This document shows positions 1-64,000 of a stretch of DNA of 64,000 nt, piece after piece; the stretch's first letter is position 1, and every line of letters begins with the position of its first letter. Location of the stretch: the NCBI RefSeq assembly GCF_038502225.1, contig NC_091311.1:33741296-33805295 (forward strand), in the 5' to 3' direction. The DNA comes from Cherax quadricarinatus. Its lineage: Eukaryota; Arthropoda; Malacostraca; Decapoda; Parastacidae. The translations under genes and the position numbers were made by a program. The notes beneath the pieces were generated by a model that worked only from the letters and a program-made list of their open reading frames with translations, ran no database searches and was not told the origin of the DNA.

Positions 1-786
1 TGTCGGTCCCATAATATTACGGCTTGCAAGCCAGTGTCAGTCCCATAATACTATGCCAAAATTCTAGCGGCTTCCAATCTTATGGGAGATAGCTGGTAGG
101 CCTACATATGAGAGAATGGGTCTGAGCAGTCAGTGTGTGCAGTATGAAAAAAATCCTACAGTGCGCAGTGCATGAGAAAAAAAACTGACTGTTTTTGGTT
201 TATAAGAGCGACTTTATGGCATATTCTCCTAAGGTATTTATGGCTGTATTCTCATTTTCTTGGTCTCATCTGGTAGAATGGAAGATATATTACAGAAATA
301 GAGATGATTCTGAATGGTTTACAGACTAAAAGTACAGTGGTACCCAGAGTTTCAGCCATAATTTGTTCCAGAAGGCTGTTCGAGTGCCGTTACCGAACGA
401 ATCTGTTCCCATAAGGAATAACGTAAATTAAGTAAGTCCGTTTCAGAACCCCAAAAATACGCTTACAAAAGTACTTACAATAATTCACTTACATAATTGT
501 TAGAGTTGGGAGCTGTGCGAAACTCGGGGTACCACTGTACCTTCAAATTGAGATCGAAGTAGCAAAAATGTTCAATTTTTGCCGATGTTCAAGAGTAAAC
601 AAATGATGTTGCACATCTAATACACGTCAACGAGTGGGTCTAATATGCTTTCACAAAAATGTGCTGATATTATTTATATCATTTTTACAATAATGCAGCA
701 GTCTGCATAACAGTAAATCTACTTTTTGTGTGAATAAAAATCCAAAATGGAAAACAAGCGTAATATAAGAGGAATCTGGAGACATG
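1..786 (+). mobile_element. piggyBac-type MITE, left part (cut by window start)
   Basis: This is the left and middle of the roughly 1-kb non-coding family seen complete at 15034-16101 and 22965-24036. Shared landmarks are the 'gagagaatgggtctg' segment near 111, the 'tggtctcat...gatagaatgg' segment near 261 and 'gtctgcataacagtaaatc' near 702. Its terminus lies before the window. It is broken by a 203-bp MITE (335-537) and then by a LINE at about 787, and resumes at about 3034. No coding capacity is seen. Confidence 0.75.
335..537. mobile_element. 203-bp Tigger-type MITE (CAGTGGTACC ends)
   Basis: The ends are CAGTGGTACCCAGAGTTTC and GAAACTCGGGGTACCACTG, an inverted pair, flanked by TA on both sides (333-334 and 538-539). 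The interior resembles the CAGTGGACCCCC MITEs at 34421, 45344 and 59887-61359. TA duplication and CAGTGG ends are typical of Tigger/pogo elements. It sits cleanly inside the piggyBac MITE, so it is the younger insertion. Confidence 0.85.
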
Positions 787-825
787 ATTAATTACCTGGA
801 GTTTACCTGGAGAGAGTTCCGGGGG

Positions 826-3033
826 TCAACGCCCCCGTGGCCCGGTCTGTGACCAGGCCTCCTGGTGGATCAGAGCCTGATCAACCAGGCTGTTACTGCT
901 GGCTGCACGCAAACCAACGTACGAGCCACAGCCCGGCTGGTCAGGAACCGACTTTAGGTGCTTGTCCAGTGCCTGCTTGAAGACTGCCAGGGGTCTGTTG
1001 GTAATCCCCCTTATGTATGCTGGGAGGCAGTTGAACAGTCTCGGGCCCCTGACACTTATTGTATGGTCTCTTAAGATAAGATAAGATAAGATAAGATAAG
1101 ATTTCGTTCGGATTTTTAACCCCGGAGGGTTAGCCACCCAGGATAACCCAAGAAAGTCAGTGCGTCATCGAGGACTGTCTAACTTATTTCCATTGGGGTC
1201 CTTAATCTTGTCCCCCCAGGATGCGACCCACACCAGTCAACTAACACCCAGGTACCTATTTGCTGCTAGGTGAACAGGACAACAGGTGTAAGGAAACGTG
1301 TCGAAATGTTTCCATCCGCCGGGAATCGAACCCGGGCCCTCCGTGTGTGAAGCGGGAGCTTTAGCCACCAGGCCACCGGGCTAGTGACACCCCTGCTTTT
1401 CATTGGGGGGATGCTGCATCGTCTGCCAAGTCCTTTGCTTTCGTAGTGAGTGATTTTCGTGTGCAAGTTCGGTACAAGTCCCTCTAGGATTTTCCAGGTG
1501 TATATAATCATGTATCTCTCCCGCCTGTGTTCCAGGGAATAAAGGTTCAGGAACCTCAAGCGCTCCCAGTAATTGAGGTGTTTTATCTCCGTTATGCGCG
1601 CCGTGAAGGTTCTCTGTACATTTTCTAGGTCAGCAATTTCGCCTGCCTTGAAAGGTGCTGTTAGTGTGCAGCAATATTCCAGCCTAGATAGAACAAGTGA
1701 CCTGAAGAGTGTCATCATGGGCTTGGCATCCCTAGTTTTGAAGGTTCTCATTATCCATCCTGTCATTTTTCTAGCAGATGCGATTGATACAATGTTATGG
1801 TCCTTGAAGGTGAGATCCTCCGACATGATCACTCCCAGGTCTTTGACGTTGGTGTTATGCTCTATTTTGTGGCCAGAATTTGTTTTGTACTCTGATGAAG
1901 ATTTAATTTCCTCGTGTTTACCATATCTGAGTAACTGAAATTTCTCATCGTTGAACTTCATATTGTTTTCTGCAGCCCACTGAAAGATTTAGTTGATGTC
2001 CGCCTGGAGCCTTGGAGTGTCTGCAATGGAAGACACTGTCATGCAGATTCGGGTGTCATCTGCAAAGGAAGACACGGTGCTGTGGCTGACATCCTTGTCT
2101 ATGTCAGATATGAGGATGAGGAACAAGATGGGAGCGAGTACTGTGCCTTGTGGAACAGAGCTTTTCAACGTGGCTGCCTCGGATTTTACTCTGTTGACTA
2201 CTACTCTCTGTGTTCTGTTAGTGAGGAAATTATAGATCCATCGACCGACTTTTCCTGTTATTCCTTTAGCACGCATTTTGTGCGCTATTATGCCATGGTC
2301 ACACTTGTCGAAGGCTTTTGCAAAGTCTGTATATATTACATCTGCATTCTTTTTGTCTTCTAGTGCATCAAGGACCTTGTCGTAGTGATCCAATAGTTGA
2401 GACAGACAGGAGCGACCTGTTCTAAACCCATGTTGCCCTGGGTTGTGTAACTGATGTGTTTCTAGATGGGTGGTGATCTTGCTTCTTAGGACCCTTTCAA
2501 AGCTTTTTATGATATGGAATGTTAGTGCTATCGGTCTGTAGTTCTTTGCTGTTGCTTTACTGCCCCCTTTGTGGAGTGGGGCTATGTCTGTTGTTTTTAG
2601 TAACTGTGGGACGACCCCCGTGTCCATGCTCCCTCTCCATAGGATGGTAAAGGCTCGTGATAGGGGCTTCTTGCAGTTCTTGATGAATACGGAGTTCCAT
2701 GAGTCTGGCCCTGGGGCAGAGTGCATGGGCATGTCATTTATCGCCTGTTCGAAGTCATTTGGCGTCAGGATAACATCAGATAGGCTTGTGTTAACCAAAT
2801 TCTGTGGCTCTCTCATAAAAAATTCATTTTGATCTTCGACTCTCAGTCTGGTTAGTGGCTTGCTAAAAACTGAGTCATATTGGGACTTGAGTAGCTCACC
2901 CATTTCCTTGCTGTCATCTGTGTAGGACCCATCTTGTTTAAGTAAGGGCCCAATACTGGACGTTGTTCTCGACTTTGATTTGGCATAGGAGAAGAAATAC
3001 CTTGGGTTTCTTTCGATTTCATTTATGGCTTTT
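826..3033 (-). pseudogene. LINE family A reverse transcriptase ORF2, broken
   Basis: The product would be the RT of a CR1/Jockey-group LINE, copying its own RNA at the target site. The frame from 3033 down to 1989 holds the RT core: 'APGPDSWNSVFIKN', 'NYRPIALTF', 'GFRTGRSCLSQL', 'YTDFAKAFDKCDH', 'VPQGTVLAPILFL' and the catalytic 'FADDT'. A TAA stop at 1989-1991 interrupts an otherwise continuous frame that goes on as 'IFQWAAENNMKFNDEKF' down to about 1385. A SINE at about 1075-1380 breaks the tail, and the normal C-terminus ('GPRLFNCLPAYIRGI...SQTGPRGR') resumes to 826. The first residues (MQTFL) are read from flanking MITE DNA. The copy is dead because of the stop, the SINE and the 5' truncation. 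Confidence 0.85.
1075..1380 (-). mobile_element. tRNA-derived SINE with (TCTTA)n tail
   Basis: Read on the minus strand it starts at 'cccggtggcctggtggctaa', has a tRNA B-box-like GGTTCGATTCC (complement near 1321-1333) and ends in about five TCTTA units (1075-1100). It splits the LINE at 'gtgtcactag...ttaagagacc', which is contiguous except for 'cacg' in the copy at 30902-30923. Related bodies lie at 16357-16480, 21596-21745 and 22335-22475. Pol III transcription from the internal promoter is inferred. Confidence 0.85.
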
Positions 3034-3240
3034 AGGAATGTCTGCACTGTTAATACTGGATCCTATTTTGAAACTGGCCTTAAATTTTGCATGAAATTGG
3101 TCAAATTACCAATTTCTGATCAATTTCTGAAATAGGTAAATGGGTGGTTTCTTGTGTTCAATCAATAGAACAAAAGGAGTTCTAGCGAAAGAGCTATGAT
3201 TTTGGTCGAATGGTACAATGGAATTGGCCAAAAATAGGGC
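3034..3240 (+). mobile_element. piggyBac-type MITE, resumed part
   Basis: Continues the MITE that stopped at 786, with 'aatgtctgcactgtt', 'accaatttctga' and 'gagttctagcgaaagagcta', in the same order as 18820-18960 and 23598-23830. It stops at the piggyBac copy beginning at 3245, and its expected continuation is not found beyond 4644. Confidence 0.75.
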
Positions 3241-3244
3241 TTAT

Positions 3245-4640
3245 CCCTTTGACTGTTTTGGTCGTGTATATACATCGTACAAGCCACCATGTTTGACGTA
3301 TTTATACGCATAAATTCTAGCAGCTTCAAATCAAGCAGGAGAAAGCTGGTAGGCCTACATGAGAGAAAATGGTAAGGGGCATATTTTATATACTGACAAC
3401 TGGTACACAAGCCCCTTACTCAGTGATTTCTTGCAAGTGAACATGACAGATGTGTGTGGCACAGTGCATGGAAATCGCAAACATATGCCCAGGTTCGACG
3501 CTGGCACTTACAGAGGTGATGTTCCAGTGTTTGCTGCCAATGATATCATGGGATTTCGGTGGCATGACAAACGTGATGTCACATTGCTGACATCAGTTCA
3601 CCGACACAAAATGGTAGACAGTGACAAGCAGAATAGAGAGATCAATGAACCCATTGTAAAATCTGCAGCTGTGATGAATTACAACCTCAATATGCAAGTT
3701 AGTGGACAAATGTGACATGCAGATTGGGTTTGCTGATTGTGTTTGCAAGAGTTATAAGTGGTACATAAAACTCTTTTTCCATCTTCTTGACATTTCCCTG
3801 CTGAATGCTTATAATATGTACAAGTTGAAGACCAACAACAAACCCAAATATAGTGAATTTTGTTTGTCAGTCATCAGACAAATAATATTCAAGTACCAAG
3901 GAACAACACTTGCAACAGACCAGCGGCCACGAAATTATCAACACATCCCCTCTCGTCTGAGGCCTGGTGATCACTACCCCATACCACTGCCTGCTACTGC
4001 TTTCAAGAAAAATGCTCAGAAGAGGTGTTATGTCTGTGCACATACCACAAAACGCCCACAAAAACACACAGACCCTCATTTTATGTTTGAGAAGTGTGAA
4101 ACACCAATGTGCATACACCCATTTGTCAGAGAATTCCACAAGCTGCAGCAGTTCTAGGAAAGTGTCCAGTGATTATACACATATTATAGAACAACAGTAA
4201 TAAACAATTTTTTATATTGTTTGTGTAAACAAGTTTTGTAAACAATATGATGATACTAGTATTTTTGCTATAATTGTGTTACATTCAACAAATGTATATA
4301 TGAACATTTCACCATACTTTGGTCTCACAGGCCACGTAAGTTATGTGAAAAAATAAAATAGTGAAAAAAAAACAAAAACAAGAAACCTTCGAATGCAAGT
4401 AAACCAAAGTTTACTGGGCGAGTGGCATTTGCCGCTGTTGCCATACACGGCTCATTTTCTGCCAACTTTATGCCTCTATATCTCGGTAAGTATTAATCAC
4501 AAAAAAAAAAAAATTGGGGCTTAAGACAATCGGAAAAATAATCTTAACATTTTGATAAGAAAAAATAATTTTTTTTTTTTTTCAAATATTTTTCAACACC
4601 AGGAGACACTTCAGGATTTGGGGTTGCAACAGTCAAAGCG
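3245..4640 (+). mobile_element. piggyBac element, internally deleted
   Basis: The left end CCCTTTGACTGTTTTGGTCG is preceded by TTAT. The right end ...GCAACAGTCAAAGCG is followed by TTAA (4641-4644). This is the same inverted terminus as the MITEs. The left end (3245-3358) runs straight into the second half of a transposase, so the N-terminal half has been deleted. The 3' region 4150-4640 matches 24229-24681 and, reversed, about 11677-12130. Confidence 0.85.
3359..4157 (+). pseudogene. piggyBac (PGBD-like) transposase, C-terminal half
   Basis: It would cut and paste DNA at TTAA through a DDD RNase-H-like core. Recognisable signatures are 'YTDNWYTSPLL' (second catalytic Asp by family analogy), 'GFRWHDKRDVTLLTSVH', 'VMNYNLNM' followed by 'VDKCDM' (third Asp), 'WYIKLFFHLLDISLLNAY', and a C-terminal zinc-binding segment with C-x2-C (CYVC) and C-x4-C (CETPMC) plus 'FVREFHK'. 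A one-base frameshift near 3696-3705 separates 'YNLNMQ' from 'VDKCDM'. The first catalytic Asp and the whole N-terminus are missing. Placement in piggyBac is firm; activity is excluded. Confidence 0.88.
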
Positions 4641-4644
4641 TTAA

Positions 4645-4944
4645 TATTTTGGGTGTCTGGAATGGATTAATTGGATTTACATTGCTTCTCATGGGAAATA
4701 TTACTTCGGTTTTTGTCCATTTTGAATTTCAACCGACCTTCTGGAACGGATTAAGGACGAAAACAGGGGTTCCACTGTATTTTACCATGTTTTTTTTTTA
4801 GCGAGAGCTGCTATTCATATCTGTATTACATTTGTATGATTTACACTTAGATTAAAATAATATCATTTATATTAACCCTTCTAGTTTTTAAATTACATAT
4901 TTTTTAATATCACTTCCTTGATTTTTTTTTTTTGGCAAGAAATA
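4645..4944. other. Tigger 3'-end relic and AT-rich spacer
   Basis: Bases 4646-4782 ('gggtgtctggaatggattaa' to 'ggggttccactgta') match the 3' terminal region of the CAGTGGAACC Tigger-like family (compare 33070-33191 and 44690-44810). The rest is AT-rich with T-runs. No gene is seen. Confidence 0.55.
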
Positions 4945-5930
4945 CAGTGGACCCCCGGTTAACGATTTTAATCCGTGCAAGAGGGGTAATTGTTATGCGA
5001 AATAATCGTTATGTGAATGAATTTTCCCCATAAGAAATAATGGAAATAAAATTAATCCGTGCAAGACACCCAAAAGTATGAAAAAAAAAATTTTTTACCA
5101 CATGAAATATTAATTTTAATACACACAAACTGAAAAAGGCATGCACACTTACATGACACTTACTTTTATTGAAGATCTGGTGATGATTGATGGGATGGGA
5201 AGAGGGGAGAGCATTATCTTCTTACTGTTTAGAAGGGGAATCCCCTTCCATTACGACTTGAGGTAGCAAGTCCTTTTCCGGGGTTACTTCCCTTCTTCTT
5301 TTAATGCCACTAGGACCAGCTTGAGAGTCACTGGACCTCTGTCGCACAACAAATCTGTCCATAGAGCTCTGTACCTCCCGTTCCTTTACGATTTGTCTAA
5401 AATGGGCCACAACATTGTCATTGAAATAGTCACCAGCACGGCTTGCAACAGCTGTGTCAGGGTGATTTTCATCCATAAAGGTTTGCAGTTCAACCCACTG
5501 TGCACACATTTCCTTAATCTTTGAAGTAGGCACAATGGATTCCACAACTGGCATAGGCTTCTCAGGGTTAGCCCCAAACCCTTCAAAATCTTTCTTAATT
5601 TCCATACTAATTCTCACCCTTTTTACCACAGGGTTGGCACTAGAAGCTTTCTTGGGGCCCATGGTCACTTATTTTCCAGAAACAGCACCGAAAACACTGT
5701 AATAATACGAAATATTCCGAGTGTATGCTTGGATGTTACCGCGGAGGCTGGCTGGTAAACAATGGGACGGGCGGCACATGTGAGGCTGGCTGAGGGCACA
5801 TTGGACGCGTCTCGGACGAAAATCGGTGAGCGGGTTTTTAATCGGTATGCGCGGCAAAAATTTTGCGATAAAAGTAAGCGGTATGCGGAAAAATCGCTAT
5901 GTGATGCCATCGTTATGCGGGGGTCCACTG
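4945..5930 (-). mobile_element. Internally deleted Tigger derivative, complete (986 bp)
   Basis: The terminal repeats CAGTGGACCCCCGGTTAACG (4945) and CAGTGGACCCCCGCATAACG (complement, ending 5930) are flanked by TA at 4943-4944 and 5931-5932. On the minus strand it keeps the 5' leader, a shortened open frame and the 3' region with 'cttcaataaaagtaagtgtc'. It shares two deletion junctions with the copy at 8094-9091, so it belongs to a spread non-autonomous family rather than being a one-off deletion. Confidence 0.9.
5222..5662 (-). CDS. 146-aa Tigger remnant protein (leader plus C-terminal region)
   Basis: An uninterrupted 146-codon frame. I chose the ATG at 5662 because it lies in a strong 'gtgaccATGG' context identical to the full transposase. 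Compared with the 596-aa transposase at 41318, it joins residues 1-24 (MGPKKASSANP...) directly to about residue 418 (DFEGF) and also lacks about residues 437-494. Both DNA-binding HTH regions and all three catalytic Asp are gone. What stays is the C-terminal helix 'KIKEMCAQWVELQTFMDENH', 'REVQSSMDRFVVRQRSSDS' and the end 'MEGDSPSKQ'. It cannot transpose by itself. The frame could be open by recent origin, or it could make a small protein that interferes with or partners transposase. No function is shown. Confidence 0.6.
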   Translation of the reverse strand: MGPKKASSANPVVKRVRISMEIKKDFEGFGANPEKPMPVVESIVPTSKIKEMCAQWVELQTFMDENHPDTAVASRAGDYFNDNVVAHFRQIVKEREVQSSMDRFVVRQRSSDSQAGPSGIKRRREVTPEKDLLPQVVMEGDSPSKQ

Positions 5931-5932
5931 TA

Positions 5933-6193
5933 TATGGATCAAACATTAACAACTTTATAGTGCAAATATATTTTATACAGATAATGATTTTCCTTCCTGT
6001 TTGAGGTACAAAAATTATAACTATGTTTTGCATACAAACATGTAGTAATACACCTACCACTCGACTTACGACCTGCTCGATTTACGACCACTTCACTTAC
6101 GACCATGTTTTTCATGTCAAATTTCTGGGAAATAAACAACTATTTGTGTTGTACACAGTGTTTATCCTAAACCATACAGTATAAAATACAGTA
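5933..6193. other. Spacer with relic of a third MITE end
   Basis: The segment 'cacctaccactcgacttacg' near 6050, followed by 'acttacgacc' repeats, also occurs reversed at 24175-24226. It looks like the end of another short element. No coding sequence is seen. Confidence 0.4.
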
Positions 6194-7605
6194 CAGTAGG
6201 GCCCCGCTTTACGGCGTTTCACTTTACGGCGTTCTGCTAATATGGTCATTTCACATTATGACCAAAACTCTCTATACGGCTCCCCCCACCTGACTTTCTA
6301 ATACGGTCACCGCGCCCCACCCTGTTTGTTTACATTCTCCGTGAGCTCAGTAAGCACTAAGTCTCTCCATTTTGTCTGGAAGCTCCAAAATTTCAAATGT
6401 TTTTAAAAGATATTTCATATTTTATATATACTCTGATAATTATACTTATGTATACCTGTACCTAAATAAGCTTACATATTGTGCTGGCATGCAGGTACAC
6501 ATTAAAATCAGTAAGAGTGTCTTATGTCTCCAGACGTCATATTAGTAATGATAATAATAATCATCGAGTCTCGTTTAAATGTCGTATATTACGTTAATAT
6601 ACACATTTTCATTAATCAATCTATGATATTTTTTCAAAATTATATAATAAACACGATGCATAACATATAAATAAGATAATTACACCCCACAGTAGAATAA
6701 ATAAACATAAGTGTGAGATGTGGTAGCAGACAACTTGCACAAATGACGCCATATTAGAAATGATGATAATAATAATAATCACCGAGTCTCATTAAATGTC
6801 GTATATTACGTTAATATACACATTTTCATTAATCCATCCATGATATTTTTTCAAAATTATATAATAAACACGATACATAACATAAAAAGATGATAAATAC
6901 ACCCCACAATAGAATAAATAAACATAAATATGAGATGTGGTAGCCAGATAACTTGTACAAGTGACGGCAAGAATAACATTTTCTCTAATCTAACATAAGA
7001 GAAAATGTGTTACTGGGGGTAACTGTAGAAAATTATTCCTTTCGTATGTATGTAAGTTTATTCAGGTATACATAAATACAGTTACATAGAGTATCATACA
7101 TAACAACATATGTGTAGAGAACCTAGGATAACCCAAAAAAGTCAAGAGTGACTTATTTCCATTGCCTTCACTCAGAGCATCATTTCTTCTCAAAATGATG
7201 TTACATGAGAATGGGAGTGTTCTTCTTTATTTATTCTACCGTATCAATGTAGAGACAACCTGTACACAATGTACCTTGTACACAAACCAGACGTGTACAC
7301 TTTGTTTACAAAACTTACCTTCGCCTGGTTTGTTTACATAACTCTGCGCGTGTCCCCTCTCATGCACTCATTCTTTCTCTCTCTCATTTATTCGTTTTAT
7401 CTCATTTACTTACTCCTGACCCTACATTAAGACTACAAATATTTTAAGGTAAGTAATGAGTGGACTGTATATACATTTTATCGCTCTGGGATGCTTAAAT
7501 ATCATAGAATATATGTGTGGGTGGGTTGGCCTGGTAAGGTAGCCTGGCTGACTACCATACATACCACACTTGATTTCTTACAATAAATACTACTTGTCTC
7601 ACCCT
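6194..7605 (+). mobile_element. CAGTAGGG-type pogo-like element, right end missing
   Basis: The left end CAGTAGGGCCCCGCTTTACG matches 58021 and is close to 25039. The interior, including the 'aaatattttaaggtaagtaa' motif near 7437, parallels 58021-59240. It runs to 'attaag' and then changes abruptly into an (AAG)n array at about 7606, with no right terminus. A near-repeat inside (about 6580-6690 against 6800-6915) duplicates 'gtcgtatattacgttaatat' and neighbouring sequence. No transposase frame is present. Confidence 0.65.
7045..7165 (-). mobile_element. SINE 3' tail fragment
   Basis: It reads in reverse as '...gggttatcctaggttctctacacat...ctgaataaacttaca'. The same tail occurs at 16690-16830 and 48310-48440 on the plus strand and at 18966-19090 on the minus strand. 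It is a frequently copied short retroelement end. Confidence 0.65.
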
Positions 7606-8093
<488 letters not shown>

Positions 8094-9091
8094 ACCCCCG
8101 CCTTATGAACGCATTGCCTTACGTTAAATCCGCCATACGAAGCATCTGAACACAAAAAATTTGCCTCGCCTCACGATAAAAAATTCGCCTTATGTGATTC
8201 GTCTGGGACGCGTCCCACGTGTGGCCTCAGCTGCCCTGTGGGTGCCAGTGTTTACAAGCCAGCCAGTGTGGTCGCATCCACACATACATTCAGTACATTT
8301 CACCTTATCCCAGTGTTTTTTGTGCTTGTAACTGCAAAATAAGTCACCATGAGCCCCAAGAAAGCTTCTAGTGCCAACCCTGTGGTAAAAAGGATGAGAA
8401 TTAGTATGGAAATTAAGAAAGATTTTGAAGGGTTTGGGGCTAACCCTGAGAAGCCTATGCTAACCCTGAGTTGTGTGAATCCATTGTGCCTACTTCAAAA
8501 ATTAAGGAAATGTGTGCAAAGTGGGTTGAACTGCAAACCTTTATGGCTGAAAAGCACCCTAACACAGCTATTGCAAGCCGTGCTGGTGACTATTACAATG
8601 ACAATGTTGTGGCCCATTTTAGGCAAATCTTAAAGGAACGGGAGGTACAGACCTCTATGGACAGATTTGTTGTGCAACAGAGGTCCAGTGACTCAAGCTG
8701 GTCCTAGTGGCATTAAAAGAAAAAGGGAAGTAACCCTGGAAAAGGACTTGCTACCTCAAGTCCTAATGGAAGGGGATTCCCCCTTCTAAACAATAACTTC
8801 CACACTCTCCCTCCTCCTATCCCATCAATCATCACCAGATCTTCAATAAAGGTAAGTGTCATGTATTCTATTCTTAGTAGAGTAGTAATTGTGCATGTCT
8901 TCTTCAGTTTGTGTTTATCAAAATTAATATTTCATGTGGTAAAAAACAAAAATTTTTTCATGTTTTGGGGTGTCTTGCATGGATTAATTTGATTTCCATT
9001 ATTTCTTATGGGGAAAACTTATTCGCCTTACGATAATTTCGGCTTACGAAGAACTCTCAGGAACGATTTAATATCGTAAGGCGGGGGGGGG
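8094..9091 (+). mobile_element. Internally deleted Tigger derivative with both termini eroded
   Basis: It begins at 'acccccgccttatgaacgc', where the leading CAGTGG is replaced by triplet repeat. It ends at 'atcgtaaggcggggggg', where TCCACTG is replaced by GTC triplets. It has the same internal structure as 4945-5930, including the 'cttcaataaaggtaagtgtc' site near 8863. Confidence 0.85.
8349..8788 (+). pseudogene. Tigger remnant protein gene, frameshifted copy
   Basis: This is the counterpart of the 146-aa frame at 5222-5662. It starts MSPKKASSANP, passes the same junction 'EIKKDFEGFGANPE', and after small insertions near 8458-8480 moves to another frame ('ESIVPTSKIKEMCAKWVELQ'). A two-base loss near 8692 breaks the 'SSDSQAGPSG' segment. 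Both deletion junctions match the intact copy, which shows common descent. Confidence 0.85.
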
Positions 9092-9178
9092 GTCGTCGTC
9101 GTCAGCGTCGGCAGCATCAGCAGTGGAGGCGGCGGCGGCGGCTGCTGCGGCGGCGGCGGCGGCTGCGGCGGCGGCAGC

Positions 9179-9253
<75 letters not shown>

Positions 9254-9335
9254 GGCGGCGGCGGCGGCGGCGGCTGCTCCTCCTCCTCCTCCTCCTCCTC
9301 CTCCTCCTCCTACTACTACTACTACTACTACTACA
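9092..9335. repeat. Compound trinucleotide array (GTC, GGC, GCT, TCC, TAC)
   Basis: Successive blocks of GTC, GGC/GCT, pure GCT (about 9181-9250), GGC, TCC and TAC triplets. The Ala, Pro and Thr runs in translation are repeat artefacts. It bridges the eroded right end of one Tigger and the left terminus of another at 9336. Confidence 0.95.
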
Positions 9336-9565
9336 CAGTGGACCCCCGCGTTACGATATTAATCCATTCCTGAGAGCTCATCGTAAACCGAAATTATCGT
9401 AAGGCGAATAAATTTTCCCCATAAGAAATAATGGAAATCAAATTAATCTGTGCAACACACCCCAAAGTATGAAATTTTTTTTTTGCCACATGAAATATTA
9501 ATTTTAATAAACACAAACTGAAGAAGACATGCACAATTACTACTCTACTAAGAATAGAATACATG
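9336..9565 (-). mobile_element. Tigger 3' end, truncated by a triplet array
   Basis: CAGTGGACCCCCGCGTTACG at 9336 followed by the usual 3' region read in reverse (to 'agaatagaatacatgaca'). The next expected bases (complement of 'cttcaataaaggtaag') are replaced by CAG/CTG repeats at about 9566. Confidence 0.8.
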
Positions 9566-9577
9566 ACAGCAGCAGCA

Positions 9578-9617
<40 letters not shown>

Positions 9618-9690
9618 TTCTTGCTGTTGTTGTTCTTGCTGTTGTTGTTCTTGCTGTTGTTGTTGCTGTTGTTGCTGCTGCTGTTGTTGC
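9566..9690. repeat. (CAG/CTG)n array with CTT and GTT variants
   Basis: About 125 bp, opening with AGC triplets that turn into their own complement (GCT) at 'cagcagcagctgctgctg', so the first part can fold as a hairpin. The later half carries 15-bp TGTTGTTGTTCTTGC units. Confidence 0.9.
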
Positions 9691-9945
9691 CAGCCCGGAC
9701 ACGAATGGTTTTTGTTCACTCTGTCAAACTGACTAGAAAAACATCTCATATTTATGTTAATTTATATGTTTATATGTTACATAGTGTGTTTATTATATAA
9801 TTTTGAAAAAAAAATTATAGATGGATTAAGCAAAATGTCTATACGTATTAACGTTTTATACACATTCAATGCGCCTCAGAGTGATTATTATTGTGTTGTT
9901 TTTATCATTATTAACATGGCGTCCTCAAGACCAATAACACACTCT
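9691..9945. other. Interior fragment of the CAGTAGGG-element family
   Basis: 'tataattttgaaaaaaaaat', 'agatggatta' and 'agagtgattattatt' match 26754-26860 and 50165-50275. It has no terminus or gene; it is a relic between a triplet array and the next MITE. Confidence 0.45.
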
Positions 9946-9948
9946 AAA

Positions 9949-11001
9949 CCCTTTGACTGTTTCGGTCATATATATATGTCTTACGAGCCACCATGTTTGA
10001 CGTATATATACTCATAAATTCTAGCGGCTTCAAATCAAACAGGAGAAAGCTGGTAAGCCCACATGTGAGAGAATGGGTCTGTGTGCACCATATAAAATAA
10101 AATCCTGCAGCATGCACTGCATAATGAGAAAAAAAACTCCAAAAGTGTTTTTGGATTAAAATGCCGACTTTGTGGTGTATTTTCATATAGTATTTATGGT
10201 TGTATTCTCGTTTTCTTGGTCTCGTTTGATAGAATGGAAAACATATTATAGAAATAGAGGTGATTTTGATTGATTTTACTATGAAAAGAACCTTGAAATG
10301 GAGCTCAAAGTAGGGGAAATGTTTGATTTTTGCCAATGTTCAAAAGTAAACAAATGATGTCATTGTCCAATAAATGTCCAACTAGCCATTCTAATATGCA
10401 GTCATGAATGGGTTGACATTATTTATACAATTATTACAGTATTGCAGTAGTCTGCATAACAGTAAATCCTCTATTTTTTGTTTGAATAAAAATTCAAAAT
10501 AGAAAGCAAGAGTAATATCAGAGGGGGCCTGAAGACGTGACTGATGAACAAAGAAAATGTTATTTTACAGCCAAGAATGTCTGCACTGTTCATTCTGGAC
10601 CTTATTTTGAAATTGGCATATTTTTTAATTTGTGTGAAATTGGACAAATTGCAAATTTCTGACCACGTTACTGGGTAGTTGAAATCGGTAAATGGGCAGT
10701 TTCTTGTACTCAATCGATAGAACAAATGGAGTTCTAAAGAAATAGCTATGAGTTTGGTCGACTGGAACAATGGAATTAGCCAAAAATAAGGCTCAAATTG
10801 GGTGAAATCGCTAATTCGTAAATATCACCAAGGTCGCTAACTTCGTGAGAGCGTAATTCCATAAGTTTTCCATCAAATTTCATTCTTTTGGTGCCATTAC
10901 CATCGGGAAAAGATTTTCTATCATTTCATAATCTTTTTTTTTTTTTTTTAAATTTTTCGACACCAGACACCTCAGGATTTGGGGTTGTGACAGTCAAAAG
11001 G
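9949..11001 (+). mobile_element. piggyBac-type MITE
   Basis: Left end CCCTTTGACTGTTTCGGTC (preceded by CTAAA, a degraded TTAA), right end ...TGTGACAGTCAAAAGG followed by TTAA at 11002-11005. About 1.05 kb, non-coding, with the same interior as 15034-16101 and 22965-24036. Confidence 0.85.
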
Positions 11002-11014
11002 TTAATGATTTTAA

Positions 11015-11284
11015 CCCTTTCAGGGTCCGTGCCATAGATCTACGGCTATACGTTGAGGGTCCAAACCGTACATTTATGCCATGAACTCAGCTCACTCTGA
11101 TAAGCTGTGAGCGGTAAATTTGGGCCTAGATACAAGAGAATACATCTATTTGGTGTGTGTGCACCACATAAAACATATCCTGCAGCACACAGTGCATAAT
11201 GAGAGAAAAAAACCGAGACCGTAATTTTCGATTAAAATATCGACTTTGCAGTGTTCTTTTTTTTTTGTATGTTTTTTATAGTTG
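11015..11284 (+). mobile_element. Left end of a CCCTTTCAGGG-subfamily MITE
   Basis: TTAA (11011-11014) followed by CCCTTTCAGGGTCCGTGCC, with related interior ('cctgcagcacacagtgcata'). It stops at the TA before a Tigger terminus at 11287. Its right half is not found nearby. Confidence 0.65.
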
Positions 11285-11286
11285 TA

Positions 11287-11672
11287 CAGTGGACCCTCGA
11301 GTTTTGGCAGCATCGACTTGCGTGAAATCCGACTTTTGGCAAGTTTTTTTTGGCAAAATTTGGCCTCGAGTTTCGTGATGAGACTCGTGATTCGGCGACC
11401 ATCCAGTACCCGTCCACCCATCACCGTGCACACAAAGCCAGTCTCCCATGCCATTTACGCTTGGTGTGCCATTGTTTACCAACACGTGACCATCACTCCG
11501 CAGGTTCATACGTAATAATCCATTTTTTATTTTTATATGCATGTACAGTTATACCCACCTCAGTTTGGTTCCTTCAGTTTTGGACTAATTTTGGCTAATA
11601 ATTTCAAATTTCCAAATTCCCCCAACCTCGATTCTGCATAAGTCATTCCAATTTCTTTTCTCCTTTTATTTT
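11287..11672 (+). mobile_element. Tigger-like 5' end (CAGTGGACCCTCGAG)
   Basis: TA (11285-11286) then CAGTGGACCCTCGAGTTTTG and a 5' leader containing 'ttgtttaccaacacgtgacc', comparable to other Tigger leaders. It is cut by the piggyBac element at about 11677. No transposase frame is seen. Confidence 0.6.
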
Positions 11673-11676
11673 TTAA

Positions 11677-11930
11677 ACCCCTTTGACTGTCAAAAAGGGG
11701 CCCAATTTGAAGTTCCCCTGGTGTCAAAATATTAAAAAAAAATTATTTTCTTTAAAAAAATTTAAATTTTTTTGTTGTTTGCCCCCCAAAAATTTTCCCT
11801 CAGTATTTTCCGGATATAGAGGCATGGGTTTTGCAAAAAAACCCGGGCACAGGGCACGCCTTTCCCCCGGAAAAACTTTGTTTGTATTTGAAGGTTTTTT
11901 TTTCACTTTTTTTTTTTTTACATAACTTGG
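11677..11930 (-). other. piggyBac 3' region with suspect consensus
   Basis: It aligns by eye with the complement of 24400-24681, but many mixed stretches have become runs of a neighbouring base. An example is 'gttttgcaaaaaaacccggg' where sister copies have a varied sequence. This pattern fits a poor base-call or consensus segment better than natural divergence. Confidence 0.5.
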
Positions 11931-12125
11931 CCTGTGGAAAAGTAAGGAAGTACATATATACACTCGTTGAACAAACCAATAAACACAAAACATAATTATC
12001 AATATTTTTTAAAAACTTGTTTAAAAACAAACAATAAAAAAAATTTTTATTATATTGTTCTATAATATAAAACCAATATAAGTCATAACATACCCTAGAA
12101 GTTCTGTAGCTTGTGGAACTCTGTG

Positions 12126-12385
12126 ACATGGTGTATAAAAGGGGTGTTTCTTTTCACAAAAACATGGTGTCATACCAGGGGTTTTTTAACTCTCACACAT
12201 AAAACATGGTGTCATACACAGTGGTTTTACCCCCCTCCAAAAAACCCTGGTGTCATACAAAATGGTGTTTTACACCTAAACACAAAAACATTGTAACAAA
12301 AAAAGGTGTTTTACCTCCCCCACACAAAAACCCCAGTTTTTTACAATGGTTTTTTACACTCTCCCCAAAAAAATGGTGTGTGCAT
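12126..12385. repeat. Degenerate tandem repeat, about 42-44 bp x 6
   Basis: Six imperfect units, each with 'catggtgtcata' followed by a 'ggttttttacac' part and a C/A-rich spacer. The unit resembles the 'ggtgtttcacacttctcaaa' stretch on the complement of the piggyBac C-terminal region, so it probably arose from transposase coding DNA. Confidence 0.6.
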
Positions 12386-13059
12386 TTTTTTGAATTTTTT
12401 TTGTGCAAAGAAAAACCCCTCTCTAGCATTTTTCTTAAATATTGCGGCAGTTGTTTATTGTTACCCTAGGTAAATGGTCTTTCACCCTTCCTTCTAATTT
12501 CCTTCATTCCTTTCCTACCTGGAACCTGGGGGGCATTCCACCTCTCTTCCTACATTCCTTATCTGTCCTTTTATTTTTTCCTTCCTTTCTTTATCCTTTT
12601 CATTCACTTCCCCTTCTTGCTTCGGGCTATAATATATATACACATATATAGTCACTAGATACTTTCATAAAACTGCTATTATCCCCCTTCATCAAGCTTT
12701 TTCTTGTGTGCAGTGTGTGGCTTATAATTGTTTAGTCAGGGTGGGCAGCTGTCAAAAGACATATTGTCCATTAGTCACCCTACCCCTTCAAAACAAGGGG
12801 GTAGTCTTTTCCCCCCTCCATTCTATCAAATTATCTTTCCCCCCTCATTCTACTCTTTTAAATCTGTCTCTCTTTCTCTTTTTATCTATCTCTGTCTCAC
12901 AAATTTAAAAAATACAACTTCATGTGGTTTTCCTAGGATAACCCAAAAAAACAGACAAATCTATCTCTTGAAGATGTGGTAAAATGATGACCATCTTTTG
13001 GCTCTCTCTGAGACAGGCTGACGGATGGGCGGGGTTTTGAACGAAAAAAGAAGACGACA
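12386..13059. other. Pyrimidine-rich spacer, no gene
   Basis: C/T-biased sequence with one SINE-tail scrap ('cctaggataacccaaaaaaa' near 12931). I see no coding region, RNA gene or terminal repeat. Confidence 0.5.
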
Positions 13060-14370
13060 AATGTTTGGTCTTCTTCTTTTTCTTCCCCTTTTTCTTCTTC
13101 TTCTTCTTTTCTTCTTCTTTTTTTTTTCTTTTTTTTCTTTCTTCTTCTTCTTTTTCTTTTTCCTTCTTCTTCTTCTCCTCCTTCTTCTTTTTCCCCTCTT
13201 TTTCTTCTCCTCCCTTTTTCTTTTCTCCTTTTCTTCTTCTCCTCCTTCTTCTTCTTTTTCCTTTCTTCTTCTCCTCCTTCTTCTTCTTCTCCTCCTTCTT
13301 CTTCTTTCTCCTCCTTTTCTTCTTCTCCCCCCTTTCCCTTTTTTTTCTCCTCCTTCTTCTTCCCTCCTCCTTCTTCTTCTTCTCCTCCTTCTTCTTCTTC
13401 TCCTCCTTCCTTCTTCTCCCCCTTCTTCTTCTTCTCCCCCCTTTTCTTCTCCTCCTTTTTCTTCTCCTCCTCCCTTTTTCTCCCCCTCCCTTTTTCTTCT
13501 CCCCTCCTTCTTCTTCTCCTCCCCCTCCTTCTTCTTCTCCTCCTCCTTCTTCTTCTCCTCCTCCTTTTTTTTCTCCTCTCCTTCCCCTTTCCTCCTTCTT
13601 CTTCTTCTCCTCCTTTTCTTCTTCTCCCCCTTCTTCTTTTTCTCCTTCTTCTTTTCTCCTCCTTCTTCTTCTTCTCCTCCTTCTTCTTCCTTTCCTCCTC
13701 CTTTTTTTTCTTCCTCTTTCTTCTTTTCTCCTCCTTCTTCTTCTTCTCCTCCTTCTTCTTCTTTTTCCCCTTTTCTTCTCCCCCTTCTTCTTCCTCCTCC
13801 TTCTTCTTTTTCCTCCTCCTTTTTTTTCTCCTCCTTTTTTCCTCCCCCTTCTTCTTCTTCTCCTCCTTCTTCTTCTTCTCCTCCTTCTTCTTTTCTCCTT
13901 CTTCTTCTTTTCCTTTTCTTCTTCTCCTCCCTTTTTTTCTTCTCCTCCTTTTCTCCTCCTTCTTCTCCTCCTTCTTTCCTCCTTCTTCTCATCCCTTCTT
14001 CCCCCCTTCTTCTCCTCCTTCCCCCTTTCCTCCTCCTCCTCCCTCCCTCCTTCCTCCTCCCTCCCTCCTTCCTCCTCCCTCCCTCCTTCCTCCTCCTCCC
14101 TCCTTCCTCCTCCTCCCTCCTTCTTCCTCCCTCCCTCCTTCCTCCTCCTCCCTCCTTCCTCCTCCTCCCTCCTCCTCCCTCCCACCTCCTCCCTCCTTCT
14201 TCCTCCGCCCTCCTTCTTCCTCCTCCCTCCTCCCTCCTTCTTCCTCCTCCCTCCTTCTTCCTCCTCCCTCCTTCCTCCTCCTCCCTCCTTCCTCCTCCTC
14301 CCTCCTTCCTTCCTCTTCCTCCTTCCTTCCTCCTCCTCTTCTTCCCCCTCCTCCTCCTCCTCCTCCATTG
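13060..14370. repeat. 1.3-kb polypyrimidine array (CTT/CTC/CCT)
   Basis: An almost pure C/T strand made of CTT, CTC and CCT triplets plus short homopolymers. The left part is richer in CTTCTT and the right part in CTCCCTCCTTC units of about 11-13 bp. The very long Glu/Lys/Arg/Gly frames on the minus strand, and Leu/Ser/Phe/Pro on the plus, come from composition alone. Such mirror-like homopurine tracts can form triplex DNA. Confidence 0.95.
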
Positions 14371-14500
14371 CTTTTGGTCTCAAACTCCTCGAAATCATGA
14401 AATTGATCTTCATTGACACTTCCATCGTGTTAGAGCATCACTTGGGAAGAGAAGAGTCCCAGATTTGCAGGGAAGTCACATATTTCTTACCGCTAGACAT
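14371..14500 (-). pseudogene. piggyBac transposase N-terminal scrap
   Basis: On the minus strand a start near 14500 reads 'MSSGKKYVTSLQIWDSSLP', followed within a short distance by a stop or frame change, then 'FETKSN' and a Gly/Glu run where GGA repeats begin. Its place just inside the left terminus fits the beginning of a piggyBac transposase, but I cannot confirm it by motif. Confidence 0.4.
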
Positions 14501-14720
14501 GCTGAAAAAGGACGACTGAAATGGTATTCCCACAATGCACCACTGGCTCCCCGATTTTTTTTATATGGTGCACACTGACCATGGAGACCCATTCTCTCAC
14601 ATGTGGGCCTACCAGCTTTCTCCTGCTTGATTTGAAGCCGCTAGAATTTATGCGTATAGATACGTCAAACACGGTATCTCCTATGACTTACATATATGAC
14701 CGCGACAGTCAAAGGGTTAA

Positions 14721-15029
14721 CCTGCTTACTTTTAGCCCTAGCCATGATTCCAATGAATAAAAGAAATGCTTCTCATTATGTAAAGCACCTACACAGTACA
14801 TCATCCATTAAAGATAAGGTGGCTTTGAAGCCACTGTCGGTTGTCATGAGTTCAGTCTCATGAAGCAGGAGAATGTGCTTTATTATTACGCTAATATCAA
14901 CACTACAGCTTATTTGCCTATCACAATTGATCTAATATGACATAAGAAACAATATAAATAACATAAAACATGTTAAATACTCCAGAATGAATAATATTTG
15001 GCATAACACCGAGCAGTTCGACAGAGTTA
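14721..15029. other. Relic of a Tigger-like interior
   Basis: The stretch 'gcttatttgcctatcacaat' to 'aatataaataacataa' recurs at 45057-45130, 45250-45315 and, reversed, near 48640-48710. No gene or terminus is present. Confidence 0.45.
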
Positions 15030-15033
15030 TTAA

Positions 15034-16101
15034 CCCTTTGAGGGTTTCGGACATACTAGTACGGCTTACGACCCAGGGTTTTTGACGTACTAGTACGCCT
15101 AAATTCTAGCGCCCTCAAATCTAGTGGGAGAAAGCTGGTAGGCCTTCATATGAAAGAATGGATCTATGTGGTCAGTGTGCACAGTCTAAAAAAAATCCTG
15201 CAGCACAAAGTGCATAATGAGAAAAAAAAACTTTGACCATTTTTTTGGAATAAAACAGCGACTTTGCACTGTATTTTCGTATGGTATTTATTGTTGTATT
15301 CTAGTTTTCTTGGTCTCATTTTATAGAATGGAAGACATACTACAGAAATTGAGATGATTTTGACTGGTTTTACAGTGAAAGATACCTTGAAATTGAGCTC
15401 AAAGTGGCAGAAATGTTCGATTTTTACCAAATTTCAAAAGTAAACAAATCGTGCCAAGCATGCAATACACGTCAACTGGTGAGTCTAATATTCTTTTACA
15501 AGTGCACCAATAATATTTATACCATTTTTTACACTAATGCAGTAGTCTGCATAACAGTAAATCTTATATTTTTTGTGAGTATAAAAATTCAAAGTGGATA
15601 ACAAAAGAATATAAGAGGGGCCTTGAGACGTGACTAATGACCAGAGAAAATGTCATTTTAGTGCCAGGAATGTCTTTCTTGTTTATTCTGGACCCTATTC
15701 GGAAATTGGCATCTTTTGAAATTTGTGTGAAATTGGCAAAATTGCTAAATTCTGACCACTGTACTGGATAGTTGAATTTCATAAATGGGTGGTTTCTTGC
15801 ACCCATTCGATAGAAAAAATGGAGTTCTAGCGAAATATTCATGTTTTTTTGTCGACTAGTACAGTGGAATTGGCCGAAAATGGGGCTCAAAGTGGGCAAA
15901 ATCGCCGATGCGTAAAAATCGCCGAGACCGCTAACTTTGCGAGAGCATAATTCCGTAAGTTTTCCATCAAATTTCAAACTTTTGGTGTCCTTATGATCGG
16001 GAAAAGATTCTCTATCTTTTCATAAGAGAAAATAATTTTTTTTTTAAATTTGGCCGACCCTGAGAACGAGTTTCGGAGAGGGCCTGTCGACCCTCAAAGG
16101 G
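15034..16101 (+). mobile_element. piggyBac-type MITE, complete (1068 bp)
   Basis: TTAA at 15030-15033 and 16102-16105. Ends CCCTTTGAGGGTTTCGGAC and ...GTCGACCCTCAAAGGG form an inverted pair. It is non-coding. It is the reference copy for the GAGGG-ended subfamily. Confidence 0.92.
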
Positions 16102-16239
16102 TTAAGAGGATATGGTAAACAAATACCATTCTCCTCTCCCTGTCTTGGTGGCTTATATTAGAGAAAAAGGAGTATAGCACAGGGATATGATATACATTCG
16201 TACTCCACCATAAACATGAAACAAAAAAGTTATTTTCTC

Positions 16240-16560
16240 TCTATAGATTATCACACATAGCAGCCTATGTGTAGAGAACCTAGGATAACCCCAAAAAAGC
16301 CAACGTGCCTTATTTTTAGTACCTGGCTTGGATTAGCCATATATGATTTTTGGTAAATATTCGATTCCCAGCCAGGGTAGAAACATTAAGCATGTTTCTT
16401 TACACCTGTTGTCTATGTTTACCCATCAGTAAATGGGTACCTGGGTGTTAGCCGACTAGTGTGGGTGTTATCGTGGGACACTGACCTAATTTTCTTGAAA
16501 TACTCAGCGTAACAAGTGCCTTTCTATATAGTAGTATGTCACTCGTATTGTAGACAGAGA
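16240..16560. mobile_element. SINE fragments
   Basis: A minus-strand tail piece (16245-16320, 'agagaacctaggataacccc') is followed by a plus-strand tRNA-derived body with 'ttcgattcccagcc' at 16361, 'tttacacctgttgtc' and 'gggtacctgggtgtta', as in the SINE at 1075-1380. It is diverged. Confidence 0.65.
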
Positions 16561-16685
16561 CCCTTGTATTGTAGATAGTCTTAATGACCCTCATGTAGTA
16601 GTCTTTTTAGTATGATAATAAGATGTTATCTTCATTATAGAATAATACGAAAATATTATAACATTTATATTATAATAATAAGGTA

Positions 16686-16830
16686 AAAGGACTCCAATGG
16701 AAATAAGTCACTGTGTCTGACTTTTTTGGGTTATCCTAGGTTCTCTACACATATGCTGCTATGTATGATAATTCTATGTAACTGTATTTGTGTATACCTG
16801 AATAAACTTACTTACTTACTGATGTCAGCT
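16686..16830 (+). mobile_element. SINE 3' tail
   Basis: Starts at 'aaaaggactccaatggaaat' and ends 'ctgaataaacttacttactt', matching 48310-48440. It ends in a (TTAC)n-like tail. Confidence 0.65.
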
Positions 16831-16869
16831 AGGCCTGTATATCTTGTACACGTACATGTAGTAAATAAA

Positions 16870-16871
16870 GA

Positions 16872-16908
<37 letters not shown>
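16870..16908. repeat. (ATT)n microsatellite
   Basis: About 12 ATT units directly abutting the 5' truncation point of the RTE LINE. Confidence 0.9.
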
Positions 16909-16909
<1 letters not shown>

Positions 16910-16910
16910 T

Positions 16911-18000
16911 ATGGATTTGGAAAAGGCGTATGACAGGGTGGATAGGGGGGCAATGTGGCAGATGTTGCAGGTGTATGGTTTAGGAGGTAGGTTACTGAAA
17001 GCAGTGAAGAGTTTTTACGAGGATAGTGAGGCTCAAGTTAGAGTATGTAGGAAAGAGGGAAATTATTTCCCAGTAAAAGTAGGCCTTAGACAAGGATGTG
17101 TGATGTCACCGTGGTTGTTTAATATATTTATAGATGGGGTTGTAAGAGAAGTAAATGCGAGGGTCTTGGCAAGAGGCGTGGAGTTAAAAGATAAAGAATC
17201 ACACAAAGTGGGAGTTGTCACAGTTGCTCTTTGCTGATGACACTGTGCTCTTGGGAGATTCTGAAGAGAAGTTGCAGAGATTGGTGGATGAATTTGGTAG
17301 GGTGTGCAAAAGAAGAAAATTAAAAGTGAATACAGGAAAGAGTAAGGTTATGAGGATAACAAAAAGATTAGGTGATGAAAGATTGGATATCAGATTGGAG
17401 GGAGAGAGTATGGAGGAGGTGAATGTATTCAGATATTTGGGAGTGGACGTGTCAGCGGATGGGTCTATGAAATATGAGGTGAATCATAGAATTGATGAGG
17501 GGGAAAGGGTGAGTGGTGCACTTAGGAGTCTGTGGAGACAAAGAACTTTGTCCTTGGAGGCAAAGAGGGGAATGTATGAGAGTATAGTTTTACCAATGCT
17601 CTTATATGGGTGTGAAGCATGGGTGATGAATGTTGCAGTGAGGAGAAGGCTGGAGGCAGTGGAGATGTCATGTCTGAGGGCAATGTGTGGTGTGAATATA
17701 ATGCAGAGAATTCGTAGTTTGGAAGTTAGGAGGAGGTGCAGGATTACCAAAACTGTTGTCCAGAGGGCTGAGGAAGGGTTGTTGAGGTGGTTCGGACATG
17801 TAGAGAGAATGGAGCAAAACAGAGTGACTTCAAGAGTGTATAAGTCTGTAGTGGAAGGAAGGCGGGGTAGGGGTCGGCCTAGGAAAGGTTGGAGGGAGGG
17901 GGTAAAGGAGGTTTTGTGTGCGAGGGGCTTGGACTTCCAGCAGGCATGCGTGAGCGTGTTTGATACGAGTGAATGGAGACAAATGGTTTTTAATACTTGA
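16911..18000 (+). pseudogene. RTE reverse transcriptase, C-terminal two-thirds
   Basis: The product would be the RT of an RTE-clade LINE. The first frame gives 'MDLEKAYDRVDRGAMWQML', with the first catalytic Asp block, then 'GLRQGCVMSPWLFNIFIDG'. Near 17203-17215 two bases are missing compared with the expected '...VGELSQLL', which shifts the frame. The second frame carries 'QLLFADDTVLLG' with the catalytic pair, 'FRYLGVDVSADGS', 'LLYGCEAWVMN', 'LEAVEMSCLRAMCG' and 'LRWFGHVERM', to a stop at 17998-18000. Endonuclease and N-terminus are absent. The shift and truncation make it a dead copy. Confidence 0.9.
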
Positions 18001-18240
18001 CGTGCTGTTGGAGTGTGAGCAAAGTAACATTTATGAAGGGGTTCAGGGAAACCGGCAGGCCGGACTTGAGTCCTGGAGATGGGAAGTACAGTGCCTGCAC
18101 TCTGAAGGAGGGGTATTAATGTTGCAGTTTAAAAACTGTAGTGTAAAGCACCCTTCTGGCAAGACAGTGATGGAGTGAATGATGGTGAAAGTTTTTCTTT
18201 TTCGGGCCACCCTGCCTTGGTGGGAATCGGCCAGTGTGAT
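16911..18240 (+). mobile_element. RTE-type LINE, 5'-truncated
   Basis: Starts inside the reverse transcriptase and runs through the C-terminus and a 3' UTR with 'gggccaccctgccttggtgg', ending in an AATAAAATAAAA tail. The same 3' UTR is found reversed at 36206, 45825, 56840, 59826 and 60336, so this is an abundant family. Confidence 0.85.
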
Positions 18241-18249
18241 AATAAAATA

Positions 18250-19437
18250 AAATTATATTATTGTTATTATTTTCTCAGTTGTTTGTTGGGTTATCTTATT
18301 CAAACTTGGGCAATGTATGATGGAAAGATACTTCTTCACGTACACCAAAAATGAAAGAAATCAGACCATAAATAGCGGAGTTCACTTCTCAGCCATTAGC
18401 GGCCGCTTAGCGGTATATTTTTGTATGGTTATGGTTATATTCTCATTTTTTCGGTCTCATTTGATAGAATGAAAGATATATTACAGAAATAGATATGATT
18501 CTGATTGCTTTCATGATGAAAAGTACCTTGAAATTGCGCTCACAGTAGCGAAAATGTTCTATTCTTTAGCGAAGCTCAAGAGTAAACAAATGACGTCACC
18601 GTCCAATTCCTGTCAGCCTGCCAGTCTAAATTCCAGTATGGAGTCAAGAATGGATTGACATTATTTATACAATTATTACAATAATGCAGTAGTCTGCATA
18701 ACAGTAAATCCTTTATTTTTTTTTGTGAATAAAAATTCCAAATGGTAAGCAAGAGTAATATAAGAGGGGCCTGTAGCCATGACTAATGAACAGAGAAAAT
18801 GTTATTTTAGTGCCAGGAATGTCTGCACTGTTTATTCTGGACCCTATTTTGAAATTGGCATCTGTTGAAATTTGTGTGAAATCGGCCAAATTGCCAATTT
18901 CTGACCACTTTATTGGGTAGTTGAAATAAGTGAATGGGCAGTTTCTTGTACTCAGTTGACAGACTAGAAGTAAATAAGTTTATTCAGGTATACACAAATA
19001 CAGTTACATAAATTATCATACATAGCAATGTATGTATAGAGAACCTAGGATAACCCAGAAAAGTCAGACAAAGTGACTTATTTCCAGCACCTGGCTTGGG
19101 CTTGCCATATATGATTTTTGGTAAATATTTTTTTTTTCTCGGTTGTTTGTTGGTCTATCTCATTGAAACTTGGGCAATGTATGATGGAAAGATGCTTCTT
19201 AATGTACAACAAAAATAAAAATGACGGACAATAAATAAGGGAGTTCACTTCTCAGCCATTAGCCACCTCTTTGCAGTATATTTTTGTATGGTTTTTATGG
19301 TTGTATTCTCATTTTTTGGACTCATTTGATATAATGGAAGATATATTACAGAAATAGACATGATTTTGATTGCTTTCATGACGAAAAGTACCTTGAAATT
19401 GAGCTCAAAGTAGCGGAAATGTTCGATTTTTGCCGGT
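18250..19437 (+). mobile_element. Two partial MITE copies in tandem with a SINE tail between
   Basis: A segment 'acttgggcaatgtatgatgg' occurs at 18305 and again at 19167. Each time it is followed by 'gttcacttctcagccattag' and the 'gatagaatg..agatatattacag' block of the piggyBac MITE. Between them is a minus-strand SINE tail (18966-19090). The second copy is cut at 'gccggtgtt' (19437) by a LINE. Confidence 0.6.
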
Positions 19438-20688
19438 GTTCAATTCAAAGTTTATTCTCTATAAAGATTACAATGTTGAATTTACAGAATTTGGTTGTTG
19501 TGTGGTTTACATGTAGTTAAATAATGATTACTGAGTGTACCACTAGAACGCCTAGCATGGCTAGGCATTTCGGGCAGACTTAGTTTAATTCTTTATTTTA
19601 AAATATTACAAATTATGAGGTAAGTTGGTATTATGGCTAAGTGACTAAATACTAGTTTGTGAGTTTAGCAATGTGAATGCTTTTGTTTTGGCACAGTACA
19701 TAGTTTCAGTATTGGAGTATCATAGGATTCATTATTTTAAGACTGAGATTAATATTTCTGTTTATGGTCAAATGGGTGAGTGAGTGTAAGTGTGAACCAC
19801 CAGGTGGTATTCATGTAGTTAGTTGATGGGGTTTATCAGGGAGATAAGATGTTTTCTAATGGTAGTTTTGAAGGTGATGAATGTGTCTGCAGTTCTAGAG
19901 TTCTCAGGTAGGGTGTTCCAGATTTTAGGGCCTTTGACATACATTGAATTTTTGTAAAGGTTTAGTCGGACATGGGGAATGTCGTAGAGATGTTTGTGTC
20001 TGGTGTTATGCCTGTGGGTTCTGTCACAACTATCAAGAAAGCATTTTAGGTCAAGGTTGATATTGGAGTTTAAGGTCCTGTAGATGTAGATTGCACAGTA
20101 GTAAGTGTGGATGTACTGAACAGGGAGTAAGTTTAGATCTATGAAGAGTGGGGGGGGGTGTTGCCAGGGATGGGATTTAGTGATTATTCTTACTGCAGTT
20201 TTTTGGGTTATTATTGGCTTTAGGTGTGTTGCTGCAGTTGATCCCCAAGCACAAGTGAGGTATGGATAAATAAATGAGTGGTATAGTGTGAGAAGGGCAT
20301 TTTGCGGCACGTAGTATCGTATCTTGGAGAGGATCCCAACTGTTTTGGATACTTTTTTCGTTATGTGTTGGATATGGGTGCTGAAATTCAGGTTGTTGTC
20401 AAGGTATAGGCCTAGGAATTTGCCCTCATTATGTCTGGTAATTAGAGTGTTGTCGATCTTAATGTTAATTTGTGCATCTCCTGCTCTGCTACCAAACATA
20501 ATATAGTAGGTTTTGTCAGTGTTAAGCGTAAGTTTATTGGCTGTCATCCAAGTTGATATTTTGATCAGCTCCTCGTTAACAATGGTGTTGAGGGTGGCAA
20601 GATTAGGGTGAGAGATGACATAAGTCGTGTCGTCAGCAAAAAGAATGGGTTTCAGGTGTTGGGATACGTTTGAAAGATCATTGATGTA
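19438..20688 (-). mobile_element. CR1/Jockey-type LINE (family B), 5' truncated
   Basis: Its 3' end lies at 19438 ('caattcaaagtttattctct', the complement of the tail at 48215-48236). It continues in reverse through the 3' UTR and RT C-terminus to 20688, where a Tigger begins. LINE sequence is not resumed after that Tigger (22955). Confidence 0.85.
19819..20688 (-). pseudogene. LINE family B reverse transcriptase, C-terminal part
   Basis: From the Tigger boundary the frame is open through 'LFADDTTYVISHPNLATLN' and 'MTANKLTLNTDKTYYIMFGS', then 'GKFLGLYLDNNLNFSTHIQH', 'ACAWGSTAATHLK', and 'YVKGPKIWNTLPEN' to a stop at 19819-19821. 'FADDT' retains both catalytic Asp. Compared with the copy at 47109 it has lost a few residues (YPYLT-CAWGS, and ITQ-KTAVRI). 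It lacks the RT N-terminus and endonuclease and is not functional. Confidence 0.9.
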
Positions 20689-20956
20689 CAGTGGACCCCC
20701 GCATACCGTTGGCCTTACATAACGTTAAATCCGCATACCGCTACATTTTATCGCTAAGATTTTGCCTCGCATACCGCTAAGAAACCCGCTCAATGCTGTT
20801 CGTCCGAGACACGTCTATGTGCGGCCTGAGCCACGCTCACGTTTCGCCGGTGGCATTGTTTACCAGCCAGCCTCCGCGGTAACATCCAAGCATACAATCG
20901 GAACATTTTGTATTATTACAGTGTTTTTGGTGATTTTATCTGCAAAATAAGTGACC

Positions 20957-21661
20957 ATGGGCCCCAAGAAAGCTTCTAGTGCCAACCCTACAGCAATAAG
21001 GGTGAGAATTACTATAGAGATGAAGAAAAAGATCATTGATAAGTATGAAAGTGGAGTGCGTGTCTCCGAGCTGGCCAGGTTGTATAATAAACCCCAATCA
21101 ACCATCGCTACTATTGGTGGTACAGCTGCTGCTGCTGCTGTACCACCGTCAGCTGCTGCTGCTGCTGCACTGTCAGCTGCTGCTGCTGCTGTAGCACTGT
21201 CAGCTGCTGCTGCTGTTGTACCACCATCAGCTGCTGCTGCTGCTGCTGCTGTAGTACCGTCTGCTGCTGCTGTAGTACCGTCTGCTGCTGCTGTAGCATC
21301 GTCTGCTGCTGCTGTAGCACTGTCAGCTGCTGCTGCTGCTGTACCACGGTCAGCTGCTGCTGTAGTACCGTCTGCTGCTGCTGTAGCATCGTCTGCTGCT
21401 GCTGTAGCATCGTCTGCTGCTGCTGTAGCACTGTCAGCTGCTGCTGCTGCTGTACTACCGTCAGCTGCTGCTGCTGTAGTACCGTTTGCTGCTGCTGTAG
21501 CATCGTCTGCTGCTGCTGTAGCACTGTCAGCTGCTGCTGCTGCTGCTGCTGCTGTAGCACAGTTGTTGGTGTGGCTTATTGAGAATACCAAGAAACAATT
21601 AACCCCAGAGGATTTGCCACCCAGGATAACCCAAAAAAGTGTGTCATCGAAGACTGTCTAA
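20957..21661 (+). pseudogene. Tigger transposase N-terminus fused in frame to alanine-rich repeat
   Basis: The ATG at 20957 has the same 'gtgaccATGG' context as the full transposase. Residues 1-53 keep the first HTH ('RVRITIEMKKKIIDKYESGV...SELARLYNKPQSTIATI'). From 21117 to about 21559 a GCT-rich tract inserts roughly 148 residues of Ala/Val/Ser/Pro built from 7-residue units such as AAAVASS (21 bp). The frame then returns to 'LLVWLIENTKKQL', matching residues 87-94 of the 596-aa protein, runs into SINE DNA and stops at 21661. The catalytic domain is missing. It is unusual that the repeat keeps the reading frame on both sides. Confidence 0.75.
21117..21559. repeat. 21-bp GCT-rich minisatellite
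   Basis: Units of the type 'gctgctgctgtagcatcgtc' plus one base, with variants carrying 'gtaccgtct', 'gcactgtca' and 'ccaccatca'. It replaces about 34 codons of transposase between the two helix-turn-helix regions. Confidence 0.9.
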
Positions 21662-21821
21662 CTTATTTCCATTGGGGTCCTTAATCTTGTCTCCCAGGAT
21701 GCAACCCACACCAGTCGACTAACACCCAGGTGAACAGGGAAAAACGCCTGGAACTAGAGCTCATATTGGTGAATTTAAAGCCAGCAAAGGTTGGTTTGAG
21801 AGATTTAAGAATCGCTGTTGC

Positions 21822-21935
21822 TGGATCAGTCAGCTGTTGCTGGACCAGTCAGCTGTTGCTGGACCAGTCAGCTGTTGCTGGACCAGTCAGCTGCTGCTGC
21901 ACCACGGTCAGCTGCTGTTGCACCATCAGCTGTCT
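21822..21935. repeat. 19-bp tandem repeat, about 4 units, then GCT-rich tail
   Basis: The unit 'ctgttgctggaccagtcag' is repeated four times with one substitution in the first, then degenerates into CAGCTGCTG-type sequence. It follows a transposase scrap ending 'GLRDL' in a shifted frame. Confidence 0.85.
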
Positions 21936-22089
21936 CTGAACATGACTCGTCCCGAACCTGTCCGTCCAGCCTGAGCGCCTGCCTTGCCGTCATTGTTTAC
22001 AAGCCAGGGTGGCTGGTTGCATGCATACATTTGATACATTTTGTATTATTCCATTATTTATAGTGCTTGTAACTGCTAAATAAGCCACC

Positions 22090-22690
22090 ATGGGCCCAAA
22101 GAAAGCTTCTAGTGCCAACCCTGTGGTAAAAAGGGCGATAAATACTATCGTACCACAGTCAGCTGCTGCTGCTGCACCATCATGGTCAGCTGTTGATGCA
22201 CCCAGCTGCTGCTGCACCATGGTCAGCTGCACCACAGCTGTTGTTGTTGCTGCACCACCATCAGCTGTATTATTCGAAGATGTGGAGACAGTGTTGTTGG
22301 TGTGGCTTAACGTGAAACAATTACCGAGAAACAATTAACCCCGGAGGGTTAGCCACCCAGGATAACCCAAGAAAGTCAGTGCATCATCGAGGACTCTAAC
22401 TTATTTCCATTGGGGTCCTTAATCTTGTCTCCCAGGATGCAACCCACACCAGTCGACTAACACCCAGATGAACAGGGAAAAATGCCTGGAACTAGTGCTC
22501 ATGTTGGTGAATTTAAAGCCAGCAAAGGTTGGTTTGAGAGATTTAAGAATCGTAGTGACATACACAGTGTGATAAGGCCTGTTCTGGAAGAAAATGCCAA
22601 ACAGGACCTACAGTACTCAGGAGGAAAAGGCACTCCCAGGACACAGTGTCTCATCAGTCATTGCTGCATCTTCAATAAAGGTAAGTGTCA
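22090..22690 (+). pseudogene. Second Tigger transposase start and scraps in the composite
   Basis: ATG at 22090 ('gccaccATGG') gives MGPKKASSANPVVKRA, then a GCT-rich tract (22140-22270) and 'FEDVETVLLVWLNVKQL', equivalent to about residues 80-95. A SINE body follows at the same position as in the first half. A later piece (22482-22620) reads 'EFKASKGWFERFKNRSDIHS', then 'EENAKQDLQYSGG', and is joined to the 3' region with 'cttcaataaaggtaagtgtc' at 22670. The catalytic domain is deleted. Confidence 0.8.
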
Positions 22691-22964
22691 TTTATTCTTC
22701 ATTTAGTAGAGTAGTACATGCACAATATATACTGTGCATGTACTACTCTACTATTGTGCACGTATCCTTCTCTTTGTGTGTAGGAAAATGTATATTTCAT
22801 GTGGTAAAAATTTTTTTTTCATACTTTTGGGTGTCTTGCACGGATTAATTTGATTTCCATTATTTCTTATGGGGAAAATCCATTCGCATAACGATAATTT
22901 CACATAACAATGAGCTCTCATGCACGGATTAATATCATTATGCGGGGGTCCACTGTACAGTTAA

Positions 22965-24036
22965 CCCTTTGACTGTTTTCGACGTATAAATACGTCTTAC
23001 GAGCCAATGTTTCTGACGTATATATACTCAATAATTCTAGCGGCTTCAAATCAAGTGGGAGAAAGCTGGTAGGCCCACATGTGAGAGAATGGGTCTGTGT
23101 GGTCAGTGTGCACCACATAAAAAAAATCCTGCAGCACACATTGCGTAATGAGAAAAAAAAAACTGATCGTTTTTTTGGAATAAAACGCCGACTTTGAGGT
23201 GTATTTTCGTATAGTATTTATCGTTGTATTCGCGTTTTCATGGTCTTAGTTGATAAAATGGAAAACATATTACAGAAATAGAGATGATTTTCATTACTTT
23301 TACGATGAAAACGACCTTGAAACTGAGCTCAAAGTAGCGGAAATGTTCGATTTTTACCAATGTTCAAGAGTAAATAAATCACACCACACGTCCAATACAC
23401 GTCAACTGGGGAGTCTAATATTCTTTCACTAGTGCACTGATATTATTTATACCATTTTTACAATAATGCAGTCGTCTGCATAACAGTAAATTTTGTATTT
23501 TTTTGTATGAATAAAAAATCAAAATAGAAAGCAATAATAATATAAGAGGGGCCTAGAGATGTGACTAATAAACAGAGCATATGTTATTTTAGTGCCACGA
23601 ATGTCTACCTTGTTTATTCTGGACCCTATTTTGAAATTGGCATCTTTTTTATTTTGCGTGAAATTGGCCAAATTGCCAATTTCTGACCACCATATTGGGT
23701 AGTCCAAATTAGTAAATGGGAGGTTTCTTGTGCTCAGCTGATAGATAAAATGGAGTTCTAAAGAAATAGCTATGAGTTTGGTCAACTGGAACAATGGAAT
23801 TGGCTGAAAATTGGGCTCAAAGTCGGCGAAATCGCCGATACGCATATGTCGCCGAGACCGCTAACTTCGCGGGAGCATAATTCCACGAGTTTTCGACCAA
23901 ATTTCGAACTTTTGGTGTCATTACCATCGGGAAAAGATTCTCTATCATTTCATAAGAAAAAATAATTTTTTTTTTTTTCAAAAATTGAGCGACATAGAAT
24001 GACAGTTTCAGAGAGGGGCCTGAAACAGTCAAAGGG
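22965..24036 (+). mobile_element. piggyBac-type MITE, complete (1072 bp)
   Basis: TTAA at 22961-22964 and 24037-24040. Ends CCCTTTGACTGTTTTCGAC and ...CCTGAAACAGTCAAAGGG are inverted repeats. It is non-coding. Its left end is practically that of the transposase-bearing copy at 3245, which makes that family the likely source of transposase. Confidence 0.93.
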
Positions 24037-24040
24037 TTAA

Positions 24041-24228
24041 TACCATATGATGCTGCTGATAGGGCAGAGTAACTCAAACTGATGCTGCCTGCATGGTGCA
24101 TTGTTGCCACTAGTATCGTCAAATATTGTACAGCAGTATGTATCAGCCGGCCCAGCCCAGCTGCTAGATGTACGGTCGTAAGTCAAGTGGACGTATGTTG
24201 AGCAGGTCGTAAGTCAGATGGTAGGTGT
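24041..24228. other. Unclassified spacer with MITE-end relic
   Basis: It contains 'tcgtaagtcaagtggacgta' and 'caggtcgtaagtcagatggt', the reverse of the segment near 6050-6115. Otherwise I recognise nothing. Confidence 0.4.
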
Positions 24229-24681
24229 ATATTATAGAACAATAGTAATAATTTTTTGTATTGTGTAAACAAGTTTTGTAAACAATATATTGATAATTAT
24301 GTTTGTGCGCTTATTGTGTTGTATACAACGAGTGTATATATGTACACTGCACCTTACTTTGGTCTCACAGGCCACGTAAGTTATGTGAAAAAATAAAAGT
24401 GAAAAAAAAAAAAACAAGAAACCTTCCAATGCAACTAAACCAAAGTTTATGGGGTGAGCAGCATTCGCCACTGTTGCCATACATGGCTCATTTTCTGACC
24501 ACTTTACTCCTCTATATCTCGGTAAGTATTGATTGCATTTTTTTTTTGGGGGGGTGGGGGGGGCTTAAAATAATCAGAAAATTAATCTTAACATTCTCGT
24601 AAGATTTTTTTTTTTTTTTTTTTTTAATATTCTTTGACACCAGGAGACTCTTCAGGATTTGGGGTTGCGACAGTCAAAGGG
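24229..24681 (+). mobile_element. piggyBac 3' end (no transposase)
   Basis: Matches 4180-4640: 'aaacaagttttgtaaacaat', 'ggtctcacaggccacgtaag' and 'cctctatatctcggtaagta'. It ends ...GGTTGCGACAGTCAAAGGG and TTAA (24682-24685). The left side has no terminus. Confidence 0.8.
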
Positions 24682-24685
24682 TTAA

Positions 24686-25036
24686 AAGATGTTTAAATAT
24701 TTGAGAAAAGTAACTTGTTTTTCTTATAAATGACTGGAAGAAAAGCAGTTTCTAAAACCTTAGGGAATAATATGATCAGACTAGGATTTTAAAGACATTA
24801 AACCTTCACTGAGTACAACTATCAATTAGTAGAGGACTTATATATGATTCAGTCTTATCAAGGAAATTAGTTTAAGAAACATATGAAGAAAAAACACAGC
24901 ACGCTATGTCATAAATTCTACTAAAACATCCATTGCAAGCAGTAATACAGAAATGAACTGTGCTGTTAGTAATGGTACTCAAATTTTGTAGTGCAAGCAG
25001 TACTGAGCAAATAAACAAGTTAAAAAAAAAAGAGTA
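24686..25036. other. Unassigned AT-rich sequence
   Basis: About 350 bp with no open frame, terminal repeat or relation to other parts of the window that I can see. Confidence 0.5.
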
Positions 25037-25913
25037 TACAGTAGGGCACCACTTATACGGCGGGTTAGGTTCCAGGCTGTCGCCGGAAAGCAGACATCGC
25101 CGGAAGGCAGAACGCCATTTTTTTCCATTTATAAATGCATATAAATGCCAGACAAGTTTACACTAAATTATATTAGGTTAGTAATGAACTAGGCATTAAA
25201 AACACACAAAGTAAAATACATTCACAGTAAATTCATTACTTATCTTAAAGTATTTGTAATCTTAATGTAGGGAGAGAGGTGAGTAGTACTTATTTGTAGG
25301 AAGTCAGGTGCAGGTAGCCCAGGTGTAGGTAGCCCTGGCTCCCCGTCTCATACTTAATATACGATATTTAAAACATCCCTGAGAGGTAAAATACACATAT
25401 AGTACACTCATTATTTACCTTAAAATATGTGTAGTCTTAATATAGGAAGAGAGTCGAGTAGTATTTATTTGTAGGAAGTCAGTGTAGGTAGCTGGTAGCT
25501 GCCTGGGCTACACCTACCGGCTACCTACACTGTGGCCCAGAGCCATATTATTAACATCGACATACTGTGTTCACTGAATTTAATAATTTCTAACAACTAC
25601 CTTTAGATGCCATCATAAACGAAGGTAGAATTAATGAATAATTCATGCCGAAAATTGTAAACAAAAGCGGAGTGAGGGAGTGGCTGGGCCAAATGCAGAT
25701 TCATACACGTTTTCTCTGATGGCTGAGCAGAGAAAACATAATGTTGTCCCTCCACCCGGCTACCACACAGCTCCACAAGTATTATCAGAGCACACATAAA
25801 ATATGCAATAAATGCCAGACAACAAGTTTACACTAACTTATATTAAGTTAGCAATAGAAATAAGCATTAAAAACACAATAAAAGGTAAGATACACACAGA
25901 GTACACTTATTAC

Positions 25914-26030
25914 TTACCTTAAAATATTAATATTAATGTGTGAGAATGGCACACCATCATCCTCTAACTTGGCACTTAAAGTAAGAGGCTTATGACTACT
26001 CTTTTTATCACAGCTAACCTTAGACGCCAT
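25914..26030 (-). pseudogene. Short pogo/Tigger-like N-terminal exon relic
   Basis: From ATG at 26030 the minus strand reads 'MASKVSCDKKSSHKPLTLSA' then KLEDDGVPF, 38 codons to a stop. The 'MASKV...KPLTL..KLE' start resembles the beginning of many CENP-B-type HTH transposases (family knowledge). The frame then leaves homology and meets 'attttaaggtaagtaataag', a good 5' splice site, so this may be the remnant of a first exon. Assignment rests on a short stretch. Confidence 0.45.
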
Positions 26031-26427
26031 CGTCAATGAGAGCCAACTAGTTAACGAAAAAGTAAACGAGAGAGAGAATGAGATACAGAGTTGAGACAAT
26101 GTAAGAACACAAACTGAAGAGGTAGTGGGCGATCGATCACAGTGGACCCCCGGTGATATTTTTTCATTCCAGTATGTTCAGGTGCCAGAATAAATGTTCC
26201 CATATATTGTGAATAGATGTCCATTTCAGATCCCAAACATACACGTACAAACGCACTTTAGTTCATAATGTGTCACGTTCATTCATGTACGTTTGTAAGA
26301 GTTTGTAAAACATTTACCTCAATATTTTTTTATTATAATAATAATTACCTCACAATACAAATACTCTTACATTGTGTACAAGTTAGTTCAGAATAAACAA
26401 ACAGCATCACACCATTTTTAGAGTGAA

Positions 26428-26432
26428 TGAAG

Positions 26433-26486
<54 letters not shown>

Positions 26487-26488
26487 AT

Positions 26489-26540
<52 letters not shown>

Positions 26541-26545
26541 AAAAG
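26428..26545. repeat. (AAT)n-(ATT)n palindrome
   Basis: About 15 AAT units are followed by short ATT and AAT blocks and about 15 ATT units, so the two arms are complementary and can form a long hairpin or cruciform. Confidence 0.9.
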
Positions 26546-27143
26546 CACTAAACCCACAAGGGTCGTGAATTGCTATATATAGAGTAAAGGCATACGAAAA
26601 GAATATTTTTCTACAGTTACCCCCCAGTGTTTGACTAGAGAAAACATAATTCTTCCGACACTATCTACACAGCCGCTTTGTAAACAAATCTCATATTTAC
26701 ATCAATTTTTATTCTGTGAGTGTTTGTATCATGTTTATAGGCTATGTAATGGGTTTCATATATAATTTTGAGGAAAATATCACAGATGGATTAATGAAAA
26801 TGCCTATATTGATGTAAAATAAGACATTTAGTGTGCCCAAGAGTGATTATTATTACGTAGTATTGGGGCGTCATGAGTAGAGAGACTTAGCGCACAGTGT
26901 GTAAGTATATTTAGGTACAGGTACACATAAATATAATTATCAGAGTACGTATAAAATATGCAATAACTTTAAAACACTTGAAATTTTGGAAAGTTTCCTG
27001 ACATAATGGATGTGGTCACGGAAAATGTAAACAAACCAGGTGGGGGGCGACGTATTTGAAAGACCGCTTGCCGTATAGCAAATTTTGGTCATAATTTTAC
27101 ATCGCCGTATTAGTGGAACGCCGTAAAGTGGGGCATTACTGTA

Positions 27144-29850
27144 TAAGAGAAATGAGCCAATGCTGTTCGTCAATGCAAACAAAAATAAATAATGAGAGGT
27201 AGTACGATAAGATATTTTTACATTAAGTACTGCACCTGCATAAGGTCATTGCATTATTAAAGTATGGCAGTGGTAGTTATGGATCATGTGTGTTGATGAT
27301 ATAGCACTAATAAACCTACATGTAATATTATTCTACTAAAACAAGTGGAGCATGATACTGTACAATACAGTACTATCAAGTGAAAAAATGACACAATAAT
27401 ATTGGCAAACAGTGTACTATTGTACTGTACTGTACTGTACTGTACTGTACTGTACTGTACTGTACTGTACTATACTGTACCATACCATAGTGAAAGTGGT
27501 ATAATTCTGGAGAACAAGAATGCAAATTATTTTTAATAGAACTAGGCTAAGTTTAAAATACTGCATAAAATATGGGTGGAGCTAACTCCCAAAAAAGAAG
27601 GTGAAATGGATAAAATATAATACAAAATGTGATCCAAAATTTTCAGAGCTCTAGGGGAAAAAATAAACAACCACTTAATTCTTAAAATGGCATTTAATTC
27701 CCTATGAAATTAGTCCTGTCTGGACTGGTACACATATCACAGCATTTATTCCACTTCTGGAAGACATGATGCTCATCTTTACATACACAGCCAAAGATAC
27801 CCCTCAGAGCATCATTCAGGGCAGCAATGTATGCAAACTGAATAGTACCCTTAAGCTGGATTTTGAATCAAGGAAAAGAAAACTATACCCTATCAACAAA
27901 AATATATTCCACTTACTAAGACACCACTCACTGATGGCTGCATTGAGTCTATCAGTAAAAAAGGCAACCACTTGGTATAAATCTTGAACTGTATACAATC
28001 AATACAAAATCAGTCCTATACTTAACTATGCCTTATACTTTTACTCTCTGAAATGTCACTGGTAGTAACAGTGATCATGACAAATATGGCATCATTTATG
28101 ATTTTGTTCATCAGGCTAAGGGACTCCAATGTTATTTTTTTTCTTTTTAACTCCAGTGATACTTAACAGTTCATGAATATTTTAAACCACTTGGCATTTT
28201 TCTCTTTGTTACATAACTGCAAAATTATTACACACAATTTCACAAATGGTTGATAATTTTCATACTTGAGTCATTCTATATTTTATACAGACACCTGATA
28301 TTACAAAAGAAAATGCTTATGTGTGCAAGTCCAAATACTGTTCTAGCTTATACCTATATCTAAAATGCTGCACATGATTATGGGCTTTTTTGAATTTACA
28401 TTTACAAATTTGTAAACCAATATTTCAACCAAATGTACAATACTTTAAGAAAATACAATCTATTTATTTATATGTATTGTTATGAACTGACCTGAGGTAT
28501 TTGGCTTTGTGTGAAGCTCATGTCTACAAATCAACTACTCAGGAAGACACTGGTGCAAAGTTTTTTCTCCTTTTAGACATGATCTAAGAGATTTGTCAGC
28601 AAAATACAATTGGTTGAAATATAATACACATAAAAGTACTGTAATACAAAATATAATGATACAAAAAATTATATTTCGAGTACACATAAGACTGTGCAGA
28701 AAGGGTACAGTGTACAGTACACTTTTTAAGATGAAGGTTTTAAGCAGCTTTACATGAAGAGTGTAAAATTTTTGAGAATATGACTAAAGCACCATACTTG
28801 ATCCTGTTTGCAATTAGTGATCAAAAATAGTGAGAATGGCAAGAAGGAAAAATTAAATGTATCAAGAGTGAAGGTAATAATGAATGGGCAGCAGAGAGCA
28901 GCATATGCTTGTGGAAATTGGGAGTGTTTTTCAGTGCAAAAAAGCCAAACAAAACTAAACCTGAAATGTAATTTCAAAAATTATTTTCCTATTCTGGAGC
29001 CCCCAGTTGGCATATGCCATAACAGTTTTTGTCCTAATGCTCATCTCTCCTAGTCTCAATAAAATTTAGACTCTAGATGCCCAAATAAACTGTAGGGACC
29101 CTCTGCCCACTGGTCATTAATTTTTTGTGGTGGTATGTAGGCCCCAGATATGGCCTGCATGGCCCCACCCTGATTTCCTTACTCATGTATATTTCTTCAG
29201 CAGATGCTGTGCTTCACTGGGCCCAAGAGTCCTCTAGTTATTTTTAAGATTTGTGGCTATCCTTATTGCTCACAGGATGAGATGATCTCTTGGCAACATT
29301 GAGTTTCACCCCTTATTACTCTGTGGGCTATGAACAGCCATTTGTGTGTACTGTACCTCCATCAAAATGACCCAGTGACCATCAAGTTTGTACAGGCCAT
29401 AGGCCCCAATATTTGGCAGAGGGTCAATGGGGCCTAACTCCTCTGGACCTTGGAGATTCTCCTGGGATGAGCCCTAGTCACTTGTGTATTTACTTTGTGG
29501 CACAGTTTCCAGCTGGCATCTTTACTGCTGAACAAGAGGTTACTGTACCAAGCAGGTACTGCATATCACTGGATGTTGTTCACTGCTGCACCTGCCAGCC
29601 CCAGCCTTGAATGCCCTGTGCCTGAGGAGAGTATGAGCTTAGATGCTCTCTAGGGCCACCACATTTTAGAGCACCCTCTTTCCACTTCTAGTCTTCCCAT
29701 GGAAAGGGAACCAAGACATACTGATGGAAGCTAAAGATGAAAATGAGACACTGTACACAGTTTCAACAAAAGATGTTATCTTGGCTCTGGAGGCCTGAAA
29801 TAGGTGAAACTGGTGAATAAATTAAGAGGCAAGACCAGGAGTTATGATGC
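27144..29850. other. Unique-looking sequence, no gene supported
   Basis: About 2.7 kb without recognisable transposon ends. It holds a (TACTG)n pentanucleotide at 27421-27475. The only open frames are under about 80 codons with no family resemblance. The stretch 29050-29800 is less AT-rich and reads like old coding or UTR DNA with many stops, but I cannot assign it. Confidence 0.45.
27421..27475. repeat. (TACTG)n pentanucleotide repeat
   Basis: About eleven units, perfect apart from one TACTATAC variant near the right end. Confidence 0.9.
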
Positions 29851-29859
29851 AATCTACAC

Positions 29860-30300
29860 AAACATAACTTGACGAGTACCTGGTGAGAACTAGCTGGCTG
29901 ATCAGAGACTTGCAGAAGGTAGTGATCCAGGTGCCTATGGCATCCTTGCCTCTCACTGGAAATATTTTACACTTCCTTGCATGCCTCTCCAGTAAGGTGT
30001 TATGGCAGTGTGTAGCCTGGGATCTGATCCTCAAGTAATTTCTGTACACCAGTATAAAAGAATCTTCCTCTTGATTGCAGAGAGAGTACATTCCAAGTGC
30101 TTCAAGGCAATTCCAGTAGGGTGGCTGTTTTATTGATTCTGTGTGAGCAGTAAACAACCCCTGCATATTTTCTAGCACTGATATCTCTTCAACTTTGAAA
30201 AGTAATGTGAGCACAGAACAATATTCTAGATGTAAAAGAGCAAGTGATTTGAATACTACAGTCCTGATACAGTACTATCATTACCTTGGATATCTTTGAT
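29860..30300 (-). pseudogene. Old LINE family A-like RT C-terminus
   Basis: The minus strand reads 'LFKVEEISVLENMQGLFTAH', then 'YWNCLEALGMYSLCNQEED' and 'ILVYRNYLRI', line for line with the 'FKAGEIADLENVQRTFTARI', 'YWERLRFLNLYSLEHRRER' segment of the LINE at 826-3033. It is strongly diverged with stops upstream. A matching upstream piece is at 31512-31860, so this older LINE was split by the pair of insertions between them. Confidence 0.7.
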
Positions 30301-30307
30301 GAGTTTT

Positions 30308-30727
30308 GAGAGTCTTACTATTCACAAAGCCCAGCCATGGGCCAGGCTTGTCTGGTGCTAACCTGATCAACCAGGCTGTTGCTGCCAGAGGCCCACTGCC
30401 CCACATATCCATCACAGCCTGGACAATCCAGCACTTGGCAAAGATACGTGTAAAGTTTTCTTTTGAAGACTTCTACACTTGCACCAATAATGCTTCTTAA
30501 ATCTTCTGGTAAGATGTTGAATAGCCTGGGGCCATGAATGCTGATAAAGCGTTCCCTTATTGCACCCACCACACTCCTGCTTTTCACTGGGTTTATTTTG
30601 CACTTCCTCCCATATCTCTAGATCTAGATTTGGGACCAGACCCTTGAGCACATTCCAGGAATATATTATCATGTATTGCTCTCTCCTCTGCCCCAGTGAG
30701 TACATGTTCAAGACTTTAAGGCACTGG
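30308..30727 (-). pseudogene. LINE family A-like RT C-terminus, second copy
   Basis: Starts at 'LNMYSLGQRREQYMIIYSWN' (complement near 30710) and, after a shift near 30590, gives 'SIHGPRLFNILPEDLRSIIG' and 'CPGCDGYVGQWASGSNSLVD' to a stop near 30318. It lies head to head with the plus-strand copy at 30728, both beginning at nearly the same RT codon. Confidence 0.75.
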
Positions 30728-31200
30728 AGCGCTTGAGGTTTCTAAACCTGTATTCCCTGGAACGCAGGAGGGAGAGATACATGATTATATACACCTGGAA
30801 AATCCTAGAGGGACTAGTACCGAACTTGCACACGAAAATCACTCACTACGAAAGCAAAAGACTTGGCAGACGATGCACCATCCCCCCAATGAAAAGCAGG
30901 GGTGTCACTAGCACGTTAAGAGACCATACAATAAGTGTCAGGGGCCCGAGACTGTTCAACTGCCTCCCAGCACACATAAGGGGGATTACCAACAGACCCC
31001 TGGCAGTCTTCAAGCTGGCACTGGACAAGCACCTAAAGTCAGTTCCTGATCAGCCGGGCTGTGGCTCGTATGTTGGTTTGCGTGCAGCCAGCAGCAACAG
31101 CCTGGTTGATCAGGTGCTGATCCACCAGGAGGCCTGGTCACAGACCGGGCCGCGGGGGCGTTGACCCCCGAAACTCTCTCCAGGTAAACTCCAGGTAAAC
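30728..31200 (+). pseudogene. LINE family A RT C-terminus, well-preserved copy
   Basis: An open frame begins with 'ERLRFLNLYSLERRRERYM', continues through 'WKILEGLVPNLHTKITHYES', 'RGVTSTLRDHTISVRGPRL' and 'CGSYVGLRAASSNSLVDQVL', and stops at 31162-31164. The 3' UTR has the 'ggtaaactccaggtaaac' end. The first supported codon is a matter of truncation, not a true start. This copy defines the uninterrupted target site of the SINE in the LINE at 826-3033. Confidence 0.85.
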
Positions 31201-31223
31201 CCCCAGTAATTTAAATGTTTTAA

Positions 31224-31507
31224 CCCTTAAATGATCCAGACGTATATATACACTCTCTCGCATAGCGCCCCAAACATATACATACGTTTCCTTTGTCATT
31301 CATTCAACATTGCCACGATAAGCCTGAGTCACCTAGACATGAGAGAATGGGTGTGCGCACTCACTGTGTGCCAAATGAAAAAATTGGGGACGCCTGGGTA
31401 CCATATACTCTTTTTTCCTGTTAAAAAAAAAAAAAAAAAAAAAAAATCTCAAAAAATTAGGGGCCCTACGCGAGAGAACGTATATATACGTTTGGACTGT
31501 TTAAGGG
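31224..31507. mobile_element. Short piggyBac-type MITE (284 bp)
   Basis: TTAA at 31220-31223 and 31508-31511. Ends CCCTTAAATGATCCAGACG and the complement CCCTTAAACAGTCCAAACG both lead into GTATATATAC. It is a third terminal-repeat subfamily, compact and with an (A)n stretch inside (31424-31446). Confidence 0.88.
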
Positions 31508-31511
31508 TTAA

Positions 31512-31860
31512 TGGCTAAGTGTGTGTCATAAATGATCTCTGTATTTGTTCAAACTAAGATATTTCTCCTGCCTTGAAGAGTATTATTATTTTTTTTTCAA
31601 GATAATCATTACCCACTCTCATTTTCCAGGCCTTTGTTGTAATGTTTACCTTGCAGTATGTATTCCCTAAATAATAGGCCATCTGACATTATTCCTAAGT
31701 CTTTCACATGTTTAATATCCTATGTTTATTTTGAGTTCTTATTTTTTCCATATATAACTAGTATTTGGAATATGTCAACACAGAACATCATGTTACTGTC
31801 TTTTTCCCACCGAAAGACATTGTTCATATCTATTTGTAATTTTTCTGTTGTCTTTTAGCC
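31512..31860 (-). pseudogene. Old LINE family A-like fragment (upstream part)
   Basis: The minus strand contains 'HVKDLGI' then MSD and upstream 'FRWEKDSNMMF', parallel to 'NVKDLGVIMSEDLTF' and 'FQWAAENNMKF' of the LINE at 826-3033. Stops and shifts are frequent. It pairs with 29860-30300 as one broken element. Confidence 0.55.
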
Positions 31861-32077
31861 CTTGTGCTGTCTGCCATGGAAACTACATCATTGAGGCCAG
31901 TCCCTGATGTAATTCTACATCATGAGCTCAGCTCACTCAGGTAAGCTGTGAGTGTAAATTTTGGGCTAGATATGAGAGAATGGCTCTTTGTGGTGAGTGT
32001 GCACTGTATAAAAAAAAAATCCTGCCCACACAGTATGTGATGGGAAAAATAAAACTGACCGTATGTATGGTTTACAA
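31861..32077 (+). mobile_element. Left-end relic of a CCCTTTCAGGG-subfamily MITE
   Basis: 'gagctcagctcactcaggta', 'gagagaatggctct' and 'aaaaatcctgcccacacagt' parallel 11085-11200. It stops at the TA before the Tigger at 32080. Confidence 0.5.
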
Positions 32078-32079
32078 TA

Positions 32080-33191
32080 CAGTGGGACCCCGGATTTCAT
32101 CCAGTGCAGATATGTGAAGTAAAAGGACACAAGTGCAACTAATGTGACATTTTATTGTGGCAACGTTTCGGTAATGGCTTGATAAAGCTCCTGGAGAGCG
32201 AAACGTTGCCACAATAAAATGTCACATTAGTTGCACTTGTGTCCTTTCACTTCACATATTGTTGGTAATTCTACCAACTTTATTACAGTGCGGATATGTT
32301 ACATAGCACATAAACATGCCTTTGTTACTCATTCACTACGAGTGTCCCTCTAGTCTTAATGCCACAGTAATAATACTAATACTGTACATAATAATCACTC
32401 ATGGGCACATTAAATGTCTTATTTTAGGTTAATATAGACATTTTCATTAATCCAACTATGATATTGTCTTCAAAATTATATAAGAAATGCTATGGATGTG
32501 TGCTAGCCAGGCAGAGGGAAAACATTACATTTTCTCTGGTCCAGCATCGGAGAAAATTTGTACGAGTCTGCGCTGGCCCAGTCACTGCTCTTAATACATA
32601 ACACTTTTGTTTACAATTCTCGGCATGAATTATTCATTACTTCTCCCTTTGTTTATGATGGCATCTAAAGGTAGCTGTTAGAAATGATTAAACTCAAATA
32701 TAGTATGTCGATGGTAATAGCATGGCTATGGGCCACATTAAAAATTGTATATCTAGGATGTGGAAGAGTTGGTGGAGAAATATCACTAACAAAGCTGTTG
32801 AAAGCCGTGTCCTAGTGCCAGTAAAAGACAAAGGGAAGTAACCCCAGATAGGGCTTTGATACCTGAAGTCCTTATGGAGGGGGATTCCCCTTCAAAACAA
32901 TAACCTCTCCTCCCTCTCCCCTCCTCGTCATCTTCCATACGCCAATAAGTCTCTTCAATAAAGGTAAATGTGATTTAAATGTTCATTTATCCATTAAAAT
33001 TAGTCATTTATATTTAAGTCTCATTGTTTTTTGTATGTAAAACTATAGTTATTTTCCATAAAATGTATTTTTTGTTAATATTAATTGGATTTACATTATT
33101 TCATATGGGAAATATTACTTCGGTTTTCATCCATTTCAGATTTCGACCAACCTTCTGGAACGAATTAAGGACAAAAACCAGGGTTCCACTT
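32080..33191 (+). mobile_element. Tigger-like remnant with inserted Penelope-type inverted repeat
   Basis: Left end CAGTGGGACCCCGG after TA; right end ...ACCAGGGTTCCACT. Near 32760-32905 it keeps the last part of a transposase gene ('gtggaagagttggtggagaa', 'aagggaagtaaccccagata', 'atggagggggattccccttc') with stops, then 'cttcaataaaggtaaatgtg' at 32953. An inverted-repeat module occupies about 32100-32290. Confidence 0.65.
32100..32290. repeat. Penelope-type inverted-repeat module
   Basis: 'gtgcaactaatgtgacattt' and its complement flank a core 'ggcaacgtttcgg...gagagcgaaacgttgcc'. The core has a short stem GCTC/GAGC followed by CGAAACG, resembling half of a hammerhead ribozyme. Two other modules in the window (54445-54515 with 56405-56500, and 55157-55290) share the CGAAACGT core. 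Confidence 0.55.
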
Positions 33192-33433
33192 TATCGACCT
33201 TGAGGCATTTTCTCAGACAGTTTTAATGATTTTACTGGCCGTTTCTTGGTATCATTTGATAGAATGGGAGACATGTTATTGAAGTATAGATGATTTTGAA
33301 TGGTTGCAGAATTGGAAGTATGTATTATAGCTGGAAATAGAGCTCAAAATAACAGAAATATTCAATTGCTGCCAATATTCCAGAGGATGGGTTAAGCTTT
33401 CCTACAACCCCAGTCTGTTTTATGGGTTTTCAA

Positions 33434-34361
33434 CCCTTTCAGTGTCCAAATTGATGATTTGAGAATTGCTCTCAGGTCAAAGAATTTAAAAAAAAAAAAA
33501 AAAAATCTTATGAAATGATGGAGAAACTTTTTCTCCATCAGTACAAAATTTAATGGAAAACTTATGGAATTACACTCTCACAAAGTTAGTGATCTCAGCA
33601 ATATTATGCATCGTCGATTTTGCCCACTTTGAGTCCTATTTTAGGCCAATTCCATTGTTCCAGTCGACCAAACTCATAGCTACATCACTATTACTTCTAT
33701 TATATTGATTGAGTACAAGAAACCATCCATTTGCCTACTGCAACACTGTAGACATATCTGATAATAATAAAAAAAAACATTTCCTCTGTTCATTAGTTAC
33801 ATTCCCAGGCCTCTCTTTTGAATTTTTATTTACACAAATAAATAGAAGATTTACTGTTATGTAGATTACTGATTATTGTAATAACTGCATAAATAATGTC
33901 AGTGCATTCCTGAATGCATATTAGACTGACCAGCTGGATGCGTATTGGACGAGTGACATAATTTGTGTACTCTGGAATTGGCAAAAATCGAAAATTTCTG
34001 CTACTTTGAGCTGAATTTCAAGCTATTTTCATTCCTCAAACTAATCAAAATCATCTCTATTTCTGTAATACATTTTCCAATCTATCAAATGAGACCATGA
34101 AAGTGAGAATACAACCATAAGAACCACATGAAAATACACTGCAAAGTCACTGTTTTAAACCAAAAACAGTCACAGTTTTTTCCATCATGCAATGCGTGCT
34201 GCATTGCATAATGGTGCACACCTACTGCATAGACCCATTCTCTCATATCTAGGTCCAAATTTACCGCTCAGAGCTTATCTGAGAGAGCAGAGCTCATCAT
34301 GCAGAACTACTGCACCAACCCGCACTTCAAAGTAGTAGTACTACCATCTACCCTCAAAGGG
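33434..34361 (-). mobile_element. piggyBac-type MITE, minus orientation (928 bp)
   Basis: The minus-strand left end is CCCTTTGAGGGTAGATGG next to TTAA (34362-34365). The other end, CCCTTTCAGTGTCC on the plus strand, is preceded by TTCAA, a decayed TTAA. The interior reads in reverse as the usual family ('gtctcatttgatagattgg' near 34085). Confidence 0.85.
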
Positions 34362-34420
34362 TTAACAGATCTGATTCAAATATTGGGATGCTGTAAACTA
34401 TGACCAATCTTTCTGGGTAT

Positions 34421-34624
34421 ACAGTGGACCCCCGGTTAACGATATTTTTTCACTCCAGAAGTATGTTCAGGTGCCAGTACTGACCGAATTTGTTCCCATA
34501 AGGAATATTGTGAAGTAGATTAGTCCATTTCAGACCCCCAAACATACACGTACAAACGCACTTACATAAATACACTTACATAATTGGTCGCATTCGGAGG
34601 TGATCGTTATGCGGGGGTCCACTG
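34421..34624. mobile_element. 204-bp Tigger-type MITE
   Basis: CAGTGGACCCCCGGTTAACG to ...CGTTATGCGGGGGTCCACTG, with TA on both sides. Its body is shared with 45344, 59887, 60122, 60940 and 61157. Confidence 0.92.
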
Positions 34625-35048
34625 TATTATATTTTCCAAGAAATAGAGTAGATCTTCTATTTTTGTGTGAATAAGAATTCAAAATGGAAGGCAAGTGTAA
34701 TACAGAAGAGGCCTGGGGAAATGACTAATGAACAGAGATGTTTTAGTGCCAGGAATGTCTTCAGTGTATATTATGAACTACAGTGGAACCCTGAGTTTCA
34801 GCAGCTCTGAGTATCGGCCGCTTCGAGTTTCGACCACTTTTTTTGGCTAAAATTTGTCCCGAGTTTCGGCCTGTGCCCCGTGTTTCGGCCAGTGTACCAG
34901 ACCTGTCCGGCTGCCCGCGCAGGTGTCGTGAGCCAATCTAGTTTTGTTTATCTTTGAGTGAACATTACACTGTGCGCTCATCCAAACATTTCACAATAAA
35001 TTCATTGTGTTTAGCGCTTGTTTATTGATTGTGACTGTGAAATCAGCC

Positions 35049-35180
35049 ATGTGCCCAAAGAACTTACTAGTGGCAGCAGCTGAAGCAAGAGCTTCAACTG
35101 GAACATCATCAGACCACAGCTGAGAAACTTACTTCAGAGGAGGAGGAAGAGGGAGTGAAGGAGGTGCCTTCTTCATTGAT
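35049..35180 (+). pseudogene. Tigger-like derivative gene, 5' piece
   Basis: ATG at 35049 reads 'MCPKNLLVAAAEARASTGTS', aligned to the MGPKKASSANP leader of the 596-aa protein. After a frame change it gives 'KLTSEEEEEGVKEVPSSLI', the acidic part that normally precedes the C-terminal helix. HTH and catalytic regions are absent. It stops being Tigger at about 35180, where LINE ORF1 begins. Confidence 0.7.
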
Positions 35181-35947
35181 CAACGATCCAGATACCCTAA
35201 AGATATGCATCTCCACCTTAGTTATTGAAAATATGAATCTTCGAGAGACACTAACAAAACAAGACACCAGGATGACACAACTCGAGAACAAAATCCTCAG
35301 TCTTGAACAAAAGTTATCAACACCAGGAATGACTAACTGTGACAAGACCATCCAAGCAGTCATAGATAGCCATACCCAACAAATAATATCTCTTAATACA
35401 AAGGTTGAAGAAGCAGTAAAAGAATGGAAGAACAACTTAGATAACCAGTTCAGTGACTACTTTGCTCTCCAAGAAGATAAAACTGAACAAGATAAACTAT
35501 CGGACGCAGTAATAGTTAACAGTCCACTTTTTCCCAGTGATATGAACCAAACAAACAGTAAAGAAATTACTCTGCAGATCATAAAGGACCAAACAAGTGT
35601 TATTGTACCAGAGTCTGAAATAAAAGAAGCCAGGTTACTAGGATCCCATGGTAGAAAAAGTGTTATGCTTAGATTCCACTCACATGACAGGAAAAAAGAC
35701 TTAATAATTGCATCTATTAAAGTAAAGAAAGAGGTATACATAAACGAGTGTCTTACCAAAAAACGTCAGAACCTCCTGTATAGAGTCAGAAAACTTAAGC
35801 GGGAGAATAATGACAATACACCAATACTTCACACGGGATGGGAAAATTCTAGTTAGGAAAACAAATGTAGGTCAACTGTACACAATCACAAACGAGAATG
35901 ATCTATCACGATTTCTCAGGGATACTGATCTTACAGAGAATAACTAA
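35181..35947 (+). pseudogene. LINE ORF1 (coiled coil plus RNA-binding-like domain)
   Basis: ORF1 proteins of CR1/L1-like LINEs bind the element RNA and act as nucleic-acid chaperones. Here the first third is heptad-rich and charged ('LTKQDTRMTQLENKILSLEQ'), consistent with a coiled coil. The last third has 'INECLTKKRQNLLYRVRKLK' and, after a one-base shift near 35816-35830, 'YFTRDGKILVRKT' and 'TITNENDLSRFL', typical of the C-terminal domain of such ORF1s. It ends at 35945-35947. The true start was lost: the frame that appears to begin at 35155 includes ten codons of the host Tigger. The shift makes it non-functional. I know of no other host role. Confidence 0.7.
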
Positions 35948-36205
35948 ATGTCCAACCTAAAAGCCTACGTAATGTAGTGTATGTTTTGCTCCATTATTGT
36001 TCAAATCTCCTAGTACAATCTCTTAGTAATTAAATAATCAACTACCTCATTTTGTGATTTTACTAGTAAGCATAAGTCACCTTATCTAATTTTCTTATTT
36101 ACTATTGTTTGCTTAAATATTAGCTGAATCGATACTTTCTCTGTCCATATTACTACCTATTTTTTTAAATACTATCAATTGATATTATTTTTTATTTATT
36201 ATTAT

Positions 36206-37010
36206 CACACCGGCCGATTCCCACCAAGGCAGGGTGGCCCGAAAAAGAAAAACTTTCACCATCATTCACTCCATCACTGTCTTGCCAGAAGGGTGCTTTA
36301 CACTACAGTTTTTAAACTGCAACATAACACCCCTCCTTCAGAGTTTACTTTTCCGGCCTGCCGGTTTCCCTGAATAAATGTTACTTTGCTCATACTACGC
36401 ATCAATTGACTACAGACTATACACTCTTGAAGTCATTCTGTTTCGCTCCACTTAGCCCTCTGGACAACAGTTTTGGTAATCTCCTCCTAAAATATTCACA
36501 CCACACATTGCCCTCAGACATAATCTCCACTGCCTCCAAACATTCATCACCCACGCTTCACACCCATACGTTGGTAAAACTATACTCTCATACATTCCCC
36601 TCTTTGCCTTTTTTGTCTCCACAGACTCCTAAGTGCACCACTCACTCTTTTTCCCTCATCAATTCTATGATTCACCTCATCTTTCATAGACCCATCCGCT
36701 GATCCACTCCCAAATATCTGAATACATACTCTCTCCCTCCATTGATATTCAATCTTTCACTAATCTTTTTGTTATCCTCATAACCTTACTCTTTCCTGTA
36801 TTCACCTTTAATTTTCTTAACTCCCAAGAGCACAGTTTTTTTGTGTGTGATTCTTTATCTTTTAACTCCACGACCCTCGCATTTACTTCTCTTATTATAA
36901 TAATTAACCACGGTGACATCACTTTGTCTAATACTACCTCTACATACTCTAGAGCCTTTCCTCGTAAAAACTCTTCACCTTTCACATTACACCATACACT
37001 TGCATCTTAG
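36206..37010 (-). mobile_element. RTE LINE fragment with internal deletions
   Basis: The right-hand 3' UTR ('cggccgattcccaccaaggc') is at the left. On the minus strand the coding scraps are 'VMSPWL', 'REVNARVVELKDKESH' and 'LRKLKVNTGKSKVMRITKRL'. The catalytic FADD block and most of the C-terminus are missing. Inserted between ORF1 and ORF2 of the LINE. Confidence 0.75.
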
Positions 37011-37690
37011 AGTAAATCTCTTAATCTAAATACTGTTCACTTATATGTTTCACTGCACCTGGTCCAAATAACCTCAATCCTATTCTCCGTATAATTCTAC
37101 CTAGGTGCAATTTTTTGCAAATACAAAGAAATGCATGCTCTCTGCCAATCCCTATACCTACCCTTTTACATTTATTAAATAATTGCACTTATTTGCTTTT
37201 AACATTTCTATCTTTATCCCATCAATCCCAGTAATCATTCATTACACTTACAACTAAAAGATTTATTCCTCCTTGCCCTATACACGAAATCACAGCTTCC
37301 CTATCACCATTTATTCAAAATACTACTTCCCAATACCTCTAACTCTCCATTTAATAACTCTCCTCTCCTATTTTTAACTGACAAATCAAGGCTTTTTACT
37401 TTTAATCTCACTCCAAAACTTTTTCTTATTTTCAACAAAATTTGTACATTAATCATTATTTTATACTTCCCATAACATTTTGTTGCCAAATTTCCAAGTT
37501 TGTATATTCAACTCCAACCTTTATATTATCCTTTGTACCTGTGTACCTGTGTATCTGTGTACCTGTCTACCATCTTACTATCATATTATAACCAAGACAT
37601 TGCCATTGTTATTTTTTAATTATTCTTTTGGTACTTTAATTTGTGAATTTTATTTTGTCAATTTAAATCTAGTTATACTCTTGATCTTGT
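37011..37690. other. LINE inter-ORF region or older RTE sequence
   Basis: AT-rich, C-biased plus strand with no open frame of note. It may hold the rest of the RTE insertion (for example 'ctttatcccatcaatcccag' near 37212), but I cannot fix a boundary. A short 'gtacctgtgtacctgtgtat' repeat lies near 37535. Confidence 0.4.
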
Positions 37691-38395
37691 CAACAACCTA
37701 TACCAGACCCTAGTGCAATTGCAAGTACCATTTCAATTTGTATTTTTATATTATAAGTTTATATTATAAGTCCTATTCTAAGATTGTTTTCATATCTTAG
37801 TGACTATATTGTGTGTGCAAATAGTGTATATTTCAATTATATTATTGTTCAAGGCCCTTAACTATCTTTTGCTAACTAGTACCAACTACCTCATATATTT
37901 TTTTTTTCTACTTTTTTTATTATTTTGCTACCTTAACTTGCATATTTTATCTTGTCAATTTAAATCTAGTTATACTCTAATTCTTGTAAACAACTTATAT
38001 AAGACCTTAGTGCAATTACAATTGAGAGTCTTGTGCCTTTTTTATATCATTAGATTAAACTCAGTTGTACTATAGCTCATTCTAGCTCAATACATAGTCA
38101 ATACCAAATTCATTATATTAGACCATAGTGTAATTACTAGTGAGAGTCTGGTGCTATTTTTAATTTGTATTTTTATATTATTAGATTAAACCTAGTTGTA
38201 CTATAGCTCATTCTAGCTCAATACATAGACTATACCAAAGTCATTACATTAGACCTTAGTGCAATTACAAGTGAGAGTCTTGTGCTATTTTTAATTTGTA
38301 TTTTTATATTATTAGTTTATACCTAGTTGTACTTTAGCTCATTCCAGCACAACACATAGACAACACCAACTCCATTATGTGTATTAGTGACTATA
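37691..38395 (+). repeat. LINE inter-ORF tandem repeats, 131-141 bp unit
   Basis: Three units carry 'ttgtactatagctcattcta' at 38065, 38196 and (variant) 38337, with 'gaccttagtgcaattacaa' preceding. A weaker copy starts near 37700. Tandem repeats between ORFs or in the 5' UTR of LINEs often hold promoter activity; that role here is only inferred. Confidence 0.75.
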
Positions 38396-41317
38396 CTCTA
38401 CATGACCAAAATGCTATAAATATATACTTGTCCAAACTTCCCACCACTACAGATATCAGTACTAAAACTCAACCCACAACTCAAGATATAAATAACCATA
38501 ATTTAAACCTAGAAGATGATTGATCACGTTGACCCTGATCTAAACCTCCATAATCTGACACACAATCAAAACCTATTGGAAAGTAACTGCCTTTACTACA
38601 CAGCATCACAAGCCAGTACTATCCTAAACAATGCTAAAAGTCTATCAGTACGTACTTAACTACAACATCAGGTCCTTAAGCAAACACTATGATACCTCCT
38701 GGCACTCCTTGAATCACTAAAGACACTCTTCTCCTGCATTATTCTTACTGAGACCTGGCTTAAGCAGGACATAATAGATATCTACCCTCTACCAGGATAC
38801 ACAGCAATCCACAACTGCAGACCATACTAAGCTCGGGGTGGTATTGCAATCTATTACTCTAACCAATTATCTTGTATTAGCACCACTTGCTTTAGTGATG
38901 AATATGGAGAATACATTTTTGCTAATTTTACTGTAAAAAACCTTAAGACGCCTATAACAATCGGTGCCATTTACCGGATACCCCACACAAACATCCCAAA
39001 TTTCAGTGAGAAACTAAAGGCACTAATAACAAACAGACAAATGAATAAGCACCACCTTCTCTTAGCTGGAGACTTCAACATCAACCTTGGCCTACTAGAT
39101 GATCAGCCTGTAACTGATTTCATCAACAATATGAACAACACACTTCTCATACCAACAATAACTAAACCAACCAGGCTCACTGAAACGAGTGCAACCATAA
39201 TAGACCACATATGGACCAATATACTAGCCCCCCTTAAATCAGGGATAATCACAGATAGCACTACAGACCACTACCCTACCTTCCTCTTGACAAACATTAG
39301 TAAACCACCACTTGAATACAACAAAGTTTCATTTAGACTCCATGATGAGGCCTCAATAAGGAAGTTCACAGCTGACCTAGAGACTGTTGACTGGCCTACA
39401 GAATTCTCCAAGGCCAATGGTATTGACGACTGGGCAGACATTTTTCTTAACAAATTACTTAGACTATACAACAAACATTGTCCTATAAAAACGAAACAGA
39501 TCACAAACAAACGGCTTGGTTGCCCATGGCTAACCAGCACCATTCTGAAATCCATTGATAAGAAACACCAATATGAAAAGCAATATAGACAGGGCTTAAT
39601 ACACAAAGATATTCTTAAACACTATTCATCAGTCCTCACCAAAGTAATAAAGAAAGCCAAACAACTATACTACTCCAGTAGATTCACTGACACAAGAGGA
39701 GATATAAAAAAGACCTGGAAAACACTCTCTCAGATTCTAGGGACCCAAAAACTGAAAAAAAACAAGAATATTGCCCTAACTAAACCTAATGAAACACCAC
39801 TGCATCCCACTGACACAGCTAACAAGATAAACGACTTCTTCTCAACCATAGGTTCTAATCTCGCCAATAAAATCCCACGCACCAATGCCCATGCCGGGGA
39901 CTACCTAGATGGGAATTTCCCAAATTCCTTCTATCTTGCTCCAACTGAGCCCATGGAAGTCACCGAGATTATAAAGTCACTTAAAAATAATTCAGGGAAT
40001 CTGTCTCATGTCCCACCATTATTGTACAAGAGAGCGGCCCATGTCCTCTCGCATGCTATCTCATTACTTTTTAACAAGTCACTAGAAACTAGCACCTTCC
40101 CGAAACTACTCAAGACGGCAAGGGTTACACCAATACATAAAGGTGGTGACCCTACAGATTTAAACAACTATAGGCCAATATCAAACTTACCATTGCTATC
40201 CAAAATCTTTGAGAAACTCGTGCACAGGAGACTATATTCATTTATAACGGCACAAAACATACTCAACCCCTGCCAATTTGGATTCAGGAAAAATAAAAGC
40301 ACTAACGATGCAATCATAAAAATGCTAGATCTGCTTTACACAGCATTGGAAAATAAGGAATATCCGCTAGGAATTTTTATTGACCTAAGAAAAGCTTTTG
40401 ACACAGTAGACCACGGCATCCTACTCCACAAACTTGACCATTATGGTATAAGAGGCCATGCGCTTGCATATTTCAAATCTTACCTTACTAATAGGTATCA
40501 GTATGTCACCATTAAAGACACAGCATCAACAACACAGCCACTTGATACTGGAGTTCCGCAGGGAAGTGTCCTTGGTCCCCTGCTCTTCCTCATATACATC
40601 AATGATCTTCCAAACGTATCTCAACACCTGAACCCCATTCTCTTTGCTGACAACACGACTTATGTCATCTCTCACCCTAATCTTGCCACCCTCAACACCA
40701 TTGTTAATGAGGAGCTGATCAAAATATCGACTTGGATGACAGCCAATAAACTTACACTTAACACTGACAAAACCTACTACATTATGTTTGGTAGCAGAGC
40801 AGGAGATGTGCAAATTAACATTAAGATCGACAACACTCTAATTGCCAGGCATAATGAGGGCAAATTCCTAGGCCTATACCTCGACAACAACCTGAACTTC
40901 AGCGCCCATATCCAACACATAACCAAAAAAGTATCCAAAACGGTTGTGATCCTCTCCAAGATACGATACTACGTGCCGCAAACTGCCCTTCTCACACTAT
41001 ACCATTCACTTATACAGTGGACCCCCGCATACCGTTGGCATCACATAACGTTAAATCCGCATACCGTTGGCATCACGTAACATTAAATCCGCATACCGCT
41101 ACATTTTATCGCCAAGATTTTGCCTCGCATACCGCTAAAAAACCCGCTCAACGCTGTTCGTCCGAGACGCGTCTAATGTGCGCCCTTACCCAGCCTCACA
41201 TGTTCCGCTGGTGGCATTGTTTACCAGCCAGCCTCCGCGGTAACATCAAAGCATACAATCGGAACATTTCATATTATTACAGTGTTTCTGGTGATTTTAT
41301 CTGCAAAATAAGTGACC

Positions 41318-43108
41318 ATGGGCCCCAAGAAAGCTTCTAGTGCCAACCCTACAGGAATAAGGGTGAGAATTACTATAGAGATGAAGAAAGAGATCATTGA
41401 TAAGTATGAAAGTGGAGTGCGTGTCTCCGAGCTGGCCAGGTTGTATAGTAAACCCCAATCAACCATCGCTACTATTGTGGGCAACAAAAAGGCAATCAAG
41501 GAAGCTGTTCTTGCCAAAGGTTTAACTGTGTTTTCGAAACAGAGATCGCAAGTGATGGAAGATGTTGAGAGACTCTTATTGGTGTGGATAAATGAGAAAC
41601 AGATAGCAGGAGACAGCATCTCTCAAGTGATCATAAGTGAAAAGGCTAGGAAGTTGCATCAGGATTTAATTAAAAAAATGCCTGCAACTAGTGATGATGT
41701 GATTGAATTTAAGGCCAGCAAAGGTTGGTTTGAGAGATTTAAGAGGCGTAGTGGCATACATAGTGTGATAAGGCATGGTGAGGCTGCCAGTTCGGACCAC
41801 AAAGCAGCTGAAAAATATGTGCAGGAATTCAAGGAGTACATAGAAACTGAAGGACTGAAACCTGAACAAGTGTTTAATTGTGATGAAACAGGCCTGTTTT
41901 GGAAGAAAATGCCAAGCAGGACCTACATTACTCAGGAGGAAAAGGCACTCCCAGGACATAAGCCTATGAAAGACAGGCTTACTCTGTTGATGTGTTCCAA
42001 TGCTACTGGTGATTGCAAAGTGAAGCCTTTATTAGTGTATCACTCTGAAACTCCCAGACCGTTCAGGCAAAAGAATGTCCTCAAGGAAAATTTGTGTGTG
42101 CTGTGGAGGGCAAACAGTAAGGCATGGGTCACTAGGGACTTTTTCTATGACTGGTTACACCATGCATTTGCCCCCAATGTGAAAGATTACCTAACTGAAA
42201 AGAAATTAGAACTTAAGTGCCTCCTGGTGTTAGACAATACCCCTGGTCATCCTACAGACGTGGCAGAGCGACTTTATGGGGACATGAAATTCATTAAGGT
42301 GAAGTTTTTGCCTCCTAATACCACTCCTCTCCTGCAGCCCATGGACCAGCAGGTTATTGCAAACTTCAAAAAACTGTACACAAAAGCTCTGTTTGAAAGG
42401 TGCTTTGTAGTGACCTCAGAAACTCAACTGACTCTAAGAGACTTTTGGAGAGATCACTTTAATATCCTCAATTGTGTAAACCTTATAGGTAAGGCTTGGG
42501 AGGGAGTGACTAAGAGGACCTTGAACTCTGCTTGGAAGAAACTGTGGCCAGAATGTGTAGACCAAAGGGATTTTGAAGGGTTTCAGGCTAACCCTGAGAA
42601 TCCTATGCCAGTTGAGGAATCCATTATGGCATTGGGAAAGTCCTTGGGGTTGGAGGTTAGTGGGGATGATGTGGAAGAGTTGGTGGAGGAGGACAATGAA
42701 GAACTAACCACTGATGAGCTGATAGATCAACTTCAACAGCAAGAGGCCAGACCTGAGGAAACTGGTTCGAAGGAGGGGAGAGAGAAATTGAAGAAATTGC
42801 CTACTACAAAGATTAAGGAAATCTGTGCAAAGTGGCTTGAAGTGCAAACCTTCATGGATGAAAATCACCCTCACACAGCTATTGCAAGCCGTGCTGGTGA
42901 CTATTACACTGACAATGTTGTGAAACACTTTAGGGAAGTCATAAAGGAACGAGAGGTACAGGCCACTATGGACAGATATGTTGTGCGACAGAACTCCAGT
43001 GACTCTGAAGCTGGTCCTAGTGGCATTAAAAGAAGAAGGGAAGTAACCCCAGAAAAGGACTTGACACCTCAAGTCTTAATGGAAGGGGATTCCCCTTCTA
43101 AACACTAA
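41318..43108 (+). CDS. Tigger/pogo transposase, full length (596 aa)
   Basis: A DDE/D transposase that binds the terminal repeats and moves the element by cut and paste into TA. ATG at 41318 lies in a strong 'gtgaccATGG' context and is shared by relatives. The frame is intact for 596 codons. Residues 15-60 form the first CENP-B/Psq-like HTH ('RITIEMKKEIIDKYESGVRV'), about 80-145 the second ('VERLLLVWINEK', 'ASKGWFERFKRR'), about 165-390 the catalytic core. D189 (VFNCDETG), D306 (LLVLDNTPGHP) and D343 (LLQPMDQQV) give DD36D spacing, with 'LPPNTTPLLQPMDQ' typical of Tigger. The tail has an acidic stretch (450-490), a helix 'TKIKEICAKWLEVQTFMDE' and a basic 'GIKRRREV'. It most resembles the TIGD1-like branch. 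All visible catalytic residues are present, so activity is plausible; no promoter was tested. Confidence 0.95.
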   Translation: MGPKKASSANPTGIRVRITIEMKKEIIDKYESGVRVSELARLYSKPQSTIATIVGNKKAIKEAVLAKGLTVFSKQRSQVMEDVERLLLVWINEKQIAGDSISQVIISEKARKLHQDLIKKMPATSDDVIEFKASKGWFERFKRRSGIHSVIRHGEAASSDHKAAEKYVQEFKEYIETEGLKPEQVFNCDETGLFWKKMPSRTYITQEEKALPGHKPMKDRLTLLMCSNATGDCKVKPLLVYHSETPRPFRQKNVLKENLCVLWRANSKAWVTRDFFYDWLHHAFAPNVKDYLTEKKLELKCLLVLDNTPGHPTDVAERLYGDMKFIKVKFLPPNTTPLLQPMDQQVIANFKKLYTKALFERCFVVTSETQLTLRDFWRDHFNILNCVNLIGKAWEGVTKRTLNSAWKKLWPECVDQRDFEGFQANPENPMPVEESIMALGKSLGLEVSGDDVEELVEEDNEELTTDELIDQLQQQEARPEETGSKEGREKLKKLPTTKIKEICAKWLEVQTFMDENHPHTAIASRAGDYYTDNVVKHFREVIKEREVQATMDRYVVRQNSSDSEAGPSGIKRRREVTPEKDLTPQVLMEGDSPSKH

Positions 43109-43151
43109 CACACTCTCCTCCTCCCATCCCATCAATCATCACCAGATCTTC

Positions 43152-43165
43152 AATAAAAGTAAGTG
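43152..43165 (+). promoter_or_regulatory. Poly(A) signal overlapping a 5' splice-site-like motif
   Basis: AATAAAAGTAAGTG lies 43 bases after the Tigger stop codon. AATAAA is the standard polyadenylation hexamer; (A/G)GTAAGT right behind it fits a U1 donor site. The same pairing occurs at about 5165 (complement), 8867, 22675, 32957 (GTAAAT) and 48796. Confidence 0.6.
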
Positions 43166-44206
43166 TCATGTAATTGTGCATGCCTTTTTCAGTTTGTATG
43201 TATTAAAATTAATATTTCATGTGGTAAAATTTTTTTTTTTTCATACTTTGGGGTGTCTTGCACGGATTAATTTGATTTCCATTATTTCTTATGGGGAAAA
43301 TTCATTCGCATAACGATAATTTCGCATAACAATGAGCTCTCTTGCACGGATTAATATCGCTATGCGGGGGTCCACTGTATATCCATACCTCACCTATGCT
43401 ATATGTGCTTGGGGTTCAACTGCAGCAACACACCTAAAGCCAATAATAACCCAACAAAAAGCCGCAGTAAGAATAATCACTAAATCCCATCCCTGGCAAC
43501 ACACCCCCCCACTCTTCATAGATCTAAACTTACTCCCTGTTCAGTACATCCACACTTACTACTGTGCAATCTACATCTACAGGACCTTAAATTCCAATAT
43601 TAACCTTGACCTAAAACGCTTTCTTGATAGTTGCGACAGAACCCACAGGCACAATACCAGACACAAACATCTCTATGACATTCCCCGTGTCCGACTAAAC
43701 CTTTACAAAAGTTCAATGTATGTGAAAGGCCCTAAAATCTGGAACACCCTACCTGAAAATTCTAAAACTGCAGACACATTCATCACCTTCAAAACTACCA
43801 TCAGAAAACATCTTATCTCCCTGATACACCCTGTCAACTAATTACCCGAATACCACCTGGTGGTTAACACTTACACTCACTCACCCATTTGACCATAAAC
43901 AGAAATATTAATCTCAATCTTAAAATAATGAATCCTATGATACTCCAATACTGAAACTATGTACTGTGCCAAAACAAAAGCATTCACATTGCTAAACTCA
44001 CAAACTAGTATTTAGTCACTTAGCCATAATACCAACTTACCTCATAATTTTGTAATATTTTAAACTTAAGATTTAATTTAAGTCTGCCCAAAATGCCTAG
44101 TCATGCTAGGTGTTCTAGTGGTACACTCTGTAATTATTATTTTACTACATGTAAACAATACAATAACCAAATTCTGTAAACTCAGCATTGTAATCCTTAT
44201 AGAGAA

Positions 44207-44503
44207 TTAAGGACATGTGTGGAATGTGGAATGAGTTGCAAAGTTTTGTGGAAAAATACCACCCAGCAAGCTGAAACAAGCCATCTCTGCAACATGTTCC
44301 ATGACAATACAATGTCCCATTTTAAGCAAATCTTAGAGAGACACAAGAAACAGAGCAATCTTGAAAGTTATTTTGTGCGACAGGGGTCCAGTGACTCTCA
44401 AGCTGGTCCTAGTGGCATTAAAAGACAAAGAAGGGATGTAACCCCAGATGAGGACTTATTACCTAAAGTCTTCATGGAAGGGGATTTTCCTTCCAAACAA
44501 TAA
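44207..44503 (+). pseudogene. Tigger-like derivative gene, 3' piece
   Basis: Continues the gene cut at 35180: 'IKDMCGMWNELQSFVEKYHP' (from 44207), then after a shift 'MFHDNTMSHFKQILERHKKQ' and 'SYFVRQGSSDSQAGPSGIKR' to 'MEGDFPSKQ' and a stop at 44501-44503. It aligns with residues 499-596 of the full transposase. Its 3' region contains 'cttcaataaaagtaca' at 44550 and ends at the terminal repeat (44810). Confidence 0.8.
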
Positions 44504-45343
44504 GTCCTCTCTCTCTCCTCCTCCATATCTTCCAGGTGCCAGCAAGACTCTTCAATAAAAGTACATAAATGTGATTTTTTAAATGTTTATTTATGAACTG
44601 TATTACTCATTTAAGTACTATGTGTATGTTTTAAGTACTATATATATGTTAAACTATAGTTATTCTTCAAAAATGTATTTTTTGTGAATATTTTTGTGGG
44701 TCTTGTATTTACATTAATTCTTATGGGAAATATTGCTTCAACTTTAACCCGTTTCCAGTTTAGGCCTAGCTCCTGGAACGGATTATGGCCGAAACTTGGG
44801 GGTTCCACTGTATTTTTAAATAGGAATTTTTTTCATTGTGTTAAATTGGCCAAATTACCAAATTAATTGCACTTTATAGGGTAACTGAAATACAGTGGAA
44901 CCTCTATTTGTGAGTTTAATCCGTTCCATGACCTTGCTCGCAACTGGATTTACTCGTTTGCAGAGTCAATTTTCCTCATTTAAATTAACTGAAATGCAAT
45001 TAATCCATTCCAGTGGAATTCTGTACTTCAATAATTTTGCTATTATCAACTCTACGGCTTATTCATTTATCTCACTTCATCTAATATGACATATTAAACA
45101 ATATAAATAATATAGAAACCTGATATATACTCTAAAACGAATGAAATATGTCATTCATGTAGTGGTATGGGCGGTGTCGGCGGTGGACGAGAGTTTGTCA
45201 GGAGACCGGGCAAAATACTTCATGAATAATTTTGCTAATATCATCTATACGGCTTATTTATCTATCACAGTTCATCTAATATGACATAACAAACAATATA
45301 AATATCATAGAAACATGATATATACTTTTGAATGAATAAAATA

Positions 45344-45532
45344 CAGTGGACCCCCGGTTTACGATATTATTTCATTCCAGAAGTATGTTCAGGTGCCATT
45401 ACTGAATGAGTTTGTTCCCATAAGGAATATTGTGAATTAGATTAGTCCATTTCAGACCCCCAAACATACACGTACAAACGCACTTACATAATTGGTCGCA
45501 TTGGGAGGTGATCGTAAAGCGGGGGTCCACTG
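45344..45532. mobile_element. 189-bp Tigger-type MITE
   Basis: CAGTGGACCCCCGGTTTACG to ...CGTAAAGCGGGGGTCCACTG with TA flanks. Same family as 34421-34624, slightly shorter. Confidence 0.92.
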
Positions 45533-45824
45533 TATACTCTAGAATGAATAAAATATGTCATCATGTAACAGGTGGAGGCGGCCACAACCGCTCCCTCTTT
45601 GTTGTGGTAAACACTGCCATCTAGTGACAACCTTCTGAAGCTGTGTATTATTATAATTATATGTAGTACATTATTGTTATATATGTATTATTATTATACA
45701 TATTATTAATATGATTATTATTGTATTATATTATTATACTATTATTATTATACATATTATTATTATACATATTATACATATTATTATTATTATTATTATT
45801 ATTATTTTTTTTTTCCAACAAGTC

Positions 45825-46045
45825 GGCCGTCTCCCACCGAGGCAGGGTGACCCAAAAAAGAAAGAAAATCCCCAAAAAGAAAATACTTTCATCATCATTC
45901 AACACTTTCACCACACTCACACATTATCACTGTTTTTGCAGAGGTGCTCAGAATACAACAGTTTAGAAGCATATACGTATAAAGATACACAACATATCCC
46001 TCCAAACTGCCAATATCCCAAACCCCTCCTTTAAAGTGCAGGCAT
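45825..46045 (-). mobile_element. RTE LINE 3' end
   Basis: 'cggccgtctcccaccgaggc' followed by the RTE 3' UTR in reverse, ending near 'ccctcctttaaagtgcagg'. It is preceded by an (ATT)n/T-rich run, a frequent context for RTE 3' tails. Confidence 0.65.
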
Positions 46046-46738
46046 TGTACTTCCTATTTCCGGTGGCTAATTTTTGTGAAGTGAACTCCATTATTTATGC
46101 TTAGATTTCTTTCATTTTTGGTGATCGTTAAGAAGCATCTTTCCATCATACATTGCCCAAGTTTCAATAAGATAGTCCAACAAACAAATGAGATACAATT
46201 CCCAAGATCAAGAGCAAGAGTCCCTCACCAGTGTCAAGGAACCTGCCTTGAGGTCTGCTTGCTTGTGGAAATTTTGCTCGCATGTGGAAGCAAAAAATCG
46301 ACCCATCGACTGCTCGTATTTGGAAAAACTCACACATGGACACACTCGCAAGTAGAGGTTCCACTATAGTTGATTGGGTGCTTTTTTTTGTGCTCAATTG
46401 ATAAAACAGAAGGCATATTAGCAAAATGGCTAAGAATCAGGTCAAATGGAACATCAGAATTGGCTCAAAATAGGACTCAAAGTGGGAGAAATCGCTGATG
46501 CATAAACTGGGCCAAGACCGCCAACTTTGCACCTTCCTAATTCTGTAAATTTTTCATTAAATTTCGTATTTCTGATGTCATTACGTTCAGAAAAAGATTC
46601 TCTACCATTTCAGAATATTTTTTTTTTAAAGTGGACAACAGATCAATACGAAAGTAACTCTCCAATGTTGTTGGATGTGTATCAGACCAATGAACATACG
46701 CCGGCCTGCTATCTTCCACCACCCTAAACCTCTGCCAG

Positions 46739-48266
46739 CATCTCCTCCATCATTGACCTAAGAAAAGGTTTTGACACAGTAGACCACGACATCCTACTCC
46801 ACAAACTTGACCATTACGGTATAAGAGGCCATGCGCTTTCTTATTTCAAATCATACCTTACTAATAGGTATCAGTATGTTACCATTAAAGACACAGCATA
46901 AACAACACGGCCACTTGATACTGGAGTTCCGCAGGGAAGTGTCCTTGGTCCCCTGCTCTTCCTCATATACATCAATGATCTTCCAAACGTATCCCAACAC
47001 CTGAAACCCATTCTCTTTGCTGACGACACGACTTATGTCATCTCTCACCCTAATCTTGCCACCCTCAACACCATTGTTAACGAGGAGCTGATCAAAATAT
47101 CGACTTGGATGACAGCCAATAAACTTACGCTTAACACTGACAAAACCTACTATATTATGTTTCGTAGCAGAGCAGGAGATGCACAAATTAACATTAAGAT
47201 TGACAACACTCTAATTACCAGACATAATGAGGGCAAATTCCTAGGCCTATACCTTGACAACAACCTGAATTTCAGCACCCATATCCAACACATAACCAAA
47301 AAAGTATCCAAAACAGTTGGGATCCTCTCCAAGATACGATACTACGTACCGCAAAATGCCCTTCTCACACTATACCACTCACTTATTTATCCATACCTCA
47401 CCTATGCTATTTGTGCTTGGGGATCAACTGCAGCAACACACCTAAAGCCAATAATAACCCAACAAAAAGCTGCAGTAAGAATAATCACTAAATCCCATCC
47501 CTGGCAACACCCCCCCCCCCCACTCTTCATAGATCTAAACTTACTCCCTGTTCAGTACATCCACACTTACTACTGTGCAATCTACATCTACAGGACCTTA
47601 AACTCCAATATCACCCTTGACCTAAAACGCTTTCTTGATAGTTGTGACAGAACCCACAGGCATAACACCAAACACAAACATCTCTACGACATTCCCCATG
47701 TCCGACTAAACCTTTACAAAAATTCAATGTATGTCAAAGGCCCTAAAATCTGGAACACCCTACCTGAGAACTCTAGAACTGCAGACACATTCATCACCTT
47801 CAAAACTACCATTAGAAAACATCTTATCTCCCTGATAAACCCCATCAACTAACTACACGAATACCACCTGGTGGTTCACACTTACACTCACTCACCCATT
47901 TGACCATAAACAGAAATATTAATCTCAATCTTAAAATAATGAATCCTATGATACTCCAATACTGAAACTATGTACTGTGCCAAAACAAAAGCATTCACAT
48001 TGCTAAACTCACAAACTAGTATTTAGTCACTTAGCCATAATACCAACTTACCTCATAATTTGTAATATTTTAAAATAAAGAATTAAACTAAGTCTGCCCG
48101 AAATGCCTAGCCATGCTAGGCGTTCTAGTGGTACACTCTGTAATCATTATTTAACTACATGTAATCCACACAACAACCAAATTCTGTAAATTCAACATTG
48201 TAATCTTTATAGAGAATAAACTTTGAATTTGAATCAAATTAACTAATTAAACTAACATCTCCTCCA
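46739..48266 (+). mobile_element. LINE family B copy with 11-bp target duplication
   Basis: CATCTCCTCCA at 46739-46749 is repeated at 48256-48266. Between them lies a 5'-truncated LINE starting within RT and ending after the 'actttgaatttgaatcaaat' tail. This is the clearest target-primed insertion in the window. Confidence 0.9.
46755..47852 (+). pseudogene. LINE family B reverse transcriptase, one stop
   Basis: The frame starts at 'IDLRKGFDTVDHDILLHKLD' with no start codon because of 5' truncation. It has a single stop (TAA at 46899-46901, where the sister copy at 40522 reads TCA), then 'GVPQGSVLGPLLFLIYINDL', 'LFADDTTYVI' with both catalytic Asp, and an intact C-terminus ('YVKGPKIWNTLPEN') to 47852. 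It gives the uninterrupted sequence across the Tigger site of the longer LINE. Confidence 0.9.
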
Positions 48267-48309
48267 AAGTAAGTGCAAATATAAAAGTAAATATAAATGT
48301 AAATATAAA

Positions 48310-48445
48310 AGGACCCCAATGGAAATACGTAAGTTACTCTGACTTTTTTGAGTTATCCTAGGCACTTTACACATATGCTGCTATGTATGATAATCTATGT
48401 ACATAACTGTATTTGTGTATACCTGAATAAACTTACTTATTTATA
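48310..48445 (+). mobile_element. SINE 3' tail
   Basis: 'aaaaggaccccaatggaaat' to 'gaataaacttacttatttat', very close to 16686-16830. Confidence 0.65.
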
Positions 48446-48599
48446 AATTAAAATGTAAATATTTCTAATTTATAAATTACATACATTGTTTAAGTGTGAA
48501 CAGTAGTGGTGGGTTCTGCCTCCACCTTCAGCACTACTATGTACGGATTCTCTCAGTGGCCCTTATAAACCCGACACCATCACCACCACCACTTACTCC

Positions 48600-49047
48600 T
48601 TACATACATTATGACATATTTTATTCATTCTAGAGTATATATCATGTTTCTATGTTATTAATATTGTTTATTATGTCATATTAGATGAATTGTGATAGAT
48701 AAATAAGCCGTAGAGATGATATTAGTGTCATATTGAAGTATAATAAACTCATCTCCCTCTCGCCTCCTACCCATCTTCCATACACCAACAAGAGTCAATA
48801 AAGGTAAGTGTGATATTAAATGTTCCTTTATCCATTTTATTGGTACTTTATATTTATTTGTCATTGCTTTCTGTATGTATGTCTATATTTAATCTTCAAA
48901 AAATTTTTTGTTAATACTTTTGGCTGTCTGAAACGGATTAATTGGATTTCCATTATTTCTCATGGGAAAATTAATTCGGCTAACGGTAAAATCGGTTAAA
49001 CGCAAGCTCTCTGGTACGAATTAATGCCGTTACCCGAGGGTCCTCTG
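48600..49047 (+). mobile_element. Tigger-like interior scrap and 3' end
   Basis: 48610-48710 is the reverse of the 'atctaatatgacata' module. From about 48750 ('ctcctacccatcttccatac') it is a Tigger 3' region with 'tcaataaaggtaagtgtg' at 48795, ending ...ACCCGAGGGTCCTCTG before TA (48048-49 side: 49048-49049). No left terminus. Confidence 0.65.
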
Positions 49048-49533
49048 TATTTTCGTATAGTTTTTATGGTTATATTCTCAGTTTCCTGGTCTCACTTGAT
49101 AGAATGGAAAATATATTACAGAAATGCAGATGATTTTGATTTGTTTCTGGAGTAAAAGTAGCTTGAAATTGAGCTCAAAGTAGTAGAAATGTTCGATTTC
49201 TGCTGACATTCTAGAGTACACAAATTATGTTGCTCGTCCAATAAGCATCCAACTGGTTGGTCTAATATGAGTACACAAGTGCGCTGACATTATTTATACA
49301 ATTAATACAATAATGCAGTAGTCTGCATAACATTAAATCTTCTATTTTCCGTGTGAAAAAAATCAAAATGGAAAGCAAGTGTAACATAGGAGAAGCCTGG
49401 GGACTAAACTAATGAACATGGAAAATGTTCTTTTTTTAGTGCCAGGAATGTTTTTAAATTTGCAATTTTTTTAATTTTGTCTGAAACTGGCCAAACTGCC
49501 AATTTCTGATCACTTTACTGGGTAGCTGAAATA

Positions 49534-50975
49534 CAGTGGACCCTCTGTTTTTGTAATTAATCCATTCCAGAAGGTTAGCCTAAATCCAAAATGGCCAAGA
49601 ACTGAAGCAATATTTCCCATAAGAAATAATGTAAATCAAATTAATCCATTTCAGACACCCAAAAATATTAACAAAAAATAAATTTTATAGAGAATAACTA
49701 CAGTGTTGCAGCTCTTCAGTGGTTAGTACATTCATTACTTACCTTAAAATATTTGTAGTCACAATGTAGAGAGAGAGGTGAGTAGTATTTATTTGTAGGA
49801 AGTTGGTGTAGGTAGCCAGTAGATGTAGGTACACATATATAGTCCCTCTGGGCTACACCTGGCTACCTACACTGCAGAATACAGCCACATTACCACCATC
49901 GACATACCATGTTCACCGAGTTTAATCATTTCTAACAACTCTTTAGATGCCATCATAAACAAAAGGAGAAATAATGAGCAATTCATGCCGAGAATTACAA
50001 ACAAACGTGTGTTAAGGGCGGTGACTGGGCCAGACGCCAGATTCACAGTTTTATCTAACACTCAACCAGAGAAAACGTAATGTTTACCCTCCACCCGACT
50101 CACCACTCGATAGCATATAAACATTGCATGTTTATATGCTGTGTATATATGCTATATGCTATGTAACGTGTTTCTTATATAATTTTGAAGAAAATATTAA
50201 AGATGGATTAATGATAATGTCTATATTAATCTAAAATAATTAATGTGCCCAAGAGTGATTATTATTAAACATACATCACATATAAACATTGCATGTTTTT
50301 ATATACATTGGTACCTCGAGTTTCGAACAGCTCCTAACTCAAACAATTATGTAAGTATATTTTTGTAAGTGCTTTTGTAAGTGTATTTCTGGGGGTCTGA
50401 AATGGACTAATTTAATTTACATACATCATTCCTTATAGGAACAAATTCATTCGGTAATGGCACTCGAACAGCCTTCTGGAACAAATTAAGTTTGTAACTC
50501 GAGGTACCACTGTACTATGTAACGTGTTTCTTATATAATTTTGAAGAAAATATCAAAGATGGATTAATAAAATTGTTTATATTAGCCTAAAATAAGAAAT
50601 TTAACGTGCCCAAGAGTGATTATTATTGCGCATTAGTATTATATCTACAGGGTTAAGACTAGAGGGACACACTTAGTGAACAGTGAATGAGTAATAAAGG
50701 CATGTTTATGTGCTATGTACTAATGTGTATCTTCTATAATTCTGAAGAAAATATCATAGATGGACTAATGAAAATGTCTATACATATTAACCTAAAATAA
50801 GACATTTAAAGTGCCCAAGAGTGTCATGAATGTACGAGTGGCCCAGGTGAATGCGTCTGGTATCAACAATTTCCGAGCAGATGCACGAAATCCGGGGGGA
50901 AATTTTGCCGGGAAAAAAGTGCTCGATTTTCAAATTGGCCAATTTCCGCACTAGCTGAAAACTGGGGGTCTGCTG
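49534..50975. mobile_element. Tigger/pogo-like element, 1.44 kb
   Basis: CAGTGGACCCTCTGTTTTTG and ...AAAACTGGGGGTCTGCTG with TA on both sides. The inside has a 'cttaccttaaaatatttgta' site (49738), as in the CAGTAGGG family, and two to three tandem variants of 'ttcttatataattttgaaga' (50170, 50528, 50732). A 207-bp MITE lies within it. Confidence 0.75.
50306..50512. mobile_element. 207-bp Tigger-type MITE (GGTACC ends)
   Basis: CATTGGTACCTCGAGTTTCG to ...AACTCGAGGTACCACTG, TA flanks. Sister of the MITE at 335-537. Confidence 0.85.
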
Positions 50976-51289
50976 TAGTTAAATAGGCGGTTTCTTGTAC
51001 TCAATCGATAGAATGAAAGACATTCTAGCAAAATATCTAAATGTTTTGTCGACTGGAACAATGGAATTAGCCTAAAAGAGGACTCAAAGTGGGCAAAATT
51101 GCCAATGCATGAACATTGCTGAGACTGCTAAATTTGGGAGTGTAATTCTGTAAGTTTTCCACCAAATTTCGTACTTTTGGTTTCATTACTTTCGAGAAAA
51201 AAAATTACTCACCATTTTTTTTTTTTTTTTAAAATCTTGGACCCTGAGAGCAATTTTCAGATCGGGAGTCTCGACTCTGAAAGGGTTAA

Positions 51290-54200
51290 CGTATTATCCA
51301 GAACTCTGCTGGTATCCACATAACATCCCTTACCCCCTTCCCTGAGTCCCAAAGCAGAAATCTGCTTTTTGAAGGATAAAAAAGAGCAGGGATTATGGAA
51401 GAAAGGGAATACTCTAGGTTTCCACAACCTTCTCCTCCTCCTCCTCCTCCTTCAGCTGTCATGTTTCTTGTTGCCAAATGAACTGGGTGTGCCAAGTGGG
51501 TAATATTTCATGTCCACCACAACAAAACAACTGGTAAGTGAAGGTAAACCAGGGCTAAACTAAGCATCTAGGCCTTACCATATCTAAGAGAGGAGAATAT
51601 TAGACAGAAATTAGGTCTTAGATATGCCAACTGGTCTCCCCGTCCCCCAAGGTAGCTGATGCACAAATGCACCTTTCATACTTCAAAACAAAGCTTAGTA
51701 AGTATTAATACTATTAACATCACTTCCAGAAATACTGTATACAGAAATAGTCACTTTAATACTGTACTGTGCAAAAATAGACATATATCTGCACATGCAT
51801 AAACATACCTGAAGTTATAAAAGATGATACATTTTGAGAAGATGCATTGTGTTAAATTCTTCTAAAGCAAGATATCTTCTAGTACTAAGCATAACAAAAA
51901 ATAAGAGTAATAAACTCCTCAATAACATGACAGTGAAAAAGGTAAACAAATGATATCTATAGTTATATGAAAGGTGGGCTGTGTATACACATGATCAGTG
52001 GTAGTGGTTAGTATGCAACACACAATGTTAGCAAAACCTGCAGCTATATATATAACTGTATATGGCACTAACCGAGGTAAAAATGTATGAGATATGAGGA
52101 TAAAGAGCTGCAATGCAAGAATGAACATGTAAGCAGTATGTGGTCAGAATAGATACATGCACTCAAGTGGTCTTGTGGAGGGTTTGTCTTCATGTTCTAC
52201 TTGCCAGAGAACCAGACAAGACCACTACAGAGGTTATCTTGTTATGGAGGGATTGCTTCACGTGTTCCACCAGCCTCTGAACCAGGTATCACTATTCATT
52301 CTGAAGTGATTCCCTGACTATAAAAATAGAAAAATAGCAAGAAGCCAGGCTGACTGCACTCTATTTCTCCAGTGACTTACTATAACGTATACATGATTGT
52401 TGACATGGTAATGGATGGTTGATGTGGTAATTTATGGTTGATGTGGTAATGAATAATAGATGTAGTATTGGATTGTAGACGTGGTAATGAATGGTCGACG
52501 TGGTAATGTATGGTAAATGTGGCAATGGATGGTTGACACAGTAATGGATAGTTGATGTAGTAATGGACGACTGACGTGCAAATGGATGGCTGACACGGTA
52601 ATGGATGGTTGATGTGGTAATGAATGAAGTGATAATGGATGGTTGATGTAGTAATGGATGGTTGACATGGTAATGGATGGTTGACGTGGTAATGGATGGT
52701 TGACGAGGTAGTGGATGGTTAACATGGTAATGGATGGTTAACATGGTAATGGATGGTTGACATGGTAATTAATGACGATAAAGGTAGTTGAGGGCTGTGG
52801 GACTGTGTGCTCGTGGAGGGTATAGGGGAAGGAAGCAAGATTAGTGCAAGTTTTGCTACAGAGTTAGCAGTAATGATGGTTGGTAGCCATGACTACCAAA
52901 GCAAGAAATGCTCAATCACTAATGTTGTTTAAGTACGTGTAACTCAACATTTTCATCCCTAAACTTCAAATAAAAAAGAAAGTAAGAAATTTAATGTCAA
53001 ATAAACTGGAAGGTAAAATATAAACAGACTACCAAAAACTGCTATCTCATGAAACATTTGGTGAACAAAAATACAAATGGCAAACAGAAGAAAACAAAAT
53101 ACTGGTGACCCAAAAATCTGAGAAACATACAGTACTCAAACATTTACAGCATCAAAATACCAAGAGGAGACAAGTGGAGAAAAGTTGCCAAGTGGTAAAA
53201 ATGACATTATGCCTGTGGAGAAAACTGATGAAGTCTGCCACAAGTGAAACAGGTTATATATGTCTCAATAAAGTGCTTCTCTGCTACTGTGTTTTTCCAC
53301 CAGAAAATGGCAAAGAATGTGAACAAAGGTTGGCTGGATCTTTAAAAGAAGAAAACAATGGATGATTTGACCTCTAAAAAGGAAACAACAAAGGTTGGTT
53401 AGGTCTCTAAGAACATGTTGCATTATTATGTTCATGGGGAAGTGCCCAACAACAGGTGTCATGCAGTGCCTGGAGAATGAGTAATAATCAGGTCTGATCC
53501 CAAGAAGTGAAAAGCAGCTTCAGTTTCTTGAATTAAGAATCCCTCATCAGTACCAGAAGGTGAATATTTTTGAAAATCTGTGAAGTCCTGATGAAGTGTT
53601 GATGGAATGATGAGAAATACCAAAGCTTACCACAAATGGAATGATGTAAGTCATCAGTTATGAGTACCAATGGAATGTGTTCTTGATGATAATACAAAGA
53701 TAAGGAGGTTTAATGTTATGCTGAAAGAATAAGCACAAAGTAGCACCAAAGATCCATTCTTTGGTAAATCAATGTAACACTAAAATATGAAACCTAAAAA
53801 AAAAAAAATACATCAACATGAAACATAGTTCATAATGAATGTTGGAAACATTAACACCAAAAATATGTATTAAAAGACATTAATAAAAATGAAAGGCACA
53901 GATGGAGATCAAGAGAGGCGAGCACTAGCACCGATGATTTCTGTTGTATGTGAATCCTCTTAATTGTGCAAGAGAAAAAGAATACATTATCAATACAATC
54001 CAACATTCTAAAATTGATTAATCTGCACTCAACAACTGAAGACTTCCTCTCTATGGAAATTACCTTAGGTAGCCACAAGCGTTAGTTCTTAAGCATTTGT
54101 ACCGTCTTCAAGATCTAACAAAAGCTGAGGGAACATTTGAAATATCTGCTGAAGAACTCTGTATATAAGAGAAACCATAGCCTTTTACATTCAAAACTGT

Positions 54201-54440
54201 GTGAAATAGAACACTGTCCAGCACACACGTGCATCAGAAAAAGTTAAAACATCAAAATGACAAAAATATAAGAGAATTTTTTTAAAAAGTACGTATTTAT
54301 AAAAATTAAAAAGAAAACAAATAAAAAAAGGTAGTGTGAGTGTGAGACAGAATGAGTGTGGGTGTGTGAGAGAGAGTGAAAGTAAGAGTGTGAGCATGAG
54401 AGAGTGCAAGAGTGTGGGGGGAGAGAGACAGACAGATACA
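51290..54440. other. Mostly unique sequence, no gene supported
   Basis: About 3.1 kb with no recognisable transposon ends or conserved frames except the 19-bp minisatellite. Short open frames (under about 90 codons) have no family features. Could be intergenic or intronic DNA. Confidence 0.5.
52385..52765. repeat. 19-bp minisatellite, about 20 units
   Basis: The unit 'ggtaatggatggttgacat' has frequent single-base variants; divergence is greatest on the left, and units at 52660-52760 are nearly identical. Because 19 is not a multiple of 3, each frame reads a 19-residue repeat on the minus strand, which explains the His/Thr/Pro-rich frames there. Confidence 0.92.
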
Positions 54441-54444
54441 CAAA

Positions 54445-54515
54445 TAACCTGCACATAAAAGAGAGAAGCTTACAACGACGTTTCGGTCCGACTTGGACCA
54501 TTGACAAAGTCACAC
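54445..54515. repeat. Penelope-type terminal module, left
   Basis: 'cataaaagagagaagcttac' followed by 'acgtttcggtccgacttgga'. The complement occurs at 56412-56470, 57488-57570 (partial) and, as an inverted pair, 59280-59460. On the other strand GGTCC-loop-GGACC is followed by GAAAC. Confidence 0.65.
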
Positions 54516-54558
54516 TAACAGAGGTGGAGCAGGACGGCTATATATAGGCAGGAAGAGG

Positions 54559-55140
<582 letters not shown>

Positions 55141-55156
55141 TGTATATAATACCGAC

Positions 55157-55290
55157 AAGATGAAATTAAGACACATGCACAACACCCGGGCATCACCATC
55201 GTAGACGTTTCACCATCTAGCCAGCCACTGGATGGCGAAACGTCCACAACAAAGACAACCAGACTCCGCACATGTGTCTTAATTTCATCA
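55157..55290. repeat. Inverted-repeat module with GAAAC core
   Basis: 'gatgaaattaagacacatg' near 55159 and its complement near 55271 flank 'agacgtttcaccatc...gatggcgaaacgtcc'. It has the same design as 32100-32290: outer inverted arms and an inner CGAAACGT core. Confidence 0.6.
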
Positions 55291-55579
55291 GTAGTTGTAG
55301 TAGTAGTAGAAGAAGAAGAGGTAGTAGTAGTGGTAGTGGTGGAAGTGGGAAATAAGGATGACGAGCCAGTCAAAAACAAAGGAAGGGGAGCACTGCAAGA
55401 GAGCTAGATGCCCACAGAGGGAGAGCAAGCGCACAGAGGTGCGTGAAAGGGGAAGTGGTGAAATAAAATAAATGAAGAAGGAACAGAAACACGAGACAGG
55501 AGAGAGAAAGACAACCCAGAGGAGAAAAGGAAAGAGGAAAGGGGAAGAGGAAGGAGAAAAAGAAAGAAAAAATGAGGAT

Positions 55580-56404
55580 TCAGGTTAAGTCACGGGTGTT
55601 CTGAAGTTTGGAGCAATTTACAATGTAGTGGGAGAGGAAGGCATCTACAGAGACGAAGCCAGGGCTAAGGTTCATACAAGGAAAGTTGTGTATTAGAGAG
55701 GATTCAACTAGACGGCGACTGTTCGAGTTGGAAGTAGGGAAGACAGTTTTAGCAGAAGACCAGTCAATAGGATGGCTATGATCTCTGACGTGACAGAAAA
55801 GAGCATTGTTAGTGTCGGCAAGCCTAACACTATTTTTGTGCTCCCTAAGTCTGTCAGAAAGAGATCGACCAGTTTCTCTGAAGTATTGAAGAGGACAGGA
55901 GGAGCAAAAAATAGAGTAGACACCAGGAACATCTGTAGAGGGAGGAGAGGTATGAACGAGATTAGTGCGAAGAGTGTTAGTCTGGCGGAAGGTAAGCTTG
56001 ATGTCTAAGGGACGGAGAGAATTGTTGAGATTAGAAAGACCGGAAATGTAGGGAAGGCAGAGGATAGAAGAGTTCCCATGAGTAGAGAGTTTGGGAGAGA
56101 AGAAATTGCATTTAGCACGTGAGAGGGTAGAGTCTATGAAATGGGAAGGGTAGCCAAGACGGGAGAACGAATTATGAAGAGTGGAAATTTCTGCTGGAAG
56201 GAACCGAGGATCACAGATGCGGAGGGCATGGAGAAAGAGGGAGATAAGAACACTTTTCTTGACAGGGGAAGCATGATAGGAAAAGTAGTGAATGTACATG
56301 CCACTGTGCATAGGTTTATGGTAAACGGAAAAGAAAAAACCTGTATCTGAGCGGTGGACATGGACATCAAGGAAAGGAAGCAAAGAATTAGATTCCCATT
56401 CAGC
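55580..56404 (-). pseudogene. Penelope-like element: RT tail plus GIY-YIG endonuclease
   Basis: Penelope-like elements encode an RT followed by a GIY-YIG nuclease that opens the target. The minus strand from 56404 reads 'SLLPFLDVHVHR', 'FSVYHKPMHSGMYIHYFSY' and 'LFLHALRICDP', the last RT and thumb region. After a spacer ('LSNLNNSLRPLDIKLTFRQ') the nuclease follows: 'GVYSIFCSSCPLQYFRETGR', 'LSDRLREHKNSVRL' and 'ALFCHVRDHSHPIDW'. The usual YIGET is YFRET here, which would damage the second half of the GIY-YIG core. Stop at 55580-55582. The RT core is missing, so the copy is dead. It is flanked by inverted terminal modules at 54445 and 56412. Confidence 0.88.
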
Positions 56405-56505
56405 TTTGTCAATGGTCCAAGTCGGACCGAAACGTCGTCGTAAGCTTCTCTCTTTTATGTGCGGGTTATTTGTGTATCGTTCCAGTCACGATATTGTGCC
56501 TTTTT
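56405..56505. repeat. Penelope-type terminal module, right
   Basis: 'caatggtccaagtcggaccg' then AAACGTCGTCGTAAGC, followed by 'tatgtgcgggttatttgtgt'. Inverted relative to the left module; adjoins the RT fragment directly. Confidence 0.65.
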
Positions 56506-56512
56506 GTTATTT

Positions 56513-56521
56513 AGAGACAGA

Positions 56522-56577
<56 letters not shown>

Positions 56578-56758
56578 GACAGAGAGAGACAGAGAGAGAG
56601 ACAGAGAGAGAGACAGAGAGAGAGACAGAGTGAGAGACAGAGAGTGAGAGACAGAGAGTGAGAGACTGAGTGTGAGTGTGTGAGTGTGTGAGTGTGTGAG
56701 TGTGTGAGTGTGTGAGTGTGAGTGTGAGTGTGAGTGTGAGTGTGAGTGTGAGAGTGTG

Positions 56759-56821
<63 letters not shown>
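56513..56821. repeat. GA, GAGACA, TGTGAG and TG microsatellites
   Basis: A run of AGAG/AGAC units is followed by GTGTGA units and a nearly pure (TG)n of about 55 bp. The Glu/Arg and Cys/Val runs are composition only. Confidence 0.95.
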
Positions 56822-56824
<3 letters not shown>

Positions 56825-58000
56825 TATTTTTTTATTAACACATTAGCTGTTTTCCACCAAGGCTGGGTGACCCAAAAGAGAAGAAACACTTTCATCATTA
56901 TTCACTGCATCCCTGTCTTGCCAGAGGCATGCCTACACTACAGTTAAAAAACTACAACATCAACACCCCTCCTTCAAAGACAGACCAGGCACTGTACTTT
57001 CCAACTCCAGGACTCAAGTCTAGTTTGCCAGTTTCACTGAATCCCTTCATAAATGTTACTTTGATCACACACTAACAGCACATCAAGTCATAAAAACCAT
57101 TTGTCTCCACTCGCTCCTCTCTAACATGCTCACGCACGCTTGCTTGAAGTCCAAGCCACTTGCACACAAAACCTCCTTTACCTCCTCCCTCCAACCTTTC
57201 CTAGACCAACCCCTACCCAGCCTTCTTTACACTACAGATTTATGCGCTATCCAAGTCATTATTTTGTTCCACCTTCTCTAAATGTTCAAACCACCTCGAC
57301 AACCCCTCCTCAGCCCTCTGGATAATATTTTTAGTAACCCCGCACCTCCTTGTAATTTCCAAACTTCGGATTCTCTGCATTATATTTGCACCACACACTG
57401 CCTTCAGACATGACATCTCCACTGCCTTTAGCCTTCTCCTTGTTGCAACATTCACCACCCAAGCTTCACACCTACATACAAGTAACACGTAAGCTCCTCT
57501 CTCCTATGTGCGGGTTATTTGTATATTGTTCCAGTCGCGGTATTGTGCCTTTTTGTTATTTATTCACACCTATATAAGAGTTGGTATAAATGTACTCTCA
57601 TACATTTACCTCTTTGCTTCCATGGACAACATTCTCCATCTCCACAGACTCCCCAATGCCCCACTCACCTCCCCACCATCAATTCTATGATTCATCTTGT
57701 CTTTCATAGACCTATCTGCTGACAAGTCCACTCCCAAATATCTGAATACATTCACTTCTTCCATACTCCCTCCCTCCAATCTGATATCCCATCTTTCACT
57801 ACCTAAATTATTTTGTTGTCCTCATCACCTTACTCTTTCCTACGATTGCTTTTAATTTCCTTCTTTTAAATACCCTTCCAAACTCAGTCACCAAACTCTG
57901 CAACCTTTCTTCCAAATCTCCCAAAAACACAGTGTTATCAACAAAATGCAACAGCTACAACTCCCATTTTGTGTTAGATTTTTCATCTTTTAATCCCACG
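56822..58000 (-). pseudogene. RTE LINE, diverged, 3' half
   Basis: The 3' UTR ('gttttccaccaaggctgggt') is at the left. The minus strand carries 'EAWVVNVATRRRLKAVEMSC', 'RIRSLEITRRCGVTKNIIQR' and 'LSRWFEHLEKVE', parallel to the RTE copy at 16911-18000. Further upstream are scraps near 57700-57990 ('FRYLGVDL'-like) with many stops. A Penelope-type module of about 85 bp (57488-57570) is inserted. Confidence 0.75.
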
Positions 58001-58020
58001 CCTCTTATATCCTATTTATA

Positions 58021-59610
58021 CAGTAGGGCCCCGCTTTATGGCGTTTCACCTTATGGCATTCCGCTGATATGGCAATTTTAAATTATGACCAAAACTTGCT
58101 ATACGGCGAGCAGTCTTTCTAATATGGCACGCCTCTCCTGGTTTTACATTCACCGTGTGCGCATCTCTTTATTATGTCTGGAAATTTTCCAAAATTTCAA
58201 GTGTTTTAAAGTTATTGCATATTTTATATGTACTCTGATAATTATACTTATGTGTACCTGTACCTAAATATACTTACACACTGCGCTGGCCTGCAGGTAC
58301 ACATTAAAATCACTAAGTCTCTCTCTACTCAATGCCATATAATAATCTCTTGGGAGCATTAAATGTCATATAATATGTTAATATAGGCATTTCCATTAAC
58401 CCATCTATGATATTTTTTTTTGAAATTATGTAATAAATACGCTACATAACATACAAACATGATACATACACCCACAGTATAAAAATGACATAAATATGAG
58501 ATTTGTTTACCAAACGGTTTGCAGGAGTGTCAGAAGAATTATGGTTTCTCTAGTCAAACACCGGTTACCTAACTGTAGAAAAATATTCCTTTCATATGTC
58601 TTCACTCTATCTATAGCTATTCATGACCCTTGTGGGTTTAGTGCTTCTTTTTATGATAATACTACTACTACTACTAATAATAATAATAATATCTTTCGCT
58701 CTAAAAATGGTGTGTTGCATCAGAATGGGAGTGTTGCTTTTTATTTATTCTGTATTAACTTGTCAGAGCATCATTCCTTCTAATAATGATGTTACATGAG
58801 AATGGAAGTGTTGGTCTTTATTTATTCTACTGTACCACTGTGGAGACAACTTGTACACAATGTAAGGTGTTTTTATGAACATGTATGAACCATAACAAGA
58901 CTCTTCGTCCGTTTGTTTACACAGTGGGTGGGGTGGCCAAGCGGGCTACCCTACCCTACTTCCCACACCTGACTTTCTACAAATAAATACTTTTCACCTC
59001 TCACTACATTAAGACCATAAATATTTTAAGGTAAGTAATGAGTGTACTGTATATGCATTTTATCACTCTAGGGCACTTTAAGTGTTGTAGTATATTATGT
59101 GTGGGTGGGGTGGCCAGGAGGGCTACCACACCTGACTTCTTAAAGTAAATACTACTCACCTTTTGTCCTACATTAAGACTAACAAATATTCTGAGGTAAA
59201 TAATCAGTGTACTGTGTGTGTATTTTACTTTGTATTGTTTTTTAATGCCTAGTTCTATTGCTAACTAATGTTAGTGGAAACTTACACAAATAACCCGCAC
59301 ATAAAAGAGAGAAGCTTATGATGACGTTTCGGTCCGACTTGGACCATTTACAAAGTACACAGTATGACTTTGTAAATGGTCCAAGTCAGACCGAAACGTC
59401 GTCGTAAGCTTCTCTCTTTTATGTGCGGGTTATTTGTGTATCGTTCCAGTCACGGTATTGTGCCTTTTTTTGTTATTTATTAGTGGAAACTTGTTATCTG
59501 GCATTTATATGTATTTATAAGTGGAAAAAAATAGCATTCTGCTTTCCGGCGATGTCTGCATTCCAGCAGTAGTCGGGAACCTAACCTGCCCTATAAGTGG
59601 GGCCCTACTG
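58021..59610 (+). mobile_element. CAGTAGGG-ended pogo-like element (1.59 kb)
   Basis: CAGTAGGGCCCCGCTTTATG at 58021 and ...CTATAAGTGGGGCCCTACTG at 59610, TA on both sides. The inside repeats an 'attaagac..aaatattttaaggtaagtaatgag' module (59010, 59170) and holds a Penelope-type inverted pair (59275-59480). No transposase frame. Most complete copy of the family at 6194. Confidence 0.82.
59275..59480. repeat. Inverted pair of Penelope-type modules
   Basis: 'acccgcacataaaagagaga' near 59298 and its complement near 59410 flank two GTTTCGGTCCGACTTGGACC / GGTCCAAGTCAGACCGAAAC arms around a short centre ('acaaagtacacagt'). The arms are almost perfectly complementary over about 80 bases. Confidence 0.85.
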
Positions 59611-59814
59611 TATACTAAACAACTATGGCAACATCACACATCCTTATCTAAGGCCTACCTTTACTGGAAAATAATCTCTTACCTGAGCTTCACTATCCTC
59701 ATAAAAACTCTTCACGGCTTTCAGTAACCTGCGTACTATTCCATTCATTTTTAACATCTGCCACATTGCCCCCCTATCTACCTTAATCATTAATTATATA
59801 TATATATATATTCT

Positions 59815-59884
59815 TTCTTTCAACACACCGGCCGTATCCCACCGAGGTGGGGTGGCCCAAAAGGAAAAACGAAAGTTTCTCATA
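59815..59884 (-). mobile_element. RTE LINE 3'-end scrap
   Basis: 'acaccggccgtatcccaccg' and 'ggggtggcccaaaaggaaaa', the short RTE end, preceded by (TA)n. Repeated at 60333-60400 with one substitution. Confidence 0.65.
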
Positions 59885-59886
59885 TA

Positions 59887-60089
59887 CAGTGGACCCCCGG
59901 TTTACGATCAGCTCCCAATGCGACCAATTATGTAAGTGTATTTATGTAAGTGCGTTTGCATGTGTATGTTTGGGGGTCTGAAATGGACTAATCTAATTCA
60001 CAATATTCCTTATGGGAACAAATTCGGTCAGTACTGGCACCTGAACATACTTCTGGAATGAAATAATATCGTAAACTGGGGGTCCACTG
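59887..60089. mobile_element. 203-bp Tigger-type MITE, cluster copy 1
   Basis: CAGTGGACCCCCGGTTTACG to ...CGTAAACTGGGGGTCCACTG, TA flanks, in a TA/TATG-rich stretch. Confidence 0.93.
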
Positions 60090-60121
60090 TACATGTATAT
60101 GTATATGCATGTATATATATA

Positions 60122-60324
60122 CAGTGGACCCCCGCTTAACGATCACCTCCAAATGCGACCAATTATGTAAGTGTATTTATGTAAGTGCGTTTGTACGTGT
60201 ATGTTTGGGGGTCTGAAATGGACTAATCTACTTCACAATATTCCTTATGGGAAAAAATTCGGTCAGTACTGGCACCTGAACATACTACTGGAATGAAAAA
60301 AGTTCGTTAACCGGGGGTCCACTG
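60122..60324. mobile_element. 203-bp Tigger-type MITE, cluster copy 2
   Basis: CAGTGGACCCCCGCTTAACG to ...CGTTAACCGGGGGTCCACTG. Practically identical to copy 4, which lies 833 bp away. Confidence 0.93.
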
Positions 60325-60329
60325 TATTC

Positions 60330-60480
60330 TTCTTTCAACACACCGGCTGTATCCCACCGAGGCGGGGTGGCCCAAAAGGAAAAACGAAAGTTTCTTCTTT
60401 TACATTTAGTAATATATACAGGAGAAGGGGTTACTAGCTCCTTGCGCCTGGCATTTTATCGCCTCTTACAACAAGCATGG
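60330..60480 (-). mobile_element. RTE LINE 3'-end fragment
   Basis: 'acaccggctgtatcccaccg' again, followed by UTR-like sequence ('ttactagctccttgcgcctg'). Downstream bases to about 60780 are unassigned. Confidence 0.6.
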
Positions 60481-60794
60481 CTTACGGAGGAAGAATTCTG
60501 ATCCACTTCCCCATGGAGGTAAGATGAAATAAACAAGAACAAGAACTAGTAACAAAATAGAAGAAAACCCAGAGGGGTGTGCATATATATGCCTGTACAT
60601 GTATGTGTAGTGTGACCAAAGTGTAAGTAGAAGTAGCAAGATGTACCTGAAACCTTGCATGTTTATGAGACAGAAAAATGGACACCAGCAATCCTACCAT
60701 CATGTAAAACAATTACAGGCTTTCATTTTACACTCAGTTGGCAGGACGGTAGTACCTCCCTGGGCGGTTGCTGTCTACCAACTTACTACCTATA

Positions 60795-60877
60795 ATGTAT
60801 GTATGTATGTATGTATGTATGTGTATATATGTATGTGTATATATGTATGTGTATGTATATATGTATGTGTATATATG

Positions 60878-60939
<62 letters not shown>
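60795..60939. repeat. (TATG)n and (TA)n microsatellite
   Basis: TATG and TATGTGTA units followed by about 27 TA units. A MITE terminus starts exactly at its right edge. Confidence 0.95.
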
Positions 60940-60942
<3 letters not shown>

Positions 60943-61142
60943 TGGACCCCCGCATAACGATTACCTCCGAATGCGACCAATTATGTAAGTGTATTTATGT
61001 AAGTGCGTTTGTACGTGTATGTTTGGCGGCCTGAAATGGACTAATCTACTTCACAATATTCCTTATGGGAATAAATTCGGTCAGTACTGGCACCTGAACA
61101 TACTTATGGAGTGAAAAAATATCGTTAACCGGAGGTCCACTG
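60940..61142. mobile_element. 203-bp Tigger-type MITE, cluster copy 3
   Basis: CAGTGGACCCCCGCATAACG to ...CGTTAACCGGAGGTCCACTG, inserted in (TA)n. Confidence 0.93.
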
Positions 61143-61156
61143 TATATATATATATA

Positions 61157-61359
61157 CAGTGGACCCCCGCTTAACGATCACCTCCAAATGCGACCAATTA
61201 TGTAAGTGTATTTATGTAAGTGCGTTTGTACGTGTATGTTTGGGGGTCTGAAATGGACTAATCTACTTCACAATATTCCTTATGGGAACAAATTCGGTCA
61301 GTACTGGCACCTGAACATACTACTGGAATGAAAAAAGTTCGTTAACCGGGGGTCCACTG
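61157..61359. mobile_element. 203-bp Tigger-type MITE, cluster copy 4
   Basis: CAGTGGACCCCCGCTTAACG to ...CGTTAACCGGGGGTCCACTG, separated from copy 3 by 14 bases of TA repeat. Confidence 0.93.
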
Positions 61360-61415
<56 letters not shown>

Positions 61416-61422
<7 letters not shown>

Positions 61423-61626
61423 AGTAAGTGTCATGTAAGTGTGCATGCCTTTTTCAGTTTGTGTGTATTAAAATTAACATTTCATGTGGTAAAAAATTTT
61501 TTTCATACTTTTGGGTGTCTTGCGATTAATTTATTTCCATTATTTCGTATGGGGAAAATTCATTCACATAACGATTATTTCATACGATTACCCTCTTGCA
61601 GTTAAAATCGTTAACCGGGTCCACTG
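61416..61626 (+). mobile_element. Tigger 3' end between TA repeats
   Basis: 'aataaaagtaagtgtcatgt' at 61417 through '...cgttaaccgggtccactg', the 3' region of the CAGTGGACCCCC Tigger without coding part. Both sides are (TA)n. Confidence 0.75.
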
Positions 61627-61734
61627 TATATATATATATATATATATATATATTACTACACACACACAATCAATTAGGTTTACAACAGGCTAGTTCGGAG
61701 CTCAGGGAATGTCCTCGAAGAAAAGTTGAGAAAT

Positions 61735-62015
61735 CGGCCTGATGACACTGGAGGACAGGAGGGTCAGGGGAGACATGATAACGACATACAAAATACTGCA
61801 TGGAATAGATAAGGCGGACAGAGATAGAATGTTCCAGAGAGGGGACACAGAAACAAGGGGTCGCAATTGGAAGCTGAAGACTCAGACGAGTCACAGGAAT
61901 GTTAGGAAGTATTTCTTCAGTCATAGATGCATCAGGAAGTGGAATAGCCTAGCAAGTGATGTAGTGGAGGCAGGAACCATACACAGATTTAAGATGAGGT
62001 ATAACAAAGCTCAGG

Positions 62016-62020
<5 letters not shown>
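61735..62020 (+). pseudogene. CR1/L2-like LINE RT C-terminus
   Basis: The plus strand reads 'GLMTLEDRRVRGDMITTYKI', 'RGRNWKLKTQTSHRNVRKYF' and 'HRCIRKWNSLASDVVEAGTI', the usual C-terminal end of such RTs. Upstream (61690-61735) single-base shifts break the frame. It runs into a (GA)n tract instead of a stop. The long Arg/Glu extension after 'KAQGG' is microsatellite only. Confidence 0.8.
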
Positions 62021-62100
<80 letters not shown>

Positions 62101-62527
62101 AAGAGAGAGAAAGAGAGAGAAAAGAGAGAGAAGAAAGGAGAGAGAAGAAAGAGAGAGGAGAAAGAGAAGAGAGGAAGGAGAGAGAAGAGAGGCAGAGAAG
62201 AGAAGAGAGAGAGAAGAAGATGACAGAGAGAGGAAAGACAAGGGGAGGAGCAGAACAAGACAGAAGAGAGGACAAAAAGAGAGAGAGAGAGACAGAGAGA
62301 GGAGACAGAGAGAAGAGGGAAGAAGAGAACAGAGAGAGGAGACAGACAGAGAGAGGGCAGACAGGAAGAGAGCAGAAGAGAGACAGAGAGAGAGCAGAAG
62401 AGAGAGACAGGAGAGAGAGAGCAGACAGAGGAGACGAGCAGAGAGAGAGCAGAAGAGAGAGCAGAGAGAGAGAGAGAGAGACAGAGAGGAGCAGAAGAGA
62501 GAGAGAGAGAGAGAGAGAGAGGCAGAG

Positions 62528-62575
<48 letters not shown>

Positions 62576-62578
62576 AGA
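62020..62578. repeat. (GA)n-rich array, about 560 bp
   Basis: A pure GA block (62020-62095), then AGAGAAGAG, AGACAGAG and AGAGCAGA variants. Long Arg/Glu or Ser/Leu frames come from it. Confidence 0.95.
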
Positions 62579-62863
62579 GATCATCTGAGATCTACATACC
62601 AGGATGACTAGAGTATGGAACACATTGCGTACAGCATAATGATGTCAGAGATAAAGTCAGTTGATCAAATGAAAATGCTGGCCCACAGATGGCTCAACTT
62701 CATCCTGTTTCTACTTTATGTCTCATAACAATAAAAATGCTTTAAATGAGCTGATGTAGTAACAGCTCTTAGCTGCAATAAAGTTAGAATCTAACCTGTA
62801 AATAGCTGTCAATAAAGCTAGGGATCTTAACCTTGTCAAACCCTGTGTAAAAAAAAAAAAAAA
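62579..62863 (+). pseudogene. LINE-like 3' end, copy 1 (many single-base losses)
   Basis: Reads 'IKSVDQMKMLAHRWLN' and a UTR ending 'tcaaaccctgtg' with a run of about 17 A. It parallels 63270-63560 but lacks single bases at about ten places ('ctcaac' for 'ctccaac', 'gtttctac' for 'gtttcctac'). It looks like an error-rich consensus or an older copy. Confidence 0.6.
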
Positions 62864-62932
62864 AGAGAGAGAGAGAGAAGAGAGAACAGAGAGACAGAGC
62901 AAGAGAGCAGAGAGAGAGAGAGAGAGACGAGA

Positions 62933-63015
<83 letters not shown>

Positions 63016-63054
63016 AAGAAAGAGAGAGAGAGAGAGAGTAGAGAGACAGAGCAA
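62864..63054. repeat. (GA)n array
   Basis: Begins after the A-run of copy 1; mostly AGAG with AC interruptions. Confidence 0.95.
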
Positions 63055-63559
63055 GCGTCATCTCGCCTGGACCATCCTGGATAGATCTGTCATTTCAGCA
63101 GAGCCTTCAACATAGGAGGATGTGGGTGGCCTTACTGTTATGTACAAGGCAATATTGTCAAAATACCACACTTGGATCCACTAGGACAGCGTGAAACAAG
63201 CTTTTATGCCACAAGGCAGAAAGCAGCAACTTCACTCTGGCTGTACCTTCTCAGAACATCACTCCATCTGAGATCATACATACCAGGATGACTGAGTATG
63301 GAACACATTCGTACAGCATAATGATGTCAACGAGATAAAGTCAGTTGATCAAATGAAAATGTTGGCCCACAGATGGCTCCAACTTCATCCTGTTTCCTAC
63401 TTGTATGTCTCATAACAATAAAAATGCTTTCAAATGAGCTGATGTAGGTAACAGCTCTTAGCTTGCCAATAAAGTTAGGAATCCTTAACCTGTAAATAGC
63501 TGTCAATAAAGCTAGGGATCCTTAACCTTGTCAAACCCTGTGTAAAAAAAAAAAAAAAA

Positions 63560-63560
<1 letters not shown>
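63055..63560 (+). pseudogene. LINE-like RT C-terminal scrap and 3' end, copy 2
   Basis: 63085-63160 gives, across two frames, 'SLQHRR' and 'DVGGLTVMYKA', followed by unstructured frames. 63320-63400 reads 'NEIKSVDQMKMLAHRWLQLH' then 'PVSYLYVS' and a stop. The 3' UTR ends in about 18 A. 'EHRR..GGL.VMYKA' endings are familiar from arthropod LINE RTs, so I call it a LINE tail with moderate confidence. Confidence 0.55.
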
Positions 63561-63592
<32 letters not shown>

Positions 63593-63605
63593 CAGAGACA
63601 GAGAC

Positions 63606-63656
<51 letters not shown>

Positions 63657-63700
63657 GAGAAAGACAGAGAGAAAGACAGAGAGAGAAAAAAGAGAGAGGA
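63561..63700. repeat. (GA)n/(GACA)n array
   Basis: GAGACA and AGAG units directly after the A-run of copy 2. Confidence 0.95.
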
Positions 63701-63768
63701 CTTAGTAGCGATCAGTGAAGAGGAGGGGCCAGGAGCTGAGTCTTGATCCCTGCAACCACAATTAGGTG

Positions 63769-63771
<3 letters not shown>

Positions 63772-63819
<48 letters not shown>

Positions 63820-63841
63820 CATACATACACACACACACACA
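63772..63841. repeat. (CA)n microsatellite
   Basis: About 33 CA units with one 'ctacatacata' interruption; preceded by 'gcaaccacaattaggtgagt'. Confidence 0.95.
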
Positions 63842-63873
63842 ACAGTCATTCAGGGTGTTTTATACAACATGTG

Positions 63874-64000
63874 TCACACCCAGCTTGGAGTACACAGCAC
63901 CAGTATGGAACCCACACCTAAGGAAGCATGTTAAGAAACTTAAGAAAGGACAGAAGTAAGCAACAAGACTAGTGACAGAGCTAAGGGGTGAGAGGTACAA
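63874..64000 (+). pseudogene. CR1/L2-like LINE RT fragment at window end
   Basis: One frame gives 'TPSLEYTAPVWNPHLRKHVK' and 'KLKKGQK', a stop, then 'ATRLVTELRGERY'. This matches the conserved 'LEY...VW.PHLRKDI..LE..Q..ATR.V' block of CR1/L2-type RTs, located just upstream of the part seen at 61735. It continues past the window. Confidence 0.7.

Follow-up and report, generated by a model that had tools for sequence, protein, structure and literature searches.

The window analyzed here, a stretch of 64,000 nt from the crayfish Cherax quadricarinatus, harbors a four-level nest of transposons at 34637-46633. The longest chain starts with a piggyBac-type host that contains a Tigger-type element (34781-44810, termed Tigger-B), which in turn contains a LINE (about 35180-44206) that carries both an RTE fragment and an inner Tigger (41015-43377). 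A second chain in the same host consists of a Tigger-type element at 44893-46366 that contains a MITE and an RTE end. The initial annotation had described a nest of five layers; the depth that we count is four. In the available part of the published genome description, repeats account for 78.69% of the C. quadricarinatus genome, with LINEs at 42.60% and DNA elements at 13.27% (PMC10106460). All DNA comparisons below were confined to copies inside the window.

The host is represented by three forward-strand pieces at 34640-34780, 44813-44892 and 46369-46633, each of which matches copies of its family and is supported by the join test described below. The segment 34647-34778 aligns with 10461-10600 of the window and 44813-44892 with the stretch that comes after, while 46384-46627 aligns with 10700-10943; as proposed initially, the flanking pieces rejoin in order and are collinear with uninterrupted in-window copies. 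The assignment to piggyBac also fits, given the family ends and a transposase-bearing relative at 3241-4644. The ends of the family's copies read TTAACCCTTTGA...TCAAAGGGTTAA or closely similar variants, and the sibling copies possess the TTAA site and CCC... terminal inverted repeats, some with one-base variants. The element at 3241-4644 contains piggyBac-type transposase pieces, with DDE_Tnp_1_7 over the cut-off in one ORF piece and slightly under it in the other, and has both end regions in common with the host family (88% over 128 bases and 84% over 83 aligned bases). The family resembles non-autonomous members of the piggyBac superfamily in the TTAA with CCCTTTGA-type ends of its copies and in the ends common with the DDE_Tnp_1_7-bearing element. 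It differs in its length of about 1.08 kb, which exceeds that of a typical MITE, in the left site of the focal host, which reads TTAG, and in the right (3') end with TTAA, which was looked for in the window and not found.

Although the three pieces are confirmed, the host extent first given as 34637-46633 is probably too short, as the host probably starts further left, at 31859. A probable 5' end at 31859-32079 on the forward strand reads TTAG and then CCCTTGTG..., matches family copies and closes with the TA used by another Tigger-type element (Tigger-A); the host continues at 33194-33385 on the same strand, in the same register as in family copies. Between this piece and 34640 lies a block (33386-34639) composed of two elements and 117 bases that display no detectable family similarity in local and global comparisons. 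One element is a full-length piggyBac-type copy on the reverse strand (33434-34361) with TCAA and TTAA flanks, and the other is a Tigger-type MITE (34422-34624) with TA on both sides. Of the four copies at 59.9-61.4 kb, three share 96-97% identity with this MITE and one shares 94%. The 117 bases occupy the place of about 107 expected host bases (reference step of 108-109). The reading of the unmatched bases as diverged host was rejected, for the score was reached by 8% to 99% of shuffles in 25 local comparisons and by 41% to 97% in four global comparisons (124 bases). This replacement of expected family bases by a stretch with similarity not above shuffles would suit two separate host copies, a left part at 31859-33385 and a right part at 34640-46633. 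However, strand and order are the same in both parts, and only about 107 of about 1,080 family bases are missing between them. We thus consider two copies rather unlikely, and the piece left of 33386 presumably belongs to the same host copy.

Six Tigger-type elements are found at 32080-46366, all of which (6/6) have terminal inverted repeats and a TA on both sides, in line with the TA duplication claimed for Tigger-type boundaries. Tigger-B (34781-44810, forward strand) begins with CAGTGG and ends with CCACTG between TAs at 34779-34780 and 44811-44812. It is about 1.0 kb long once its insert is left out, and its transposase is internally deleted, because only 311 bases precede the point that aligns to approximately residue 470 of related transposases. 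Its ends, its TA flanks and the join test agree with the claim that a Tigger-like element sits inside the piggyBac-type host. The second direct insert (44893-46366, forward strand) has Tigger/pogo-type ends of the same TA-CAGTGG type, with TA at 44891-44892 and 46367-46368 and a right end of CCACTA. It had been described as holding its own MITE and RTE end, which we locate at 45344-45532 and 45820-46060, respectively. The Tigger-type MITE has ends of the same type, with TA at 45342-45343 and 45533-45534. The RTE 3' end, read from the sequence on the reverse strand, is strongly diverged, with a K2P distance of 0.319 to 18012-18250 over 160 aligned bases. In addition, Tigger-A (32080-33191, forward strand, TA at 32078-32079 and 33192-33193), an element without a complete transposase, is a further insert of the host beyond the coordinates first given; it shares 74% identity with Tigger-B in the 3' part, over 413 aligned bases.

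The LINE within Tigger-B lies on the forward strand, is 5'-truncated within ORF1, and has edges at about 35180 and 44206, in agreement with the 35181-44206 first reported. Its ORF1 is 95% identical to C. quadricarinatus proteins (88% of the query) and the N-terminal part of ORF2 is 96% identical (39% of the query); ORF2 carries an endonuclease plus a reverse transcriptase (RVT_1, Exo_endo_phos_2 and Exo_endo_phos). A clear target-site duplication was sought at the LINE junctions and none was found, the assignable bases being at most 1-2. The RTE 3' fragment in the LINE is on the reverse strand at 36167-37024 and matches 18012-18272 and 17313-17699, with K2P distances of 0.045 and 0.044. Compared to the 36206-37010 originally assigned, alignment supports 36167-36396 and 36492-36818, and the outer edges are only approximate. 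A possible 8-base repeat, TAAATACT, flanks 36167-37024 on both sides. The window contains no uninterrupted copy of the LINE region around the fragment. The RTE piece is presumably a true insertion in the LINE. Two further sites, 18402 and 19269, entered no count. Their labelling as an "RTE tail" is unsupported, since the adjoining 18273-18400 has a match at 46066-46193 as well, which lies beyond the RTE end.

The inner Tigger (41015-43377) is inserted in ORF2 of the LINE on the forward strand, between CAGTGG...CCACTG ends with TA at 41013-41014 and 43378-43379. It had been called intact, and indeed its transposase frame at 41312-43108 is open and its empty site is restored. The transposase contains DDE_1, HTH_Tnp_Tc5 and CENP-B_N domains (Pfam), has a DD36D signature, and is 94% identical over the full length to the C. 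quadricarinatus "tigger transposable element-derived protein 1-like". The open frame suggests that the family of this element may have moved recently. The TA target sites, the short inverted ends and the DD36D signature resemble those of the Tigger family of the pogo superfamily, for which the accessible part of one study gives a range of DD29-36D (PMC7386202); we found no distinctive difference for the crayfish elements. A search of the whole window against Rfam at gathering thresholds gave no match, nor did a scan of IMG/VR with a DNA pattern. IMG/VR scans with the Tigger and LINE proteins returned three stretches that each fit a pattern, none of which was confirmed.

We joined the flanks of each tested insert with one TA and aligned them to uninterrupted in-window reference copies. 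The rejoined pieces, whose failure to match had been named initially as a ground for refutation, agreed with these copies at the four tested junctions of the six Tigger-type elements. The net gap was 0 in 4/5 reference copies for Tigger-A (joined to 33194) and in 4/5 for Tigger-B, the fifth copy not spanning the join in either case. For the second insert at 44893-46366 it was 0 in 5/5, one of them with just seven left-side bases, and for the inner Tigger in both of two LINE copies. An earlier measurement, with flank edges a few bases off, had given a step of -1 in 4/4 references for Tigger-A, of 3 in three of four references and 212 in one for Tigger-B, and of 0, -10, -301 and -491 for the second insert; the repeat used corrected edges, joined flanks and one extra reference copy, and was made with knowledge of the first outcome. 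The LINE junction passed the same comparison at the protein level: with the LINE left out, 101 tblastn rows were obtained for the Tigger-B reading ...VPSSLIKDMCGMWNELQSFVEKYH, of which 96 extend across the join, 38 of these being free of gaps. These joins also bear on the suspicion that an assembly artefact had brought unrelated repeat copies together. Repeats are dense here, and the contig N50 of one C. quadricarinatus assembly is 144 kb in the available text of its report (PMC10106460). Nevertheless, the breaks coincide with TA-flanked element ends, and the sibling copies run collinear with the rejoined host to the base. This pattern is unexpected of chimeric joins and makes such an artefact hardly credible.

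Dating the layers by divergence, as had been proposed, gave a coarse contrast between the two outer layers (0.14-0.27) and the inner ones (0.02-0.06), but no order within either group. The values are medians of three-point terminal branches and carry no standard errors. The terminal branches are 0.142 and 0.265 for the host, 0.210 for Tigger-B, which has only distant relatives in the window, 0.043 and 0.051 for the LINE, 0.033 and 0.034 for the RTE fragment, and 0.022, 0.035 and 0.058 for three pieces of the inner Tigger. The value of Tigger-B falls between those of the host, and one inner Tigger piece (0.058) is above both LINE values. The claim that relative ages follow directly from the nesting holds along each chain only: it sets no order for the RTE fragment relative to the inner Tigger, or among the inserts that sit directly in the host.

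Tigger-type insertions in the window were counted from 20 left-type and 22 right-type end rows. Rows dropped by eye as chance or duplicate were 15860 and 22956 (left) and 28714, 32008, 35880 and 43424 (right); the kept left ends 9334 and 26138 start with CA instead of TA, 4779 and 49049 represent right ends alone, and the end at 61628 was not counted apart from an array at 60-61 kb. This array contributes 4 of the 20 insertions and may stem from duplication. Seven of the 16 insertions outside the array, or 7/20 with it, lie within piggyBac-family copies, which make up 13.3% of the window. If the target fraction is taken as 0.133 to 0.25, binomial P values are 0.003-0.08 for 7/16 and 0.012-0.21 for 7/20; an earlier calculation on 14 insertions had given smaller P at the same fractions. 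As the test was picked after the data were seen and hosts were assigned by hand, we do not accept the enrichment as demonstrated. A preferred landing ground in this genome, in which piggyBac-type copies would attract Tigger-type insertions, is improbable on our reading; the idea draws on these counts and on a TA struck by two different Tigger-type elements in two sibling copies. Concentration at particular host positions was rejected (P of 0.31 for the same-site pair and 0.27 for close pairs).

The same-site pair invites another explanation, namely that the host moved as a composite with one or more inserts aboard, such that an insert could predate the arrival of the host at this site. The host-family copy at 49 kb carries a Tigger-type insert at the exact TA of 44891-44892, and the two inserts are similar in size (1,442 and 1,474 bases). 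Against this, the two are different Tigger-type elements in two sibling host copies: they share their end sequences and a MITE-like stretch and differ elsewhere, and so appear to be separate events. Simulations with seven insertions yield one shared site in 31% of cases, and among the host copies of the window we saw no pair with like inserts at one site. Composite movement is therefore very unlikely.

Altogether, the best explanation of the locus, and a very probable one, is that its elements transposed successively and independently in a crayfish genome dense in repeats. We propose that a non-autonomous piggyBac-type element arrived first and then decayed, after which Tigger-type elements of the pogo superfamily would have moved by cut-and-paste into TA dinucleotides of this host. 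A 5'-truncated LINE would then have entered one of them and later received an RTE 3' piece and, separately, a complete Tigger with a still-open transposase frame. The dead elements presumably offered a neutral landing ground, which would account for the persistence of the inserts. Apart from the overstated depth and age order, the initial interpretation of the nest is supported.

As far as the available parts of the REANNOTATE and Transposon Cluster Finder reports go, defragmented nested clusters present the same order of younger elements interrupting older ones, such that nesting records the order of insertion, and age estimates agreed with that order (PMC2672092, PMC2517846). Those clusters are from cereal, human and other mammalian genomes (PMC2672092, PMC2517846), whereas the present case is a single crayfish locus resolved by hand, made up mainly of DNA transposons and lacking LTR-based dates. 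Nested elements are already established as a relative clock, and the locus is mechanistically nothing new: it is a clean but ordinary case of a well-known pattern that opens no new mechanism. It provides a clear worked example from a crayfish with a checkable order, from the piggyBac-type element through Tigger-B and the LINE to the RTE fragment and the intact Tigger.

Sequence comparison indicates that the plus-strand element hosting the nest belongs to a non-autonomous piggyBac-type family, because the ends and end regions of the family are common to a transposase-bearing element at 3241-4644. On the plus strand, long family copies begin at 9944, 15030 and 22961, and another occupies 33434-34361 on the minus strand; they measure about 0.93-1.08 kb and have the termini TTAACCCTTTGA...TCAAAGGGTTAA or near variants. 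The element at 3241-4644 has similar termini, shares with the family 128 bases (88%) near its 5' end and 83 aligned bases (84%) near its 3' end, and carries pieces of a piggyBac-type transposase (DDE_Tnp_1_7), one ORF scoring above the curated cut-off and the other just below it. The three host pieces recognized in the initial annotation (34637-34780, 44811-44892 and 46367-46633) are indeed collinear with the long family copies of the window. A Tigger at 20687-22957, whose coding part bears simple-repeat expansions, is flanked by a LINE on the left and, three bases off, by a piggyBac-type copy on the right; visual inspection showed no continuation of this LINE in the right flank.

Each empty-site test joined the two flanks of an insert through a single TA and aligned the product to uninterrupted copies, the DNA comparison set being the element copies within the 64 kb window. 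Removal of Tigger-B (34781-44810) from the host gave a net gap of 0 in four of five copies, the fifth not spanning the join, and removal of the second insert (44893-46366) did so in all five, the fifth with just 7 bases matched on the left. The inner Tigger (41015-43377) left a net gap of 0 in both LINE copies. The rejoined pieces thus match uninterrupted copies wherever the join is spanned, as the initial annotation had expected. Insert-bearing host copies at the window start and at 49 kb likewise joined with a net gap of 0 in 5/5 references each.

The join of Tigger-B around the LINE (about 35180-44206) was tested by protein in place of a DNA copy. Without the LINE, the join 35179|44207 reads LQLEHHQTTAEKLTSEEEEEGVKEVPSSLIKDMCGMWNELQSFVEKYH, and 96 of 101 tblastn rows align across it (38 gap-free) using 242 query proteins, 120 from the Tigger search and 122 from two LINE searches; the translated joins shift frame soon downstream. 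The LINE starts within ORF1 (NDPDTLK..., cf. P0241) and is therefore 5'-truncated; at most 1-2 bases are assignable to its target-site duplication, and two sister copies run slightly beyond its 3' end. Compared by eye with P0121, its ORF2 is disrupted upstream of 38831 by one or more frameshifts and at least one stop; the inner Tigger splits it as well. At 38039-38377, upstream of ORF2, a 131-base unit is repeated in tandem (2.6 copies). The minus-strand RTE fragment within the LINE (about 36167-37024) matches an RTE at 17-18 kb and is flanked on both sides by a possible 8-base repeat, TAAATACT, which is weak and lies in AT-rich sequence. This layer is the least tested of the nest, because the surrounding part of the LINE has no uninterrupted counterpart in the window.

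The main branch has four levels, from the host through Tigger-B and the LINE to the RTE fragment or the inner Tigger, and the second branch has three, from the host through the second insert to a MITE (45344-45532) or an RTE end. The "five-layer" nest described initially therefore counted elements, not depth. A short repeat common to 46066-46193, 18273-18400 and 19137-19267 (83-87%), which adjoins pieces of the piggyBac family near 18.4 and 19.3 kb, does not belong to the RTE end.

Ages were taken as three-point terminal branches (K2P medians, without computed errors). The host pieces gave 0.142 and 0.265, and Tigger-B, comparable only with distant relatives, 0.210; the LINE gave 0.043 and 0.051, the RTE fragment 0.033 and 0.034, and the inner Tigger 0.022, 0.035 and 0.058. 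Divergence clearly sets the two outer layers above the inner ones. It does not order the outer pair, since the host values straddle that of Tigger-B, and one inner Tigger value exceeds those of the LINE. Sibling inserts receive no relative order from nesting. The minus-strand piggyBac copy gave 0.155, and the MITEs at 34422-34624 and 45344-45532 gave 0.012 and 0.047, respectively.

The host probably begins at 31859, after TTAG, and is interrupted by Tigger-A (32080-33191), with a join of net gap 0 in four of five copies, the fifth not spanning it. By eye, Tigger-A contains a long near-perfect hairpin (32102-32298), apparently between CAGTGCAGATATG and CAGTGCGGATATG. The 117 bases following 33385, which take the place of an expected 107 or so bases of the family, show no similarity to it above that of shuffles, and contain the full minus-strand family copy and a Tigger-type MITE; the left and right host parts are probably one copy. 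The stretch 31859-34639, comprising the left extension, Tigger-A, the minus-strand piggyBac-type copy and the little-diverged Tigger-type MITE, lies beyond the initial annotation. On the right, host 3' alignments extend just to 46639-46655, resting on a T-run, and a scan of 46633-51278 at up to one mismatch found no right end of the host.

Elsewhere, a minus-strand ORF at 55580-56485 (301 aa) has no Pfam match at E 0.01; we take it to resemble the end of a Penelope-like element. At 59885-61361, four Tigger-type MITE copies are arrayed beside TA-rich simple repeats, one pair being almost identical (K2P 0.005).

Of the Tigger-type insertions listed from the end scan, 16 outside the 60-61 kb array or 20 overall, seven fall within piggyBac-family copies, at 333, 11285, 32078, 34779, 44891, 49049 and 49532, three of them in the focal host. 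The family makes up 8,538 of the window's 64,000 bases and includes 639 of its 5,029 TA, and the binomial P varied from 0.003 to 0.21 with the assumptions. The sibling host copy at 49050-51289 likewise holds a nest: the 3' end of a Tigger-type element stands on its left, and it carries a 1,442-base Tigger-type insert (49534-50975) enclosing a MITE-like element (about 50306-50512). This insert and the focal second insert, two different elements, hit the same TA (44891-44892 in the focal host), with a coincidence P of 0.31 by simulation. A possible excess of Tigger-type insertions in piggyBac-family copies is a weak lead.

The window DNA is animal and repeat-dense. Its element proteins match those of Cherax quadricarinatus, with 94% identity over the full length for the inner Tigger transposase, 96% over 39% of the query for the LINE ORF2 piece and 95% over 88% for the ORF1 piece; judged by these identities, redclaw crayfish or a close relative is the most likely source. 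The published C. quadricarinatus genome consists of 78.69% repeats, with 42.60% LINE and 13.27% DNA elements (PMC10106460). In its main text, a survey of decapod repeats (PMC10454600) never mentions Tigger, piggyBac, nested, TcMar or RTE, and crayfish are unmentioned among the matches listed for literature on Tigger, piggyBac and MITE. Insertion order from nesting, in agreement with age estimates, is established by the REANNOTATE work (PMC2672092), and likewise by a mammalian interruption analysis (PMC2517846). The nested locus is a fresh instance of this already known pattern.
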